A model generated the notes under the pieces. The model had not been told where the DNA came from and searched no databases. It saw only the letters and a program-made list of their open reading frames with translations. This document shows, piece by piece, positions 1 through 64,000 of a stretch of 64,000 bases of DNA. The DNA is from Macromonas bipunctata (GTDB lineage Bacteria > Pseudomonadota > Gammaproteobacteria > Burkholderiales > Burkholderiaceae_C): assembly GCF_002837135.1 (NCBI RefSeq), contig NZ_NWBQ01000048.1:1-64000 (forward strand), given 5' to 3'. The translations under genes were made by a program, and so were the position numbers. Position 1 is the first letter of the stretch; every line of letters begins with the position of its first letter.

Positions 1-1
1 C

Positions 2-1099
2 ATGCCGCTGGGCGACGACGACATCGTGCTGCCCTTTGGCCCCGGCGCTGAGCTGGGTGGCCGCAGCCCCGCCCCGGTGGCCCAGCGCAGCAACCGCCAC
101 CAGCCCCAGGCCGCCGCTGCCGCCCCGGCCAGCGCGGCCATGACCGCCAACGAGGCGCGGCTGGCGGGTGAGCTCAGCGGCCTCAAGGCGCTGATCGAGG
201 AACGCTTCAACACCATGTCGTGGCTGGGCGATGCGCGCCAGAACCCGCTGCAGGCCAACCTGATGCTCAAGTTTTTGCGCGCGGGCTACTCGCCCACCGT
301 GGCGCGTGCCGTGCTGGAGCGCATGCCCACCGACCGCACCCCCACCGACACCTTCCGCTGGGTGCAGGAAGTGCTGGCGCGCAACCTCAAGACCCCCACC
401 GACAACACCGCGCTGTGCGACGAAGGCGGCATATTTGCCCTGATTGGCGCCACCGGCGTGGGCAAGACCACCACCGCCGCCAAGCTGGCCGCCCAGTGCG
501 TCAAGGCCTACGGCGCCAACAGCGTCGGCCTCATCACGCTGGACAGCTACCGCGTGGCCGGTTACGAGCAGCTGCGCGCCTATGGCCGCATGCTGGGCGT
601 GGTGTCGCACCTGGCGCACGACCGCGCCGCGCTGCAAGACTTGCTCAGCCTGCTGGCCAACAAGCGCATGGTCATCATCGACACCGCCGGCCTGGGCCAG
701 CGCGATCCGCGCATCCAGGACATGCTGGAAGTGCTGGAAACGCCCAAGATCCGCAAGATGCTGGTGCTCAACGCCGGCAGCCACGGCGACACGCTGGACG
801 ACGTGCTGACCGCCTACAAGGACACCTCGCTCTACGGCGTGATCCTGTCCAAGCTGGACGAAGCCGCCAAGCTCGGCCCGGCGCTGGACGCGCTCATCCG
901 CCACCAGACCGTGCTGCGTGGCGTGACCACCGGCCAGCGCGTGCCCGAGGACTGGCAGCGCGCCGACGCCGCCGCGCTGGTGCGCATGTCGATGGGCAAC
1001 AACGGCAAGTCCGCGCACGATCCGCAAAGCACCGAGCTGGGCTACTTCTTTGCCCAGCCCACGCACGCGCCGGTCAAGCTGGACAACTGGCATGTTTGA
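2..1099 (+). CDS. flhF: Flagellar SRP-type GTPase FlhF (5'-truncated by window edge)
   Basis: FlhF is a signal-recognition-particle-like GTPase that sets the position and number of polar flagella and helps recruit early basal-body parts to the membrane. The visible 365 residues hold the NG domain: P-loop GATGVGKT (149-156), the DSYRVAGYEQLR stretch of G2, the DTAG motif in VIIDTAGLG, and SKLDE in place of the usual TKLD of G4. FlhF proteins are usually 400-500 residues with an N-terminal B domain. Only an Ala/Pro-rich linker precedes the NG domain here, so the ATG at base 2 is probably internal and the true start lies upstream. The stop overlaps the next gene by 8 bases, so the two are translationally coupled. 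Identification is secure; the start is unknown. Confidence 0.93.
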   Translation: MPLGDDDIVLPFGPGAELGGRSPAPVAQRSNRHQPQAAAAAPASAAMTANEARLAGELSGLKALIEERFNTMSWLGDARQNPLQANLMLKFLRAGYSPTVARAVLERMPTDRTPTDTFRWVQEVLARNLKTPTDNTALCDEGGIFALIGATGVGKTTTAAKLAAQCVKAYGANSVGLITLDSYRVAGYEQLRAYGRMLGVVSHLAHDRAALQDLLSLLANKRMVIIDTAGLGQRDPRIQDMLEVLETPKIRKMLVLNAGSHGDTLDDVLTAYKDTSLYGVILSKLDEAAKLGPALDALIRHQTVLRGVTTGQRVPEDWQRADAAALVRMSMGNNGKSAHDPQSTELGYFFAQPTHAPVKLDNWHV

Positions 1100-1805
1100 G
1101 CCCCACTTCGACCAGGCGCACGGCCTGCAGTCGCTGGTGCCGGTGCCGCCCACCCGGGTGCTGCCCGTGGTGGCCACCGAGGGCGACACCCTGTCGCTGG
1201 AGCTGCTGTGGACACTGGAGCGCGAGCTGCAGGCCCAGGGCCATACCCTGGTGGTGATTGACGGCCTGTGCGGCCTGAAACCGCAGGACGCGGCCCAGGG
1301 CCACCAGCGCGTGCTGCAACGCTGGCTGGCTGGCGTGCCCCAGGGCGTGGTGGTGCTGCTGCACGCGCAACTGCACCCGCTGGCGGTGCTGCTGGCCGAC
1401 AGCGAGGCCTCGCCGCTGGTGCCGATGGCGCTGGACGCCAAGGGCGTGGTGCAGGCCTACAGCGCGGTCAAGGTGCTGGTGCAGGCGGGCGGCCTGTTGC
1501 CGGTGGTGTTGCCGCGCGTGAGCGCGCGCCCGCCGGTGACCACCGCTGCCGCGCTGCAGACGGCGCAGCAGTCGCTGCAGCGTTGCTGCCACCAGTCCTT
1601 GCGCGTGTTGCCCTACGTGTGGCCGCTGGAGTACCATGAACACACGGTGCTGGAGCGCCGACCCCGGCAGGAAGCCTGCGTGCTGCGCGTGCTCGACAGC
1701 GCTTTGGTGCTGCCCGTTGCGCCTGCGCCTGCCGCTGAATCCGCCCCCGCCGTGGCTGCTGCGCCCGCCGCAGTGGCCCGCCCCGGACACTCCGTTCGCC
1801 GATAG
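1092..1805 (+). CDS. Protein in the flhG position, no P-loop; possible degenerate FlhG
   Basis: This 237-residue protein lies exactly where flhG (a MinD-like ATPase that limits flagellar number) sits in many genomes, overlapping flhF and followed by fliA. I see no KGGxGKT Walker A motif. A hydrophobic strand ending in Asp (TLVVIDGLCG, about residue 55), a strand VVVLLHAQLHPLAVLL, and a helix plus strand resembling the MinD core (AYSAVKVLVQAG then LLPVVLPRV) suggest a SIMIBI-like fold that has lost nucleotide binding. The C-terminal 30 residues are Ala/Pro-rich and low complexity. The start at 1092 is chosen because it overlaps the flhF stop; an in-frame ATG at 1050 lies inside flhF. The link to FlhG is inferred from position and fold pattern and is not proven. 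Confidence 0.6.
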   Translation: MFEPHFDQAHGLQSLVPVPPTRVLPVVATEGDTLSLELLWTLERELQAQGHTLVVIDGLCGLKPQDAAQGHQRVLQRWLAGVPQGVVVLLHAQLHPLAVLLADSEASPLVPMALDAKGVVQAYSAVKVLVQAGGLLPVVLPRVSARPPVTTAAALQTAQQSLQRCCHQSLRVLPYVWPLEYHEHTVLERRPRQEACVLRVLDSALVLPVAPAPAAESAPAVAAAPAAVARPGHSVRR

Positions 1806-1847
1806 AGTCAGAATACCGTGTTGTTCACCGCTACGGAGTTGCCCAAG

Positions 1848-2567
1848 ATGTACACCGCCAAAGGCACACTGGATCTCAACGCCCAGTTGCGCAAGTACAC
1901 CCCGCTGGTGCACAAGCTGGCGCACCACATGATGGTCAAGCTGCCCGCCAGCGTGGAAGTGGACGACCTGATCCAGGTGGGCATGATGGGCCTGAGCGAG
2001 GCGCTGTCGCGCTTTGAGCCGTCGCAGGGCGTGCAGTTCGAGACCTTTGCCAGCCAGCGCATCCGGGGCGCCATGCTCGACGAGCTGCGCGAAGGCGACT
2101 GGATGTCGCGCAGCCTGCGCAAGCAGCAAAAAGACATCGAGCGCGCCGTGCAGCGGCTGGAGCAGCGCCTGCAGCGCGTACCGCGCGAATCGGAGATTGC
2201 CACCGAGCTGAACCTGCCGCTGGCCGACTACCAGGAGCTGCTGGGCCGCGTGCGGGGCACGCAGCTGGTCTATCTGGAAGATTTGGCCGGCCAGGCCGAC
2301 GGCGAGGATCACTTTCTGGACCGCTACCTGCCCGGTGGCGCTGAGGTGGACCCTGAGCTGCTGCTGACCGGCCAGCGCATGCGCGAGGCGCTGGTGGATG
2401 CTATCGAGAAGTTGCCTGAGCGCGAGCAGTACGTGATGAGCATGTACTACGAGCACGACATGAACCTCAAGGAGATTGCCGCCGTGCTGGGCGTGACCGA
2501 ATCGCGCGTGTGCCAGTTGCACAGCCAGTCCATTGCCCGTCTGCGCGCCCGCTTGCGCGAGCACTGA
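1848..2567 (+). CDS. fliA: Flagellar sigma factor 28 (FliA)
   Basis: FliA is the sigma factor for late flagellar genes (flagellin, chemotaxis, motor); FlgM holds it inactive until the hook is complete. The 239-residue product has region 2 with HKLAHHMM, VEVDDLIQ and FETFASQRIRGAMLDELRE, and region 4 with LPEREQYVMSMYY followed by the helix-turn-helix LKEIAAVLGVTESRVCQLHS. The ATG at 1848 is preferred because GGAG lies 9 bases upstream and family members begin MYTA. A GTG at 1818 would add ten residues. Its gene order after flhF, and matching promoters before flgM and fliC1 in this window, fit its role. Confidence 0.95.
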   Translation: MYTAKGTLDLNAQLRKYTPLVHKLAHHMMVKLPASVEVDDLIQVGMMGLSEALSRFEPSQGVQFETFASQRIRGAMLDELREGDWMSRSLRKQQKDIERAVQRLEQRLQRVPRESEIATELNLPLADYQELLGRVRGTQLVYLEDLAGQADGEDHFLDRYLPGGAEVDPELLLTGQRMREALVDAIEKLPEREQYVMSMYYEHDMNLKEIAAVLGVTESRVCQLHSQSIARLRARLREH

Positions 2568-2592
2568 GCCGAAGCTTCAGGCCACCCGCATT

Positions 2593-3003
2593 TCAGGCCT
2601 TGAGCGGCGCCTGGCTGGGCCAGCGGCGCGAACCCATGCCGCCGCGCCCGCCCAGCTGCGCGTAGGTGCCTTGGTGCTGCTGCGGAAACAGGATGCCCAG
2701 CGCACGTTCAGGCCCAGCTGCCAGGCGCGCGGTGGTGTCGCGCAGGTGCTCCAGCCGCTGCTTGACTTGCTGGAACAGCGTGAGCACTTCCGCCGGGGGC
2801 TGGCCTTGCATCAGCGCGCGCGCCAGCACGGGGTAGGCCTGCGCCACCTGCTGCGCCAGCTCGCGGCACTGGGCGGCGTAGCCGTCGGCCTGCGCCGGGC
2901 TGTGGCTGGATTGCTGTGCCGCCACGCGGGCGGCGTCAAACTGGGCCAGCAGGCCTTCGAGCTGTTGCTGTGCTGCCGACCAGGGGGTTGTGGGTGCGAC
3001 CAT
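2593..3003 (-). CDS. flgN: Flagellar export chaperone FlgN
   Basis: FlgN is the cytoplasmic chaperone for the hook-filament junction proteins FlgK and FlgL and delivers them to the export gate. The 136-residue protein is mostly helical (a Gln/Ala-rich heptad-like stretch from about 10 to 95) with a short basic, Gly-rich tail, fitting FlgN in length. It is weakly conserved in sequence, so the call leans on its place directly after flgM in a flgA-flgM-flgN run that diverges from flgB. The ATG at 3003 is chosen; a TTG at 3012 in frame would add three residues. It converges on fliA with 25 bases between stops. Confidence 0.78.
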   Translation of the reverse strand: MVAPTTPWSAAQQQLEGLLAQFDAARVAAQQSSHSPAQADGYAAQCRELAQQVAQAYPVLARALMQGQPPAEVLTLFQQVKQRLEHLRDTTARLAAGPERALGILFPQQHQGTYAQLGGRGGMGSRRWPSQAPLKA

Positions 3004-3042
3004 GGTTGCCAAACGCCAAGAGGGGGTGGAAAGAAAGCGGGC

Positions 3043-3378
3043 TCAGTTGCTGCGGCTGGTGCGCCAGAGGTCGCGCGCGTTGGCCAGCATCTTGTCGGCA
3101 ATGGCGCCGGGGTTGGCCCGGAACGAGCCGTTTTCGATGGCGTCGCGCATGGCTTGCACCTTGTCGGCATTGAAAACGGCACTGGAGCCCGACGAACGGC
3201 TGGACGCGACCATGCTTTGTGTGGCGGACGATAACTGGACTTGCACCGACGCACCCGTGGCGGGGGCGTCGGCAGCGGGGCTGGCAGGCGCGGCGGCGGG
3301 CGCTGACCTACCGGCGAGCTTGGACGGCGCCGCAAGGGCGGCGCTGGCAGGCTGGTCTGACAGGTGGTGGATTTTCAT
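3043..3378 (-). CDS. flgM: Anti-sigma-28 factor FlgM
   Basis: FlgM binds FliA and keeps late genes off until it is exported through the finished hook-basal body. The 111-residue protein has a disordered Ala/Pro/Ser-rich N-terminal half and a conserved C-terminal FliA-binding part (VQAMRDAIENGSF, then ADKMLANARDLW). The start at 3378 follows a GGGAGAG ribosome site. It has its own sigma-28-like promoter at 3418-3444, consistent with the known feedback in which FliA drives extra flgM. It lies 82 bases after flgA and 39 bases before flgN. Confidence 0.9.
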   Translation of the reverse strand: MKIHHLSDQPASAALAAPSKLAGRSAPAAAPASPAADAPATGASVQVQLSSATQSMVASSRSSGSSAVFNADKVQAMRDAIENGSFRANPGAIADKMLANARDLWRTSRSN

Positions 3379-3388
3379 GGCACTCTCC

Positions 3389-3407
3389 CAGCCCCTTGAA
3401 CGGGCTG
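3389..3407 (-). promoter_or_regulatory. Stem-loop in the flgM leader
   Basis: A 6-bp inverted repeat (CAGCCC and GGGCTG, 7-base loop) lies between the sigma-28-like promoter and the flgM ribosome site. It is just upstream of the GGGAGAG and could tune flgM translation. It has no U-run, so a terminator role is unlikely. The function is a guess. Confidence 0.3.
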
Positions 3408-3417
3408 CGTGAATGCT

Positions 3418-3444
3418 GTATCGGCACAAATAAGGCCGACTTTA
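3418..3444 (-). promoter_or_regulatory. Sigma-28 (FliA) promoter of flgM
   Basis: On the minus strand this reads TAAAGTCG, 11 bases, GCCGATAC. The enterobacterial FliA consensus is TAAAGTTT, N11, GCCGATAA, so 13 of 16 positions match with the exact spacing. It sits about 40 bases before the flgM ATG and directly upstream of its leader. This is the best sigma-28 match I found in the window. Confidence 0.85.
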
Positions 3445-3460
3445 CCGGATTTTTTGCGCT

Positions 3461-4285
3461 TTAGATCTGAATCTCGACCGTGTCGGCGCTGCGCACCACG
3501 CCGACGATGACGCGCCCGCTGGCCATGCGCACGCGCACGCTCTGGCCCAGGTAGCCGTGGCCCACGGCCTCGCCGTTGGCGTTGAGCGCAAAGCCCTTGC
3601 CGCTGGCCACCACCTTGACCTGGGTGCCCGACGAGAACAACTGCGGCGCGCGCACCATGTTCTGGCGCAGCACCTGGCCGGGCAGGATGGCGCGCACCGC
3701 CTCGTTGCCCACCCACTGCTCCTCGCTGGGCAGCACGGGCGAGACGCCTTCGGCCCAATCCACCTCCGTCTGCTCGGCCATGTCGCGCGTGAGCACGGTG
3801 CCCGGCGTCAGCGTCTGGCGCACCGTCCACGCCGGGCCCCAGGCCTTGACGGTGATGGGCAAGAACACCCGCCACGGCGTGGGCCCCTGCACGCAGCGCA
3901 GGCCAATGCGGCTGCGGCCCCACAGCCGGGTGTTGGGCGGCAAAAAGGGCTCCACGCGCTGGCAGGGCGCCAGCCGCAGCCGGGTGTCGAGCTGGCCGAC
4001 GATGATCTCGGGCCGCAGCTGGCTGGGGGCGTTGCTGTCGCGGTTCTGCTGCCACTTCTGTTCTATCCACTGCTGGGCTTGCTGGCTCCAGGCCTGGGGC
4101 GGTGCGCTGGCGTAGGGCGTCTGGGCCTGCGCTGCGGGTGCCACGATGCCGGTGGCCAGCCCCCAGGCCAGCGCCACGCCACAGGCCAGCATGGCGGGCT
4201 TGGCGCCGCTGCCAACGCGTGCGCTGCGAACGTCATGGTGGGCGGGCAGGGCGGGGCAAGGGCGGGAGGGGGTGCGGTCAGACAT
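3461..4285 (-). CDS. flgA: Flagellar P-ring assembly chaperone FlgA
   Basis: FlgA is the periplasmic chaperone that helps FlgI subunits form the P ring around the rod. The 274-residue product has a hydrophobic export segment (MLACGVALAWG to about residue 55, AQA then Q as cleavage candidate). The SAF-domain half follows, with TLTPGTVLTRDM, RAILPGQVLRQNMV and the conserved end GRVIVGVVRSADTVEIQI. The N-region before the hydrophobic stretch is unusually long (about 30 residues), so the ATG beginning MLACG, or another start, could be the real one; a GTG at 4306 would extend it further. It diverges from flgB across 163 bases. Confidence 0.9.
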   Translation of the reverse strand: MSDRTPSRPCPALPAHHDVRSARVGSGAKPAMLACGVALAWGLATGIVAPAAQAQTPYASAPPQAWSQQAQQWIEQKWQQNRDSNAPSQLRPEIIVGQLDTRLRLAPCQRVEPFLPPNTRLWGRSRIGLRCVQGPTPWRVFLPITVKAWGPAWTVRQTLTPGTVLTRDMAEQTEVDWAEGVSPVLPSEEQWVGNEAVRAILPGQVLRQNMVRAPQLFSSGTQVKVVASGKGFALNANGEAVGHGYLGQSVRVRMASGRVIVGVVRSADTVEIQI

Positions 4286-4448
4286 GGTACGTGCCACTGT
4301 ACGCACCCAGGCCAGCGTGCGCTGCGGGCAATAAGGGGGTGTTTGGGGCCTTTATCGTGCCTTTGTGGCGGCGCCAGATTCCCACAATCGGGGCATCGAA
4401 ACGTGCTGCATGGGTGTGCAGCGCACCTTGTATGTTGTGAGGCCCGCC

Positions 4449-4889
4449 ATGATTGAGCAATTGACGAAACGCATGGAGTTGTATTCCAACTCGCTGCAGT
4501 TGCGCTCGCTGCGCCAGCAGGTGATTGCCAGCAACATGGCCAACGTGGACACGCCCGGCTACGTGGGGCGCGACTTCGACTTTGCCAAGGCGCTCAAGAA
4601 TGCCAACGGCCAGCAGCCAGGTGGCGCCACCGTGCTGCGCACCAGCGGCAGCACCGGCCTGGCCACCACCAGCGGCGCGCACCTGAGCACCGTGGAGCAC
4701 GTCGGCGCGCTGCAGGCCAGCGCCAAGATGGCCTACAACGTGCAGATCCAACCCTCAGCGGACGGCAACAGCGTGGACATGGATCAGCAGCGTGCCAACT
4801 TTACCGACAACGCCATCCGCTACGAATCGACGCTGCGCTTCATCACCGGCCACGTCAAGACCATGCTCAACGCCATCCAGGGCCAGTAA
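4449..4889 (+). CDS. flgB: Flagellar proximal rod protein FlgB
   Basis: FlgB is a proximal rod subunit at the base of the axial structure. The 146-residue protein carries the axial N-terminal motif as SNMANVDTPGYVGRDF and the C-terminal helix DNAIRYESTLRFITGH. The start at 4449 (MIEQLTKRMELY) matches the family; a longer in-frame ORF beginning at 4365 has no support. It is the first gene of the plus-strand run flgB to flgL. The 163-base gap to flgA must hold the run's promoter, but I could not pick one out with confidence. Confidence 0.93.
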   Translation: MIEQLTKRMELYSNSLQLRSLRQQVIASNMANVDTPGYVGRDFDFAKALKNANGQQPGGATVLRTSGSTGLATTSGAHLSTVEHVGALQASAKMAYNVQIQPSADGNSVDMDQQRANFTDNAIRYESTLRFITGHVKTMLNAIQGQ

Positions 4890-4910
4890 GCCACCATCAG
4901 GGAGTTCATC

Positions 4911-5318
4911 ATGTCGATGTTCGGAATTTTCAGTGTATCGGGCAGTGCCATCAGCTCGCAGGCGCAGCGCCTCAACGTGGTGGCCAGCAACCTGGCCAAC
5001 GCCGACGCCGTGGCCGGGCCCGACGGCCAGGCCTACCGCGCGCGCCAGGTGCTGTTCCAGACCGTGCCGCTGAGCAAGGACGGCGCCACCAGCGGCGTCA
5101 AGGTCAGCAACATTGTGGAAAGCGAAGTGCCCAACCGCCGCGTGTACAACCCGCAGCACCCCAGCGCCGACGACCAGGGCTACGTGACGCATTCCAACGT
5201 GAACCCGGTGGAGGAGATGGTGAACATGATCTCGGCTTCGCGCGCTTACCAAAACAACGTCGAGGTGATGAACACCGCCAAGTCGTTGATGCTCAAAACC
5301 CTGCAAATGGGCCAGTAA
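4911..5318 (+). CDS. flgC: Flagellar proximal rod protein FlgC
   Basis: FlgC is a rod subunit that assembles with FlgB and FlgF. The 135-residue length is normal for the family. The N-terminal segment has SSQAQRLNVVASNLANADA and the C-terminal part has VNPVEEMVNMISASRAYQNN, the two helices that form the axial coiled coil. A GGGAG ribosome site lies 7 bases before the ATG. It sits 21 bases after flgB. Confidence 0.95.
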   Translation: MSMFGIFSVSGSAISSQAQRLNVVASNLANADAVAGPDGQAYRARQVLFQTVPLSKDGATSGVKVSNIVESEVPNRRVYNPQHPSADDQGYVTHSNVNPVEEMVNMISASRAYQNNVEVMNTAKSLMLKTLQMGQ

Positions 5319-5353
5319 CCCGATATTGCACACATTGACACCGGAGCACCCTT

Positions 5354-6022
5354 ATGTTCATGACCCCTTTGTCGGCCACCGAAATTCAGACTTACAACGC
5401 CAACGGTGGCAAAAAAGCTGTGGACTCTGATCCACAAGCCATGCAGGATCGCTTTTTGAAGCTGTTGGTGGAGCAGCTCAAAAACCAAGACCCGATGAAC
5501 CCGATGGAAAACGCGGAAATGACCTCGCAAATGGCGCAGATCAACACCGTAACGGGCATCCAGCAGCTTAACAGCACCATGTCCAGCATCACCACCCAGT
5601 TCAATGCGTTGCAAAACATGCAAGGTACATCGCTGGTGGGCCGCCAAGTGCTGCTGCCGGGCAACCAACTGGCATTCGATGCCAATGGCGTGGGCCAAGG
5701 GGCGCTGGAATTGCCCAAAGATGCCAAGGGCGTGAAGGTGGAAGTCATCAGCACCACTGGCACCGTATTGGGTACGCTGAATTTGGGCGACAAAACCGCT
5801 GGTACCCACCACTTCAACTGGAATGCCCAAGCCGCTGGCGTGACCGATTTGAGCAAGGTCAAGAGCTTCCGCGTCACGTCCGACGTCAAGGGCGTGGCCG
5901 CCACCGTGACCACGCTGGCGCCGCAAACCGTGGAAAGCGTGAGCTTTGCCGACGGCGCCATGCGCCTGCGCACCAGCAGCGGTGGCACGGTGGCCTACGA
6001 CGACGTGAAAGAGTTTATGTAA
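5354..6022 (+). CDS. flgD: Hook-capping scaffold FlgD
   Basis: FlgD forms the cap on which FlgE hook subunits polymerise and is discarded when FlgK arrives. The 222-residue protein has the conserved N-terminal core DRFLKLLVEQLKNQDPMNP and NAEMTSQMAQINTVTGIQQLN, then a FlgD Ig-like/tudor part with GTVLGTLNLGD and the family-type end GGTVAYDDVKEF. An alternative start two codons downstream (MTPLSA) is possible. The hook genes follow directly. Confidence 0.95.
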   Translation: MFMTPLSATEIQTYNANGGKKAVDSDPQAMQDRFLKLLVEQLKNQDPMNPMENAEMTSQMAQINTVTGIQQLNSTMSSITTQFNALQNMQGTSLVGRQVLLPGNQLAFDANGVGQGALELPKDAKGVKVEVISTTGTVLGTLNLGDKTAGTHHFNWNAQAAGVTDLSKVKSFRVTSDVKGVAATVTTLAPQTVESVSFADGAMRLRTSSGGTVAYDDVKEFM

Positions 6023-6062
6023 GCCGGGCCCAGACGCCCATTTGTGCAACTTTTTTTGAAAA

Positions 6063-6360
6063 GCTGAGAGGAAACTACCATGAGCTTTAACATTGGACTG
6101 TCTGGCCTGAACGCTTCGGCCAAGAACCTGGACGTGATTGGGCACAACATTGCCAACGTCAACACCGTGGGCATGAAGACGCAGCGCGCCGAATTTGCCG
6201 AGCTGTACGCTTCGTCGTTGGGCTCTGCCGGTGGCATGGGCTTGGGCATGGGCACCAGCATTGCCACTGTGTCGCAGGAATTTACGCAGGGCAACCTGAG
6301 TGACACCGGCAACGAGCTGGATCTGGCCATCAACGGCGCGGGCTTCTTTACGCTGGAAGC
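6063..6360 (+). repeat. Direct repeat A, copy 1 (5' end of first flgE)
   Basis: Beginning at the ribosome site GCTGAGAGG, this segment repeats at 7791 with only scattered silent changes. It encodes 94 identical N-terminal residues in the two hook genes. The offset between copies is 1728 bases. Similarity decays gradually after about 6360. Confidence 0.9.
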
Positions 6361-7789
6361 TGGCAACGGCGAGCGCATTTACACCCGCGCAGGCAACTTC
6401 AAGCTGGACGAGCTGGGCGAGATTGTGGCCAACAACGGCGCCAAGCTGATTGACCCGACCACGGGCGACCCGTACAAGTGGCCCAACGGCGGTGTGGCGG
6501 CGGGCCGCGAAACCACTGGTATCACGATGGATTTGAACTTGGATACGAACGCCAAGATCGCAGCACCTGACCCTACTACAGGTCTGACCGATCCGCCGCT
6601 GAAAACCTACGGCACCACGTTGCAAGTGTTTGACCAACAAGGCGCGGCCATCAACATGGATTTCTATTTCAAGAAAACCGAGGCCAACACTTGGGCCGTT
6701 TACGCCAAATACCCGGAAGGCACAGGAGATGCTGCTGCACCCACTGCTGTGCCCACCGATGGGGGCGAGATCAACGCGGCATGGTCTGCAACGGATCCTG
6801 ATCGGTATGAGGGAACTGATGTCGACTACGAACCCGATTTGAAGCCGATTGCCTATTTGCAATTTGATTCGTTTGGAAAAATGAGCAAAATGACGACTGA
6901 ATCGGTTCTTGAGGCAGCTCCCACGATAAGTAAGACCCCTTCTCCCGCAGTAGGAACTGCTGCTACAGAAACCAGATTTGGTGGTTTTACGGGTACCAAT
7001 ACTGTAGGCTCTGTTGGTACTTTAACCGTTGATGTGGTGACCAGTACAGACGGCCCAGATGCTGATGCCATATTTGATACTGCAACTGGTGTTCGTAAAA
7101 GCTACGCCAACGCAAAGCTTACAAGTGGCACGGCTGCTTTTCCAGCTGCCAATGCGGTTCTAACCTCGGCGATTGATAATGGAGATGGCACACTTACAGT
7201 CTCTGGTAGTGGTAATACTTGGATTTTTGCTGTCCAAAGCGATTGGAAGCCAACCAATATGGCTGTTCCACCAGCCTTCAGTGTTTCGATTGACAATATT
7301 AAAAATACCAGCGGTGCTACCGACTCTATTGGCCAGTTGAACAGCCCAGAGGGCATTACGGTCGATTTTTCCAAGATCACCCAAAACGCCCAGGAATTCA
7401 GCGTGACCGCGCTGGACCAGGACGGCAACCCGCCCGGCTTCCTGACCAAGATCAGCGTGGAAGACGACGGCACCATCTCGGCCAAGTACACCAACGGCCA
7501 GACCGAATCGATGGGGCAGCTCAAGCTGGCCAACTTCCGCAACGTGTCGGGCCTGGAGCCGTCCAGCGGTGGTTACTGGGTGGAAACCAAGGACTCGGGC
7601 GGCCCGGTGTTTGGCGTGCCGGGTTCGGGCAGCTTTGGCTCGTTGCGCGGCGGTGCGCTGGAAGAGTCCAACGTGGACTTGACCGCCGAGCTGGTGAACA
7701 TGATGACCGCGCAGCGCAACTACCAGGCCAACTCGCAGACCATCAAGACGCAAGATCAGATCATGAACACCGTGATCAACCTGAAGTAA
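6080..7789 (+). CDS. flgE: Flagellar hook protein FlgE, copy 1
   Basis: FlgE is the subunit of the hook, the flexible joint between rod and filament. This 569-residue copy starts with the axial motif (SGLNASAKNLDVIGHNIANV), has the FlgE-type LDLAINGAGFF and RAGNFKLDELG stretches, and ends with SNVDLTAELVNMMTAQRNYQ. The central region, roughly residues 145-420 (surface D2/D3), is Thr/Ala/Asp-rich, is less GC-rich than the ends, and differs strongly from the copy that follows. Both copies keep intact reading frames and the same ribosome site (GAGAGGAAAC), so both look expressed. A single flgE is usual in a lateral or polar system. Confidence 0.93.
   Translation: MSFNIGLSGLNASAKNLDVIGHNIANVNTVGMKTQRAEFAELYASSLGSAGGMGLGMGTSIATVSQEFTQGNLSDTGNELDLAINGAGFFTLEAGNGERIYTRAGNFKLDELGEIVANNGAKLIDPTTGDPYKWPNGGVAAGRETTGITMDLNLDTNAKIAAPDPTTGLTDPPLKTYGTTLQVFDQQGAAINMDFYFKKTEANTWAVYAKYPEGTGDAAAPTAVPTDGGEINAAWSATDPDRYEGTDVDYEPDLKPIAYLQFDSFGKMSKMTTESVLEAAPTISKTPSPAVGTAATETRFGGFTGTNTVGSVGTLTVDVVTSTDGPDADAIFDTATGVRKSYANAKLTSGTAAFPAANAVLTSAIDNGDGTLTVSGSGNTWIFAVQSDWKPTNMAVPPAFSVSIDNIKNTSGATDSIGQLNSPEGITVDFSKITQNAQEFSVTALDQDGNPPGFLTKISVEDDGTISAKYTNGQTESMGQLKLANFRNVSGLEPSSGGYWVETKDSGGPVFGVPGSGSFGSLRGGALEESNVDLTAELVNMMTAQRNYQANSQTIKTQDQIMNTVINLK
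7352..7789 (+). repeat. Direct repeat B, copy 1 (3' end of first flgE)
   Basis: From the codons for GITVDFSK to the stop, this 438-base segment is nearly the same as 9026-9463. The two proteins differ at only one of the last 145 residues (Thr to Ser in GYWVETKD/GYWVESKD). Repeats A and B flank divergent middles. Confidence 0.9.
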
Positions 7790-7790
7790 C

Positions 7791-8088
7791 GCTGAGAGGA
7801 AACCACCATGAGCTTCAACATTGGACTGTCTGGCCTGAACGCTTCGGCCAAGAACCTGGACGTGATTGGGCACAACATTGCCAACGTCAACACTGTGGGC
7901 ATGAAGACGCAGCGCGCCGAATTTGCCGAGCTGTACGCCTCGTCGTTGGGCTCTGCGGGTGGTATGGGCCTGGGCATGGGCACCAGCATTGCCACCGTGT
8001 CGCAGGAATTCACGCAGGGCAACCTGAGCGACACCGGCAACGAGCTGGACTTGGCCATCAACGGCGCGGGCTTTTTTACGCTGGAAGC
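7791..8088 (+). repeat. Direct repeat A, copy 2 (5' end of second flgE)
   Basis: Second copy of the segment at 6063-6360, including the ribosome site. The first amino-acid difference between the two hook proteins is Gly95 to Ser (TLEAGNGE versus TLEASNGE). Confidence 0.9.
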
Positions 8089-9463
8089 CAGCAACGGCGA
8101 GCGCATCTACACCCGCGCCGGCAACTTTAAGCTGGACGAACTGGGCGAGATTGTGGCCAACAACGGCGCCAAGCTGGTGGATCCGACCACCGGTGAGCCT
8201 TACAAGTGGCCCAATGGCGGTGTGGCCCCGGGCCGCGAAACCACGGGCGTGACGATGGACTTGAACCTGGACACCCGCGCTGCGGTTGCCGTGCCCAATG
8301 CCGTCACCGGCTTGACCGACCCACCGTTGAAAACCTATGGCACCACGCTGCAAGTGTTTGACCAGCAAGGTGCGGCCATCAACATGGATTTCTATTTCAA
8401 AAAAACCGAGTCCAACACGTGGGCAGTGTACGCAAAATACCCTAAAGACGATGGCACAAATAAAACAGCGGCAGCACCATCTGCAACACCGACCAAGGGT
8501 GGTGTTGTTGACGCAGCTTGGAGTTCATCTAACCCGGATCAATACGACGCGACAACAGACGCTGACAATGACCCCGATTTGAAGCCAATTGCTTTCTTGC
8601 AATTTGATTCTTTTGGGAAAATCAGCAATATGACGGAAGCCTCTACATGGGGCCCAACGTCAACTGGTACTGCCCCCACGAATCCGATCACCAGTGCTCA
8701 GCTGACGGGAACCGATCTTAAAATTATTGGTGGTGCAAATACCATAACCTACAGCAATGCCAGTGTGAAGGCTGTTGACACATCCGCTAGTTCAACAGGT
8801 GCGCCAGCAGCAACTACTTACACAGTCAACAGCGACGGTACGATTGATGTGTCTGTAGACCCTGGTGTTAACGGTGATCCCATAGTTAAAACAACGTACA
8901 AAGTTATTGAAAACTGGCAGCCAGCTTTCCCCGCTTCCGCCCCTGTTGCATTTTCTGTTCCTATCAACAACATAAAAAATGAAAGTGGTTCGACTACTTC
9001 TTTGGGTCAAGCAAACAGCCCGAAGGGCATCACGGTTGACTTCTCCAAGATCACCCAAAACGCTCAAGAGTTCAGCGTGACCGCGCTGGATCAGGACGGC
9101 AACCCGCCCGGCTTCCTGACCAAGATCAGCGTGGAAGACGACGGTACCATTTCCGCCAAGTACACCAACGGTCAGACCGAGTCGATGGGCCAGCTCAAGC
9201 TGGCCAACTTCCGCAACGTGTCGGGGTTGGAGCCGTCCAGCGGTGGTTATTGGGTGGAGTCGAAAGACTCGGGCGGCCCGGTGTTTGGCGTGCCGGGTTC
9301 GGGCAGCTTTGGCTCGTTGCGCGGCGGTGCGCTGGAAGAGTCCAACGTGGACTTGACCGCCGAGCTGGTGAACATGATGACCGCGCAGCGCAATTACCAA
9401 GCCAACTCGCAGACCATCAAGACGCAAGACCAGATCATGAACACCGTGATCAACCTGAAGTAA
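7808..9463 (+). CDS. flgE: Flagellar hook protein FlgE, copy 2 (tandem paralogue)
   Basis: This 551-residue protein is a second complete hook subunit 18 bases after the first. It shares the first 94 and, with one change, the last 145 residues with its neighbour, which form the D0/D1 polymerisation core. The middle of about 250 residues keeps blocks such as LKTYGTTLQVFDQQGAAINM and LQFDSFGK but is otherwise different (for example the Thr/Ser-rich 310-360 region). The identity at the ends points to recent duplication or ongoing gene conversion, with the surface domain diverging or replaced. It could build mixed hooks, or serve a second filament or growth condition; sequence alone cannot say. 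Confidence 0.92.
   Translation: MSFNIGLSGLNASAKNLDVIGHNIANVNTVGMKTQRAEFAELYASSLGSAGGMGLGMGTSIATVSQEFTQGNLSDTGNELDLAINGAGFFTLEASNGERIYTRAGNFKLDELGEIVANNGAKLVDPTTGEPYKWPNGGVAPGRETTGVTMDLNLDTRAAVAVPNAVTGLTDPPLKTYGTTLQVFDQQGAAINMDFYFKKTESNTWAVYAKYPKDDGTNKTAAAPSATPTKGGVVDAAWSSSNPDQYDATTDADNDPDLKPIAFLQFDSFGKISNMTEASTWGPTSTGTAPTNPITSAQLTGTDLKIIGGANTITYSNASVKAVDTSASSTGAPAATTYTVNSDGTIDVSVDPGVNGDPIVKTTYKVIENWQPAFPASAPVAFSVPINNIKNESGSTTSLGQANSPKGITVDFSKITQNAQEFSVTALDQDGNPPGFLTKISVEDDGTISAKYTNGQTESMGQLKLANFRNVSGLEPSSGGYWVESKDSGGPVFGVPGSGSFGSLRGGALEESNVDLTAELVNMMTAQRNYQANSQTIKTQDQIMNTVINLK
9026..9463 (+). repeat. Direct repeat B, copy 2 (3' end of second flgE)
   Basis: Second copy of 7352-7789, offset 1674 bases, ending at the flgE stop codon. 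Recombination between the B copies or the A copies would delete one gene or make a chimera. Confidence 0.9.
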
Positions 9464-9539
9464 CCGGGCAAGCGTCTAGCAAAACTGGCTGGCCCGTGGG
9501 GCTGGCCAGGTGGTTTGAATTTGAGCAAGGAGTTGCACT

Positions 9540-10280
9540 GTGGATCGCGTTATTTACACCGCCATGTCGGGCGCCAACGCTGCCATGTACCGGCAGCAGT
9601 TGCTTTCGAACAACCTGGCCAACGTCAACACCAACGGCTTTAGGGCCGAGATGGCCACGTTCCGGCACGTGCCGGTGCGTGGCGAAGGGGCCAGCACCCG
9701 CGTGCATGCGCTGGAGGCCACCGCCGGGCATTTGGATTTGCCGGGCACCGTGGCCACGACGGGCCGCCCGCTGGACGTGGCGGCACAGGGCCAAGCTTAC
9801 TTTGCTATTCAGGGTTTGGATGGCGTGGAGGCTTATACCCGTGCTGGGAATTTGCAAATTTCGCAAAACGGCAATCTGGTGGGCCATGCAGGTTTGCCAA
9901 TGCTGGACGCGGGTGGCGCGCCCATCACCATTCCAGCCAACGCTGAGGTGGGCATAGGCAGCGATGGCACCATCAGCGTGAAGGTGGCGGGCGAGAACCC
10001 GCAAGCTGTGGGCCGCTTGAAGCTCGTCACGCCCAACGCCGAGGCCCGCCTGCAACGCGGTGAGGACGGTTTGTTCCGGGGCGCGGACAACCAGCCTTTG
10101 CCCGCCGACCCGGCGGCACAAATGGTCAGCGGCGCACTGGAAGGCTCCAACGTGAACCCAGTCGAAGCGATGGTGAACATGATTTCTGCAGCGCGGCTGT
10201 TCGAGGCGCAAATGAAGATGATTAAAAATGCTGAACAAAATGACCAGACGGCTGGCAAATTGTTGGGCATGAACGCCTGA
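9540..10280 (+). CDS. flgF: Flagellar rod protein FlgF
   Basis: FlgF is a proximal rod protein. The 246-residue product begins with VIYTAMSGANAAMYRQQLLSNNLANVNTNGF (read in two parts) and ends with SNVNPVEAMVNMISAARLFEAQMKMI. The start codon is GTG at 9540, fixed by AAGGAG 9 bases upstream and by the family N-terminus MDRVIYTAMSG. It lies 76 bases after the second flgE, a slightly larger gap than elsewhere in the run. Confidence 0.94.
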   Translation: MDRVIYTAMSGANAAMYRQQLLSNNLANVNTNGFRAEMATFRHVPVRGEGASTRVHALEATAGHLDLPGTVATTGRPLDVAAQGQAYFAIQGLDGVEAYTRAGNLQISQNGNLVGHAGLPMLDAGGAPITIPANAEVGIGSDGTISVKVAGENPQAVGRLKLVTPNAEARLQRGEDGLFRGADNQPLPADPAAQMVSGALEGSNVNPVEAMVNMISAARLFEAQMKMIKNAEQNDQTAGKLLGMNA

Positions 10281-10303
10281 TATATTGAAATAAGGGGTTA
10301 AAA

Positions 10304-11095
10304 ATGGCAATGGTTCAGTCTCTTTGCATTGCAGCTTCAGGCATGCAGGCACAGCAAACCCATTTGGATGTTATTTCCAACAACTTGGCCAACGTATCTA
10401 CTACGGGTTTCAAGCGTGCTACGACGGTATTCGAAGATTTGATGTACCAGAATTTACGTCAAGCTGGGGGCAACAATACTGAGCAAACGCAATTGCCAAC
10501 AGGATTGCAGCTCGGGTTGGGTGTGCGTACGGTAGCCACCTCGCGCAGTTATACCCAAGGCAGCTTGCAGCAAAGCGACAAATCATTTGATATCGCCATC
10601 AACGGCAATGGGTTTTTTCAGGTGGAGTTGCCCGATGGCACCACAGGCTATACCCGTGATGGCACGTTTGAAATCAACGCCCAAGGCCAGTTGGTCACAG
10701 CCAATGGCAACCGCGTGCTGGGTGGTGTGACAGTGCCGGCGGACGCGCGCAGCATTACCGTGGGCAAAGACGGTGTGGTCACAGCCTTGATTGGCCTGAA
10801 CAACCCGCAGCCGCAGCAGATCGGCACGATTGAGACCGCATCTTTCATCAATCCGGCGGGTTTGGAGCCGCGTGGTCAAAATGTTTACACCGAAACCCAA
10901 GCATCCGGCAATCCAGTAGCCGGTACGCCGGGGGCTGACGGACTGGGTTATTTGATGCAAGGGCATTTGGAAACCTCGAACGTGAACGTGGTGCAGGAGC
11001 TGGTGTGCATGATTCAGACCCAGCGCGCTTATGAAATGAATTCGAAGGCCGTGACCACGTCCGACCAGATGCTGCAAAAACTCACGCAGCTGTAA
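10304..11095 (+). CDS. flgG: Flagellar distal rod protein FlgG
   Basis: FlgG builds the distal rod that crosses the P and L rings. The 263-residue length and motifs are standard: SLCIAASGMQAQQTHLDVIS, NNLANVSTTGFKRA, FDIAINGNGFFQVELPDG and the end SNVNVVQELVCMIQTQRAYE. One oddity is VQELVCMIQ, where most FlgG proteins have VxELVxMIxxQRAYE with a non-Cys residue. An AAGGGG ribosome site precedes the ATG. Confidence 0.95.
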   Translation: MAMVQSLCIAASGMQAQQTHLDVISNNLANVSTTGFKRATTVFEDLMYQNLRQAGGNNTEQTQLPTGLQLGLGVRTVATSRSYTQGSLQQSDKSFDIAINGNGFFQVELPDGTTGYTRDGTFEINAQGQLVTANGNRVLGGVTVPADARSITVGKDGVVTALIGLNNPQPQQIGTIETASFINPAGLEPRGQNVYTETQASGNPVAGTPGADGLGYLMQGHLETSNVNVVQELVCMIQTQRAYEMNSKAVTTSDQMLQKLTQL

Positions 11096-11160
11096 CGGTG
11101 GCGGCGGGCTTGGTGCCGCTGCCTTGAATGTCTTTGTGTTGTATTGATGGATGGTTTGCC

Positions 11161-11898
11161 ATGCGCCGCTCTTTGTTGCCTTCCCTGATGTGTGCGCCTG
11201 CCGTTGGCCGTTGGCCATTGCGGTTGGGTGGGCTGGCGCTGGTGTTGGCGGCCACGGGTTGCAACACTTTGTCGCGGGTGCCGGATGTGGAGCTGGCCAA
11301 GGGGCCAGACGATCCGTCGATGCTGTACCCGGCGCGCCAAGAGCGGTCGTTTGATCCGCCCACCGGATCGCTGTTTGCCACGTCGTCGTACCGCCCAGGG
11401 TTTGAGGATCACCGTGCGCGGTTGGTGGGGGACGCGTTGACGATCAATGTCGTAGAGAGCGTGTTGGCATCGCAGGAATCCAACTCTGGTGTGAGTCGTC
11501 AGTCAACATTGGGGGCGGCCATTAGCATGTTGCCTTTAATTGGTACTGCTTTGGGCACAAAACTGGATGCCGAGGCCGAAACCAGCAACAGTATGAGTGG
11601 CAATGGTTCTACGGCCAGCAACAATTTTTTCCAGGGCGCTATCACCGCCACGGTGGTGGAAGTGTTGCCCAACGGCCATTTGCAGGTGGTGGCCGAGAAG
11701 CAGGTGGGCGTGAACCAGAACGTGGATGTTCTCAAGTTTACGGGCACGGTAGATCCGCGCACCATTGCACCGGGCAATATGGTGGCTTCGACGCAGGTGG
11801 CCAATGTGCGTGTTTTGTCGCGTGGCCGTGGCGCGCAGGACGATGCCCAAACCTTTGGTTGGCTGGCGCGTTTCTTTCTGACGCTCTCGCCGTTCTGA
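11161..11898 (+). CDS. flgH: Flagellar L-ring lipoprotein FlgH
   Basis: FlgH forms the L ring in the outer membrane. From the ATG at 11161 the product is 245 residues with a basic start (MRRSLLPSL), a hydrophobic stretch and the lipobox LAATGC, placing the lipidated Cys at 34. Downstream are SLFATSSYRPGFEDHRARLVGD, GDALTINVVES and RTIAPGNMVASTQVANVRV, typical of the family. An in-frame ATG at 11128 would give an over-long N-region. It lies 65 bases after flgG. Confidence 0.93.
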   Translation: MRRSLLPSLMCAPAVGRWPLRLGGLALVLAATGCNTLSRVPDVELAKGPDDPSMLYPARQERSFDPPTGSLFATSSYRPGFEDHRARLVGDALTINVVESVLASQESNSGVSRQSTLGAAISMLPLIGTALGTKLDAEAETSNSMSGNGSTASNNFFQGAITATVVEVLPNGHLQVVAEKQVGVNQNVDVLKFTGTVDPRTIAPGNMVASTQVANVRVLSRGRGAQDDAQTFGWLARFFLTLSPF

Positions 11899-11993
11899 TG
11901 GGGTGAGGCCACATTTGGCGGGTGTTTGCCGGTCTTTTTGACGTTTGCACCGCCGTCAGTCGTCTGCACAATAGGTTCAAGGGGTATTGTGCG

Positions 11994-13250
11994 ATGAACA
12001 GATTCAATTTTTACAAATTACATGCCGTCCACAGCGCGCTGCTCGCAGTGGCCGTCGGGTGGGGGGCGGCGGTGGCTCCGGCCCATGCCGCGCGCATCAA
12101 GGATGTGGCCGCCGTGCAGGGGGTGCGCACCAACCAACTCACGGGTTACGGGCTGGTGGTGGGGTTGGACGGCAAAGGCGACAAAGCCGGTGGCCCAGCC
12201 AGCCAGAGTTTGCGCAACTACTTGCAGCAAATGGGTCTCTCTCTGGGATCAAACGTCAAAGACGGTAAAGCCATTGACTCGAACATCAGCGGGGCCAATA
12301 TCAAGAGTGACAACGTGGCCGCTGTGTTAGTCACTGCACAATTGCCGCCGTTCGCGCGCCCAGGGCAGGCCATCGATGTGACGGTATCGTCGATAGGCGA
12401 TGCCAAGTCGCTGCGCGGGGGTACCCTCATCAGCACCCCGTTGCGTGGGGTGGACGGTCAGATTTATGCGCTGGCGCAGGGCAACCTGTTGGTGGGTGGT
12501 GCGGGTGGCAGTTCCAAGGACGGCAAAAGCAGTGTGCAGGTCAACCACTTGAACGCAGGCCGTATCCCCGACGGAGCGCAAGTAGAACGCGCGGTACCCA
12601 CGCCTTTTTTGCAGGGCGATTTTATTGAGTTGGGTGTCAAGTCGGCGGATTTTCAGACGGCGCGCCGGGTGGCAGCGGCCATCAACCAGTCCAAAGGCGG
12701 TGGCACAGCGCAGGCGTTGGATGGCCGGGTGGTGCGGGTGCGTGCGCCACAAAACCCGGATGCGCGGGTGGCGTTTTTGGCTGATCTGGAAGAATTGAAT
12801 TTGGATTTGCCCACGCCTGAAGCGCGGGTGGTGGTCAATTCCCGCACTGGCTCGATTGTGATGAACCAGGCCGTGACTTTGGGGGCCTGTGCCGTAGCGC
12901 ATGGCAACTTGACCATCAGCGTCGATTCCACCCCCGTCATCAGCCAACCCAATTCCTTCACGGGCAACGACAACGACACCAACATTGGCATCAACGCCAA
13001 GAACAACCAAAATACCGCCATAGTGGCCAATGCCGCCAACAATGGTGGCGTGCGTACCGTGGAGTCTGAAAAGGCCAATATCACCATCACGCAAGACGGC
13101 GGTCGGCTGATGCACTTGCCCCCTGCACCGCAGTTGTCGGATGTGGTGCGTGCGCTCAACAGCATGGGCGTGACACCGCAAGATTTGGTGGCCATTTTGC
13201 AGGCCATCAAATCGGCTGGTGCCCTCAACGCTGAGCTGGAGGTGATCTGA
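11994..13250 (+). CDS. flgI: Flagellar P-ring protein FlgI
   Basis: FlgI forms the periplasmic P ring. The 418-residue precursor has a signal peptide (cleavage candidate PAHA then ARIKD at about 32) and the family start RIKDVAAVQGVRTNQLTGYG, with GLVVGLDGKGD following. The start at 11994 has AAGGGG upstream. It is about 45 residues longer than typical FlgI. The extra length falls mostly at residues 322-358, an Asn/Asp/Thr-rich segment (NDNDTNIGINAKNNQNTAI) where shorter family members have a brief loop. The C-terminus (LVAILQAIKSAGALNAELEVI) is normal. Confidence 0.94.
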   Translation: MNRFNFYKLHAVHSALLAVAVGWGAAVAPAHAARIKDVAAVQGVRTNQLTGYGLVVGLDGKGDKAGGPASQSLRNYLQQMGLSLGSNVKDGKAIDSNISGANIKSDNVAAVLVTAQLPPFARPGQAIDVTVSSIGDAKSLRGGTLISTPLRGVDGQIYALAQGNLLVGGAGGSSKDGKSSVQVNHLNAGRIPDGAQVERAVPTPFLQGDFIELGVKSADFQTARRVAAAINQSKGGGTAQALDGRVVRVRAPQNPDARVAFLADLEELNLDLPTPEARVVVNSRTGSIVMNQAVTLGACAVAHGNLTISVDSTPVISQPNSFTGNDNDTNIGINAKNNQNTAIVANAANNGGVRTVESEKANITITQDGGRLMHLPPAPQLSDVVRALNSMGVTPQDLVAILQAIKSAGALNAELEVI

Positions 13251-13251
13251 C

Positions 13252-14190
13252 ATGGACTTGAGCAGCAGCACCGTTTCCTTGGCCGGTCAGCGCGGTTTGG
13301 CCGCCGACAGCAAAGCACTCAATGGTTTGAACGCCTTGGCGGGCAAAGACAGCAAAGCCGCCATCAAAGAGACCGCCCGTCAGTTTGAAGCCCTGTTCAT
13401 GCGTGAATTGCTCAAGAGTATGCGCGATGCGACGATGAAGAGCGGGTTGATGGAAAGCGAGCAAGGCGACTTTGCCACTGATATGCTCGACCAGCAGTAC
13501 GCCCAACAAATGGTGGGCCTGCCCCGAGGCTTGAGTGAAATGATTGAACGGCAGTTATCGCAGCAAATTGCCCCGAACAACAGCTCGGGACAAAGCGGTG
13601 GTGCGCCGCCGTCGGCCACTTGGTCGGGCCGTGAGGCGCGCAGCACGGTGGCGGCGGTTGCGGCGCAGGCGCGTTCGGTAGGTGCGGCCAGCGGCGGTGG
13701 AGACACTGGAGGCAACGCCAATGCGGCCACGTTTGTGGGGCAGCACAACGCAGCGGCCCAGCAGGTGGCGCGTGAATCGGGTATTCCGGCAGCGTTCATG
13801 CTGGGGCAGGCGGCACACGAAACCGGTTGGGGCCGCAGCCAGATCAAAAGTGCCGATGGCAGCAACAGCTTCAACCTGTTTGGCATCAAGGCGGGGCCGG
13901 GCTGGAACGGCAAGGTGGCGGAAATTACCACCACCGAGTACATTGGAGGCCAGCCGCGCAAGGTGGTGGCCAAGTTCCGCGCCTACGACTCCTACGCCGA
14001 CTCGTTCCGCGACTACGCCCGCCTGATCGGCAACAGCCCGCGCTACGCCAAGGTGATGGACAACCTGCACTCGCCGCAAAGCTTTGCCGCCAACCTGCAG
14101 CAGGCTGGCTACGCCACCGACCCCCAATACGCCAGCAAGCTCAGCCGCGTCATCCAGACCGCCATGAACCTGCAGCGCACCGCCACCTGA
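13252..14190 (+). CDS. flgJ: Peptidoglycan hydrolase / rod cap FlgJ
   Basis: FlgJ is the bifunctional rod cap and muralytic enzyme that opens peptidoglycan for the rod. The 312-residue protein has an N-terminal rod-binding domain (ARQFEALFMRELLKSMRDAT, MLDQQYAQQM) and a linker of Ser/Gly/Ala. A C-terminal glucosaminidase domain follows with AAHETGWGRSQI (catalytic Glu), NLFGIKAG and the conserved FRAYDSYADSFRDYARLI block. It starts 1 base after the flgI stop, so coupling is likely. Confidence 0.95.
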   Translation: MDLSSSTVSLAGQRGLAADSKALNGLNALAGKDSKAAIKETARQFEALFMRELLKSMRDATMKSGLMESEQGDFATDMLDQQYAQQMVGLPRGLSEMIERQLSQQIAPNNSSGQSGGAPPSATWSGREARSTVAAVAAQARSVGAASGGGDTGGNANAATFVGQHNAAAQQVARESGIPAAFMLGQAAHETGWGRSQIKSADGSNSFNLFGIKAGPGWNGKVAEITTTEYIGGQPRKVVAKFRAYDSYADSFRDYARLIGNSPRYAKVMDNLHSPQSFAANLQQAGYATDPQYASKLSRVIQTAMNLQRTAT

Positions 14191-14210
14191 GCCTTCAATA
14201 GGATCCCGTC

Positions 14211-16358
14211 ATGAGCAACAACAGCCTTAACATTGCCCGCAGCGCCGTGACCAGCAACCTGGCTGCGCTGCAGGTGATAGGCCACAACATTGCCAACGCC
14301 ACCACCGAAGGCTACACGCGCCAGACGGTGGACATGCAGGCGCGCACCGGCAGCCAGCTGGGCTCCAGCCTCAACTTCTTTGGCCAGGGCGTGAACGTGG
14401 CCAGCGTGGAGCGCCAGTACAGCGGCTTTCTGACGCGCGAGGCGCAGGCCACCAAGTCCGTGGCGGCGGGCGACGCCGCGCACTACATGCGCCTGCAGCA
14501 GTTGGAAGAACTGTTCCCGATGGGCGAGACCGGCATGGGCGAGGTCATCAACGGCGCGCTCAACGCCTGGGTGGATGTGGCCTCGTCGCCCATCGACCTG
14601 ACCGCGCGCGCCGTGGCCCTGACCAGCGCCGAGGACTTGGCCACGCGCTTGCAGGCCACCACCAGTGGTTTGGACGAGTTGCGTGTGTCGGCCACGCAGC
14701 AGTTCAATGGTGCATTGGACAGCATCAACACGTTGGCCAAGTCGATTGCCGCGCTCAATGCAAAGGTGATGCAGTCGGGCGACGAGGTGTCCAACGACCT
14801 GCTGGACCAGCGTGAGCAGGCCATCACCGACCTCAACAAGTACGTGCAGACCAGCACTGTGGCCGACGCGCGCGGTGGCCTGACGCTGTTTGTGGCCGGC
14901 GGCCAGCCGCTGGTGCTGGGCGGCACCGCGTTCCAGCTCAAGAACGCCGCCGACCCCAGCGTCAAGAATGGCAGCCAGCTCGCGCCCATCGACTCGATGC
15001 AGGTGGCGGTGGTGCTGGACCGCGGCGACGGCCAGCCCACGGCGCTCAACCCGCAGATGCTGGGCGGCGGTGAACTCAGCGGCCTGCTGCAGTTCGTCAA
15101 CCACGACCTGACCGACACCCAGAACGCGGTGGGGCGCCTGGCCATGTCGCTGGCGGTGCAGATGAATGAACAGCACCGCCTGGGTATCGACCTCAACGGC
15201 CAGGCCGGCGGCGATTTGTTCAGCCTGCAGGGCGGCTACGTCAGCACCAACGCCACCAGCGGCGCGGTCAGCATCAGCGCCTTGCCTGCGCTCAAGCCCG
15301 ATGGCTCCCGCGCCGCTGGCACCGTAGCAGCCACCGTGACCGACCCGACCGCGCTCAAGGCGTCGAACTACGAGTTGCAGTTTGACGCCAGCGATCCGAC
15401 CAAAGGCGCCTTGGTGCGCTTGTCGGATGGCGCGAGCGTGTCATTTCAGGTGGACTCTGCCACCGATCCCGAACCAGGCCGGTTGAGGTTTGGTACGGCT
15501 GCCGATTCCGAGTTCGATGGCCTGTCGTTTGCGGTGGACACTACCCAGCCCCTGCCCACTGGCGGCGACCGCTACCTGTTCAAGCCCTTCGCCGATGTGA
15601 GCCGCAACATCAACATGGCCGTCACCCAGCCTGCCAGCGTGGCGGTGGCCAGCCCGGTGTATGCGTCGTTTGCGTCGGCCAACACCGGCAGCATGGGGCT
15701 GCAAAGCCTGAGCCTGAGCGCGGCCAGCCCGAGCTTGAAGGATGTGATGGCTTCTGGGTCATTGCCCACAATATCGTTGGAGTACGACAGCGCAACTGGC
15801 ACCTTTGACGGCCTTGCTGCATCTCCAGCAGGCAGTGCTCAATTTTTAGATAAAGATGGCGCGCCTTTATCTGCCCCCAACTTGCCCAAATACGTTCCCG
15901 GCGCAACCCTGAATATCAAGTGGAGCGATGGTGGTGGCAACAGCCTGACCTACGCCCTGATTTTGCGCGGTACGCCCGCCGATAATGACAAGTTAACCAT
16001 CCGGTCGGCGCTTCCCAATCCCAGTGACCCAGCCGCCGGTTTCATCCAGAACGCCGGCAACGCCAACGCCATGCTGGCGCTGCGCGACCAGGCCAGCCTG
16101 GACGGCGTGACGTTGAGCAACGGCTACACCAGCGTGTTCTCGGTGGTGGCCAACAAGGCGCAGGCGGGGCGGCTGGCGGCGGAGTTCTCCGACACCAAGG
16201 CCATGGCGGCCGAAAACGCGCGCTCGAGCCAGTCCGGCGTTAACCTGGACGAGGAGGCCGCGCGCTTGCTGCAGTACCAGCAGGCCTACGAGGCCGCGGC
16301 CAAGTACCTGCAGGTCATCCAGGCCAACTTCGACACCCTGCTCAGCCGCCTGGGCTGA
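14211..16358 (+). CDS. flgK: Hook-filament junction protein FlgK
   Basis: FlgK (HAP1) joins hook and filament. The 715-residue product has the axial N-terminus SALQ-type block (NLAALQVIGHNIANATTEGY, then TRQTVDMQAR) and the C-terminal SGVNLDEEAARLLQYQQAYE. It is longer than the roughly 550 residues of enterobacterial FlgK; the extra residues lie in the middle (about 400-620), which is the surface domain. Around 15.8-16.0 kb the composition is less GC-rich than the rest of the gene. It follows flgJ by 20 bases, with AATAGGAT before the ATG. Confidence 0.94.
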   Translation: MSNNSLNIARSAVTSNLAALQVIGHNIANATTEGYTRQTVDMQARTGSQLGSSLNFFGQGVNVASVERQYSGFLTREAQATKSVAAGDAAHYMRLQQLEELFPMGETGMGEVINGALNAWVDVASSPIDLTARAVALTSAEDLATRLQATTSGLDELRVSATQQFNGALDSINTLAKSIAALNAKVMQSGDEVSNDLLDQREQAITDLNKYVQTSTVADARGGLTLFVAGGQPLVLGGTAFQLKNAADPSVKNGSQLAPIDSMQVAVVLDRGDGQPTALNPQMLGGGELSGLLQFVNHDLTDTQNAVGRLAMSLAVQMNEQHRLGIDLNGQAGGDLFSLQGGYVSTNATSGAVSISALPALKPDGSRAAGTVAATVTDPTALKASNYELQFDASDPTKGALVRLSDGASVSFQVDSATDPEPGRLRFGTAADSEFDGLSFAVDTTQPLPTGGDRYLFKPFADVSRNINMAVTQPASVAVASPVYASFASANTGSMGLQSLSLSAASPSLKDVMASGSLPTISLEYDSATGTFDGLAASPAGSAQFLDKDGAPLSAPNLPKYVPGATLNIKWSDGGGNSLTYALILRGTPADNDKLTIRSALPNPSDPAAGFIQNAGNANAMLALRDQASLDGVTLSNGYTSVFSVVANKAQAGRLAAEFSDTKAMAAENARSSQSGVNLDEEAARLLQYQQAYEAAAKYLQVIQANFDTLLSRLG

Positions 16359-16437
16359 GGCGGGTCAACCCGACACTGAAGCCGAATCCGGCACCCAGCC
16401 TTCCCAATCCGTTTTTTGACCTGAAAAGGGGACGACC

Positions 16438-17418
16438 ATGGCCATCAACCGCGTGTCCACCGCCAACAGTTACGACCGCACCTTGCACAACATCGGCCAG
16501 CGCAGCAGCGAGCTGTCCAAGTCGCAGGAGCACATTTCATCGGGCAAGCGCGTGCTGCGCGCCAGCGACGACGCCGTGGCCGCCACCCTGGCCGAGCGCG
16601 CCCGCAACCGCCAGCTGCGCAACGAGGCCGACCTGCGCGCGCTGGAGGCCTCGCGCACCGCGCTGACGCAGGTCGAGTCGGCCCTGGGCGACGGCATCGA
16701 GCTGACGCAGCAGGCGCGCGAGCTGATCGTGCAGGCGGGAAACTCCACCCTGTCGGCCACCGACCGGGGCATCCTGGCCAACCAGATCGACGGCCTGCGC
16801 GACCAGCTGCTGGAAGTGGCCAAGCGCAAGGACACCTCGGGCTTGACGCTGTTTGGCGGGCTGGGGGGTGGAGATCCGGCGTTCAAAGAAGAAACGGGAT
16901 CCGGTGTCGCGCCGGACAGCGAGGTCAACTTCTATGGCCAGAACGGGCAGTACCTGCCGACCGAGAACGCCTTGCCCAAGGCGGTGGATGGCAGCGTGGC
17001 GTGGTTGGTCAACAACCCATCCAGTTCTGGTTTGCCGTCCAAAAACAACCCTGATGGCTCCACCGAACCCAATTATCTGTTTGATATTCTGGAAGAGACT
17101 GCCAAAAAATTGCGCGATCCAGCCCCGACAGAAGCTTTGTCCACCACTGTGGGTAATGCCTTGTCTGATGTGGACCAAGCGCTGGAGAACATGCGCATGG
17201 TGCGCGGCCAGGCCGGGCAGTGGCTCAATCGGGCCGATTCGATGGAAAGTCTGTTCCAGGACCGCGACCTGTTCCACGAGCAGGAAATCTCCGACCTGAC
17301 CGACCTCGATCTGGCCAAGGGCTATTCCGAGTTCCAGACCCAGCAGCTCGCGCTGAATGCCGCGCTGCAGTCCTACGCCCAGGTGCAGAAGAAATCGCTG
17401 TTTCAGTACATGGCCTGA
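16438..17418 (+). CDS. flgL: Hook-filament junction protein FlgL
   Basis: FlgL (HAP3) is the second junction protein, related to flagellin. The 326-residue protein has the flagellin-like start RVSTANSYDRTLHNI, the block SSGKRVLRASDDAVAATLAERA, and the C-terminal DLDLAKGYSEFQTQQLALNA. The central variable part (150-230) is short. AAAAGGGG lies upstream of the ATG. It ends the conserved rod-hook-junction run. Confidence 0.94.
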   Translation: MAINRVSTANSYDRTLHNIGQRSSELSKSQEHISSGKRVLRASDDAVAATLAERARNRQLRNEADLRALEASRTALTQVESALGDGIELTQQARELIVQAGNSTLSATDRGILANQIDGLRDQLLEVAKRKDTSGLTLFGGLGGGDPAFKEETGSGVAPDSEVNFYGQNGQYLPTENALPKAVDGSVAWLVNNPSSSGLPSKNNPDGSTEPNYLFDILEETAKKLRDPAPTEALSTTVGNALSDVDQALENMRMVRGQAGQWLNRADSMESLFQDRDLFHEQEISDLTDLDLAKGYSEFQTQQLALNAALQSYAQVQKKSLFQYMA

Positions 17419-17443
17419 GCGCCCGCGTGGCATGATCTAGCGC

Positions 17444-18721
17444 ATGGCATTCAACATTCTGGAACATGTGGCGCTGGCCTATCAGCCGGTGTGGGGCAGC
17501 AACCGCCAGCTGGTGGGGGTGCGCTTGCAGGTGCGGGCGCTCAACCCGGAGTCGGTGGACGCTGCGCACCTGCTGCACTGGCTCGAGACCGAGTGGTTCG
17601 ACGAGTCGCCGCGCCTGCTGGTGTCGTTTGCCGACACCGAGCTGCTGCAGCAGGCGCTGGGCCTGACGCCGCAGCCCTCCATCTGGCTGGAGCTGCCCGC
17701 CTGGCAGGACGACCTGCCCGCCGATTGGGCCCGCACCGTGGCGCTGGCGCTGGGCCACGGCCACGTGCTGGTGCAAAACGCCACGCTGGCGCAAGCCAAG
17801 CTGGGCCTGAGCCGGGGCCGTGGGCCCGAACGCTACGTGCTGCAACTGCAGGCCGACCAGATCGAACAGGCGCTGCAGGCGGCGCAGCAGTCGCAGGCCA
17901 TGGCCGCTGGCCAGCTGCCGCGCGCCGACGCCAGCGGCATGGGCCAGCACCGCCCGGGCCTGGTGCGCAGCCCGGTGCTGGCCAACCAGCTGTACGAACA
18001 CGTGGGCACGCGCGCGCTGGCCGCGCACTGCCTGGACGAACAGCGCGCCTGGGGCATGTGCGGCTGGCCCATGCTCGACACGCTGGAGCCCTACCGCCTG
18101 CACGGCGTGCCGGTGGACCGCCTGACGCTGGTGCGCGTGCAGCAGGCCCTGCTGCACGAGCGCCCGATGGACGTGGTGGAAAACCTGATCCTGCAAGACC
18201 CGGTGCTGACCTACCGCGTGCTGCAGCTGGTCAACTCGTCGGTGTTTGGTGCCAGCCGCGAGGTCAACACCATCCGCCAGGCGCTGATGCTGCTGGGCCA
18301 GAAAATCCTGCGCGACTGGCTGCTGGAGCTCATGCCTGGCGCCTCGTCCGACCGCGACCTGGTGCCGGTGCGCCAGACCATGGTGCTGCGCGCGCAGCTC
18401 ATGACCTACCTGATGGACGCGGGCGCGCAGGCCGAGCTGGGCACCGAGATCTACGTCACGGGGCTGTTCTCGCAGCTGCACCTGCTGCTGCACGAGCCGC
18501 CGCTCAAGATGCTGCAGCGCCTGCCCATTCCCGAGCGCATGGTGGACGCCTTGCTGCGCCACAGCGGGCCGTACTTTCCGTACCTGGATCTGGCGCGGCG
18601 GCTGGAACAGTTCCAGACCCCTGAGCGCGTGCTGGGCGCGTGCGAGGAATACCAGTTCCCGCTCGACACCGTCAACCGTGCCCTGCTGCGCATGCTGGCG
18701 CGCTGGCGCAACCAGCTCTGA
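17444..18721 (+). CDS. HDOD domain signalling protein
   Basis: The 425-residue protein resembles the YuxH type: a degenerate EAL-like N-terminal part (AYQPVWGSNRQLVGVRLQVRAL) and an HDOD domain from about 215 (DRLTLVRVQQALL, ENLILQDPVLTYRVLQLVNSS, then NTIRQALMLLGQKILRDW). HDOD proteins act in signalling and often touch motility or cyclic-di-GMP control; the N-part lacks the Glu-X-Leu catalytic signature, so phosphodiesterase activity is not expected. It follows flgL by 25 bases and precedes a terminator, so it is probably the last gene of the flagellar transcript. Its exact role is unknown. Confidence 0.82.
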   Translation: MAFNILEHVALAYQPVWGSNRQLVGVRLQVRALNPESVDAAHLLHWLETEWFDESPRLLVSFADTELLQQALGLTPQPSIWLELPAWQDDLPADWARTVALALGHGHVLVQNATLAQAKLGLSRGRGPERYVLQLQADQIEQALQAAQQSQAMAAGQLPRADASGMGQHRPGLVRSPVLANQLYEHVGTRALAAHCLDEQRAWGMCGWPMLDTLEPYRLHGVPVDRLTLVRVQQALLHERPMDVVENLILQDPVLTYRVLQLVNSSVFGASREVNTIRQALMLLGQKILRDWLLELMPGASSDRDLVPVRQTMVLRAQLMTYLMDAGAQAELGTEIYVTGLFSQLHLLLHEPPLKMLQRLPIPERMVDALLRHSGPYFPYLDLARRLEQFQTPERVLGACEEYQFPLDTVNRALLRMLARWRNQL

Positions 18722-18734
18722 TGCCGCACGGCAC

Positions 18735-18763
18735 AGCCCGCCCGGCCACGTCCGGGCTTTTTT
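18735..18763 (+). terminator. Intrinsic terminator of the flg run
   Basis: AGCCCG and CGGGCT pair around a 12-base interior (18735-18740 with 18753-18758), followed directly by six T residues. It lies 14 bases after the HDOD stop codon and separates the flagellar transcript from the next promoter. Confidence 0.8.
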
Positions 18764-18784
18764 GCGCCCGGGTTATGGTTTCCT

Positions 18785-18798
18785 ATAAGTAAACTTAT
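18785..18798. promoter_or_regulatory. Palindromic operator candidate
   Basis: ATAAGT, AA, ACTTAT is a perfect 6-bp inverted repeat that touches the first base of the predicted -35 element of the VOC/queC promoter. Its position fits a repressor site of the MarR or HxlR size class. No regulator gene lies next to it in this window. Confidence 0.5.
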
Positions 18799-18826
18799 TT
18801 ACCTAAAAGAAACTTTGCGGTATAGT
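18798..18826 (+). promoter_or_regulatory. Sigma-70 promoter of the VOC-queC pair
   Basis: TTTACC (18798-18803), a 17-base spacer and TATAGT (18821-18826) match the -35/-10 pattern at 4 and 5 of 6 positions. It lies about 50 bases before the VOC start codon, just after a terminator. Confidence 0.65.
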
Positions 18827-18875
18827 CGAACCCGTTGTGTTGTTGCACCCGTTGAGTTGTTAAGGAGACCCCACC

Positions 18876-19415
18876 ATGAGCCTGATCCAGAAAATCCACC
18901 ACGTTGCCTACCGTTGCAAGGATGCCAAAGAGACCGTTGAGTGGTACGTCAAGCACTTGGACATGGGCTTTGTGCTGGCGATTGCCGAAGACCTGGTGCC
19001 TTCGACCAAAGCGCCCGACCCGTACATGCATGTGTTTCTGGACGCAGGCGACGGCAACGTGTTGGCCTTCTTTGAACTGCCCAATTCCCCCGAGATGGGC
19101 CGCGACGAAAACACCCCGGCCTGGGTGCAGCACATCGCGTTCAAGGTCGAAAGCGTGGACAAGCTCGAAGAAGTCAAGGCCCGCCTGCAGGCCGCTGGCA
19201 TTGACGTGGTGGGCCCCACCAACCACACCATCTTCAAGAGCATCTACTTCTTCGACCCCAACGGCCACCGCCTGGAGCTGGCCGCCGACGTGGGCACGCC
19301 CGAGATGTACCGCAAGCTCGACGAGGTAAAGTGGGACATGCTCAACGAATGGGCGCAGACCAAGCGCGCCCCCAAGCACGCCGCCTGGATGCACGAAACC
19401 GAGTTCAAAGCTTGA
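18876..19415 (+). CDS. VOC-superfamily metalloprotein (glyoxalase/dioxygenase fold)
   Basis: The 179-residue protein has two beta-alpha-beta-beta-beta repeats of the vicinal-oxygen-chelate fold. Likely metal ligands are His8 or His9 (KIHHVAY), His86 (VQHIAFKV) and Glu134 (GHRLELA), with FFDPNGHRLEL typical of the family's second half. The substrate cannot be read from sequence; glyoxalase, dioxygenase and other activities all occur in this fold. AAGGAG precedes the ATG. It has a dedicated promoter and operator candidate and is followed after 15 bases by queC, so the two are probably co-transcribed. Confidence 0.82.
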   Translation: MSLIQKIHHVAYRCKDAKETVEWYVKHLDMGFVLAIAEDLVPSTKAPDPYMHVFLDAGDGNVLAFFELPNSPEMGRDENTPAWVQHIAFKVESVDKLEEVKARLQAAGIDVVGPTNHTIFKSIYFFDPNGHRLELAADVGTPEMYRKLDEVKWDMLNEWAQTKRAPKHAAWMHETEFKA

Positions 19416-19430
19416 GCTAACATCCGGGGC

Positions 19431-20168
19431 ATGCACACCTCTGCCCTGGTTTTGTTCTCTGGTGGACAAGATTCCACCACTTGTCTGGCCTATGCGTTGC
19501 AACGCTACACCCGCGTTGAGACCATAGGCTTTGCTTATGGCCAACGCCATGCCGTCGAAATGGACGTGCGCCCCACTGTGCTGGCCGAGTTGCGCCGTGC
19601 CTTTCCGGCGTGGGCCGACCGTCTGGGCGAAGACCACGTGCTGGACGCGGGCGTGCTGGGCCAGATCAGCGACACCGCGCTGACGCGCGGTACTGAAATC
19701 GCGATGCAAGCCAACGGCTTGCCCAACACCTTTGTGCCGGGGCGCAACCTGTTGTTTTTGACGCTGGCGGCGGCGCTGGCTTATCGGCGTGGTTTGCAAG
19801 TTATCGTCACGGGGGTGTGCGAGACCGACTTTTCCGGTTACCCCGACTGCCGCGACGACACCATGAAAGCGTTGCAGGTCGCGTTGTCGTTGGGCATGGA
19901 CACGCGCCTGCTGATCGAAACCCCGCTGATGTGGCTGGACAAGGCACAAACCTGGGCACTGGCGCACCAGCTGGGTGAGCAAAGCGGTGTGGCCGGTGGT
20001 GGGCGTGCCCTCATCCAACTGTTGTTGGAAGACACCCACACCTGCTATTTGGGTGACCGCAGCTTGCGCCACCCGTGGGGCTATGGGTGCGGCACCTGCC
20101 CCGCGTGCGAGTTGCGCGCCAGCGGCTGGCAGCGTTACACCGCGTCTGCCACTGCATCCACCGCCTGA
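19431..20168 (+). CDS. queC: 7-cyano-7-deazaguanine synthase QueC
   Basis: QueC converts 7-carboxy-7-deazaguanine to preQ0 with ATP and ammonia, a step in queuosine tRNA modification. The 245-residue protein has the PP-loop [11 protein letters not shown] near the start, the [11 protein letters not shown] block, [11 protein letters not shown] and [17 protein letters not shown], and C-terminal zinc cysteines in [13 protein letters not shown]. Its 3' end overlaps the convergent 5'-nucleotidase gene by 34 bases. No other queuosine gene is in the window. Confidence 0.95.
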
Positions 20169-21067
20169 ACCGCCACGTTGCTGATGCCGCTGGCCACGTG
20201 GCCAGCGGGCACGTGCCGGGCGGCGTGCTCAATGTGGCCGGTCTGGTCGTCAAAGAAGAAATCCGGTTCAAACTCGCGCAAAAATTCGCCTTTGGGCAGG
20301 CCGCCGAGGAAGAAAGCTTCGTCGATGTCGATGTGCCAGTCCATCAGGGTGCGGATGGCGCGCTCGTGCGCCGGGGCGCTGCGGGCCGTGACCAGCGCAG
20401 TGCGGATGCGCATGGTGTCGGTGCCCAGCCGTTGCAGTTGTTGCAACGCTTGCAGCAGCGGCTTGAACGGCCCGGCGGGCAGGGGTTGGCTGGCTTTTTG
20501 CGCTTCGTGCGACTGGAAAGCGTTCAGGCCTTCGGCCTGGAAGATGCGTTCCGCCTCGTCGGAAAACAGCACCGCATCGCCATCGAAGGCAATGCGCACC
20601 TCGTGCGGGTGCGCGTCGGACGCGTGTACCGACTGCGGGTACACCCGCGCCGCTGGCACGCCGGCTTGCAGCGCGGCATGCACATCGTCCAAGTGGGTGG
20701 ACAAGAACAGGTTGGCTTGCAAGGGCCGCAGGTAGCGCCACGGTGGTGCCCCGCGCGTGAACACACCGCGCTGAATGCTCAGGCCATAGTGTTGCGCCGA
20801 GCGGAACACGCGCAAGCCCGACACCGGGTCGTTGCGCGACAAGATCACCACCTCGACCCGGGGCGCGTCGGGCTGGTTGAAGCTCAGCAGTTTGCGCACC
20901 AGCGAGAACGCCACCCCGTGGTTGGCAGGTTGAGTCAGCCGGTCGAGTTGCAGCTGCATGTAGGCGGTGCTGTCGCTTTGTTCAAAGATGCGGTTCTCGG
21001 CCTCAAAGTCGAACAACGCGCGCGAGGAAATGGCCACAACAAGTTGGCCTTCAAGGCTGGCGGGCAT
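20135..21067 (-). CDS. 5'-nucleotidase (cN-I-like family)
   Basis: The 310-residue protein resembles the bacterial members of the cytosolic 5'-nucleotidase I family, which hydrolyse nucleoside monophosphates. Visible features are the N-terminal [20 protein letters not shown], the HAD-type [19 protein letters not shown] (DGDAV as nucleophile loop), [15 protein letters not shown] (motif II) and [23 protein letters not shown] (motif III region, written in parts). The start at 21067 gives MPASLEGQL; nine upstream codons remain open. Its 3' end runs 34 bases into queC on the other strand. Confidence 0.85.
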
Positions 21068-21102
21068 GGGGGCGGGGCTCCGGTGGCGGCACAATGTGGC
21101 GT

Positions 21103-21972
21103 ATGTGGATCGACACCCATTGTCACCTGGACGCGCCCGAGCTGCACACCGGCGGCCTGCACCCGCTGGCGCTGCGGGCCCAGGCGCGCGCCGCGGGCGT
21201 GGCGCTGTGCGTGTACCCGGCGGTGCAGTGCCGCAACTGGGACGCGGTGCGCACGCTGGCGCACCAGACCGGCGATGCCTACGCGCTGGGCATCCACCCG
21301 CTGTACGTGCCCCAGGCCAGCGACGACGACTTGCTCCAGCTGGACGCCGCCTTGCAGCGCCACCAGCACGACCCGCGCCTGGTGGCGGTGGGGGAAATCG
21401 GGCTGGACTTCTTTGTGCCCGCTTTGTGCGAACCCGCGATGCGGGAACGCCAGTTGCACTTTTACCGTGCCCAACTGCGCTTGGCCCAGCGTTACGGGTT
21501 GCCGGTAATTCTGCATGTGCGCCGCAGCGCCGATGCGTTGCTGAAGCCTTTGCGCGAGCTGGCGGGGCAGGGCAGGCCGGTGTTGTGTGGCATTGCCCAC
21601 GCCTTCAACGGCAGCGTGCAGCAGGCGCAGGCCTGTGTGGCGCTGGGCTTCAAGCTGGGTTTTGGCGGCGCGGTCACGTTCGATACCGCACGCCGTTTGC
21701 GCCAGTTGGCCACGGAGTTGCCCCTGGACGCGCTGGTGCTGGAAACTGATGCCCCCGACATTCCGCCGCAGTGGCTGTACGTGGACGCCGCTGCCCGCGC
21801 CGCTGGCCAGCCGCAAGGCGTCAACACTCCGGCGGAGCTGCCGCGCATCGGCGCCGTGGTGGCGGGCTTGCGTGGCATCCCCCCGGCGGCGCTGGCGGCG
21901 GCCACCACCGCCAACGCGCGCGCCGCCTTGCCCCGTCTGGCCGCACTGCAGCCCGCTGGCGCCAGCACCTGA
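21103..21972 (+). CDS. TatD-family metal-dependent hydrolase
   Basis: TatD proteins are TIM-barrel amidohydrolase-like nucleases (3'-5' DNase and RNase activity is known for E. coli TatD). The 289-residue protein has the metal motif IDTHCHLD, GEIGLDFF, LHVRRSADALL and ETDAPDIPPQW. The start at 21103 (MWIDTHC) fits the family; an in-frame ATG at 21094 would add three residues. It diverges from the 5'-nucleotidase gene with 35 bases between starts. Confidence 0.9.
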   Translation: MWIDTHCHLDAPELHTGGLHPLALRAQARAAGVALCVYPAVQCRNWDAVRTLAHQTGDAYALGIHPLYVPQASDDDLLQLDAALQRHQHDPRLVAVGEIGLDFFVPALCEPAMRERQLHFYRAQLRLAQRYGLPVILHVRRSADALLKPLRELAGQGRPVLCGIAHAFNGSVQQAQACVALGFKLGFGGAVTFDTARRLRQLATELPLDALVLETDAPDIPPQWLYVDAAARAAGQPQGVNTPAELPRIGAVVAGLRGIPPAALAAATTANARAALPRLAALQPAGAST

Positions 21973-22046
21973 GCTGCCGCGCATCCGCGCCGCCATGCCC
22001 TACGATTGCCGTCTTTCTTTTTCATCCGCATACTCAACGAGAACCC

Positions 22047-22859
22047 ATGGCCCACCACGACGCCCGTTACCACCCCGACCAGCGCACCCCGCCGCCGCGC
22101 GCCGCCCAGACCCAGGACAACCTGCCCCCGGTGTCGATCTCGGAACACGGCGACCAGCGTTACCTGCACCTGGGCACCGAATGGATCCAGGGCGGCATGT
22201 GCATCGATGCCCCGTTCGACATCGAGCTGGAGTACGTGCAGCGCATGATGGCGTGGCTGCTGTTCGTCGAGCCCGACACCGTGGCGCAGCGCCACGCCAT
22301 GCAGCTGGGCCTGGGCGCGGCGGCGCTGACCAAGTTCCACTTCAAGAAACTGAAGATGGACACCACCGCCATCGAGATCAACCCGCAGGTGGTGCTGGCG
22401 TGCCGCCAGTGGTTCAAGCTGCCGCCCGACAGCGCCAAGCTGCGCGTGCTGCTGGGCGATGCCGCCGAAGTGGTGCGCCACGCGCCGTTCTACGGCACCA
22501 TCGACGCGCTGCAGGTGGACTTGTACGACCACGAAGCCGCCGCCCCGGTGCTCGACAGCCCCGACTTCTACGCCGACTGCCGCCACCTGCTGACCGACGA
22601 AGGCGCCCTGACCGTGAACCTGTTTGGCCGCGACGCCAGCTACGAGCGTTCGCTGGAAAGCATCTGCGCCGCTTTTGGCGCCGACGCGGTGTGGACGTTC
22701 AAGCCCACGCGCGAGGGCAACGCCATTGTGCTGGCGCTGCGCACGCCACAGCACCCCGAGCGCATGGAGCTGCTGGCCCGCGCCGAGCGCATCCAGGAAC
22801 GCTGGGGTTTGCCAGCGGTCAAGTGGCTCAAGGTGTTCACCTCGGCAGCGGCCCGCTGA
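22047..22859 (+). CDS. Spermidine-synthase-like protein
   Basis: The 270-residue protein has the aminopropyltransferase/methyltransferase Rossmann core: MQLGLGAAALTKFHF (cofactor loop), TTAIEINPQVVLACRQWF, LGDAAEVV, and DALQVDLYDHEAAAPVL. It lacks the full N-terminal beta domain of SpeE and no speD is nearby, so polyamine synthesis is not assured. Related short proteins are common beside unrelated genes and are usually labelled spermidine synthase-like. It has only a weak ribosome site (ACGAGA). Confidence 0.75.
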   Translation: MAHHDARYHPDQRTPPPRAAQTQDNLPPVSISEHGDQRYLHLGTEWIQGGMCIDAPFDIELEYVQRMMAWLLFVEPDTVAQRHAMQLGLGAAALTKFHFKKLKMDTTAIEINPQVVLACRQWFKLPPDSAKLRVLLGDAAEVVRHAPFYGTIDALQVDLYDHEAAAPVLDSPDFYADCRHLLTDEGALTVNLFGRDASYERSLESICAAFGADAVWTFKPTREGNAIVLALRTPQHPERMELLARAERIQERWGLPAVKWLKVFTSAAAR

Positions 22860-22883
22860 AGCGCCCAGCGGCGCGCTGGCGCG

Positions 22884-23822
22884 TCAGGCCTTGCGCGCCG
22901 ACACCGCAATCCCGGCCACCAGCAGCGCAAAGGCCACGCCGTGGTACAGCTGCGGCAGCTCACCCAGCACGGCGGTGGACAGGATGGCGGCAAACAGTGG
23001 CGTCATGTTGGCAAAAAAGCTGGCCAGCGTCGGCCCCACGCGCTGCACCCCCGCGCCCCAGAAGCGGTACGCCAGCACCGCCGGCCCGATGGCCACAAAC
23101 ACCAGCACCCCCAGCAGTGGCCAGCCCCAGGCCACCAGCGGTGCCGCACCGGGCGCGCGCGGCGCTTGCAGCAGCCACAGCCATTCGCCCGCCATCAGCA
23201 CGCCCGACACCAGCAGCCCGAACACCATCTGCGCCAGCAGGAAGGCGGCCCAGTCCTGCCGGATGGCGGGGCACGGGTCGGGCCGGGTCAGCAGCCAGCT
23301 GTAGCAGGCCCACGCCAGCGCGGCCAGCAGCATCCACGCATCCCCGGCCACCAGATCGAGCTGCAACAGCCTGAGCGGCTGGCCTTGCGTCAGCACCACC
23401 ACCACGCCCAGCAGCGACAGCGCCGCCCCCAGCCAGGCCTGGCGCGTCATGGCCACGCCATAGCCGATGCGCCCCACCAGCAGCATCCACACCGGCATGC
23501 TGGCCGCCACCAGCGTCACGTTGACGGGGCTGGAGGTTTGCAGCGCCAGGTACAGCAGCGAGTTGTAGGTGGTGATGGCCAGCGCGCCCAGCACCGCATA
23601 GCGCCGCCAGTGCTGCCACACGGGGCTGCCCGGACGCAGCACCCAGCCCGCCAGCGGCAGCAGCACCAGCAGGGCCAGCGCCCAGCGCAGAAAGTTGAAG
23701 GTGAACGGCGGGATCCAGCCTGCCGCCACGCGGCCGATGACGGCATTGCCCGCCCACAGCAGGGGCGGAATCAGCATCATCAGTGCGGTGGCGGGGGTCA
23801 GGCGGTAGGCGGGAGCAGACAT
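22884..23822 (-). CDS. EamA/DMT-family transporter
   Basis: The 312-residue protein is very hydrophobic with about ten membrane segments in two EamA repeats (first near LLWAGNAVIGRVAAGWIPP; second from about 150, GDAWMLLAALAWACYSWLL). Conserved features include FNFLRW after the first helix and AILSTAVLGELPQLYHGVAFALL near the end. Drug/metabolite transporters of this type export amino acids, metabolites or drugs; the substrate is not predictable. The start at 23822 gives MSAPAYRLTPA. Confidence 0.85.
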   Translation of the reverse strand: MSAPAYRLTPATALMMLIPPLLWAGNAVIGRVAAGWIPPFTFNFLRWALALLVLLPLAGWVLRPGSPVWQHWRRYAVLGALAITTYNSLLYLALQTSSPVNVTLVAASMPVWMLLVGRIGYGVAMTRQAWLGAALSLLGVVVVLTQGQPLRLLQLDLVAGDAWMLLAALAWACYSWLLTRPDPCPAIRQDWAAFLLAQMVFGLLVSGVLMAGEWLWLLQAPRAPGAAPLVAWGWPLLGVLVFVAIGPAVLAYRFWGAGVQRVGPTLASFFANMTPLFAAILSTAVLGELPQLYHGVAFALLVAGIAVSARKA

Positions 23823-23875
23823 GGCGCCACTGTAGCAGCCAGCGCCTGGGGCCGCTGTGCTGGGGCGTTGCCGCA

Positions 23876-24643
23876 TCAGTCCGGCTGCGGCATCACTGGC
23901 ACCAGCAGGCCACCAGAGGGGCTGATGAAGTGAAACGGCAGCACCTGGCCCTGTGGCATGGCTGCCATCTCCAGCGCCACCGGTACCTGGGACACGGGCG
24001 CAGGTTCCGTCGGCACCGCAATCGGCATTGCAGGCGGTTCCGCCGCAGGTGCGGGCATTTCTGGGGCAGATACGGCAGGCGTCTCCGCTGGCACGGGTGC
24101 GGGCGGCGCTTCAGCTGGCAATGCGGCTGGAGTGGCACCACCGCAGGGGCGCAGCACGGCGGGCTTGTCCAGTAGGCGCTCGCACCAGTAGCTCAGGCCC
24201 TGGCTGTAGCCCACGCCGCGCACGGTTTGCTGGCCGGTAAAGCCATGCGGCACGCCGGGCTGGCTGGTGCTGGCTTCCCACGCCTTGTAATGCGCCTTGT
24301 GGGTGGGTTGCAGGCGGTTTTTCCGGTCGCGCGTCAGCACCTCAATGTCCACCCCGGCCTTGCGCGCGGGCTGTGCCAGGTTGGTGACCTTGAACACGAA
24401 CGACGCCCCTTCCAGCACCGGCGCCACCTCGTCGGGGCACATGGCGGGCGGCACCGTGAACGAGCGCGTGGCGCCCGCGTACGTCAAGTGGCAGCGCACC
24501 GACTGCGCCGAGGCCACTGGAGCCAGCGCCGCCCCGCCCACCAGCAGCGCCGCCAGCGCCACGCCGTGCCAGCGCCCCGGGCGGGCAGGGGGCTGGTGGG
24601 GGTGTTGCGGTGCGGTCACGGTTCGGCGGGGGGTGGCGGGCAT
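23876..24643 (-). CDS. Exported protein with Ala/Pro-rich tail, function unknown
   Basis: I do not recognise a family. The 255-residue protein has a long basic/proline N-region, a hydrophobic signal stretch (VALAALLVGGAALAPVASA) with likely cleavage near residue 46, and a compact domain of about 120 residues with four Cys (SVRCHLTY, PAMCPDE, YWCERL, LRPCGG) that could form two disulfides. A low-complexity Ala/Pro/Glu region follows (about 170-225), then a hydrophobic end. The domain has a patch VFKVTNLAQPARKAGVDI. It lies 51 bases after lspA on the same strand and may share its transcript. Confidence 0.65.
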   Translation of the reverse strand: MPATPRRTVTAPQHPHQPPARPGRWHGVALAALLVGGAALAPVASAQSVRCHLTYAGATRSFTVPPAMCPDEVAPVLEGASFVFKVTNLAQPARKAGVDIEVLTRDRKNRLQPTHKAHYKAWEASTSQPGVPHGFTGQQTVRGVGYSQGLSYWCERLLDKPAVLRPCGGATPAALPAEAPPAPVPAETPAVSAPEMPAPAAEPPAMPIAVPTEPAPVSQVPVALEMAAMPQGQVLPFHFISPSGGLLVPVMPQPD

Positions 24644-24694
24644 GGTCGGGAATCCTGGTGGGGGTGGGCCGTGTGGGGCAGCGGTTCAGCGCCT

Positions 24695-25237
24695 TCAGCT
24701 GGCGCTGCGGCGCACGCGCAGCACTTCGTCCAATATTAACCCGATGGCCCCGACGCTGATGCCCACATCGGCCACGTTGAACGCCGGAAAATGCCCTTGC
24801 ACAAACAGCGGAGCCAGCCAATCGGCGTGAAAATCCAGCATGTCCACCACGTAGCCGTGCAGCAGCCGGTCGATCACATTGCCCAGCGCCCCGCCCAGCA
24901 GGCACGCCAGCGAGAACGAGAACAGCCTTTGCTGGTGGTGCGAGCGCAGCATCCACACAATGAACACCGCCGTGGCCAGCCCGATGCCGGTGAAGAACCA
25001 GCGCTGCCAGCCCCCCGCCTGCGCCAGGAACGAGAACGCCGCCCCCGTGTTGTGTACCCGCACGATGTTGAAGAACGACGTGACGGTGGTGCTTTCGCTC
25101 AGGTGGTACTCGCCCAGAATCAGCATCTTGCTGAGCTGGTCGAACATCAGCACGGTGGCGGCCAGCCCCAGCCACAGCCCCAGGCCGGGCGTCCAGCGGG
25201 CTGGGGGGGCGGTCTTGTTGGTGGCGGCGCCGGGCAT
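24695..25237 (-). CDS. lspA: Prolipoprotein signal peptidase LspA
   Basis: LspA is the inner-membrane aspartyl protease that removes signal peptides from lipoproteins. The 180-residue protein has four predicted membrane helices, the early DQLSK block, [11 protein letters not shown], and the catalytic Asp pair in GNVIDRL and [11 protein letters not shown]. Its ATG lies 3 bases after the ileS stop. ileS followed by lspA is a widespread bacterial arrangement. Confidence 0.96.
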
Positions 25238-25240
25238 CGC

Positions 25241-28123
25241 TCAGGCCACCTGACGCGCTTCGCCGTCGCCGTGCAGGTTGCTGGTACAGCGCCCGCAAAT
25301 ACCGGGATGGGCCGCGTCGTGGCCCACGTCGTCGCGGTAGTGCCAGCAACGTTCACATTTGGTGGCGCTGGACGGTGCAACGGCCACGCTGAGATCATCG
25401 CCCAGTTGCAGCGCCACCGCCGACACGATAAACACGAACTTCAGGTCGTCGCCCAAGCTGTGCAGCAGCGTGTGGTCTTCTGGCCCCACCGTCAGCGTGA
25501 CGTTGGCTTGCAGCGATGAGCCGACCTGCCCCGCCGTGCGCACCGCCTCAATTGCCTTGTTGACGGTGTTGCGCAGCTCCAGCACGCGGCCCCACTTGGC
25601 CAGCAGCGCCTCGTTGGGTGTGCCCAGCGGCAGGTAGGTTTCGGTGAAGATGCTCGGGGTCTTGCCCACCAGCGCCCACGCTTCTTCGGCGGTAAAGCTC
25701 AGGAAGGGCGCCATCCAGCGCAGCATGGCGTGCGTGATCTGGTGCAGCGCGGTCTGGGCCGAGCGGCGCGCCAGCGACTTGGGTGCCGTGGTGTAGAGCC
25801 GGTCTTTGAGCACATCGAGGTAGAACGCCCCCAAGTCCTCCGAGCAGTACACCTGCAACTTGGCCACCACCGGGTGGAACTCGTAGGCGTGGTAGTGCGC
25901 CAGCGCATCGGCCTGGAACTGGGCCGCGCGGCTCAGGGCGTAGCGGTCGATTTCCAGCATCTGCTCCAGCGGCACCGCGTCGGTGGCGGGGTCGAAGTCG
26001 CTGATGTTGGCCAGCAAGAAGCGCAGCGTGTTGCGGATGCGGCGGTAAGCGTCCACCACGCGGGCCAGAATCTTGTCGTCGATGCCCAGATCGCCCGAAT
26101 AGTCGGTCATGGCCACCCACAGGCGGATGATCTCAGCGCCCATCTTGGTGCTGATGGTCTGCGGGGCCACCACGTTGCCCACCGACTTGCTCATCTTGCG
26201 GCCTTGGCCGTCCACGGTAAAACCGTGGGTCAGCAGGCCTTGGTACGGCGCACGGTCGTACATGGCGCAGGCGGTCAACAGCGAGCTGTGGAACCAGCCC
26301 CGGTGCTGGTCGTGGCCTTCGAGGTAGAGGTCGGCCTCGGGGCCGTGGTCGTGGGCGCTGCCAGCGTGGCTGCCCTTGAGCACGGTGGTGTGGGTGGTGC
26401 CGGAGTCGAACCACACCTCCAAAATGTCGGTGCTCTTGCTGTACTGGGCCGGGTCGGCTGCGTCGCCCATGCGGGCCAGAATGTCGGCCACGCTCAATTG
26501 GCTCCAGGCTTCAATGCCACCGGCTTCGACCACCTCGGCGGCCAGATCGACAATCTCGGGCGTGCGCGGGTGGGGCTCGCCGCTGTCCACGTGCAGCAAA
26601 AAGGGCAGAGGCACGCCCCAGCTGCGCTGGCGGCTGATGCACCAGTCGGGCCGGTTGGCAATCATGTCGCGCAGGCGGGCGCGGCCATTTTCCGGGTAGA
26701 AGCTGGTGTGTTCGATGGCTGCCAGCGCGGTCTGGCGCAGCGTTTTGGGCGCTTTGTCGGTGGTGAAAATGCCCTCGCCCTCGTCCATGCGCACAAACCA
26801 CTGCGCGGCGGCGCGGTAGATCACCGGGGTTTTGTGCCGCCAGCAGTGCGGGTAGCTGTGCGTGATGGCCTGGGTGGCCAGCAGACGGCCCTGCTCGCGC
26901 AGCGTGTCGATGATGACGGGGCAGGCTTTCCAGATATTGAGGCCGCCAAACAACGGCAGCGCCTCGTCGTACTGGCCGTTGCCTTGTACCGGGTTGAGGA
27001 TGTCGTCGTACTTCAGGCCATTGGCCAGGCAGGAGTTGAAGTCGTCCACGCCGTAGGCCGGAGCGGCATGTACCATCCCTGTGCCGTCGTCGGCGCTCAC
27101 GTAGTCGGCCAGATAGATGGGGCTGAGGCGGTCGTAACCGGCATCGACATGCGCCAGCGGATGCTTGAAGTGGATGTGCTCCAGTGCTTGGCCCGTACAG
27201 GTGGCCACCACGTTGCCTTCCAGCCCGTAGCGGGTCAAGCATTTTTCGACCAGCGACTCGGCCAGCACCAGCAGGCCCTTGGGCGTGTCCACCAGTGCGT
27301 AGGTCAGCTCAGGGTGCGCGTTGAGCGCTTGGTTGGCCGGAATCGTCCACGCGGTGGTGGTCCAGATGACGGCAAACATGGGCTTGTTGGCCAGCTCCGC
27401 CGTGTTGGCGTGCGGCAGGCCGCTGTGGCCCACAAAGGCGTGCAGCAGTTTGGCCGGTTCGGCGCACAAAAAGGCCACGTCCAGCGTGTCGCTCTTTTTG
27501 TCTTGGTACTCAATCTCGAACTCGGCCAGCGAGGAGCCGCAGTCAAAACACCAGTACACGGGCTTGAGGCCCCGGTACACAAAGCCACGCTCCATCACAC
27601 GCTTGAAGGCGCGGATTTCGTTGGCCTCATTCTGGAAATCCATCGTGCGGTAGGGCTTGTCCCATTGCGCCAGCACGCCCAGGCGCTTGAAGTCGGCCAT
27701 TTGCTGCGCAATTTGCTCAGTGGCAAAGGCGCGGCTCTTGGCCTGCATGTCGTCGCGGGCCAGTTTGCGGCCATGCAGCTTTTCGATCGCATTTTCAATC
27801 GGCAAGCCGTGGCAGTCCCAGCCCGGAATGTATTGCGCGTCAAACCCGGCCAACTGGCGCGCCTTGACGATCATGTCCTTGAGCACCTTGTTGACGGCGT
27901 GGCCAATGTGGATCTGGCCGTTGGCGTAGGGCGGGCCGTCGTGCAGGATGAACTTGGGCGCGCCTTGGCGCGCTGTGCGCAGTTGCTGGTAGATGCCTTG
28001 CTCTTCCCATTGCTGCACCCAGCCCGGCTCACGTTGCGGCAGGTTGCCGCGCATCGGGAACGGGGTGTCGGGCAGGTTCAGGGTCTTGCTGTAATCGGGG
28101 GCGGCGTTGGGGGTGTCGGACAT
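25241..28123 (-). CDS. ileS: Isoleucyl-tRNA synthetase
   Basis: IleRS charges tRNA-Ile and edits valine. The 960-residue length is standard for the bacterial type. Class I signatures are [13 protein letters not shown] (HIGH motif) and [10 protein letters not shown] (KMSKS). The C-terminal zinc finger is intact, with CERCWHY then CGRC. The ATG at 28123 ([14 protein letters not shown]) is chosen on family grounds; the open frame continues 69 codons upstream with low-complexity sequence. It sits 127 bases after ribF, with no clear terminator between. Confidence 0.97.
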
Positions 28124-28250
28124 GGCAATCAAAAAGGGGGATGATGTCGGCGACAGGCTCGGCCCGCTCAGCGCAGGATCCAGAAAAAAACCGGGGCCAC
28201 CCACCCCGAGCCCGTCCAGAGGTGCGCAGCTTGCAGCAGTCCAGCGGGCG

Positions 28251-29333
28251 TCAGATTCGGTCGCGCGTGGTCTGGCGGCGCACGGCGGCGTGGGCAAAGT
28301 AAGCGCGCGCCGCATCGCAGTCTTTGGCAATGCCCTGCGTCAGGGCTTCCAGACCGTCGTACTTGAGTTCATCGTGCAGTTTGTGCAGCAGTTCCACCCG
28401 GATGATTTTACCGTAGGCCTCCCCTGGGGTCGTGGCGTGCGCCAGGGCGCGCTGCACCCGCTCGGGCCATTCCAGGCAATGGGTTTCCAGCAGCACGCGG
28501 CCACCGTTGACATCGTTGGGATCGAGTGAGGGGCGCACCCCCAAGTTGGCCACGCCGGGCACCGGCGGCGCATCTGGGTCGGGATCCAGTCCATGCACTT
28601 GCACCACAAAAATGCCGCTGGCGGCGGGCTTCCAGTGTGTGAAGCGCAGGTTGAGTGTGCGAAAGCCATCGCCCGCCCCGCTGGCGCTGGCGCCCAGCTC
28701 GCGCCCCAGTTTGGCCCCATGCACCACGTGGCCGCTGATGCTGTAAGGCCGTCCCAGCAGGGCCGTGGCATCGTCCATGCGGCCTTCGGCCAGCGCATCG
28801 CGCACGGCGGAGCTGGACACGCGCAGGCCATGCACCTCGTAACTCATCATGCGTGCCACGTCAAAGCCTTGCACACTGCCCGCTGCGTCCAGCATGGCGT
28901 AATCGCCCTTGCGCCCGGCGCCAAAACAAAAATCGTCGCCCACCAGCACGTAGCGTGCGCCCAAGGCCTTGACCAGCACGTCGTCAATAAAGCTCTGAGC
29001 CGGCAGGCTGGCCAAGTGGTCGTCAAACGGCAGTACCACGCAGCGTTCCACACCACAACGGCGCAATTCGTGCAGTTTGTCGCGCAAGGTGGCAATGCGC
29101 GCCGGGGCCAGATCGGGCTTGCGGAACTTGGCGGCAAAGTAGTCGCGCGGGTGGGGTTCAAACGTCAGGGCGCAACTGGGTACGCCCCGGTGGCGGGCTT
29201 CGTTGTGGAGCAACGCCAGCATGGCCTGGTGGCCACGGTGGACGCCGTCAAAATTGCCGATGGTCAGCGCGCAGCCGGTGGCGGCCAGGTCGGTGTGGGC
29301 CAGCAGGTGTTTCAGGCCTCGAATAATGTGCAT
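28251..29333 (-). CDS. ribF: Bifunctional riboflavin kinase / FMN adenylyltransferase
   Basis: RibF makes FMN and FAD from riboflavin. The 360-residue protein has the nucleotidyltransferase start [16 protein letters not shown], the [12 protein letters not shown] signature, and a riboflavin-kinase half ([32 protein letters not shown], and LLETHCLEW). In the kinase domain the usual GFPTxN block reads DGFRTLNL, and an extra Ala/Ser/Gly segment (about 8 residues) precedes it. That may be a lineage-typical variant. The order ribF-ileS-lspA is common in proteobacteria. Confidence 0.94.
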
Positions 29334-29464
29334 TGTTGTGGGTGTCAAGCGTCTTGGGCGGCAGGGGGCGCCGCGCGGGTGCGCTATCTTGGCACAACTT
29401 GGTGCCGCCGCCACCACCCACCGGCCCAGCTCCGGGCCAGATACGGCAAAATCGGGCCCCCGCC

Positions 29465-31159
29465 ATGATTCCACGCCCCACCGCCATGCCGCCTGCCGCC
29501 CCCTCCGATGCCACCCACGTGCTGGAGCAAGAGCTGGCACGCCAGCGCGCCTTGCTGCGCACCGTCATCGACGAGAACCCCAACATCATCCTGCTCAAGG
29601 ACTGGAACGGCAAGTTTTTGCTGGGCAACCGCGCGCTGGCGCAACTCTACGGCACCACCACCGACCAACTGGAAGACCAGGACGACAGCGCCTTCAACCC
29701 CAACGCCGAGCAAGTCGCGTTCTACCTGGCCAACGTGCAGGGCATCATGCGCCGCTTCGAGACCGAAGTGGTGCTCGAATCCTCCACCGACAGCGCCACC
29801 GGCGAGGTGCGCTACTACCAGTCCATCAAGAAGCCCCTGCGCGACGACCAGGGCAACCTGCAGATCCTGGTCATTGCCAACGACATCACCGACATCCGCC
29901 AGGCCCAGCTGCGCGCCGAGGCCAGCGAGCGCCAGCTGCAGTACGTGCTGCAAGCCACCGGCGAAGGCGTGTGGGACTGGGACATCGACACCGGCGTGGT
30001 GCGCCACAACCCGCGCTGGGCCGAAATCCTGGGGCTGGACGGCGGCTGCCTGAGCAACACGATGGAGGAATTCTCGACCCACCTGCTGGACGAGGAACGC
30101 CCCGCCATCCTGCAAGTCATCAACGCCTGCCTGGCCGGGCAGGGCCCGTACCGGCACGAGCACCGCATGCGCCGCCACGACGGCAGCGTGATCTGGATCA
30201 TCGACCGGGGCGACGTGGTGGAGCGCCACCCCGATGGCCGCCCCAGGCGCATGGTGGGCAGCTTTGCCGACATCACCGACCGCAAGCAGGCCGAACAGGA
30301 CGCCATTGCCGCGCGCCTGCAAGCCGAAGCCCTGAACGAGGAAATGGCACAGGCACTGGAGCTGCTGCAAACCGTGGCGCGCGAGGCCGAAAGCGCCAAC
30401 CAGGCCAAGAGCCAGTTCCTGGCCAACATGAGCCACGAGTTGCGCACCCCGCTCAACGGCATCGTCGGCATGACCTACGCCCTGAGCGACGCCACACTGG
30501 ACGACGAACAGCGCGACTACGTGCAGACCATCGAGGCCTGCAGCGCCAGCCTCCTGGCCATCGTCAACGACGTGCTCGATTTTGCCCAGATCGACGCCGG
30601 CCAGCTGGCGCTGGACAGCCTGGACTACGCCCCCGCAGACTTGGCGGCCGAAGCCTTAAACAGTGTCAGCCAACGCGCCCGCAAAAAACAACTCATGTTG
30701 CTGCCCGCTGAGATTGACCCCGACGTGCCCCCCCAAGTACACGGTGCGCCCCAGCGCCTGCGCCAGGTGCTGCTGCACCTGCTGTCCAACGCGGTCAAGT
30801 TCACCCACCAGGGCCAGATCCGGCTGTGCGTGGAGCTGGCCTCCTGCACCACCCTCAACGACCGGCTGCACTTCGAGGTTCACGACAGCGGCATCGGCAT
30901 TGCCGCCGACGACCTGACGCAACTGTTCCAGCCCTTCACGCAGCTCGACTCGTCCGACACCCGCCGTTACGGCGGTACCGGCCTGGGCCTGTCCATCGCG
31001 CAGCGGCTGGTGCAGCTCATGGGCGGCGACATGGGCGCGCGCAGCACGCCTGGCCAGGGCTCGGTGTTCTGGTTCGAGATCCCGCTGCAACCGCCTGCCA
31101 CCGCCGCTGCTGCCTCCGCATCCGCAGCGGCGCCCACTTCTCTTTTTACCCAGGCCTAG
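29465..31159 (+). CDS. Cytoplasmic double-PAS sensor histidine kinase
   Basis: The 564-residue protein has no membrane segment. Two PAS domains occupy roughly 25-150 and 155-280 (each ends ANDITDI or FADITDRK, a PAC-like end). A coiled linker of about 280-318 leads to the dimerisation domain with [16 protein letters not shown] (phospho-acceptor His324). The ATPase domain follows with [32 protein letters not shown] and [12 protein letters not shown]. No receiver domain is attached and no response-regulator gene lies nearby, so the partner is elsewhere. The start at 29465 is the first of two close ATGs (also 29486). Confidence 0.88.
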
Positions 31160-31168
31160 GTTTTCCCT

Positions 31169-31780
31169 GTGACACCCACTCGCAACATCGTGATCCTGAT
31201 TTCCGGTGGCGGCTCCAACATGGCCGCCATCGTCCGCGCCGCGCAGCAGCGCCACTGGCAGCAACGCTACGGCGCCACCGTGCGCGCCGTCGTCAGCAAC
31301 AAGGCCGACGCCAAGGGCCTGCAGTTTGCGCAGCAGCACGGCATCGCCACCGCAGTGGTGGACCACAAGTCCTACCCCAGCCGCGAAGCGTTCGATGCAG
31401 AGCTGATGCGCACCATCGACGCCTTCGACCCCCAGGGCCAGCCCGCGCTGGTGGTGCTGGCCGGGTTCATGCGCATCCTCACGCCCGGCTTTGTGGCGCA
31501 TTACCAGGGGCGCCTGCTCAACATCCACCCCAGCTTGCTGCCCGCGTTCCCGGGCCTGCACACGCACCAGCGCGCCATTGAATACGGCTGCCAATTTGCC
31601 GGTGCCACCGTGCACCAGGTCACCGCCGAACTCGACCACGGCGAATACCTGGCCCAGGCCGTGGTGCCCGTGCTCCCCACCGACACCCCCGACACCCTGG
31701 CCGCCCGCGTGCTCACGCAAGAGCACCTCATCTACCCCCGCGCGATCGAGCAACTGCTGGCGGCCAGTGCCGCAACATAA
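31169..31780 (+). CDS. purN: Phosphoribosylglycinamide formyltransferase PurN
   Basis: PurN formylates GAR in purine synthesis using 10-formyl-THF. The 203-residue protein has VILISGGGSNMAAI, the AGFMRILTP block, NIHPSLLPAFPG (catalytic Asn and His) and VTAELDHGE with the catalytic Asp. The start is GTG at 31169. It lies 9 bases after the histidine-kinase gene and before the toxin-antitoxin pair. Confidence 0.95.
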   Translation: MTPTRNIVILISGGGSNMAAIVRAAQQRHWQQRYGATVRAVVSNKADAKGLQFAQQHGIATAVVDHKSYPSREAFDAELMRTIDAFDPQGQPALVVLAGFMRILTPGFVAHYQGRLLNIHPSLLPAFPGLHTHQRAIEYGCQFAGATVHQVTAELDHGEYLAQAVVPVLPTDTPDTLAARVLTQEHLIYPRAIEQLLAASAAT

Positions 31781-31804
31781 CCCCTGTTGGGTAGCTCTGA
31801 GGTT

Positions 31805-31822
31805 TTTCGTTTATTTCGTTTA
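31805..31822. repeat. Tandem 9-bp repeat before the toxin-antitoxin pair
   Basis: TTTCGTTTA occurs twice without a gap, 40 bases before the antitoxin ATG, and runs into TAAGAT (31821-31826), a possible -10 element. Such a repeat is a natural binding site for the antitoxin's own helix-turn-helix, giving autoregulation. This is inference. Confidence 0.45.
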
Positions 31823-31861
31823 AGATCAGGTCATCCAATCCACCCCCTTCAGGAGCGATTG

Positions 31862-32326
31862 ATGACCGCTGTCCAGCTTCCACACACCATGCCTTCGGCC
31901 CAGGAGGTCGCGCTTGCCCGCGAAAGCGGGCGTGTGCTCTCGGCTTATCTACAGGTGCGCTCTGAAACCCAGCAGATCGACATCTTGGACGACAAGGGCG
32001 CAGCCCACCCGGTGCGCGTGCCGATGTCGGCGCTGCGTTTGTTGGTGGACATCCTGAGCGCCATTGGTGAGGGCAATGCCGTCAGCATCATCCCCGTCCA
32101 TGCAGAGTTGACCACGCAAGAGGCGGCCGACGTCCTGAACGTCTCGCGTCCGCATTTGGTGCAGCTGCTGGAGCGGGGCGAAATGCCGTTTCACAAGACC
32201 GGCACCCATCGCCGTGTCCGCTACCAAGATGTCATGGCCTACAAGGATCGCATTGACGCGGAGCGGCGCCATGCGCTGGATGCGTTGGCGGAGCAGGCAC
32301 AGGCACTGGGCATGGGCTACGAATGA
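31862..32326 (+). CDS. Helix-turn-helix antitoxin (excisionase-type DNA-binding)
   Basis: The 154-residue protein has an N-terminal strand-rich part (1-80) and a C-terminal excisionase/MerR-like HTH at about 83-128: LTTQEAADVLNVSRPHLVQLL, read with ERGEMPFHKTGTHRRVRY after it. It overlaps the PIN-domain gene by 4 bases (ATGA), the usual antitoxin-first layout. AGGAG lies before the ATG. Related proteins pair with PIN toxins in many proteobacteria. The DNA-binding half probably represses the operon from the upstream direct repeat. Confidence 0.82.
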   Translation: MTAVQLPHTMPSAQEVALARESGRVLSAYLQVRSETQQIDILDDKGAAHPVRVPMSALRLLVDILSAIGEGNAVSIIPVHAELTTQEAADVLNVSRPHLVQLLERGEMPFHKTGTHRRVRYQDVMAYKDRIDAERRHALDALAEQAQALGMGYE

Positions 32327-32895
32327 GCTCGCACTTCACGGTCGTGTACGACGCGTGCGTGCTGTACCCCGCACCGTTGCGTGATTTGCTGATGCGGCTG
32401 GCGCTGACCGACCGTTTCCGCGCGCGCTGGTCCAACACCATCCACGACGAATGGACGCGCAACCTGCTCAGGCAGCGCCCGGAGCTTGATCCGGTTGCTC
32501 TGGACAAGACCCGTATCCTCATGAACACTGGGGTGCGCGACAGCTTGGTGGAGGGCTTCGAGCACCTGATCCCTGCGATTGAACTGCCCGATCCAAACGA
32601 CCGCCATGTGTTGGCGGCCGCCATCCACAGCGGGGCCGACACTATTGTCACCTTCAACCTGAAGGACTTTCCGCCCAAGGTGCTGTTCCGCTACCACCTG
32701 CAGGCCCAGCACCCCGACGATTTTGTGGTGGACTTGTTCGACCTGCACCCGGCAGCGGTGTTGCAGGCGGTGGCCGAGCAACGTGCGGCCCTCAAAAAAC
32801 CACCCAAAACCGCTGACGAGTTTCTCGACATCCTGCTCAGACAAGGCCTGACGCAAACCGTGTCCATGCTCAAGGACTGGAAAGTGGCGTTCTGA
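32323..32895 (+). CDS. PIN-domain ribonuclease toxin
   Basis: PIN toxins cut RNA with a cluster of acidic residues. In this 190-residue protein likely active-site residues are Asp10 (VVYDACVLYP), Glu43 (HDEWTRN), Asp93 (LPDPNDRHVLAAA) and Asp115 (TFNLKDFP). This matches the PIN_3-like subgroup, with a helical C-terminal extension from about 130. It is translationally coupled to the HTH antitoxin and converges on prfC with 3 bases between stops. All the acidic residues are present, so it looks functional. Confidence 0.82.
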   Translation: MSSHFTVVYDACVLYPAPLRDLLMRLALTDRFRARWSNTIHDEWTRNLLRQRPELDPVALDKTRILMNTGVRDSLVEGFEHLIPAIELPDPNDRHVLAAAIHSGADTIVTFNLKDFPPKVLFRYHLQAQHPDDFVVDLFDLHPAAVLQAVAEQRAALKKPPKTADEFLDILLRQGLTQTVSMLKDWKVAF

Positions 32896-32898
32896 AGA

Positions 32899-34518
<1,620 letters not shown>

Positions 34519-34560
34519 AAGGCCAGATTATCCCTGTAACCGCTGGCCTGCCCGCAGCCG

Positions 34561-34881
34561 TCAGTGCAAGCGCGCTGGCGGCTGCACGCCCCGGTCCATC
34601 ATCTGGCCCAAGTCCTCCAGCCACGGCTCGGCCAGGTGGCGGATCTGCGCGTCGTGGCGCAGGATGGCCAGCATGATGCGGTTCTTCTCGGCGCGCTCGT
34701 CCGCCGACAGCACACTGGCGTGGCTGTGGGCGCGCAGGTGCTCGATCAGCACCGCGCAGGCGCCCTCCAGGCGCACCACCTCGTCCCAGTCGTCCTGGCG
34801 TGCGGCGTCTAGCATCTGCGTGCTGGTGTGTTCAATGGCTTTGTAGTAGTCGATCAGGGAGCGTGGCGAGGAGGTCATCAT
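34561..34881 (-). CDS. FliT-like flagellar chaperone, copy 2
   Basis: FliT is the export chaperone of the filament cap FliD and in enterics also restrains FlhDC. This 106-residue helical protein shares with its upstream neighbour the block ARQDDWDEVVRLEGAC (the other has AEQDDWDEVERLEAVC) and ILRHDAQIRHLAEPW (the other has MLRQDAQVRDLADAW). The start at 34881 gives MMTSSPRSLIDYYKAIE; the frame is open further upstream. Tandem FliT-like genes are unusual, and one may serve a different client. Position after fliS supports the call. Confidence 0.75.
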   Translation of the reverse strand: MMTSSPRSLIDYYKAIEHTSTQMLDAARQDDWDEVVRLEGACAVLIEHLRAHSHASVLSADERAEKNRIMLAILRHDAQIRHLAEPWLEDLGQMMDRGVQPPARLH

Positions 34882-34948
34882 GGGGTGGGGCTCGGGTAAG
34901 GCGGCGGTGGTCAAGGGGGAGGAAGGGGGCAGGGGTGGCACCACCATG

Positions 34949-35254
34949 TCAGGCCACACGCGACACGCGATGCTGGTGGTCGTCCAGCACCGGCCAGGCC
35001 ACCACCCAGGCGTCGGCCAGATCGCGCACCTGCGCGTCCTGGCGCAACATCGACAACAGGATGCGCTGCTTGTGCAGCCGCTCCTGCGGCGTCAGCTCCA
35101 GCCCGTCGGTGCGGTCGCGCACCGCGCGCACCTGGGCGGCACACACCGCCTCCAGCCGCTCAACCTCGTCCCAGTCGTCCTGCTCGGCCGCACTCAACAT
35201 CCGGGCACTGGTATCGGCAATCGCTTCGTAGCAGCCTAGCAGCGAGAAAGTCAT
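34949..35254 (-). CDS. fliT: FliT-like flagellar chaperone, copy 1
   Basis: The 101-residue helical protein starts MTFSLLGCYEAIADTSARML and carries the FliT-like DDWDEVERLE and QDAQVRDLAD motifs. It is preceded by a terminator and a possible sigma-28 promoter, so it may be transcribed separately from fliS. AGGA lies 10 bases before the ATG. FliT proteins cap FliD before export. I take this copy as fliT because it is nearest fliS; sequence conservation in the family is low. Confidence 0.75.
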   Translation of the reverse strand: MTFSLLGCYEAIADTSARMLSAAEQDDWDEVERLEAVCAAQVRAVRDRTDGLELTPQERLHKQRILLSMLRQDAQVRDLADAWVVAWPVLDDHQHRVSRVA

Positions 35255-35296
35255 GGTCTGTGCGTCCTGTGTGTCATGTTGATGTCAATACCTGCT

Positions 35297-35324
35297 GTAT
35301 CGACCTCAAACAGCGCGCACTTGA
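35297..35324 (-). promoter_or_regulatory. Possible sigma-28 promoter of fliT
   Basis: On the minus strand TCAAGTGC, 12 bases, GTCGATAC matches the FliA consensus at 5 and 6 of 8 positions. The spacing equals that of the fliC1 candidate. It lies 43 bases before the fliT ATG and just after a terminator, which makes a promoter here plausible. Confidence 0.4.
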
Positions 35325-35335
35325 TTGGTGCCAAC

Positions 35336-35366
35336 ATGCAAAAAGCGGTGCCAAAACACCGCTTTT
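35336..35366 (-). terminator. Intrinsic terminator after fliS
   Basis: AAAAGCGGTG (35341-35350) and CACCGCTTTT (35357-35366) form a perfect 10-bp stem with a 6-base loop. Read on the minus strand the stem ends in five T residues. It lies about 125 bases after the fliS stop and before fliT, and should end the long glycosylation-fliS transcript. A second perfect stem (CAGGC, TTT, GCCTG at 35367-35379) sits directly upstream in that reading. Confidence 0.75.
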
Positions 35367-35412
35367 CAGGCTTTGCCTGCCAAGATTCAAAATTTCCCGC
35401 TTCGGGGCAACG

Positions 35413-35452
35413 CTATCTTTTCAAAATTTGAGAAGATAGACCTAACTTCTCA
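35413..35452. repeat. Nested inverted repeats between fliS and fliT
   Basis: CTATCTTTTCAAA (35413-35425) pairs with TTTGAGAAGATAG (35427-35439) with one mismatch. The right arm also pairs through TGAGAAG (35429-35435) with CTTCTCA (35446-35452). The two foldings exclude each other, as in an attenuator or a multi-site operator. The function is unknown. Confidence 0.45.
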
Positions 35453-35491
35453 CTTTTTGAGAGGTTGGTGGTAAGTTGGCAAGTTGCAGGC

Positions 35492-35971
35492 TCAGCCCAC
35501 CGTGAAGCTGTACATGCTCTGCATGGTGGCGGGGTTGCGGCCGGCGGCACCTTCGGGGCTGGCCGCACCGCCACCGGTGGCCTGGCTGCGGATCTGCGCC
35601 CACGCCTCGGCCACAGGCTTGATCAGGCCGATCACCTCCTGCAGCTTGGCGGTGTCGTTCTTCAGGTTGGCCTGCATCAGGGCAATGCAGCAGTAGTCGT
35701 ACAGCCCGGCCAGGTTCTTGCTCAGCTCGCCACCTTGCTCCATGTCCAGGTTGGCCTCCAGACCGTCGCGCAGCAGCAACAGCGCATGGTTGATCTTCTT
35801 GATCTTCTCCGGCACGTCCTGGCGCTCGATGGCCCCAATGGCGGCGTTCACTGCCTCCAGAAAGGTTTCGTACATCAGCGCCACCAGCTGGTGCTTGTCC
35901 TGCTGTGGCGTACGTGTTTCAAGACCAATGTTGCGGTAGGCCGATGCGGCCTGGCGGTTGAAAGTGGACAT
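35492..35971 (-). CDS. fliS: Flagellin export chaperone FliS
   Basis: FliS binds the C-terminus of newly made flagellin and prevents early polymerisation. The 159-residue protein has the helical-bundle family features: AYRNIGLETRTPQQDKHQL, LVALMYETFLEAV, INHALLLLRDGLEANLDM and YDYCCIALMQANLKND. A low-complexity Gly/Ala/Ser tail of about 25 residues follows. It lies only 27 bases after the last gene of the glycan block, so FliS and the sugar enzymes appear to be made together. Confidence 0.94.
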   Translation of the reverse strand: MSTFNRQAASAYRNIGLETRTPQQDKHQLVALMYETFLEAVNAAIGAIERQDVPEKIKKINHALLLLRDGLEANLDMEQGGELSKNLAGLYDYCCIALMQANLKNDTAKLQEVIGLIKPVAEAWAQIRSQATGGGAASPEGAAGRNPATMQSMYSFTVG

Positions 35972-35998
35972 AAATTCAGTGCGATCCTGTTCGGTGCA

Positions 35999-36769
35999 TC
36001 AATTTTTTTGACGTTTGAGCCATGCCCCTGGCCAGTGAGTGATGTTGCGTGTCAGTGTACTTTCATTGAAAGGCCATGCGGGCTGTTCGATTACGAAATC
36101 CGGATGCTGTGCCGCAAAGTCCTTGGCCGCTTGTGTCGGGTTATCTTGCGTCCATTCCAGATGGCCCCTGGGCGTGTCGGCGACCTCCGACATGACACCG
36201 TCGGTGGCCACGATGTAGGAGCTAGGTGTCACAAACTGGGCGTAGGCGTTCAGTTCACCCAGCACGTGGGCATAACTGTGGTTAGAGTCCAGAATGACCA
36301 ACACGGTCTCGCCAGGTTGAATGTGGGCTGCCACTTGTGCCACCACCTCGGGGGCGGTGGAACTACCTTCGATCAGTGTGATGCGGTCGCTCAGCGGATG
36401 CTGCTCAATGGCGGTGCGGTTGTGGGGGCGGATCTCGATGTCCACCCCAACCACGCGCCCTTTATCCATGGCCTTGCACAGACTGGAATAAAAAATCAGC
36501 GAACCACCATGCGCCACCCCCGTCTCGATGATGACATCAGGTTTTACTTGAAATATTGCTTCTTGTATGCGGATCATATCCTCCGGCAATTGAATGACCG
36601 GACGACCCATCCAACTGAAGGTGTATTGGTATCTTTGATCCCATCCCACCTTAATCCATTGATCGGAAATAATTTCGAAGGCTTCTTCCGAGTAAAGATC
36701 TATTATCTTTTCTTGATTCAAATTTTCGATACGGAGAGTTTTATTTTCTGTGTCAATTGTGATTTTCAT
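35999..36769 (-). CDS. CmcI-type SAM-dependent methyltransferase
   Basis: The 256-residue protein matches the CmcI/rhamnosyl O-methyltransferase group, which is often mislabelled cephalosporin hydroxylase. The SAM loop is DVIIETGVAHGGSLIF (82-90 core), with VVGVDIEIRPHNR after it and ILDSNHSYAHVLGEL plus a metal-site-like ATDGVM further on. In this context it probably O-methylates a sugar of the flagellin glycan. Its ATG overlaps the upstream gene's stop by 4 bases and it is the last sugar gene before fliS. The 5' part is noticeably AT-rich. Confidence 0.8.
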   Translation of the reverse strand: MKITIDTENKTLRIENLNQEKIIDLYSEEAFEIISDQWIKVGWDQRYQYTFSWMGRPVIQLPEDMIRIQEAIFQVKPDVIIETGVAHGGSLIFYSSLCKAMDKGRVVGVDIEIRPHNRTAIEQHPLSDRITLIEGSSTAPEVVAQVAAHIQPGETVLVILDSNHSYAHVLGELNAYAQFVTPSSYIVATDGVMSEVADTPRGHLEWTQDNPTQAAKDFAAQHPDFVIEQPAWPFNESTLTRNITHWPGAWLKRQKN

Positions 36770-37947
36770 GAGTGGTTCCAGTCAACAAGGTTCAGTGTGA
36801 TGCCGAGGTCGCTCAATAAACGCATGTTTTCTTCCCGATAATTGGGATTCATCAGTATGGCACTGCAAATGCGACGCTTGCTGATGTCAAAAGGGGAGAC
36901 AATAAGATGTCCTGTGCCTGCAATATAGTGGCCTTGTTTCTTGGGGTTGAGATCCACAACGCAATCAATCAAACTTTGATTCGAGTCAATCAAGTTGGCA
37001 AATGTAGAGCCCTTTGCCCCGGCTCCCCAGATGGAAATTGAGCCTTGTTGCCGCAGAAATTCTAGCTTTGTTTTCCATGTACTTCGCTCTTGTTGTTCAC
37101 TCTTCAAATATTCTGCGGCGAGTTTGGGTAAATTCGAATCATTATAATTTTTTTTGGTTTTATTTTTAGTTGCGTCTGTTGTTGCTTCTAACCATAAATA
37201 TTGGCCATTAAAAATATGTCTAATATTCTTCACTGAAAAACCCGCGGCCTCAAATGCTGTACGCAATGAATTTTTTGTAAATAGGGAGCAATGTTCGTAA
37301 AAAAAATCCCAAATTACTTTGTTGTGCAAAATCCAATCGACGCACGGGGTTTCAAAAAAAACCTTGGCTTGGGGTGAGTTATCTAAGGCAGATCTTACAG
37401 TTTTCAGCAATGCCAAAGGTTCGGGCACATGTTCAATTACATGCCGACATACCACGGCATCGGCTTGCACATCGGTACAACTGTCGTCGTAATAGCAGCG
37501 TCGAAATATTAAACGACCCTCTAACTCAGAATCCGGGCCAACATAGCTGGGGTCAAAACCGATACCACGGTTGTTGGTATCGGGGTAATTAACAAATTTT
37601 CGTAAAAAATGCCCCTTGCCACAACCTACTTCAACAATAGTACTGTTGCGAAGACCTTGTTCTTCAACCAAGTATTTAACCAAACCGTTGAGATAATCAT
37701 CGAAGTAATCTGAACAGGTTTGAGTGTTGTCGTAATCTTTGCCATAGGCCAGAAGTGACAAGTCGAATGCCCGATTGAATACAAAGCCACAATCTTGGCA
37801 TAGCACAAAGTCCAGATCACCTCGGGCAACTGCCAGTGCAGCCTCTCGTGTGGCCAGAATCAAATTCTGGTGTACGGGTACCTGCTCACGTTTCAGGAGC
37901 GTCGAAAAATGTACGCTGTTGCATATTGGACATGTTTGAGCACTCAT
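36766..37947 (-). CDS. Zinc-binding class I methyltransferase (C-methyltransferase-like)
   Basis: The 393-residue protein has the three-part layout of sugar C-methyltransferases: an N-terminal zinc knuckle (CPIC at 6-9, CQDC at 50-53), a SAM domain (VEVGCGKGHFL, 105-115; VVCRHVIEHVPEPLALL) and a C-terminal nucleotide-binding-like part (SISIWGAGAKGSTFANL). It differs from the 413-aa paralogue in this cluster: the active-site block reads FFYEHCSLFTKNSLR rather than YHEHFSYLS, and there is no THGGSLR. Catalysis may therefore differ (another position, O-methylation, or none). It overlaps both neighbours by 4 bases. Codon use is AT-shifted around 37.0-37.9 kb. Confidence 0.75.
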   Translation of the reverse strand: MSAQTCPICNSVHFSTLLKREQVPVHQNLILATREAALAVARGDLDFVLCQDCGFVFNRAFDLSLLAYGKDYDNTQTCSDYFDDYLNGLVKYLVEEQGLRNSTIVEVGCGKGHFLRKFVNYPDTNNRGIGFDPSYVGPDSELEGRLIFRRCYYDDSCTDVQADAVVCRHVIEHVPEPLALLKTVRSALDNSPQAKVFFETPCVDWILHNKVIWDFFYEHCSLFTKNSLRTAFEAAGFSVKNIRHIFNGQYLWLEATTDATKNKTKKNYNDSNLPKLAAEYLKSEQQERSTWKTKLEFLRQQGSISIWGAGAKGSTFANLIDSNQSLIDCVVDLNPKKQGHYIAGTGHLIVSPFDISKRRICSAILMNPNYREENMRLLSDLGITLNLVDWNHS

Positions 37948-38846
37948 GCCGTTGTCTCCTGAACAAGTTGCATCAATCCCTCTTTGAGGGACAGTGTAGG
38001 TTGCCACCCCAAGGCTCGCAAGGCTTGATTTTGCCCGACCAGCAATTCGGGTTCACCGGGGCGTTCTGTGGTCAGGTTCAGTACGGTGTCCGGCTGACTG
38101 TGTAGCAGTGTGGCCAGTTCACGTACCAAAGTCGCCAGTTGCACGGGTTGGCTAGAACTGATGTTGTAAGCCCCAGAGGCGCTGTGGTGCAGCAAAGTTA
38201 CCAGAGCCGATGCTACATCGGATGCGTGCAAAAAATCGCGGTATGCGGTGGCGTTGATGCCGAAAGCGGGACGTTGTCCACGCAACGCTTCAATCAAGGA
38301 GGGGATGAGACGTTGACGGTTCTCGCCCGTTCCAAAAGGCAGGAAGATACGCCCCCATGCGCACGAAACCTGATGTTGCTGACCAATCGCCATCACCAAG
38401 CGGCGTGTGGCATCTTTGCTGGTGCCGTACAGCGTGGCTGGACGCAGGGGCGTGCTGGCTTCCCGGCAGTAACCGTGTGACCAGTCGTATTCGGCGCAGG
38501 TGCCCGCCATGACCATGCGTTTACCCCCAGTTCGGCAAAAACTTTCGGCCAAACGGATGGTGGCTTCTACCCACCGCAGGTTCAGCGGTGAGGCCCAATA
38601 CTGGCCGTGTTCGGCATACCATGCCAGATGCAGCAAGTGCGTGGCTTGGGTTTCTTGGCAAACAGCATCCCAGTCGGCGGTGGCCAGCAGGTCGGCTTCT
38701 AGCCAAGATGAAGTGGTGGTGCTGTGCCCGGCTGGGTACATGGGTGGCCGTCGGCCTAACGTCACGGTTTCTATCCCGGCGGCGTGCAGGTGTTGCAGCA
38801 CATAACGTCCTAAGAAGCCGCTGGCTCCTGTCAACAACACTTTCAT
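37944..38846 (-). CDS. NAD(P)-dependent sugar epimerase/ketoreductase (SDR)
   Basis: The 300-residue protein is an extended SDR: GASGFLGRYV (7-16, NAD-binding), LLHLAWYAEHGQYW, and the YGTSK catalytic pair Tyr140/Lys144. In place of the usual VFGS-type serine strand it has VMAGTCAEYDWSHGY. In this cassette it is the natural candidate for reducing the 4-keto group of the CDP-4-keto sugar, the last step to a CDP-6-deoxysugar. It overlaps both neighbours by 4 bases (ATGA), so the cassette is tightly coupled. Confidence 0.8.
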   Translation of the reverse strand: MKVLLTGASGFLGRYVLQHLHAAGIETVTLGRRPPMYPAGHSTTTSSWLEADLLATADWDAVCQETQATHLLHLAWYAEHGQYWASPLNLRWVEATIRLAESFCRTGGKRMVMAGTCAEYDWSHGYCREASTPLRPATLYGTSKDATRRLVMAIGQQHQVSCAWGRIFLPFGTGENRQRLIPSLIEALRGQRPAFGINATAYRDFLHASDVASALVTLLHHSASGAYNISSSQPVQLATLVRELATLLHSQPDTVLNLTTERPGEPELLVGQNQALRALGWQPTLSLKEGLMQLVQETTA

Positions 38847-40084
38847 GGCTGGGCAGGTGCGATCAACGTCCAACCGGGAATGGCTACCGCAAATTGGCCG
38901 CCCCATGCTTGGATGTAGGACAGTTGTGCGGTGATTTCATCCCGCAAGTTCCACGGCAAGATCAGCACAATATCGGGCTTATCCGCACGCAAGTGGGCTT
39001 CGTCGACCACCGGAATGCGGCTGCCCGGCAAGAACTTGTCTTGTTTGCTGGGGTTTTTGTCCACCACGTACGGCAGCAGGTCTGCACGTACACCTGCAAA
39101 GTTCAACAGCGTGTTGCCTTTGGCGGCGGCACCGTAGGCCGCTACTTTACGGCCCTGGGCTTGGCAGTTGAGCAAGAACAGCAGCAGTTCCCGCTTGATG
39201 CGCAAGCACTGTGCTTGGAATTGGGTGTAGAAGCTGGCGTTGCGCATCCCCGCGGCGGTTTCGGTGGCCAGCATCGCATCGACCGATGGCAATACCGGAT
39301 GTGCCATGCTGTCGCTGCGTTGCGCAAAAACCCGCAGGCTGCCGCCGTGGGTGGGCAGTGTTTCCACATCAAAAACGGTCAAGCCGTTGGCATGGAAAAT
39401 GCGCTGTACCGCCGTCAACGACAGGTAAGAAAAGTGCTCGTGGTACAAAGTGTCAAATTGGCACTGTTGTACCAGCTGCAACAGGTGTGGAAATTCAAAG
39501 GTGGCCACCCCTTGCGGCTTGAGCAGGGTGGTAAATCCAGCCACAAAGTCGTTGATGTCGGGTACGTGGGCCAGCACGTTGTTGGCGGCTATCAGATCCG
39601 CAGCGTGTCCTTGATCCAGCAGTTCTTGTGCCAGTGCGGTGCCGAAGAACCGTTCTACCACCGCAAGGCCTTTGGCCCGTGCCGCATTCGCGGTGCTGGT
39701 GGTGGGTTCCACGCCCAGACAAGGAATGCCACGTGCTGCCACGTATTGCAGCAGGTAGCCGTCGTTGGCAGCCACCTCCACCACTTGGCTCTGATGGTTC
39801 AGGCCCCAGCGTTGCACCATTTGGGTTACATAGGCTTGCGCATGTGTCAGCCAGCTGCTGGAGTACGAACTGAAGTAAGCGTATTCGCTGTCAAACAACT
39901 CATGTGCCTGGGCAAAGTCTTCGGTTTGTACCAGCCAGCATTCTGTACACACCAGCACACGCAACGGGTACCAACGCTCTGGGGCATGCAGATCGCTGGC
40001 ATTCAAATAGGCGTTGGAGGGCGGTGCGGTGCCCAGATCGGTCAGTGACAAGCTGACAGGGGCGGCGCAATGGCGACATTTCAT
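38843..40084 (-). CDS. Sugar-nucleotide C-methyltransferase (TylCIII/TcaB9 type)
   Basis: The 413-residue protein has the hallmarks of NDP-4-keto-sugar 3-C-methyltransferases: a zinc knuckle (CRHC 3-6, CTEC 46-49), a SAM domain (VVEVAANDGYLLQYV), the active-site block YHEHFSYLS (214-222) and THGGSLRVF (245-253), and a C-terminal domain with VAAYGAAAKGNTLLNF and VVDKNPSKQ. Family members add a methyl to C3 of a 4-keto-deoxysugar, producing a branched sugar. It follows the cupin epimerase by 10 bases. With RfbF and RfbG alongside, a CDP-linked substrate is likely. Confidence 0.85.
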   Translation of the reverse strand: MKCRHCAAPVSLSLTDLGTAPPSNAYLNASDLHAPERWYPLRVLVCTECWLVQTEDFAQAHELFDSEYAYFSSYSSSWLTHAQAYVTQMVQRWGLNHQSQVVEVAANDGYLLQYVAARGIPCLGVEPTTSTANAARAKGLAVVERFFGTALAQELLDQGHAADLIAANNVLAHVPDINDFVAGFTTLLKPQGVATFEFPHLLQLVQQCQFDTLYHEHFSYLSLTAVQRIFHANGLTVFDVETLPTHGGSLRVFAQRSDSMAHPVLPSVDAMLATETAAGMRNASFYTQFQAQCLRIKRELLLFLLNCQAQGRKVAAYGAAAKGNTLLNFAGVRADLLPYVVDKNPSKQDKFLPGSRIPVVDEAHLRADKPDIVLILPWNLRDEITAQLSYIQAWGGQFAVAIPGWTLIAPAQP

Positions 40085-40094
40085 GGTGATATCC

Positions 40095-40655
40095 TCACAA
40101 ACACACGCCGCTGAAGCTGGCATCCAGCATGGGATGGGCCGCGTCGCGTGGTGACAAATCGGCAATCGGCAGTGGCCACGCAATGTCCAAGCGCGGATCG
40201 CGCACATTCAAGGCGGCCTCGCAGGTGAGGGTGTAGGGCGCTGAATGCAGGTACAGCAGTTCGGCACCGTCTTCCAAAGCTTGAAACCCGTGGGCACAGC
40301 CAGGTGGAATTAAAAACGCCGCGTGGTTGGAGGCCGACAATTCTTGTGCGTGCCATTGCAAAAAAGTCGGTGAGTTGGCGCGCACATCCACCACCACATC
40401 CCACACAGCGCCGTGCAGGCAAGTGACCAGTTTAGCTTCTGCCGCAGGCGGGCATTGGTAATGTAAGCCACGCACCATCCCACGCTGTGCGGTGTGGGTG
40501 TGGTTGATTTGTGCGATCGGCCAGTGCCAGCCTGCACTGGCCAGCTCCTCGGCACAAAACAGCCGGGCCAAGAAGCCCCGCGTATCGCGCAGTGGTTGGC
40601 GCTCAATGGCAACCAGCCCGTGCAGCGGGGTGGAGGAGAGGGTGAATCGGCCCAT
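40095..40655 (-). CDS. rfbC: RmlC-like cupin sugar epimerase
   Basis: The 186-residue protein resembles dTDP-4-dehydrorhamnose 3,5-epimerase: DTRGFLARLFCAEEL, the catalytic His in VRGLHYQCPP (His65), VVDVRANSPTFLQW, and IPPGCAHGFQALED followed by a Tyr-containing LLYLHSAPY. Because rmlA, rmlB and rmlD are absent and CDP-sugar genes flank it, it more likely acts on a CDP-4-keto-6-deoxyhexose (3- and/or 5-epimerisation). It lies 3 bases after rfbG. The substrate is inferred; the family is clear. Confidence 0.82.
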   Translation of the reverse strand: MGRFTLSSTPLHGLVAIERQPLRDTRGFLARLFCAEELASAGWHWPIAQINHTHTAQRGMVRGLHYQCPPAAEAKLVTCLHGAVWDVVVDVRANSPTFLQWHAQELSASNHAAFLIPPGCAHGFQALEDGAELLYLHSAPYTLTCEAALNVRDPRLDIAWPLPIADLSPRDAAHPMLDASFSGVCL

Positions 40656-40658
40656 GTG

Positions 40659-41732
40659 TTAGGTGTCGGAAGCGAGGTAATGGTCTATGTCGGCCAAACA
40701 CAAGGCACGCGCATCGGCACCTTGGCACAAGGCACTGTACCACCCTGTGGTGCGTGCAATAGCGGTGGCCAGCGACCAGCGCGGACGCACGCCCAGCACC
40801 TGGTGGGCATGTGCTGTTTCCAGGGCTAGCGATTGGGCTTCGTGTGGCCCGTGTTCCGAGGTGCCGTACACCACCTGGGCTTGTGGGTAAGCGATTCGCG
40901 CTTGTTCGATGACTTGCCGCACCGTGGCGGCCTCGTGTGGCCATGGGCCAAAATTGTAGGCACCTGCCATTTGTGGTTGTTGCCACAACACTTCAGCCAG
41001 CCGCAGGTAAGCCGCCAGTGGTTCCAATACGTGCTGCCAAGGGCGGGTGGCCTGGGGGTGGCGAATGTGCAATGCCCCACCGTGTTCCCAAGCACGTATG
41101 GCATCGGGCAACAGCCGGTCTTGTGACCAGTCGCCACCGCCGATCACGTTGCCCGCCCGAGCCGTGGCCACCGCCACACCTTGCGCGGACAGTAAGGCCG
41201 AGCGGTAGCTGGCCGTGACCAGTTCGGTCGCGGCTTTGCTGGCGCTGTAAGGATCGTGCCCGCCCAGTGCATCGGTTTCGCGGTACGGGTAGGCCCATTC
41301 CTGGTTGCGGTATACCTTGTCGGTGGTTACGACCACCGCCACCCGCACGCTGAGCAGGTCACGCAACGCATCCAGCACATGGACGGTGCCCATGACGTTG
41401 GTGTTGAAGGTTTCCAGCGGTTGGGCGTAACTGGGGCGCACCAGTGCTTGGGCCGCCAAGTGCAACACCACCTCGGGTTGCGTCTGCCGCACAATGGCCG
41501 CTACCGATGCCGCGTCCCGTATGTCGCACAAGTGGCTGTCTATGTGCTGTTCGGCTTGCACCAGCGTAAACAGTGCTGGCGCAGTGGTAGGTGGCAAAGC
41601 GATGCCGGTCACGTGCGCGCCCAGCCGTTGCAACCACAATGCCAGCCAAGCGCCCTTGAAGCCGGTGTGGCCTGTGAGCAGTACGCGCTTGTTGCGCCAA
41701 AAATCCGGGTGGGGCAGGGGTGAATGGTTCAT
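40659..41732 (-). CDS. rfbG: CDP-glucose 4,6-dehydratase
   Basis: RfbG (DdhB) converts CDP-glucose to CDP-4-keto-6-deoxyglucose. The 357-residue SDR has the characteristic GHTGFKGAWLALWL (NAD site), LHLAAQALVRPSY, the VVTTDKVYRNQEW block, PYSASKAATEL (Tyr and Lys) and RAGNVIGGGDWSQDRLLPD, followed by RHPQATRPWQHVLEPL, all distinctive of this enzyme. Its start codon shares one base with the rfbF stop (TGATG). Confidence 0.93.
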   Translation of the reverse strand: MNHSPLPHPDFWRNKRVLLTGHTGFKGAWLALWLQRLGAHVTGIALPPTTAPALFTLVQAEQHIDSHLCDIRDAASVAAIVRQTQPEVVLHLAAQALVRPSYAQPLETFNTNVMGTVHVLDALRDLLSVRVAVVVTTDKVYRNQEWAYPYRETDALGGHDPYSASKAATELVTASYRSALLSAQGVAVATARAGNVIGGGDWSQDRLLPDAIRAWEHGGALHIRHPQATRPWQHVLEPLAAYLRLAEVLWQQPQMAGAYNFGPWPHEAATVRQVIEQARIAYPQAQVVYGTSEHGPHEAQSLALETAHAHQVLGVRPRWSLATAIARTTGWYSALCQGADARALCLADIDHYLASDT

Positions 41733-42502
41733 CACCACCGCTTCCAGGGGGCTTTGCCGCTGTTCCACAGATCCTCCAGCAGATTTTTTTCTCGCAAGGT
41801 ATCCATAGGCTGCCAAAAGCCCGAATGCTCGAAAGCGCGCAATTCACCTTGGGCGGCGAGTGTGGCCATGGGTTCCATTTCCCAACTGGTGTGATCACCT
41901 TCAATGGTGTGAATCACTTGGGGCGACAACACAAAAAACCCCCCGTTGATCCAACTGCCATCGCCACGCGGTTTCTCGGTAAAGCCGCGCACGGTATCGC
42001 CATCGCGCTCCAGCAAACCAAAACGGCCCGGTGGCAGTACCGCCGTGACCGTGGCCTGCTTGCCGTGCTGCTGGTGAAACCGGATGCTGGCACCAATGTC
42101 TACGTCGGCCACACCGTCGCCATAGGTAAAGCAAAAAGCTTCATCGCCTTCCAAGTATTTGGCGGCACGCTTCAACCGTCCCCCTGTCATCGTGTCTTCG
42201 CCAGTATCGACCAATGTGACACGCCAAGGCTCGGCCTTCTTTTCATGCACTTCCATCCGATTGCTGACCATGTCAAAAGTCACATCCGACATGTGCAAGA
42301 AGTAATTGGCAAAATACTCTTTGATTAAATAGCCTTTGTAGCCACAACAAATGACAAAATCATTGATTCCGTGGGCGGAATACATTTTCATGATATGCCA
42401 CAGAATCGGTTTTCCCCCGATTTCAATCATAGGCTTGGGTTTCAGATGCGTTTCTTCTGAAATGCGGGTGCCCAAACCACCAGCAAGAATAACAGCTTTC
42501 AT
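41732..42502 (-). CDS. rfbF: Glucose-1-phosphate cytidylyltransferase
   Basis: RfbF (DdhA) makes CDP-glucose from CTP and glucose-1-phosphate. The 256-residue protein has [33 protein letters not shown], a GDGVADVDI metal site, and [20 protein letters not shown], typical of the family. It is the first step of the CDP-sugar branch. No rfbH (3-dehydratase) is present, so the cassette should keep its 3-oxygen rather than make a 3,6-dideoxyhexose. It starts a tight seven-gene block ending with cmcI. Confidence 0.94.
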
Positions 42503-42538
42503 TTTGAAAAGGGGGAGTGGTTTTGAAATATGGTGAAA

Positions 42539-43261
42539 TTATATTTCAAAGTAAGCCAAGCAACTGTCGTATTTGAATCTTTTGATTCTGAAGTTGCCCA
42601 ATGCTTTGTAGTCTTTCAATGCTTTTGTCTCACCTTGAAAGTTTTGATAATTGTATTCATCCAAAACAACGATAGCCCCTTTGGGCATGTTGGGTATGAT
42701 GTGTTCCAATGCCGTCAGTGTGGGTTTGTACAGGTCAGTATCCAAGATCAGCATGGCACAAGTGAATGCTGGATTGTCCTCAATGTACTTTGGCACGGTT
42801 TCGGTAATATCTCCCTTGACCAGTTCAAAACGCTTGATTTTATTGACGGGACGCAGCACATCAATAGCTTGCAACGATTTTTGAATCACGCTGAACGATG
42901 TGTCAGAAAAATTATTGCTGCTGATGTCTTTCGGATCGTTGTTCTCATCAATGCTAGAGAAACCCTCAAAAGTATCAAAACCGATAAATTTTCGGTTGAT
43001 GGCGTATGGTTCCAGAATTACGGAAAGATGCGCCAGCCAAAGAAAAGAATTGCCTTGGTACACACCGCATTCCACGATATCACCCGGAATTTCCTGCACC
43101 ATCTTGTACAGTTCGTATCTGGAGATCAGCGATTGAACGGTGATTCGGTTACTGAACAACATAGGAGAGCTTGTCAGCAAATGGGCAGGACTCTCTTGTT
43201 TGATTTCTTCAATCAAACTGTAGTATTTCTGTTCTTCGGCAGTAATGTTTCTTTTTGTCAT
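42539..43261 (-). CDS. TylF/MycF-family sugar O-methyltransferase
   Basis: The 240-residue protein has the TylF/MycF layout: VECGVYQGNSFLWLA (SAM loop, 64-78), FIGFDTFEGFSSI, LILDTDLYKPTLTALE and VVLDEYNY, the last two supplying Mg-binding acidic residues. Family members O-methylate sugar hydroxyls. The gene is strongly AT-rich compared with the backbone, a sign of transfer. It is 36 bases upstream of rfbF and downstream of the oxygenase-like gene. Confidence 0.85.
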   Translation of the reverse strand: MTKRNITAEEQKYYSLIEEIKQESPAHLLTSSPMLFSNRITVQSLISRYELYKMVQEIPGDIVECGVYQGNSFLWLAHLSVILEPYAINRKFIGFDTFEGFSSIDENNDPKDISSNNFSDTSFSVIQKSLQAIDVLRPVNKIKRFELVKGDITETVPKYIEDNPAFTCAMLILDTDLYKPTLTALEHIIPNMPKGAIVVLDEYNYQNFQGETKALKDYKALGNFRIKRFKYDSCLAYFEI

Positions 43262-43285
43262 GTTGTTTTTTGATAAGTTTAAGGG

Positions 43286-44110
43286 TTATTTGACTTCAAA
43301 CATGTACTTTTTGTAGTTACCTGTGGCTCTCGAATCCAAATTAACCGGAGGGTGATACTCTGAAGATGCAACAGGATCTACACGGTAATCAACGCTAAAC
43401 CGAATTTTGTTGGTGGTATTCTTGCCCGATCCGTGCAAATGGTGTCCAGAAAATACGAACTCAGTGCCAACCGGAAGCAAAATGTAGTAGTTCTTCTCAT
43501 CCGGTAACGCTTCGGTAGGAACAGGGTGGGGTCGATTTTCTTCGCCAATATTCTGTTCTGCTAAAATCCTGTATCTGGTATCCCATTCATCCAGATCAAA
43601 AATCTCTGAATTGTTACCAATAGGTTTGTGGAAATATTCTGGTGTAATATAAAAAGTCGATTGTGGCGTCACATTGGCTACGGGCATCCAGTGGTTGATC
43701 TGTTCTTGTCCTCCTCCGTACCACGTGTCTCGGTGAGCTTTGTAGTTGTACGAAATACCACTGGACAAAAAATCAGAGTTCGGAACAATTCTGAGCCGTG
43801 GCACGTCATAGAGCAAACCGGTTGAATTGGTTTGTGAGTATCGTTTTTTGATCAACTCAACCAAAATCTCACGTGTCAAACTGTCGTTGGTAAACCTGGA
43901 TTTGGCTTGTTTAGCTTTATGTACAAATTGTTGCACATCAGGAAAGTCTTCTGCGGAAATTGAATCAATCTGATTCTCGAAAATATCTTCAACGATATTT
44001 TTGGCGTGCTCTACCAATGCCATGCTTTCCGGAATACCCACAGCGATGGTCAATGAACCATCGTAAATATCCTGAATCTTCAGGAATTCTGTACAAGTCA
44101 GGCTTTGCAT
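43286..44110 (-). CDS. Fe(II)/2-oxoglutarate oxygenase-like protein
   Basis: The 274-residue protein looks like a phytanoyl-CoA-dioxygenase-like double-stranded beta-helix enzyme. A His-X-Asp pair occurs in AHRDTWYGGG (His126, Asp128). A distal His is present in FSGHHLHGSG (His226), followed by Arg in KIRFSVDYRVD that could bind 2-oxoglutarate. The N-terminal half is helical. It may hydroxylate or oxidise the glycan sugar or an acyl substituent. All candidate iron ligands are present. The gene is AT-rich and lies 24 bases before the TylF-like gene. Confidence 0.65.
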   Translation of the reverse strand: MQSLTCTEFLKIQDIYDGSLTIAVGIPESMALVEHAKNIVEDIFENQIDSISAEDFPDVQQFVHKAKQAKSRFTNDSLTREILVELIKKRYSQTNSTGLLYDVPRLRIVPNSDFLSSGISYNYKAHRDTWYGGGQEQINHWMPVANVTPQSTFYITPEYFHKPIGNNSEIFDLDEWDTRYRILAEQNIGEENRPHPVPTEALPDEKNYYILLPVGTEFVFSGHHLHGSGKNTTNKIRFSVDYRVDPVASSEYHPPVNLDSRATGNYKKYMFEVK

Positions 44111-44175
44111 CGTCTGTGTCCTTTGTGGTGAAGGTGCGGATTGAAGAAGAAAAAACTAAAAAACAAAATAAAATT

Positions 44176-44988
44176 TTAGTAGCTGGCCCAGTAGTCCTGC
44201 TGATCAGTGGTGACGCAATGTATATTGCCCACCATATTATCTTCAATGTAAATATTTTCTTCGCTCAAGTATTTCATGAGTAAGTAACTTCCCATTCTTT
44301 CATTGCAGAATGAAAGAGCACGCCTTTGGTATTGACTTAAATCGGCTGGATGGTTGGTTTTGATGAAGTTTATGCAAATATCTTCAAGTTTAGACATTAC
44401 TTTTAGAAAGATAAATGCAGGCAGCGTTCCGAATTCCGAGCCCCCGGGGATCAAAACATCGCAATTTAAAAAGTTGAAAGAATCTGTTGGAGATAAAATT
44501 CCAAGATCCAAAGCTATTGCAGTGTATTTCAGTAAATCAGCAGGACGATGAACGTTGCAATACTGCCAGTATAAATTGCCTATGTTGACAGGCCGTGATA
44601 TTAAAATGTCTGGCAACGAAACACCATCAAATGGATCGGGTTTGGTGTTGCTGGTATTTTTAATGACCTTCATGCCAGGGTAGTTGGATGAAGGTTCACC
44701 TAGGCAATTGGGATGCAGAAATTTTCTGTATTGAAATATGGTGATTGAGTCTTCGTGAACCGAGATGTCTAACTTCTTATTTAGGAACAGCTCCAGAATT
44801 GCAAATGTTCCTGCGGAACCAGATAAGAATGGGTAGAAGAACTCAATCTCATGCGATGCGTCCAGCAATCGGTATTGTTTGAGATCTTGATCGCAATCCA
44901 CCTGATTGTGGCCTGTCCAGATAATGGTGGTATTCTCTGGAAGTTTGTAGGTAATCTCTTTGTGGGCAATGCAAAAAATATGGTTCAT
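44176..44988 (-). CDS. Unrecognised 270-aa protein of the glycan block
   Basis: I do not recognise this family with confidence. The protein begins MNHIFCIAHKEITYKLP, has acidic motif patches (TGHNQVDCDQDLKQY; DISVHEDSIT), and an alpha/beta alternation compatible with a small glycosyltransferase-like or other nucleotide-sugar enzyme. No signal peptide or membrane helix is visible. It begins 7 bases after the large glycosyltransferase stop, so the two are co-expressed, and it is followed after 65 bases by the oxygenase-like gene. It is the most AT-rich gene of the window by eye, with many AAT/ATT/AAA codons. Confidence 0.6.
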   Translation of the reverse strand: MNHIFCIAHKEITYKLPENTTIIWTGHNQVDCDQDLKQYRLLDASHEIEFFYPFLSGSAGTFAILELFLNKKLDISVHEDSITIFQYRKFLHPNCLGEPSSNYPGMKVIKNTSNTKPDPFDGVSLPDILISRPVNIGNLYWQYCNVHRPADLLKYTAIALDLGILSPTDSFNFLNCDVLIPGGSEFGTLPAFIFLKVMSKLEDICINFIKTNHPADLSQYQRRALSFCNERMGSYLLMKYLSEENIYIEDNMVGNIHCVTTDQQDYWASY

Positions 44989-44995
44989 GATTTAC

Positions 44996-47900
44996 TTATT
45001 CAAAAATTTTTCGATGCCATTCATGGGCATTCTTAGATATGTAGAAATTATCTTCGACCCATTCGTGGAGTTGTTTGCCTTTTTGTACCCTTAATTCGCG
45101 ATTGTTTATTAAGGCTTCAATATTTTCCAGCCACTCTTTCGAGTTGTTCTTGCACTTGTACACAGGCGGGTTCGCAACGCGAAACGGATACACGTCCGAG
45201 CACACCACAGGCCATCCCATCGCACCATATTCAAGCAAGCGTAGGTTGCTCTTGCACTCATTAAATTGGTTATCTTCCAATGGTGCGATAGCAATATCGA
45301 GATCAAGAGATGACAGCTTCTTGGGGTATTGCCTGTAAGAAACAAATGGATGAAATTCTTTGATGTAAGGACGCAAATCGTCTGGACACATGCCCATGAA
45401 GATCCAATCCACCTTGTCACTTAAAGTTGCGACCACATCGGTCATCATTTGCAAATCGCCCAGATGCTGTGCAGCACCCGCCCAACCTACGCGCAGCCGT
45501 TGCCTTTCTGGAGGAGGGCCATGGTAAAAAATGCCCCAATCTTCTTCATCTAGGCAGTTGGGCATGACGTGTACGTCGTCGCAGTATTTTTGGTAAAAAT
45601 CTGCCAGAGGTTGCGTTGAGGTAATCAGCCGATTGCTTAGACTTAACGCTTCGCGCATACGTGTATCGCCTTCGCGCTGGTGAATGTTGTAGTTTGGATG
45701 GTGTTTGGACAGATTCCGCAACAAATCGTCCACCATTTGAACAATGAACAGTTCTGGGCACACCAGACGGTATTCACGCAACAATTTGAATTGCAAATCG
45801 GCAATACTGTGCTGAACTATCAAGCGGTCTGGATTGGCACGTGCCAATTCGATGGCTGTGGGTGTACGCACGTTGCGGTTGACCATGGGTAGCACCACGC
45901 AGGTCTTGGCCAATCCTGCATTTTGTACCGCATGCAGCGGTTCAACCACACGGTATTGGCCTGAGCCACTGGAAATGGGCAGTGCCAGCACGGTAGGGCG
46001 GTCTTTGCGCGAGCGGTGCCAATCGATCACGATATCGGTTTCAATGTCGTAAGCGCGCACCAGCGACAAATGGCGGTTATAACAACCATCACGCGCTAAA
46101 GTAGAGCCCCAGCGACGCAAGAGGTGTTCTTTTTCAGTGATGGCTTGGCCTTGCAGGTACAACGATTTTTCTGGATCGTAGGCCAAGAAAGCCACCGTTT
46201 TGCTGCCTTGGTGCAAGACATTGCTGATGGGAGTCCACACATGCCGGTAACCCTCATAACCAGCGCGCAGGCAATAATCCAGCACGGTGTAGTACAGCGA
46301 AAACTCGGTGGTGTTGAAGCCGTTGAGGCTTTGCCACAGGCTGCGGCGTGTCAGAAAACAATGGCCCGCCACGGTGGTCACGTCTTGCGCGGTTTGCAGG
46401 CGTGAGTACACCCCTTGTTCTTCCAGCAGGCCGCGTTCACCCAGATAGGGAGCTGTGCTGTTGAGCAACCCAGCAATCATTGGCCCGCCCACCAGACGAG
46501 GATCTTTTTGCACTTGCAACGTCAGGCGTGGTGCCACACAGCCAATGTCGCTTTGCTCCATATAAGCGCACAGGGTTTGCAGCCAGTAACTGTGCAGGGC
46601 TTCGGTGTCGTCATCGGCAAATAGCAGCAAATTGCCTGTAGCCACGGCGGCACCTGCGTTCAGTGCGGCGGCGTGGTTGTAGTGACCGTCGGGCGTTTGC
46701 ACCACGCGAATGGGCACCGACAGCTGTGCAATGTCGGGCTCTGCAATGGCCTCACAGGTGGTCGCGTATTGGGTCTCTTGTGTTACCAAAACCACTTCGG
46801 TCAATTGTGGGTCTTTGAACGCTTCCAGCGAGCGCAACAAACATTGCAAGTACCCCAACTGGTGTCCGGTTGGGATAATGACAGATACGCGGTGTGGTGT
46901 TTTTGGGTGGTATTCCACCAAGCGAGTGCCCCAGGTTTGGCCGGGTTGCACGCTGGCGTGCAGTTGTTGCTGTTGCAAAAATGCCTGCAACTGCGCCATT
47001 TCGTCGGCTTCTGTATGCGCCGCTGCTTGGCCTGTACTGTGTGCCAGTACCGTGTCGATGTGTGCTACAGCGGCTTTGCCATGCTGGGCCAGCAGTTGCA
47101 TGGCCAACCCATAGCTGTTGCCCATGTGGCCGGGGTTGGATTGCTGAAACCAAACGCTGCTGCGTACGGCAATGGCCGAACCCAGGTAATTAAAGGCGCG
47201 CAGCCATTCAATGTTGGCATCGGGCTTGAAGTGTGGCACGGGGCCGTTGTTGTCGGGGCCAGGCTGATCGTCGTCGCAGTACACCAGTTGAATGGAAGCA
47301 TCGCGCGCGCTCAGTGCAAATTCCACCAATGCATGGGGCTCCAGTGTGGTGCCTGCTTCCAGCAACAGTGTCCACGGGGCGGGGCTGGCCACCATGGCCA
47401 GTGGGGTTGTTGCATCGTGTTGTATCCACCGCAAATGTCCGCCCAGTTCTTCTTCATTGACCGGACAGGAAACGGGTGCAATCACTGTAATGTGAGTAGG
47501 TTTCCAGAAGTTGTGTTCTAGGCTGTCCAGGCTGGAGGCTATCGCCTCCATGTCGGTGTGGGTGGCGTAGAGCAGAACCTCAAAGGTTGGCAGCGTGCCC
47601 GAAGCCACATGCTCTGCGTAGATGTCGGCATCAATTTCGCGCAATGAGCTGCGTTTGCGCCAGATTTGGTATTGTTCTTGTAAGTGGCGGTATTTGGTGG
47701 CATCGGCCCAGCGGGCACGTTCTTTCTTCTCGATAGCCCATTCTTCAAGAGGTTCCAGCACCGCACCTGGCCACGCTTGTGCCAGTGTCAAGGTTTGGGC
47801 CACAGTGTTAGCACGTTCCGCAAAATGCCGCACATCGGCCTCGGAATGAACCACCATTTGTTGGTAACGTGCGGCAAAGTCGTCCAGTTCAGTGCGCAGC

Positions 47901-48688
47901 GTAGCGGTTTGCGCGTCCGTCAGTGTGTCTTGGTTCCAAACGGTGCCTTGGGTGTCCCAGTAACCCTGTGGCGCTGTGATCAGCGAGCGGTCATTGGACA
48001 CGTAAATGACAGGGCAACCGCACAACCGTGCTTCGGTCACAATGGTGCCGGTTTCGTAGGCGTACAGGCAAGGCGCTTGCCGCAGCAAGGTGGCTCTTTC
48101 AATTTCTGACAGTTTTCCCGCAATGACGGGTGAAATGTCTGTGGCGTGTGCGTGCTCAGGCCGTGGGGTGCAATCGTAGGTGTGCAGCAATTCGGCATAC
48201 AGCAATGCGTTGCCGTTGCGTGGTGAGCTGGGGTCGGTATAAAACAGCTCTGGGTTGGCCGATGGCAGGCGCAGCGTGACCGTCTCTGACGCGACTGTGG
48301 GCGTGCTGGGTGGCAACAACCGGGCTTCCCCCTGCATTTGTTCCACGCCGTCAATAAAAAAGCCTTCTGACACGTATTCCACGAGCAAGCCAGCGTGTGT
48401 TGTTCCGGTTCCTGCATTGCCCAGCCTGACCGTGACCGGAATACGTCCTGCGCGGTAGTGTGCAGCTTGTATCTGAGGGGTCAGTTGCGGGGTCCACAAA
48501 CCACCGTGGGTTTGAACGGTACCTGACACGTAAGCCTCGTAACCCAGCTGGTTGAGCGTATCGCACAGCCTATGCAGGCGTGCTGCCATTGCATTGTTGT
48601 CACCAAACGACGCGGTTTGAATATAGAAAGGAGCAGCTAAGGTGCGACCACGACGATCTGCTGTGGGGTGTGACGAGGCTGATTGCAT
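44996..48688 (-). CDS. Multi-module glycosyltransferase, 1230 aa
   Basis: Four glycosyltransferase-like modules follow one another. Residues about 20-300 look like a GT4-type fold (IQTASFGDNNAMAARLHRL; TEARLCGCPVIYVSNDRS). About 365-560 form a GT2-like module with the LVYCDDDQPG and PHFKPDANIEWL signature. About 598-840 form a full GT2 module (HRVSVIIPTGHQLGYL, HYNHAAALNAGAAVATG, FADDDTE, VAGHCFLTRRSLW). About 895-1230 form a GT4 module (RLRVGWAGAAQHLGDL, LRLLEYGAMGWPVVCSDVYP). There is no signal or membrane segment, so it is cytosolic. Comparable large enzymes glycosylate flagellin in Pseudomonas and Burkholderia. The ATG at 48688 is chosen, though it lacks a good ribosome site; the frame is open 20 codons upstream. 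Confidence 0.82.
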   Translation of the reverse strand: MQSASSHPTADRRGRTLAAPFYIQTASFGDNNAMAARLHRLCDTLNQLGYEAYVSGTVQTHGGLWTPQLTPQIQAAHYRAGRIPVTVRLGNAGTGTTHAGLLVEYVSEGFFIDGVEQMQGEARLLPPSTPTVASETVTLRLPSANPELFYTDPSSPRNGNALLYAELLHTYDCTPRPEHAHATDISPVIAGKLSEIERATLLRQAPCLYAYETGTIVTEARLCGCPVIYVSNDRSLITAPQGYWDTQGTVWNQDTLTDAQTATLRTELDDFAARYQQMVVHSEADVRHFAERANTVAQTLTLAQAWPGAVLEPLEEWAIEKKERARWADATKYRHLQEQYQIWRKRSSLREIDADIYAEHVASGTLPTFEVLLYATHTDMEAIASSLDSLEHNFWKPTHITVIAPVSCPVNEEELGGHLRWIQHDATTPLAMVASPAPWTLLLEAGTTLEPHALVEFALSARDASIQLVYCDDDQPGPDNNGPVPHFKPDANIEWLRAFNYLGSAIAVRSSVWFQQSNPGHMGNSYGLAMQLLAQHGKAAVAHIDTVLAHSTGQAAAHTEADEMAQLQAFLQQQQLHASVQPGQTWGTRLVEYHPKTPHRVSVIIPTGHQLGYLQCLLRSLEAFKDPQLTEVVLVTQETQYATTCEAIAEPDIAQLSVPIRVVQTPDGHYNHAAALNAGAAVATGNLLLFADDDTEALHSYWLQTLCAYMEQSDIGCVAPRLTLQVQKDPRLVGGPMIAGLLNSTAPYLGERGLLEEQGVYSRLQTAQDVTTVAGHCFLTRRSLWQSLNGFNTTEFSLYYTVLDYCLRAGYEGYRHVWTPISNVLHQGSKTVAFLAYDPEKSLYLQGQAITEKEHLLRRWGSTLARDGCYNRHLSLVRAYDIETDIVIDWHRSRKDRPTVLALPISSGSGQYRVVEPLHAVQNAGLAKTCVVLPMVNRNVRTPTAIELARANPDRLIVQHSIADLQFKLLREYRLVCPELFIVQMVDDLLRNLSKHHPNYNIHQREGDTRMREALSLSNRLITSTQPLADFYQKYCDDVHVMPNCLDEEDWGIFYHGPPPERQRLRVGWAGAAQHLGDLQMMTDVVATLSDKVDWIFMGMCPDDLRPYIKEFHPFVSYRQYPKKLSSLDLDIAIAPLEDNQFNECKSNLRLLEYGAMGWPVVCSDVYPFRVANPPVYKCKNNSKEWLENIEALINNRELRVQKGKQLHEWVEDNFYISKNAHEWHRKIFE

Positions 48689-48720
48689 GTGAAAAAAGTG
48701 TAGAAGCAACGGCCCTGAAC

Positions 48721-48750
48721 AATCTAAGGCAGAGCCCAACCTTATCACAA
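48721..48750 (-). promoter_or_regulatory. Weak promoter candidate for the glycan block
   Basis: On the minus strand TTGTGA, 18 bases, TAGATT gives 4 of 6 matches at each element. It lies between the hairpin after fliC2 and the glycosyltransferase start, where a promoter is expected if the block is transcribed apart from fliC2. Confidence 0.3.
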
Positions 48751-48751
48751 A

Positions 48752-48775
48752 CCCACGGGTACACGGCCCCGTGGG
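48752..48775 (-). terminator. Hairpin after fliC2
   Basis: CCCACGGG (48752-48759) and CCCGTGGG (48768-48775) form a perfect 8-bp stem with an 8-base loop, 16 bases after the fliC2 stop. Only three T residues follow on the minus strand, so it may terminate weakly and let part of the transcripts run into the glycan genes. Confidence 0.5.
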
Positions 48776-48791
48776 ATGGTGAAAACAAGAC

Positions 48792-49634
48792 TCAGTTCAA
48801 CAGCTTCATGACACCTTGCGGCACTTGGTTGGCCTGCGCGATCATGGCGGTGGAGGCCTGTTGCAGGATTTGGGCGCGGCTGAGGTTGGCCGATTCGGCG
48901 GCAAAGTCGGCATCGACAATGCGACCACGGGCGGCACTTTGACTTTCGATGGAGGTTTGCAGGTTGGAGATAGTGTTGTCAAAACGACTTTGAATGGCAC
49001 CGATGCTGGCACGGCGGTCGTTGACCAAGGCCAAAGCAGCATCAAGAGCCGCCAGTGTGCCTGTGTTGGCATTGCCCGCCGAGGTTGCTGCAACCAATGC
49101 ACCTGCGCTGGCAGATGCTACACCAGACAAAGCACTGACGTTGGTGTCGGCAGACGAAATAGTAATGAATTGATCTGCGGTGCCATTGGCGCCCACTTGG
49201 AAACCGACACCGCCACCTGTCAATACCGCTTGCCCATTAAACAAGGTGGCAGACATGGTGCGTGCCACTTCAGCCGCCAACTGACCATATTCTTTGTTCA
49301 GGGCAGAAACGTCGGTTGAACTCAGGGTAGAGTTGCCGGCCTGTACCGTCAATTCGCGCATGCGTTGCAGCATGTTGCCGATGTTGCCCAATGCTCCTTC
49401 AGCGGTTTGGGTAAAAGAAATACCGTCGTTGGCGTTGCGGATGGCCACCGTCATGCCGCGCGATTGGGTGTCCATGCGGTCGGCAATGGCCAGACCTGCT
49501 GCATCGTCTTTGGCAGTGTTGACGCGCAGACCCGAAGACAAGCGGGCCATAGCGGTGCCCAGCGCAGCTTGCGAGTTGGCCGCTTGGCGCTGTGCGTTGA
49601 TCGACATGACGTTGGTGTTGATGCCCATGGCCAT
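48792..49634 (-). CDS. fliC: Flagellin, copy 2
   Basis: The 280-residue flagellin has conserved N- and C-terminal D0/D1 domains ([78 protein letters not shown]) and almost no D2/D3, only a short Ser/Thr/Ala-rich bridge near 150-200. That exposed bridge is the likely O-glycosylation site. It closely resembles fliC1 but differs in the bridge and in residues such as [12 protein letters not shown] at the end. CTCCTT (AGGAG on the coding strand) 7 bases upstream supports the ATG at 49634. Confidence 0.93.
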
Positions 49635-49749
49635 AGTAAAGCTCCTTGAAACAGAAAAAAACAGATGCCTGCCACACTTTCAAGACGCCTCTGCTGTGTG
49701 CCTGAGAGTGACTGGATGTGTTGGCATTGTTGTCTGGCTGCACCAAAGA

Positions 49750-49774
49750 CAAAGCCCCGATAAACGGGGCTTTG
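49750..49774 (-). terminator. Hairpin after fliD
   Basis: CAAAGCCCCG and CGGGGCTTTG form a perfect 10-bp stem with loop ATAAA, 17 bases after the fliD stop. The T tract on the minus strand is interrupted (TTTGTCTTT), so termination is probably partial. Confidence 0.6.
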
Positions 49775-49791
49775 AGGGGGTAAATTTGGGA

Positions 49792-51249
49792 TCAGTTGTT
49801 GGAGTTGTTGTTGTTCCACGCCGAGATTTGTTGTGTAACGTAATTGCTCATGGAGTTGAGACTGGAGATTTTGGTGTCCAGTGCGCTGTACATCTTGTAG
49901 AGACGGTCTTCTGTCTTGTTGATGCGTGTTTGCATTCTGTCCATGTCGTTCTGGTTGCGGCTAACAGCTTGTTGCAAGGCGTTGTTGCGTCCTGACAACA
50001 AACCTTCCACACCGTTGGCACCAAAAGCATAGTCGTAAAAACGACGTGCCATGCCAGTATCGGTGTTGGTGGTACCCGCCGCCGAGAAGAAGGTTTTCAA
50101 ATCTTCTGGTTTGGTCAGCGCCGATGTCAATTTTGTGGCGTTGGTGGTCAGGGTGCCATCACGTTGCAGTTCCAGCCCTACGTCGCTCAAGCGGCCAAAG
50201 GTGGTGCCTGCTGGGCCAGTGCTGCCCACCATGGTTTTGAGGGTATTGAGCAAACCTGTGGCCGTGCCATCACCTTGCAACGCACCGGCGGTTTTGGTGT
50301 CGGCATCGTATTTGGTGAGTGTGGATAAGTTGCTGACAATGGCGTTGTAAGCCTTGACGAAAGCCTCCACCGCCTCTTTGGCAGGTTTGGTGTCGTTGCC
50401 AACGGTAATGGTGGCGGGTGTGGCCCCAGTGGTTTGTTGCAGGTTAAGGGTCAAGCCCGGTACCGCATCTTTGAGTGTGTTGGAGGCCGAGGTAACTGCC
50501 ACACCTTCAATAGTGGCCTGTGCATCTAGTCCTTCTTGCGAGCGTTGCATGCCATAACCGGCGGCTGTGCCAGTGTAGGCCAACGCCCCAATGCCGGTGT
50601 TGGTGGTAATGGGCGTACTTTGGTCAGCACCTTCAAAGGCCTCAATTTTGAAGGCCATGTTGGCACCAGTGTTGTTACTGCGCATGACCAGTTGGTCGTT
50701 GCCTCCCACGCTGATGACGGTCGCAGTTACCCCTGCGCCTGCAGTGTTGATTTTGCCTGCGATGGTACTGAGGTTGTCGGTATTGTCGATGTTGACAGTA
50801 ACCGGAGACCCGGACGCGTTAAAAGTGCTGGCATCAGCCCATGCACCCAAAGAAATTTGCAGATTGCCCGAGGTGCCGCCAACAGCACCGCCAGCAGGGA
50901 TAGGGCTGGAAAAATTGCTGCGTACTGATTGAGCTTGTGCCAGCTGCGACACCGATACGTTAAAAGAACCGACCACAGCCGATTCTGCCGCAGAACCTGA
51001 AACGGCGGTTTCGCTGCTTGATTTGAAAGAGCGGGCATTCCAACTGGACAAGCCCATCAATTTTTGTGAGGCATCCTGTACCGCCGACAGCTGCGATTTG
51101 ATGGTGCCCCAGGTGGAAATCTGGCTGCTGAGTTTGCTGCCTTTGCTTTGCAACTGCGTCAGGGGCTTGCTTTCCAGCTGCACCAGTTGCGAAACAATGC
51201 TTTTGACATCCAGACCGCTGCCAATACCTGTGGAAGAAATGCCGGCCAT
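49792..51249 (-). CDS. fliD: Filament cap protein FliD
   Basis: FliD (HAP2) caps the filament and guides flagellin insertion. The 485-residue protein has the family N-terminus STGIGSGLDVKSIVSQLVQL and LTQLQSKGSKLSSQISTWG, a variable middle, and the C-terminal coiled coil (MDRMQTRINKTEDRLYKMYS, LNSMSNYVTQQISAWN). AGGAG precedes the ATG. It lies between the two flagellin genes, each unit followed by its own hairpin. Its chaperone candidates are the two FliT-like proteins. Confidence 0.94.
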   Translation of the reverse strand: MAGISSTGIGSGLDVKSIVSQLVQLESKPLTQLQSKGSKLSSQISTWGTIKSQLSAVQDASQKLMGLSSWNARSFKSSSETAVSGSAAESAVVGSFNVSVSQLAQAQSVRSNFSSPIPAGGAVGGTSGNLQISLGAWADASTFNASGSPVTVNIDNTDNLSTIAGKINTAGAGVTATVISVGGNDQLVMRSNNTGANMAFKIEAFEGADQSTPITTNTGIGALAYTGTAAGYGMQRSQEGLDAQATIEGVAVTSASNTLKDAVPGLTLNLQQTTGATPATITVGNDTKPAKEAVEAFVKAYNAIVSNLSTLTKYDADTKTAGALQGDGTATGLLNTLKTMVGSTGPAGTTFGRLSDVGLELQRDGTLTTNATKLTSALTKPEDLKTFFSAAGTTNTDTGMARRFYDYAFGANGVEGLLSGRNNALQQAVSRNQNDMDRMQTRINKTEDRLYKMYSALDTKISSLNSMSNYVTQQISAWNNNNSNN

Positions 51250-51304
51250 GATGGACTCCTGTAGCTAAAAATAAGAATGTAGTGTGGGGCTAAGTATGCC
51301 ACGG

Positions 51305-51344
51305 CTATAAAAAAACCGGCTCTGGAAAAAGACCAGAGCCGGTT
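51305..51344 (-). terminator. Strong intrinsic terminator after fliC1
   Basis: AACCGGCTCTGG (51314-51325) and CCAGAGCCGGTT (51333-51344) form a perfect 12-bp stem with a 7-base loop, followed on the minus strand by a run of about seven T residues. It lies 22 bases after the fliC1 stop. Confidence 0.9.
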
Positions 51345-51366
51345 GCAGAGAGGAAGCTCTGGCGAA

Positions 51367-52212
51367 TTAACGCAGCAGAGACATCACGCCTTGCGACAAC
51401 TGGTTGGCTTGTGCAATCATGGCGGTGGAGGCTTGTTGCAGAATTTGCGACTTGCTCAAGTTGGCAGATTCCGCAGCAAAATCGGCATCCACAATGCGGC
51501 CACGGGCAGCACTTTGGCTTTCCACCGAGGTTTGCAGGTTGGAAATGGTGTTATCGAAACGGCTTTGAATCGCCCCCAAGCTGGCCCGACGTTCGTTCAC
51601 CAGTGCCAGTGCCGAGTCAATGGCAGACAGCGTGGCGGTGTTGGCGTTGCCAGCAGAAGTTGCTGCGACCAGCGCACCAGCCGTGGCAGAAGCCACAGCA
51701 GTGACACCAGCGCCGTTGATGTCACCCGAACCAATGGTAATGAATTGGTCGGCGGTGCCGTTGGCACCCACTTGGAAACCCACACCAGCGGTGCTGTTTA
51801 ACACGGATTGACCGTTGAACTGTGTGGCCGACACGGTGCGGCTGATTTCGGCAGCCAGTTGGCCGTACTCTTTGTTCAGCGCGCTGATGTCGGTGGCGCT
51901 CAGGGTCGAGTTACCGGCTTGCACGGTCAACTCGCGCATGCGTTGCAGCATGTTGCCGATGTTGCCCAATGCGCCCTCAGCGGTTTGGGTCAAGGAAATA
52001 CCATCGTTGGCATTGCGGATAGCCACGGACATGCCACGCGATTGGGAGTCCATGCGGTCGGCAATGGCCAAGCCAGCGGAATCGTCCTTGGCGCTGTTGA
52101 CGCGCAGGCCAGACGACAAACGGGCCATGGAAGTGCCCAACGACTCTTGGGCTTTGGCAGCCATGCGCTGTGCGTTGATGGATTGAACGTTGGTGTTGAT
52201 ACCCATAGCCAT
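51367..52212 (-). CDS. fliC: Flagellin, copy 1 (main flagellin)
   Basis: The 281-residue flagellin has the same minimal layout as copy 2: complete D0/D1 blocks ([58 protein letters not shown]) and a short variable bridge at about 150-200 rich in Gly, Ala, Ser and Thr ([18 protein letters not shown]). It has a good AGGAG site, a sigma-28-like promoter, a structured leader and a strong terminator, so it is probably the major flagellin and a monocistronic unit. The open frame extends 42 codons upstream into the leader, but MAMGINTN is the family start. Confidence 0.95.
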
Positions 52213-52238
52213 GATGATTACTCCTCGTGTGGAACAGT

Positions 52239-52305
52239 ACCGGCCTGATGCCGGTGTCAAGTCCAGCCCTGTGCTGGGTTTGACCACGTAGCCCTGACAC
52301 GGGCT
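52239..52305 (-). promoter_or_regulatory. Three stem-loops in the fliC1 leader
   Basis: Three perfect short inverted repeats follow one another: ACCGGC/GCCGGT (52239-52255, loop CTGAT), CCAGC/GCTGG (52263-52277, 5-base loop) and AGCCC/GGGCT (52290-52305, 6-base loop). All lie between the predicted sigma-28 start site (about 52310) and the ribosome site. They are candidates for mRNA stabilisation or translational control of flagellin. Confidence 0.6.
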
Positions 52306-52316
52306 CGTTACTGGTT

Positions 52317-52344
52317 CTTTCGGTAGACCGATGGGCAAACTTTA
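52317..52344 (-). promoter_or_regulatory. Sigma-28 (FliA) promoter of fliC1
   Basis: On the minus strand a perfect TAAAGTTT (-35) is followed after 12 bases by ACCGAAAG, which matches the GCCGATAA -10 at 5 of 8. Spacing is one base over the enterobacterial 11. It lies about 105 bases before the fliC1 ATG. Confidence 0.7.
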
Positions 52345-52492
52345 GGGGGTAAAGGCCGAAAAATCAATGAATTTCTGCAATTTCTCGGGCTTTGTCGATC
52401 CGTCTTTTCAATGTAGAGGGGGTTGGGCCTGCTGTTGGGTGCGTGGTGGCCTGCACGTGGGTGGTGTCGGTTTTGCTGGCATCATCTGTGCC

Positions 52493-53233
52493 ATGAGTCA
52501 CGCCCACACCGTTCGCATTGCCACGTACAACATCCACAAGGGGGTGCAGGGCCTGGGGCCGGTGCAGCGGCTGGAGATCCACAACCTGCTGCAGGCGGTG
52601 GCCGGGTTGCAGGCCGATGTGGTGTGCCTGCAGGAGGTGCGCCGCTTCCACCACAAGCTGCAGCAGCGGTTTGCGCACTGGCCCGATGTGGAGCAGGCGG
52701 CCTACCTGGCGCCACCGGGTTACGAGGCGGTGTACCGCACCAACGCCGTGACGCGCCACGGCGAGCACGGCAACGCGCTGCTGTCGCGCTGGCCGGTGCT
52801 GGGGGTGGGGCACGAGGACGTGTCGGACCACCGGCTGGAGCAGCGCGGCCTGCTGCATGTGCGCCTGCAGTTGCAGGGCCTGCCGGTGCACGTGGTGGTG
52901 GTGCATCTGGGCTTGTTCCACGCCAGCCGCGAGCGCCAGGTGCAGCGCTTGGGGCAGTTTGTGGCGCGCGAGGTGCCGCCCGATGCGCCGCTGGTGGTGG
53001 CGGGCGACTTCAACGACTGGGGCGTGCGGCTGCACCGCCCGATGGCCGCGCTGGGCCTGCACACGCTGGAGGCGGCGCGGCTGGCCACCTACCCGTCGCG
53101 CCTGCCGCTGCTGCAGCTGGACCGCATCTACACGCGCGGGCTGCGGCTGGTGTCGGCGCAGGTGCCGCGGGGGCGCGACTGGGCGCGCATGTCCGACCAC
53201 CTGCCGCTGGTGGCGGAGCTGGCGTTCGGTTGA
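52493..53233 (+). CDS. Endonuclease/exonuclease/phosphatase family protein
   Basis: The 246-residue protein has the EEP fold signature: RIATYNIHKGVQG, VVCLQEVRR (metal Glu), VVVVHLGLFHASRERQ, VVAGDFNDWG and the final MSDHLPLVAELA (catalytic His). There is no signal peptide. It is followed after 12 bases by a cardiolipin-synthase-like gene; the same pairing exists in E. coli (ybhP beside clsB), suggesting a linked lipid-related role. The start at 52493 (MSHAHTVRI) is chosen because the upstream frame is low quality. It diverges from fliC1 across a 280-base region that holds the fliC1 leader and promoter. Confidence 0.88.
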   Translation: MSHAHTVRIATYNIHKGVQGLGPVQRLEIHNLLQAVAGLQADVVCLQEVRRFHHKLQQRFAHWPDVEQAAYLAPPGYEAVYRTNAVTRHGEHGNALLSRWPVLGVGHEDVSDHRLEQRGLLHVRLQLQGLPVHVVVVHLGLFHASRERQVQRLGQFVAREVPPDAPLVVAGDFNDWGVRLHRPMAALGLHTLEAARLATYPSRLPLLQLDRIYTRGLRLVSAQVPRGRDWARMSDHLPLVAELAFG

Positions 53234-53245
53234 GCGGGCGCTGAG

Positions 53246-54463
53246 ATGGCGAGGGCGGTGTTGCGGCCGGGGCACCGGTTGCGCCTGTTGCAGGGCGGGG
53301 CGGCGCTGTTTCCGGCACTGGTGCAGGCGATCGAACGGGCGCGGCGCACGGTGTACCTGGAAACCTACATTCTGGATTGTGCCGATGCGGTGCTGCCGGT
53401 GCTGCTGGCGCTGGAGCGCGCGGCGCGCCGGGGCGTGGCGGTGCGCTTGCTGGCCGACGGCGTGGGCACGCCGCACTGGCCACGCCCGTGGTGGGAGCGG
53501 CTGACGCGGGCCGGGGTGGCGTGTGCCGTCTATGCGCCGCTGGGCCGGGTGGGGTTGCTGATTCCGAGCCGTTGGCGTCGCCTGCACCGCAAGCTGTGCG
53601 TGGTGGACGGGGCGGTGGGGTTCTGTGGCGGCATCAACCTGATTGACGACCGCAACGACGTGGCGCTGGGGCGGCTGGCGTGGCCCCGGCTGGATTTTGC
53701 GCTGCAGGTGAGCGGCCCGCTGGTGGCCGAGATGCAGGAAGCGATGGAGCGCGTGTGGTGGCGGGTTCAGGCGGTGCAGCGGGTGCGCCAGCGCGCGTTG
53801 CGTGCGGCGTGGCAGGCTTGGCGCTCAGGCTGGCCAGACGACGACCGCACCACGTGGGGTACGCCGGGCCTGCGCCGGCGGGTGCCCCATGCCCGCGCCG
53901 CCTTGCTGCTGCGCGACAACGTGCGCCACCGGCACGACATCGAGCGAGCCTACCTCAAGGCGCTGGCCACGGCGCGGCACGAGGTGCTGCTGGCGCACGC
54001 CTACTTCATTCCGGGGCGGCGCTTGCGCCAGGCGCTGGTGCGCGCGGCGCAGCGCGGAGTGCGGGTGCGGGTGCTGCTGCAGGGGCGCTACGAGCACTTT
54101 CTGCAATACCACGCGGCGCGCCCGGTACACCATTACCTGTTGCAGCGCGGCGTGGAGCTGTACGAGTACACCCCCAGCGCGCTGCACGCCAAGGTGGCGG
54201 TGGTGGACGGGCGCTGGGCCACAGTCGGGTCGAGCAACCTGGACCCGCTGAGCCTGCTGCTGGCGCGCGAGGCCAACATCGTCACCACCGACCGCGCGCT
54301 GGCGCTCCAGCTGCAGCGCCACCTGCGCCACCTGCTGCACACGGCGGCGCGCGCCCTGAGCGTGCAGGCGCTGCGCCAGCGGCCCTGGCACCAGCGCGCG
54401 CTGGACTGGCTGGCCTTTGGCACCATGCGCGCCGTGCTGTGGCTGAGCGGACACCGCTACTGA
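53246..54463 (+). CDS. clsB: Phospholipase D-family cardiolipin synthase (ClsB-like)
   Basis: The 405-residue protein has two HKD motifs: LHRKLCVVDGAVGFCGGINL and LHAKVAVVDGRWATVGSSNL, with YLETYILDCADAV and LLAHAYFIPGRRLRQAL preceding each half. ClsB-type enzymes make cardiolipin from phosphatidylglycerol or PE plus PG. No N-terminal membrane hairpin is seen, as expected for ClsB rather than ClsA. It is co-directional with the EEP gene 12 bases upstream. The gene is very GC-rich. Confidence 0.88.
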   Translation: MARAVLRPGHRLRLLQGGAALFPALVQAIERARRTVYLETYILDCADAVLPVLLALERAARRGVAVRLLADGVGTPHWPRPWWERLTRAGVACAVYAPLGRVGLLIPSRWRRLHRKLCVVDGAVGFCGGINLIDDRNDVALGRLAWPRLDFALQVSGPLVAEMQEAMERVWWRVQAVQRVRQRALRAAWQAWRSGWPDDDRTTWGTPGLRRRVPHARAALLLRDNVRHRHDIERAYLKALATARHEVLLAHAYFIPGRRLRQALVRAAQRGVRVRVLLQGRYEHFLQYHAARPVHHYLLQRGVELYEYTPSALHAKVAVVDGRWATVGSSNLDPLSLLLAREANIVTTDRALALQLQRHLRHLLHTAARALSVQALRQRPWHQRALDWLAFGTMRAVLWLSGHRY

Positions 54464-54498
54464 AATTGTGGTCTTGTTGCCGGTGTTAGCATGTGGGC

Positions 54499-55242
54499 AT
54501 GTCAACGACTGAACCCACCTCCGTACCTGCCATGCCTGCCACCACTGTGACCGCCCGTGATGAAGGCACCCCTGTGTCCGTCAAAATCCGCGAACGCTTG
54601 CAGGCGGCCCGGCAGCGTTTCCATTCCAACGACAACATCGCCGACTTCATCCGCCCCGGTGAGCTCGATGCCCTGCTGGACGAAGTGACCGGCAAGATGC
54701 AGGGCGTGCTCGACAGCATGGTGATCGACACCGAGAACGACCACAACACCGGCAACACCGCGCGCCGTGTGGCCAAGATGTACCTGAAAGAGGTGTTTGC
54801 GGGCCGCTACGTCAAGGCCCCGGCCATCACCGAATTCCCCAACGCCGAGCACCTGAACGAGCTGATGATCGTGGGCCCGATCACGGTGCGCAGCGCCTGC
54901 AGCCACCACCTGTGCCCGGTGATTGGCCAGGTCTGGATTGGCGTGATGCCCAACGAGCACACCAACGTGATCGGCCTGAGCAAGTACGCGCGCCTGGCCG
55001 AGTGGATCATGGGCCGCCCGCAGATCCAGGAAGAGGCGGTGGTGCAGCTGGCCGACCTGATCCAGGAAAAGACGCAGCCCGATGGCCTGGCGATCGTGAT
55101 GGAGGCCAGCCACTTCTGCATGGGCTGGCGCGGCGTCAAGGACATGGACAGCAAGATGATCAATTCCGTGATGCGCGGCGTGTTCCTGAAGGACACCAAC
55201 CTGCGCCGCGAGTTCCTGTCCCTCATTCCCCGGAAAGGTTGA
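54499..55242 (+). CDS. folE: GTP cyclohydrolase I
   Basis: FolE converts GTP to dihydroneopterin triphosphate, the entry to folate. The 247-residue protein has the conserved GNTARRVAKMYLKEVFAG, TVRSACSHHLCPVIGQ (zinc Cys and His), GLSKYARLAEWIMGRPQIQE and the second zinc Cys in ASHFCMGWRGVKD. It has about 35 extra N-terminal residues, Thr/Pro-rich. A GTG at 54493 is an alternative start. The BLUF gene follows after 5 bases. Confidence 0.94.
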   Translation: MSTTEPTSVPAMPATTVTARDEGTPVSVKIRERLQAARQRFHSNDNIADFIRPGELDALLDEVTGKMQGVLDSMVIDTENDHNTGNTARRVAKMYLKEVFAGRYVKAPAITEFPNAEHLNELMIVGPITVRSACSHHLCPVIGQVWIGVMPNEHTNVIGLSKYARLAEWIMGRPQIQEEAVVQLADLIQEKTQPDGLAIVMEASHFCMGWRGVKDMDSKMINSVMRGVFLKDTNLRREFLSLIPRKG

Positions 55243-55247
55243 ACACC

Positions 55248-55673
55248 ATGTTGGTTCGTTTGTTGTACGTGAGCCGCGCCATTGCCCCCGAGAACCAGGA
55301 GGCGGTACACGCCATTCTGGCGTCGGCGCGCCAGCACAATCTGCAAAACGGCATCACCGGCATCCTGTGCTACGGTGGTGGCGTGTTTGTGCAGGCGATC
55401 GAGGGCGGGCGCTCGGCGGTGAACCGGCTCTACACCCAGATCATCGAAGACCCGCGTCACCAGGACGTGGAGCTGCTGCACTACGAGGAAATCACCGAAC
55501 GCCGTTTTGGCGGCTGGACCATGGGCCAGGTCAACCTGAGCAAGCTCAACACCTCGATCGTGCTGAAGTATTCGGAAAAGCCGGAGTTCGACCCCTACAG
55601 CGTGTCGGGCAAGGTGTCGCTGGCGCTGCTGGAGGAGCTGATGGCCACCGCCAGCATCATTGGCCGGGCTTGA
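55248..55673 (+). CDS. BLUF-domain blue-light photoreceptor
   Basis: The 141-residue protein is a single BLUF domain that binds FAD and senses blue light. Key residues are present: Tyr7 (RLLYVSR), Asn34 (LQNGITGIL), Gln49 (FVQAIEG), and Trp90 and Met92 (GGWTMGQ). The C-terminal 40 residues form the usual capping helices. It has no attached output domain, so it must act through a partner. It begins 5 bases after folE, so expression is tied to it. The start codon is preceded by AAAGG. Confidence 0.9.
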   Translation: MLVRLLYVSRAIAPENQEAVHAILASARQHNLQNGITGILCYGGGVFVQAIEGGRSAVNRLYTQIIEDPRHQDVELLHYEEITERRFGGWTMGQVNLSKLNTSIVLKYSEKPEFDPYSVSGKVSLALLEELMATASIIGRA

Positions 55674-55707
55674 CGCCGCGCGCGTGCGGTGCCGGGCTTG
55701 AGCGGCC

Positions 55708-56460
55708 TCAGGCCGGTGCGCCGCACATCGGGCAGTCCGGGTCGCGCTGCAGCCGCAGCTGCCGCGTGGCCAGTGTGCGCGCATCGAAAGTGAGCAGCTG
55801 GCCCACCAGCGGGCTGCCCAGACCAGACAGCAGCTTGAGCGCCTCCGCGGCCTGCAAGCTGCCGATGGTGCCCACCAACGGCGCGAACACGCCCAAGGTG
55901 GCGCAGCGCGTTTCCTCGGGCGCGTCGTCGGGCGCAAAGATGCAGGCGTAGCAGGGGCTATCGCTCTGGCGGCTGTCGTACACCGCCAGCTGGCCCGACC
56001 AGCGGATGGCCGCGCCCGACACGAGCGGCACGCGGTGTTGTACGCACGCCCGGTTGAGCAGCTGGCGCGTGGCGAAGTTGTCGGTGCAGTCCAGCACCAC
56101 GTCGGCGCGGGGCAGCAGCGCGTCCAGCAAGGCGGCGTCGGCGCGTTGCACCAGGGCGTCGATGCGCACGTCGGGATTGATGGCGTGCATGGCTACGCGG
56201 GCCGATTCGGCCTTGGGCTGGCTCACGCGCGCCAGGGTGTGCGCAATCTGGCGTTGCAGGTTGGTGGCGTCCACGTGGTCGTGGTCGATCAGCGTGATGT
56301 GGCCCACGCCCGCGCTGGCCAGGTACAGCGCCACCGGCGAGCCCAGTCCTCCCGCGCCCACCACCACGGCGTGCGCGGCCAGCAGGCACTCCTGGCCCTC
56401 GATGCCCAGCTCGTCCAGCAGGATGTGGCGCGAGTAGCGCAGCAGCTCGTCGTCGGTCAT
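55708..56460 (-). CDS. moeB: MoeB/ThiF-family adenylyltransferase
   Basis: The 250-residue protein activates the C-terminus of a ubiquitin-like sulfur carrier (MoaD or ThiS) by adenylation. It has ELLRYSRHILLDELGIEGQE, the nucleotide loop AVVVGAGGLGSPVALYLASAG, NLQRQIAHTL, DCTDNFATR, and zinc Cys pairs CYAC and CPMC. The length fits MoeB/ThiF without a rhodanese domain. MoeB or ThiF cannot be decided by sequence alone. It lies 17 bases after ctpA. Confidence 0.9.
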   Translation of the reverse strand: MTDDELLRYSRHILLDELGIEGQECLLAAHAVVVGAGGLGSPVALYLASAGVGHITLIDHDHVDATNLQRQIAHTLARVSQPKAESARVAMHAINPDVRIDALVQRADAALLDALLPRADVVLDCTDNFATRQLLNRACVQHRVPLVSGAAIRWSGQLAVYDSRQSDSPCYACIFAPDDAPEETRCATLGVFAPLVGTIGSLQAAEALKLLSGLGSPLVGQLLTFDARTLATRQLRLQRDPDCPMCGAPA

Positions 56461-56477
56461 GGCGCTCGGGGCAGCGG

Positions 56478-57953
56478 TCAGTCGTTGTCGGCTTCGGCCA
56501 GCGGGCGTTCGCTGGCCGATTTGCTGGCGCGCACCGGCTGGCCCTTGAGCTGGTTGAGGGCCTGTTGCAGCTGGAAGTCCTGCGCCGAGCCCAGCTCGGG
56601 CACCAGGCGCTTGCCGGGGTTTTTCTTGGCTTCCTCTTCCAGGCGCAGGCGGGCCTGTTCGCGTTCCTGCTCGCGCTGGGCTTCGGCGGCCTTGTCGGCG
56701 GCGCTGGGGCCGGCTTGCGCGCCGTTGCCGTTGCCCAGGTGCTTGTCGAGGTCGGCCTCGCGCGGGCGCAGCTGGGCAAACACGTCGCCGTTCTCGGTCT
56801 CGTCCAGCCACACGTCCGGCACGATGCCCTTGGCCTGGATGGAGCGCCCCAGCGGCGTGTAGTAGCGTGCGGTGGTGAGCTTGATGCCGGTGTCCGGCCC
56901 CAGGGCGCGCACGGTCTGTACCGAGCCCTTGCCAAAGGTCTGGCTGCCCATGATGGTGGCGCGCTTGTGGTCCTGCAGCGCGCCAGCCACGATCTCGCTG
57001 GCCGAGGCCGAGCCTTCGTTGACCAGCACCACCAGCGGCACGCGCTTGAACTTGCCTTGCGTGGCGCGGGTCATCTGGGCAATCGGGTCGTTGCCGCTGC
57101 GCCGGGCGTAGAAGGCGGGCGCGGCCTTGTAGGTGAACTTGCTTTCTTCCAGCTGGCCGTTGGTGCTGACGACGGTCACGTCCTCGGGCAGGAAGGCGGC
57201 GGACAGGGCCACGGCGGCATCGAGCAGACCGCCCGGGTCGTTGCGCAAGTCCAGCACCAGGCCCTTCATGTCGGGCTGTTCTTGGTGCAATTCTTCGAGC
57301 TTGCGCGCAAAGTCTTCCACCGTGCGATCCTGGAACTGCGACACGCGCAGCCAGGCGTAGCCGGGTTCCACCACCTTGCCCTTGACGCTCTGGGTCTTGA
57401 TCTCCTGGCGCGTGATGGTGACGGGGAAGGTGCGGTTCTCGTCCTTGCGGAAGATGGTCAGGCGCACTTTGGTGTTGGGTTGACCGCGCATGCGTTTGAC
57501 GGCATCGTTGATGGTCAGGCCCTTGACGGCGGTGTCGTCGATCTTGGTGATGAGGTCGTTGGTCTTGAGCCCGGCGCGGTCGGCGGGCGAGCCCTCAATC
57601 GGCGAGACGACCTTGACCAGGCCGTCTTCCATCGTGATCTCGATGCCGACGCCGACAAAGCGGCCGCTGGTGCCCTCGCGGAATTCCTTGAAGCTCTTCT
57701 TGTCGAAGTACTGCGAGTGCGGATCCAGGCTGGCCACCATGCCCGAGATCGCGTCCGAGATGAGCTTGCGCTCGTCCACCGGCTCGACGTAGTCGCTCTT
57801 GACCATGTCGAACACGGCGGCAAGCTGCTGCAACTCCTCCAGCGGCAGCGGTGCCATGGAGCCGCGCGCCACGGCCTGCAGCTGCACGGTGGTCAAGGCC
57901 CCGGCCAGGGCACCCACGGCGACCCAGCCTGCGATTTTCAGTTTCTGTCCCAT
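56478..57953 (-). CDS. ctpA: S41 carboxyl-terminal processing peptidase
   Basis: The 491-residue protease has an N-terminal membrane or signal segment (IAGWVAVGALAGALTTV), a PDZ domain (GIEITMEDGLVKVVSPIEGS, then ADRAGLKTNDLI) and a tail-specific protease domain with the catalytic Ser in NEGSASASEIVAGAL and Lys in QTFGKGSVQ. The C-terminal part is a charged coiled stretch (AAEAQREQEREQARLRLEEE). Ctp proteases process periplasmic proteins. Its start at 57953 has AGGGCAGG upstream. It is between gpmA and moeB in one direction. Confidence 0.92.
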   Translation of the reverse strand: MGQKLKIAGWVAVGALAGALTTVQLQAVARGSMAPLPLEELQQLAAVFDMVKSDYVEPVDERKLISDAISGMVASLDPHSQYFDKKSFKEFREGTSGRFVGVGIEITMEDGLVKVVSPIEGSPADRAGLKTNDLITKIDDTAVKGLTINDAVKRMRGQPNTKVRLTIFRKDENRTFPVTITRQEIKTQSVKGKVVEPGYAWLRVSQFQDRTVEDFARKLEELHQEQPDMKGLVLDLRNDPGGLLDAAVALSAAFLPEDVTVVSTNGQLEESKFTYKAAPAFYARRSGNDPIAQMTRATQGKFKRVPLVVLVNEGSASASEIVAGALQDHKRATIMGSQTFGKGSVQTVRALGPDTGIKLTTARYYTPLGRSIQAKGIVPDVWLDETENGDVFAQLRPREADLDKHLGNGNGAQAGPSAADKAAEAQREQEREQARLRLEEEAKKNPGKRLVPELGSAQDFQLQQALNQLKGQPVRASKSASERPLAEADND

Positions 57954-57999
57954 CTGTCCTGCCCTTTTCAAGCGGTTCCCAACCGGTGTGCGTATTGGA

Positions 58000-58021
58000 A
58001 ACCGCCCGGGGGTGGGCGGTT
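58000..58021 (-). terminator. Hairpin between gpmA and ctpA
   Basis: AACCGCCC and GGGCGGTT form an 8-bp stem with loop GGGGGT in the 89-base gap. The tail on the minus strand (TTTCC) is poor in U, so it may be an attenuator rather than a full terminator. Confidence 0.4.
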
Positions 58022-58042
58022 CCATCTGGCCCGAAAAAAAGA

Positions 58043-58786
58043 TCAGGCCTTGCCCTGGCTGGCCACGGCGGCGGCCGCAGCGGCGGCGGCTTCGGCATCG
58101 CCCAGGTAGTAGCGGCGGATGGGTTTCATGTGCTCATCAAACTCGTACACCAGCGGAATGCCGTTGGGGATGTTGAGGTGCACGATGTCGGCGTCGGAGA
58201 TGCCGTCGAGGTGCTTGATGAGGGCACGGATGGAGTTGCCGTGTGCCGCAATCAACACGCGCTGGCCGGACTGGATGGTGGGGGCCAGGGTCTGTTCCCA
58301 GTACGGCACCACGCGGGCCACGGTGTCCTTGAGGCACTCGGTCAGCGGGATGTCGTCTTGGGCCAGGTCGGCGTAGCGGCGGTCGGCGCGCTGGCCGCGC
58401 GGGTCTTGCGGCTCCAGTGCGGGCGGCGGGGTGTCGTAGCTGCGCCGCCAGATCAGCACTTGTTCGTCGCCAAACTGTTTGGCCATGTCGATCTTGTTGA
58501 GGCCTTGCAGTGCGCCGTAGTGGCGTTCGTTCAAGCGGTAGTTTTTGACCACGGGCAGCCAGGTGCGATCCATTTCGTCCAGCACGTACCACAGGGTGTG
58601 GATGGCGCGCTTGAGCACGCTGGTGTAGCACAGATCAAAGTCCCAGCCTTCGGCCTTGAGCAGTTTGCCCGCCGACATGGCTTGCGATACGCCGGTGGGG
58701 GTCAGGTCCACGTCGGTCCAGCCGGTGAAGCGGTTTTCCAGGTTCCAAGTGGATTCGCCGTGGCGAATCAGGACGAGTTTGTACAT
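58043..58786 (-). CDS. gpmA: 2,3-bisphosphoglycerate-dependent phosphoglycerate mutase
   Basis: GpmA interconverts 3- and 2-phosphoglycerate in glycolysis. The 247-residue protein begins [15 protein letters not shown] (phosphohistidine), has [31 protein letters not shown] and [18 protein letters not shown], and a typical C-terminus. It has a 66-base divergent gap from the rhodanese gene. A short Ala-rich C-terminal tail is present. Confidence 0.96.
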
Positions 58787-58852
58787 GGCGGTGTTTGCAG
58801 CAGGGGAAAAGCCCATCATTCTAAAATAGGGCTGGTTTTGAAAGGCAAGTGA

Positions 58853-59263
58853 ATGACGTTTTTGATGGAAAACTGGATGTTGGTGCTGCTGGCCCTGACA
58901 TCGGGCGGCGGTTTGGTGTGGATCACCTTGGTGCAGGGCGGGGTGCCGGGTGGGTTGGCCCCTGTCGATGCGGTGCAGCTCATCAACCGTGAAAAGGCGG
59001 TGGTGGTGGACGTGTGCAGTGGTGCCGAATTTGCCGCTGGCCACGTGGTCGGGGCCAAGCATGTGCCGTTGGAGACGCTGGAAGCCACATTGCCCGGCTT
59101 GGTCAAGAGCAAGAAAACCCCGCTGATTCTGGTGTGTGCGTCGGGCATGCGTTCCAAGCGCGCGCTGGCGGTGGCCAAACAGTTGGGTTACGAAACCGCG
59201 CATTCGCTGGCGGGTGGCATGCGCGCTTGGCGTGCGGCGGACTTGCCCATTGAAAAAAGCTGA
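58853..59263 (+). CDS. Membrane-anchored rhodanese-like sulfurtransferase
   Basis: The 136-residue protein has one N-terminal membrane helix ([19 protein letters not shown]) and a rhodanese domain with [16 protein letters not shown] and the active-site loop [13 protein letters not shown] (catalytic Cys). The order rhodanese, glutaredoxin, secB, gpsA is common in betaproteobacteria. The sulfur acceptor is unknown. Confidence 0.9.
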
Positions 59264-59288
59264 TTCCCCGTTTTTTGGAGCAACCAAG

Positions 59289-59549
59289 ATGGCCCACGTC
59301 AAGATTTACAGCAGCGACTACTGCCCCTACTGCCACCGTGCCAAGGCGCTGTTGCGCGAGCGCGGCGTGACGGATTGGGACGAGGTGGTGGTGGACGGCC
59401 AGCCGGCGGTGCGCGCCGCGATGGCGCAACTGGTGGGGCGCACCAGCGTGCCGCAGATTTTCATCAACGGCCAGCACGTGGGCGGTTGTGACGACCTGCA
59501 CGCGCTGGACGCCAAGGGCGGCCTGGCGCCGCTGCTGGCAGCGGCCTGA
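59289..59549 (+). CDS. grxC: Glutaredoxin 3
   Basis: The 86-residue protein has the CPYC redox motif ([15 protein letters not shown]), [15 protein letters not shown] and [13 protein letters not shown], which fit GrxC. It reduces disulfides and glutathionylated proteins. A TTGGAG site lies 11 bases before the ATG and the gene follows the rhodanese by 25 bases. Confidence 0.95.
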
Positions 59550-59572
59550 GCCATAATCCGGGCGTATGTTCG

Positions 59573-59615
59573 GCCCGCTGCGGGAGCGATCCTGTGGCGG
59601 GCTTTGTTGTGTTTG
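59573..59615 (+). terminator. Terminator candidate after grxC
   Basis: GCCCGC (59573-59578) pairs with GCGGGC (59597-59602) across an 18-base interior, followed by a T-rich tail (TTTGTTGTGTTT). It lies 23 bases after grxC and before secB. Confidence 0.45.
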
Positions 59616-59634
59616 ACCGACCAGAAAGTGCCGT

Positions 59635-60069
59635 ATGTCCGAATCTTTTGATCCCGTGTTCCAAATCCAGCGTGTGTACCTGAAAGAGGCTTCGCTGGAG
59701 CAGCCCAATTCTCCGGCCATTTTGCTGGAGCAGGAACAGCCGTCGGTGGACATTCAGTTGGGTGTGAGCGCCGAACCCGTGGCCGAGGGGGTGTTCGAAG
59801 TGTGCGTAACCGCCACCGTGCAGACCAAGATCCAGGAGCGCACCGTGTTTCTGGTGGAGGCCAAGCAGGCCGGCATCTTCGAGATCCGCAACCTGCCCGA
59901 CGAGCAGGTCAATGCCGTGATGGGCATCACTTGCCCGCAGATTGTGTACCCGTACTTGCGTGGCAATGTGGCCGATTTGATCCAGCGCGCGGGCTTTCCG
60001 CCGGTGCATCTGGCCGAGATCAACTTCCAAGGTATGTACGAGCAACAGCAAGCCCAGCAAGTGCAATAA
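59635..60069 (+). CDS. secB: Protein-export chaperone SecB
   Basis: SecB keeps precursors unfolded for SecA. The 144-residue protein has [19 protein letters not shown], the beta-core [22 protein letters not shown], and the conserved [19 protein letters not shown] and [11 protein letters not shown]. Length and motifs are standard. It is 38 bases before gpsA. Confidence 0.97.
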
Positions 60070-60107
60070 GTGCCGCTACCGCTATGTCGGTTGTGGGCAA
60101 GGGTGCT

Positions 60108-61139
60108 ATGGCATTGAACATCATGGTGTTGGGCGCGGGCGCCTGGGGTACGGCGCTGGCCGTGGCGGCGGCGTCGCACGCGGGGGCGGGCCACCAGGTG
60201 CAACTCTGGGTGCGCAACGCGGCCCAGGCGGCGCAGATGCAGGCCACGCGCGAGAACACCCGCTACCTGCCGGGCTTGCCGTTGCCCGACGGCCTGCAGA
60301 TCCTCACCGGCGTGGCGGACACGCTGCCCGCGCGTCTGGCCACGCAAGACGTGGTGGTGGTGGCCACACCGATGGCCGCTTTGCGCGAGATGTTGACCCT
60401 GCTGCGCCACAGCAAGGCCCCGGTGGCATGGCTGTGCAAGGGCTTTGAATGGCCCGATTCTGCGGTGCTGGGAGCGGTGGGCCTGCTGGGCCACGAAATC
60501 GCCGCCGAGGTGGCACCGGATCTGCCGATCGGCATTCTGAGCGGCCCCACCTTTGCGCAGGAGGTGGCGCGCGGTTTGCCCAGTGCCATCGTGGCGGCCA
60601 GCACCGATGCTACGGTGCGCGAACGGCTGGTGCAGGCGTTTCACAGCCCAACCTTGCGCGTGTACGCCAACGACGACCTGATCGGTGTGGAGGTGGGTGG
60701 TGCGGTCAAGAATGTGTTGGCGATTGCCACGGGCTTTTGCGACGGGCTGCAACTGGGCCTCAACGCGCGCGCGGCGTTGATCACGCGCGGGCTGGCCGAA
60801 ATCACCCGGTTGGGGCGGGCACTGGGGGCACGGGCCGAGACCTTCATGGGCCTAAGCGGCATGGGCGATTTGGTGCTGACCGCCACCGGGGACTTGAGCC
60901 GCAACCGCAAGGTGGGCCTGCTGTTGGCACAGGGCCTGACGCAAGACGAAGCCGTGGCCTCGTTGGGTCATGTGGCCGAGGGCGTTTACAGCGCCCGCAC
61001 GGTGTGGCAACGCGCCCGCGCGCTGGGGGTGGAGATGCCGATCACCGAGGCCGTGGTGGCCTTGCTCGATGGCCGACTCAAGCCACAGCAGGCGGTGGCG
61101 CTGCTGATGGCGCGCGACCCGGCGGCAGAGGTGCATTGA
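60108..61139 (+). CDS. gpsA: Glycerol-3-phosphate dehydrogenase [NAD(P)+]
   Basis: GpsA makes glycerol-3-phosphate for phospholipid synthesis. The 343-residue protein has [15 protein letters not shown] (cofactor loop), [21 protein letters not shown] and [17 protein letters not shown] (catalytic Lys) with the helical C-terminal domain ([17 protein letters not shown]). The ATG at 60108 has AAGGG close upstream; an ATG at 60084 would add eight residues. secB-gpsA is a common pair. Confidence 0.95.
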
Positions 61140-61140
61140 G

Positions 61141-61181
61141 CGCTGCCGCTGGCGCTGTGCGCGCCGTGCGGCGGGGCAGCG
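61141..61181. terminator. Inverted repeat between gpsA and panC
   Basis: CGCTGCC (61141-61147) and GGCAGCG (61175-61181) flank the gap between two convergent genes. There is no U-run on either strand, so it could be a bidirectional pause or Rho-linked signal. Low confidence. Confidence 0.3.
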
Positions 61182-62033
61182 TCAGAACTCCAGGTTGTCG
61201 ATCAGGCGCGTGGCACCCAGGCGTGCTGCGCCCAAAGCCACCAATTGGCCGGGCTGGAAATCGGCACCTTGCGGGGGTTGCAGGTCGTCGCGGCGGCGCA
61301 CGGTCAGGTAGTCGGGTTGCCAGCCGCGTGCGGCCAGCGTTTGCGCGGCGTGTTGTTCCAGCGCGGCCAGGTTGTGTTCACCGCCCAGCACGGCGGCAAT
61401 CAGGCCTTTGAGCGCCAGCGACAGTTGCACCGCTTCGGCGCGCTCCGTCTCAGACAAATAGCCGTTGCGCGAGCTCAGGGCCAGGCCGTCGGCGGCGCGT
61501 TCGGTGGCTACGCCATGCACGGTGATGGGCATAGCAAACTGGCGCACCAGTTGCCGGATCACCATCAACTGCTGGTAGTCCTTCTGGCCGAACACGGCGT
61601 GGCGCGGGCCTTTGGCTTGGCTGAATACGATTTGGAACAGTTTCATCACCACGGTGCTGACCCCGGTGAAGAAGCCGGGGCGAAAGTGCCCTTCCAGCAT
61701 GTCGCCCAGCGCCGCCGGGGCGTGGACTTTGAAGGTTTGCGGCTCGGGGTAGAGTTCTTTTTCAGACGGCGCGAACACCACGTTGCAGCCTGCGGCTTCG
61801 AGCTTGGCGCAGTCGGCTTGCAGGGTGCGGGGGTAGCTGTCGAAGTCCTCGTGTGGCAGGAATTGCAGCCGGTTGACGAAGATGCTGGCCACGGTCACGT
61901 CGCCCAGGGGCTTGGCATGGCGGATCAGGGCCAGATGGCCGTCGTGCAGGTTGCCCATGGTGGGCACAAAGGCGGGGGCATCAAATTGGGCCAGAATTTG
62001 GCGCAGTTCGGCGATGGTGTGAACGACTTGCAT
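61182..62033 (-). CDS. panC: Pantothenate synthetase
   Basis: PanC joins pantoate and beta-alanine with ATP. The 283-residue protein has [17 protein letters not shown] (HIGH-like), [26 protein letters not shown] and [15 protein letters not shown] (KMSKS-like). It lies 11 bases after panB on the same strand, the usual order for the pathway. Confidence 0.96.
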
Positions 62034-62044
62034 GGGGCGGGGTC

Positions 62045-62929
62045 TTACCAGGCGTGCAGGGTGTTGTCGGGGAAGCTGCCGTCTTTGACGGCGGCGACGT
62101 AGGCGGCCATGGCGGCTTTGATGCTGGGCGCGTCTTGCATGAAGTTGCGCACGAACTTGGGCAGTTTGCCCAGCCCCAGGCCCAGCATGTCGTGCATCAC
62201 CAGCACTTGGCCGGCGGTGCCGTGGCCCGAGCCGATGCCGATGGTGTGGCAATGGGGCAGTCGGTGTGTCAGGGTGCTGGCCAGCGTGGCGGGCACCATT
62301 TCGAGCACCAGCATGGTGGCACCGGCATCTTGCAGGGCCAACGCGTCGCGTTGCAGGCGCTGCGCGTCTGCGTCGCTGCGGCCTTGTACGCGGTAGCCGC
62401 CCAGTGCGTGGACGGTTTGCGGTGTCAACCCCAGGTGCGCGCAGACCGGGATGCCGCGTTCGACCAAAAAGGCCACGGTCTCGGTGGTCCAGCCGCCACC
62501 TTCGAGCTTGACCATGTGCGCCCCCGCGTGCATCAGGGCCGAGGCGCTGCGGATGGCTTGCTCTTTGGATTCGTGGTAACTGCCAAAGGGCAGGTCGGCC
62601 ACGATCCACGCTGTGCCTTGCACCCGGCGCAGGCCACGGGCCACGCTTTCGGTGTGGTAGCACATGGTCTCCAGCGTCACGCCCACGGTGCTGGACAGGC
62701 CTTGGCACACCATGCCCAGCGAATCACCAATCAGCAGGCATTCCACGCCCGCGCTGTCGGCCACGGCGGCAAAGGTGGCATCGTAGGCGGTGAGCATGGT
62801 GATCTTGTCGCCGCGCTCGCGCATTTCGTTCAGGCGCGGCAGGCTGATGGGTTTGCGCTGGGGCAGCGGGGATGCCGCTGGCAGCGTTCCGTAGGGGGTG
62901 CCGGGGGTGTTGGCGGTAGCAGGTTGCAT
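62045..62929 (-). CDS. panB: Ketopantoate hydroxymethyltransferase
   Basis: PanB makes ketopantoate from ketoisovalerate, the first committed step to pantothenate. The 294-residue protein has [57 protein letters not shown] and [19 protein letters not shown]. It has an extra Pro-rich N-terminus of about 25 residues. The start at 62929 is the first good ATG; the open frame continues upstream without support. It diverges from nadC with 153 bases between starts. Confidence 0.95.
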
Positions 62930-63082
62930 GGGCAGGGTGTGGCGTGTGGCCAGTGGGTGTCCGTGTGAAGTTGCGAGTCTAATCGACCGCTGGCGCCGGA
63001 TGCGGGCGGCGCTTGTTGTGTAATAGCCACTGTGCGGGCCCGCCGTGGCCTGGTTGTGTAGCCTCAATGGATGTGACGACGT

Positions 63083-63943
63083 ATGCAATCGAACGAATTT
63101 TCCCCTGAAAAGCTGGCCGTGTTGGCCCAGGCCGATGTGGCGCTGGCGCTGGCCGAGGACGTGGGTGAGGGCGACCTGACCGCCGCGCTGGTGGACCCCG
63201 CCCGCCGGGCCCGCGCCCGTGTGCTGGCGCGCGAGAGCGCCGTGGTGTGCGGTGCGCCGTGGGTGCAGGCGGCGGTGGCGGCACTCGACCCCACCGCCCA
63301 AATCACCTGGCACGTGCCCGAGGGCCAGCGTTGTGCGCCCGACCAGGTGGTGCTGGAGATTGAAGGCCACGCCCAGGCGCTGCTGACGGCCGAGCGCACG
63401 GCGCTGAACTTCTTGCAGCTGCTCAGTGCCGTGGCCACCAAGACCGCCGAGTACGTGCAGGCCGTGGCCGGTACCCGGGCCCAGATTGTGGACACCCGCA
63501 AGACCTTGCCAGGTTTGCGGCTGGCGCAAAAGTACGCCGTTACCGTGGGCGGCGGCACCAACCACCGCATGGGCTTGTACGACGCGGTGCTGATCAAGGA
63601 AAACCACATCGAGGCCGCAGGCGGCGTCACGCCCGTGCTGCAACGGGTGCAGGCCACCGCGCCCGATGCCAAGTTTGTGCAGATTGAGGTTGAAACGTTG
63701 GCGCAGCTGGAAGAAGCCCTGCAGGCCGGTGCCCAGATGGTTCTGCTGGACAACATGGACTTGCCCACCCTGCGCGAGGCGGTGCGCCTGAATGCGGGCC
63801 GCGCGATCCTGGAAAACTCGGGCGGTGTCAACTTGAACAGCGTGCGCGCGCTGGCTGAGACCGGTGTGGACCGCATCTCGATTGGTGCTTTGACCAAGGA
63901 TGTGAAGGCGATCGACTACTCCATGCGCTTTGAGGCGCTGTAA
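63083..63943 (+). CDS. nadC: Nicotinate-nucleotide pyrophosphorylase (carboxylating)
   Basis: NadC makes nicotinate mononucleotide from quinolinate and PRPP in NAD synthesis. The 286-residue protein has [70 protein letters not shown] and [19 protein letters not shown], all typical. A further start codon follows 39 bases later, perhaps another gene of the pathway. Confidence 0.96.
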
Positions 63944-63982
63944 GCCCGTCTGGCCCTTTTCCAACGCATTCATACCCCGACC

Positions 63983-64000
63983 ATGACCGACACGACAGCC
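63983..64000 (+). CDS. Start of an unidentified gene (cut by window edge)
   Basis: Six codons, MTDTTA, follow an ATG 39 bases after nadC. A NAD-pathway partner such as nadA or nadB would be natural here, but six residues identify nothing. No clear ribosome site is visible. Confidence 0.3.

Follow-up and report, generated by a model that had tools for sequence, protein, structure and literature searches.

The window analysed here, the whole 64,000-nucleotide stretch of Macromonas bipunctata DNA at positions 1 to 64,000 of contig NZ_NWBQ01000048.1, carries two complete flagellar hook protein genes in tandem. The open reading frames of flgE-A (569 amino acids) and flgE-B (551 amino acids) lie 18 bp apart on the + strand, and neither contains a stop or a frameshift. 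The pair sits between flgD and flgF, the location by which flgE is recognised, and the order flgD, flgE-A, flgE-B, flgF over positions 5354–10280 follows from the reading frames together with Pfam and NCBIfam matches. The features of the locus are as follows.

5354–6022, + strand: flgD, hook cap, the upstream neighbour (Pfam)
6063–6079, + strand: leader of copy A with the ribosome-binding-site-like AGAGGAAA (seen in the sequence; function putative)
6080–7789, + strand: flgE copy A, hook protein of 569 amino acids (open reading frame; Pfam Flg_bb_rod, LlgE_F_G_D1, FlgE_D2 and Flg_bbr_C above cut-off)
6080–6361, + strand: codons 1–94 of copy A, identical in amino acids to copy B (D0, Dc and the start of D1; alignment, dS 0.22)
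6089–6165, + strand: exact tract of 77 nt, with its partner at 7817–7893
6362–7351, + strand: middle of copy A (rest of N-terminal D1, D2/D3), divergent and low in GC3 (alignment, GC, dS)
7352–7786, + strand: last 145 codons of copy A, 144 of 145 residues as in copy B (covering D0, D1 and the end of D2; dS 0.27)
7592–7719, + strand: longest exact tract, 128 nt, a possible recent conversion tract (40 codons of identical amino acids without a synonymous difference)
7790–7807, + strand: 18-bp spacer before copy B, a near-identical version of the copy A leader (seen in the sequence; function putative)
7808–9463, + strand: flgE copy B, hook protein of 551 amino acids (open reading frame; cut-off passed in each of the four Pfam families named for copy A)
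7808–8089, + strand: codons 1–94 of copy B, the identical counterpart of those of copy A (alignment)
8090–9025, + strand: middle of copy B, the divergent counterpart of the copy A middle (alignment, GC, dS)
9026–9460, + strand: last 145 codons of copy B (alignment)
9266–9393, + strand: partner of the 128-nt tract, an exact match to 7592–7719
9540–10280, + strand: flgF, the downstream neighbour (Pfam and NCBIfam)

All four Pfam domains that identify FlgE (Flg_bb_rod, D1, FlgE_D2 and Flg_bbr_C) are present in both proteins. Both pass the NCBIfam subfamily model TIGR03506 (315.1 for A and 313.1 for B; cut-off 70.25), and on NF004238, the best FlgE equivalog, they score 375.2 and 378.9, below the curated cut-off of 400, probably because of their long middle. 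Their predicted structures are of too low confidence to use, with mean pLDDT values of 35.4 and 35.8. The rest of the genome holds no further FlgE, the other matches to a FlgE query being the neighbouring flgF, flgG and flgK.

The first-pass annotation had described tandem hook genes with matching ends, and the alignment bears this out: the first 94 residues are identical, as are 144 of the last 145, and the centre is, as claimed, less GC-rich (GC of 0.498 and 0.493 versus 0.60–0.61 at the ends). At the nucleotide level the two genes agree at 93.6% of the first 420 nt and 94.5% of the last 435 nt, and the locus contains the direct repeats 6060–6359/7788–8087 (95%) and 7282–7581/8956–9255 (86%). 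Given the 77- and 128-nt exact tracts, recombination that collapses the pair into a single or chimeric flgE, a possibility raised by the same annotation, is plausible. The genome is a draft of 115 contigs, a point in favour of an assembly artefact. However, the copies differ throughout their length and are joined by a spacer with its own leader and ribosome-binding site, which makes a simple assembly duplication unlikely; the completeness of 99.86 and contamination of 0.09 also speak against it, and we regard an assembly artefact as exceedingly improbable.

The pair is real and it is unusual. FlgE_D2 matches were found in 287 of 399 genomes of a family sample, where the 286 other positive genomes have one match each; in 263 of 399 genomes of an order sample, where 48 others have at least two; and in 196 of 369 genomes of a class sample, 23 of them with at least two. 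These samples overlap, and all contain the genome of the window. Nine of the 71 genomes with multiple matches were checked by DNA: seven carry a single flgE, located between flgD and flgF, and in two (G653 and G1103) one flgE is split over two overlapping frames; the remaining 62 were assessed by the coordinates of their matches only. A second tandem flgE pair was seen in none of the family, order and class samples, in a survey that a second FlgE with a D2 score below the threshold would escape. A scan of genome contigs with FlgE returned one truncated relative, a plasmid scan gave only matches below 60% identity, and a scan of viral sequences gave no match. The literature searched, which mostly leaves out subscription papers, yielded no tandem flgE pair.

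For the likeness of the ends the first-pass annotation had offered two causes, gene conversion or strong constraint on the polymerising core. Constraint is real, as the ends are more conserved than the middles in single-copy relatives too, and D0/D1 are described as the hook core in the accessible part of PMC5069557. An old duplication whose ends were kept identical by purifying selection on this core, without conversion, leaves the synonymous sites to be accounted for. By the NG86 method, A and B have a dS of 0.22 in codons 1–94 and of 0.27 in the last 145 codons; it is 0.40 over codons 95–150 and 1.12 over codons 164–209, and further inward it is higher or not computable. Among codons for identical amino acids, the fraction that differ synonymously is 0.144 in the N-terminal end, 0.530 in the middle and 0.124 in the C-terminal end, giving an ends/middle ratio of 0.253. 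This lies below the ratios of all 32 control pairs (0.44–1.54), within-genus pairs of single-copy flgE that were taken from 43 relatives and are not mutually independent; two further loci (L046 and L027) of the 45 collected had no usable FlgE frame and were dropped. Single-copy pairs of one genus (g63) also have faster middles, with ratios from 0.44. In five control pairs whose middles have diverged similarly (0.63–0.73 amino acid identity), the ends are 0.80–0.95 (N) and 0.74–0.84 (C) identical, versus 1.00 and 0.99 in the A/B pair.

Block-wise comparisons within the pair give the same contrast. In the conserved D2 block of A codons 164–209, 15 of 40 codons for identical amino acids differ; the N-terminal block has 13 of 90 (p 0.005 for the difference) and C-terminal codons 451–569 have 14 of 113 (p 0.0017). 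The longest stretch free of synonymous differences spans 40 codons (A 505–546), with a permutation p of 0.0002 gene-wide and 0.019 within the ends; as this test gives p below 0.05 for three of the 32 control pairs too (lowest 0.006), it is not specific. A synonymous gradient inside the ends is modest: p is 0.043 for codons 1–94, 0.083 for 1–125, 0.005 for 425–569 and 0.087 for 451–569.

Because the ends are alike at synonymous sites and their ratio falls outside the controls, constraint alone does not explain them; we rejected it as the sole cause and consider it very unlikely. The excess likeness at synonymous sites (0.253 versus 0.44–1.54) is that expected of converting paralogues of the flaA/flaB type and favours gene conversion, acting on top of constraint, as the process that would have homogenised the ends of two genes duplicated at an earlier time.

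The main competing history is a recent one, in which the gene was duplicated in tandem and one middle was then swapped by recombination with a hypervariable surface allele from a close relative outside the sample; the ends would be alike simply because they are young, and conversion between the copies would not be needed. The moderate dS of the ends and the partly significant gradient tests can be read this way, as can the anomalously low GC3 of both middles, and the sample covers one genome of the genus. GC3 is 0.44 in the middle of A and 0.47 in that of B versus 0.81–0.88 at the ends, placing both among the lowest of 302 100-codon windows across the window. The GC of the middle is lower than that of both ends in two of 43 relatives (L014 and L032), and a GC3 drop occurs in four of the eight relatives checked, the largest (0.25, in L014) being smaller than in A and B.

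Against an imported middle stands, first, the relationship of the two middles. They align along their length (37% identity, E 2e-31), and when each was searched in 339 family genomes, its sole clear match was the other copy (A finds B at 1.1e-19, B finds A at 8.5e-21). Import from a sampled family member found no support, the one match beyond the paralogue being marginal (40 residues of G321, E 9.4e-4). Furthermore, the divergence climbs over the shoulders of the middle (the dS of 0.40 in codons 95–150) instead of jumping at a single border, and the 40-codon run without synonymous change lies inside the C-terminal end. Finally, as low GC3 is common to both middles, it predates their split. Recent duplication with allele import is thus, in our estimate, improbable, at about one chance in four the strongest of the competing accounts.

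The annotation's picture of a constant core and a variable exposed domain holds in outline: the two proteins agree in D0, Dc and most of D1 and differ in D2/D3. Its borders are less tidy, since the Pfam D2 match covers A residues 153–449 and the identical C-terminal block (A 425–569) begins about 25 residues inside it, so that the edge of the block departs from the domain border. Two stretches of D2 carry few amino acid changes and many synonymous ones (4 changes in 46 codons at dS 1.12 for codons 164–209; 3 in 35 at dS 0.91 for codons 416–450), which points to selection at the protein level after the two middles had separated and suggests that it acts on each copy. With their intact reading frames, both genes seem to be functional.

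In the Salmonella hook, D0-Dc comprises residues 1–71 and 358–402, and the accessible part of PMC6874566 names the residues of the D2-D2 contacts along the 6-start direction. When the eight contact patches were mapped by eye through alignments, A and B proved identical at five, one of which could be assessed at a single residue only, and different by one residue at each of the remaining three. This mostly matching set makes co-polymerisation of A and B plausible, and with D0, Dc and nearly all of D1 also matching, the subunits would most likely mix in one hook. The outer parts tolerate exchange to some extent and are not freely interchangeable, as judged from chimeras described in the accessible text of PMC5069557: Salmonella FlgE with D3 and D4 of Campylobacter is motile, and with D3 alone it forms no hook and is non-motile. 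The same source reports that, of the proteins encoded by the two hook genes of C. jejuni, one makes up the hook, a precedent for the alternative that one copy alone builds the hook here, with the second seldom produced or used for something else. The 18-bp distance between the genes, their near-identical leaders and the signature of selection on D2 of both copies argue against such a division, which we hold to be unlikely.

The hook-length control protein of this genome is also out of the ordinary. FliK, encoded outside the window directly behind fliJ and fliI, is 1641 amino acids long and is the sole PF02120 match detected; its Flg_hook domain occupies residues 1505–1587 at the C terminus (43.1 bits, cut-off 29.8), and the protein has an Ala/Thr/Pro-rich linker with 122-amino-acid repeats. 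FliK lengths in 17 relatives, those of 22 fetched whose stretch contains FliI (five lacked it), range from 414 to 734 amino acids; ten of these proteins were confirmed by Pfam and seven were assigned by position and a C-terminal motif. The start of the 734-residue protein (G020) is probably over-extended. In two relatives whose single FlgE is long (528 and 531 amino acids), FliK is of ordinary size (440 and 438 amino acids), so a long FlgE alone does not predict a long FliK. A plasmid scan with the FliK C terminus found no match, and the genome contains one detected flagellar set, with one FliK match and FlgE at one locus only.

The molecular ruler corresponds to 0.19–0.20 nm per residue, and the 405-residue FliK of Salmonella goes with a hook of 55 nm. 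With these constants, the 1641-residue FliK suggests a hook of about 290–302 nm, near 0.3 micrometre. If the ruler rule holds, such a hook would offer another reason for keeping two genes, namely dosage: more subunits would be required, and the differences between the middles would be neutral or nearly so. Dosage itself leaves the divergent middles unexplained, and we doubt that it is the main reason for the pair.

Combining these findings, we propose the following history. Within the flgBCD-flgE-flgFGHIJKL gene run, an ancestral flgE already possessing a long, lineage-specific outer domain would have given rise to a tandem copy of itself and of its ribosome-binding site. Divergence would then have set in between the copies in D2/D3, the outer part, and the ends would have been kept alike by gene conversion, aided by the strong selection to which the polymerising core is subject. 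Both copies are probably carried on one message and exported via the same flagellar system; their subunits would most likely be mixed in a single hook whose surface is varied, and the 1641-residue FliK ruler may make that hook exceptionally long. We put the probability of this account, in which two hook proteins with a constant core and a diversified surface co-polymerise in one flagellum, at roughly 0.6. The full combination is a tentative proposal and on balance doubtful: a giant hook of about 0.3 micrometre, a copolymer of two proteins whose cores are kept interchangeable by conversion as their outer domains diversify, its length set by a fourfold-enlarged FliK.

Hooks are described as polymers of one protein present in about 120 copies (PMC5069557, in its accessible part). 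A two-subunit hook, if true, would show how much variation this universal joint tolerates in its outer layer around a constant core; the gene pair is a natural experiment on conversion that affects one part of a gene and not another, and the 1641-residue FliK would test the ruler model far beyond ordinary lengths.

The closest parallel is found in the tandem flagellins flaA and flaB of C. jejuni, neighbouring paralogous genes for the same axial component of the flagellum, for which recombination between the copies is reported in the accessible part of PMC5126078, citing Wassenaar 1991 and 1995 and Harrington 1997. The flagellins, however, build the filament and not the hook, are about 95% identical and use different sigma factors, whereas the flgE copies have strongly diverged middles and follow each other within a single gene run, with 18 bp between them. 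FliK resembles the known hook-length control protein in its C-terminal Flg_hook domain and its place beside fliJ and fliI, and is unlike its 17 counterparts in length and in its repeat-bearing linker. Two FlgE proteins per genome are also recorded, in the accessible parts of the respective papers, for C. jejuni (Cj0043/Cj1729c, PMC5069557), Bdellovibrio (Bd0530/Bd3395, PMC2277423) and Rhizobium leguminosarum (RL0728/pRL120064, PMC11103875). By their locus tags the genes of the first two are unlinked, and those of Rhizobium lie on chromosome and plasmid; these texts describe no tandem with shared ends. In its architecture, the pair is akin to the FlgE proteins of Campylobacter and Caulobacter, in which a common D0–D2 base bears a lineage-specific outer part with hypervariable D3/D4; as described in the accessible text of PMC5069557, these differ in having one hook protein per hook.

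The hook-length ruler protein FliK of Macromonas bipunctata is encoded on another contig of the genome (C65; numbering of L102, a stretch of that contig):

L102:4265-9190, minus strand, fliK, product of 1641 aa

This protein contains 122-aa repeats, and its length, compared with 414-734 aa in relatives (n = 17), predicts from sequence that the hook would be exceptionally long.

The window itself carries a pair of flagellin genes, adjoined by a stretch, in part low in GC3, that includes putative sugar-modification genes:

48792-49634, minus strand, flagellin gene
51367-52212, minus strand, flagellin gene
35999-48748, stretch with putative sugar-modification genes

The flagellin products (280 and 281 aa) are 84% identical, with a somewhat lower count of synonymous differences toward the gene start. 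The two genes flank a reading frame (49792-51249) that, by position and reading, looks like fliD. The adjoining stretch encodes sugar methyltransferases, epimerases, one nucleotidyl transferase, a protein of 1250 aa that includes a glycosyl transferase domain, and three proteins that have no Pfam match; it may be an island for surface or flagellin sugars.

Wider surveys of the hook protein domain FlgE_D2 returned further matches (the L-numbers below denote stretches of other genomes):

L090:1427-3993 (G1103) and L091:1672-3616 (G653), flgE in two overlapping frames
L085:4-3384 (G531), larger FlgE-like protein, 1126 aa
L089:2987-5026 (G568), larger FlgE-like protein, 679 aa
L080:8694-11282 and L082:2692-5427 (family f38), protein with FlgE_D2-like match

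The split flgE of the distant genomes G1103 and G653 occupies the flgD-flgF interval and may reflect a frameshift, a sequencing error or a programmed event. In family f2 (G531, G568), the larger protein is additional and encoded on a contig separate from the flg operon. The f38 protein (~860-910 aa), encoded 3′ of flgI, is probably FlgK, judging by position.
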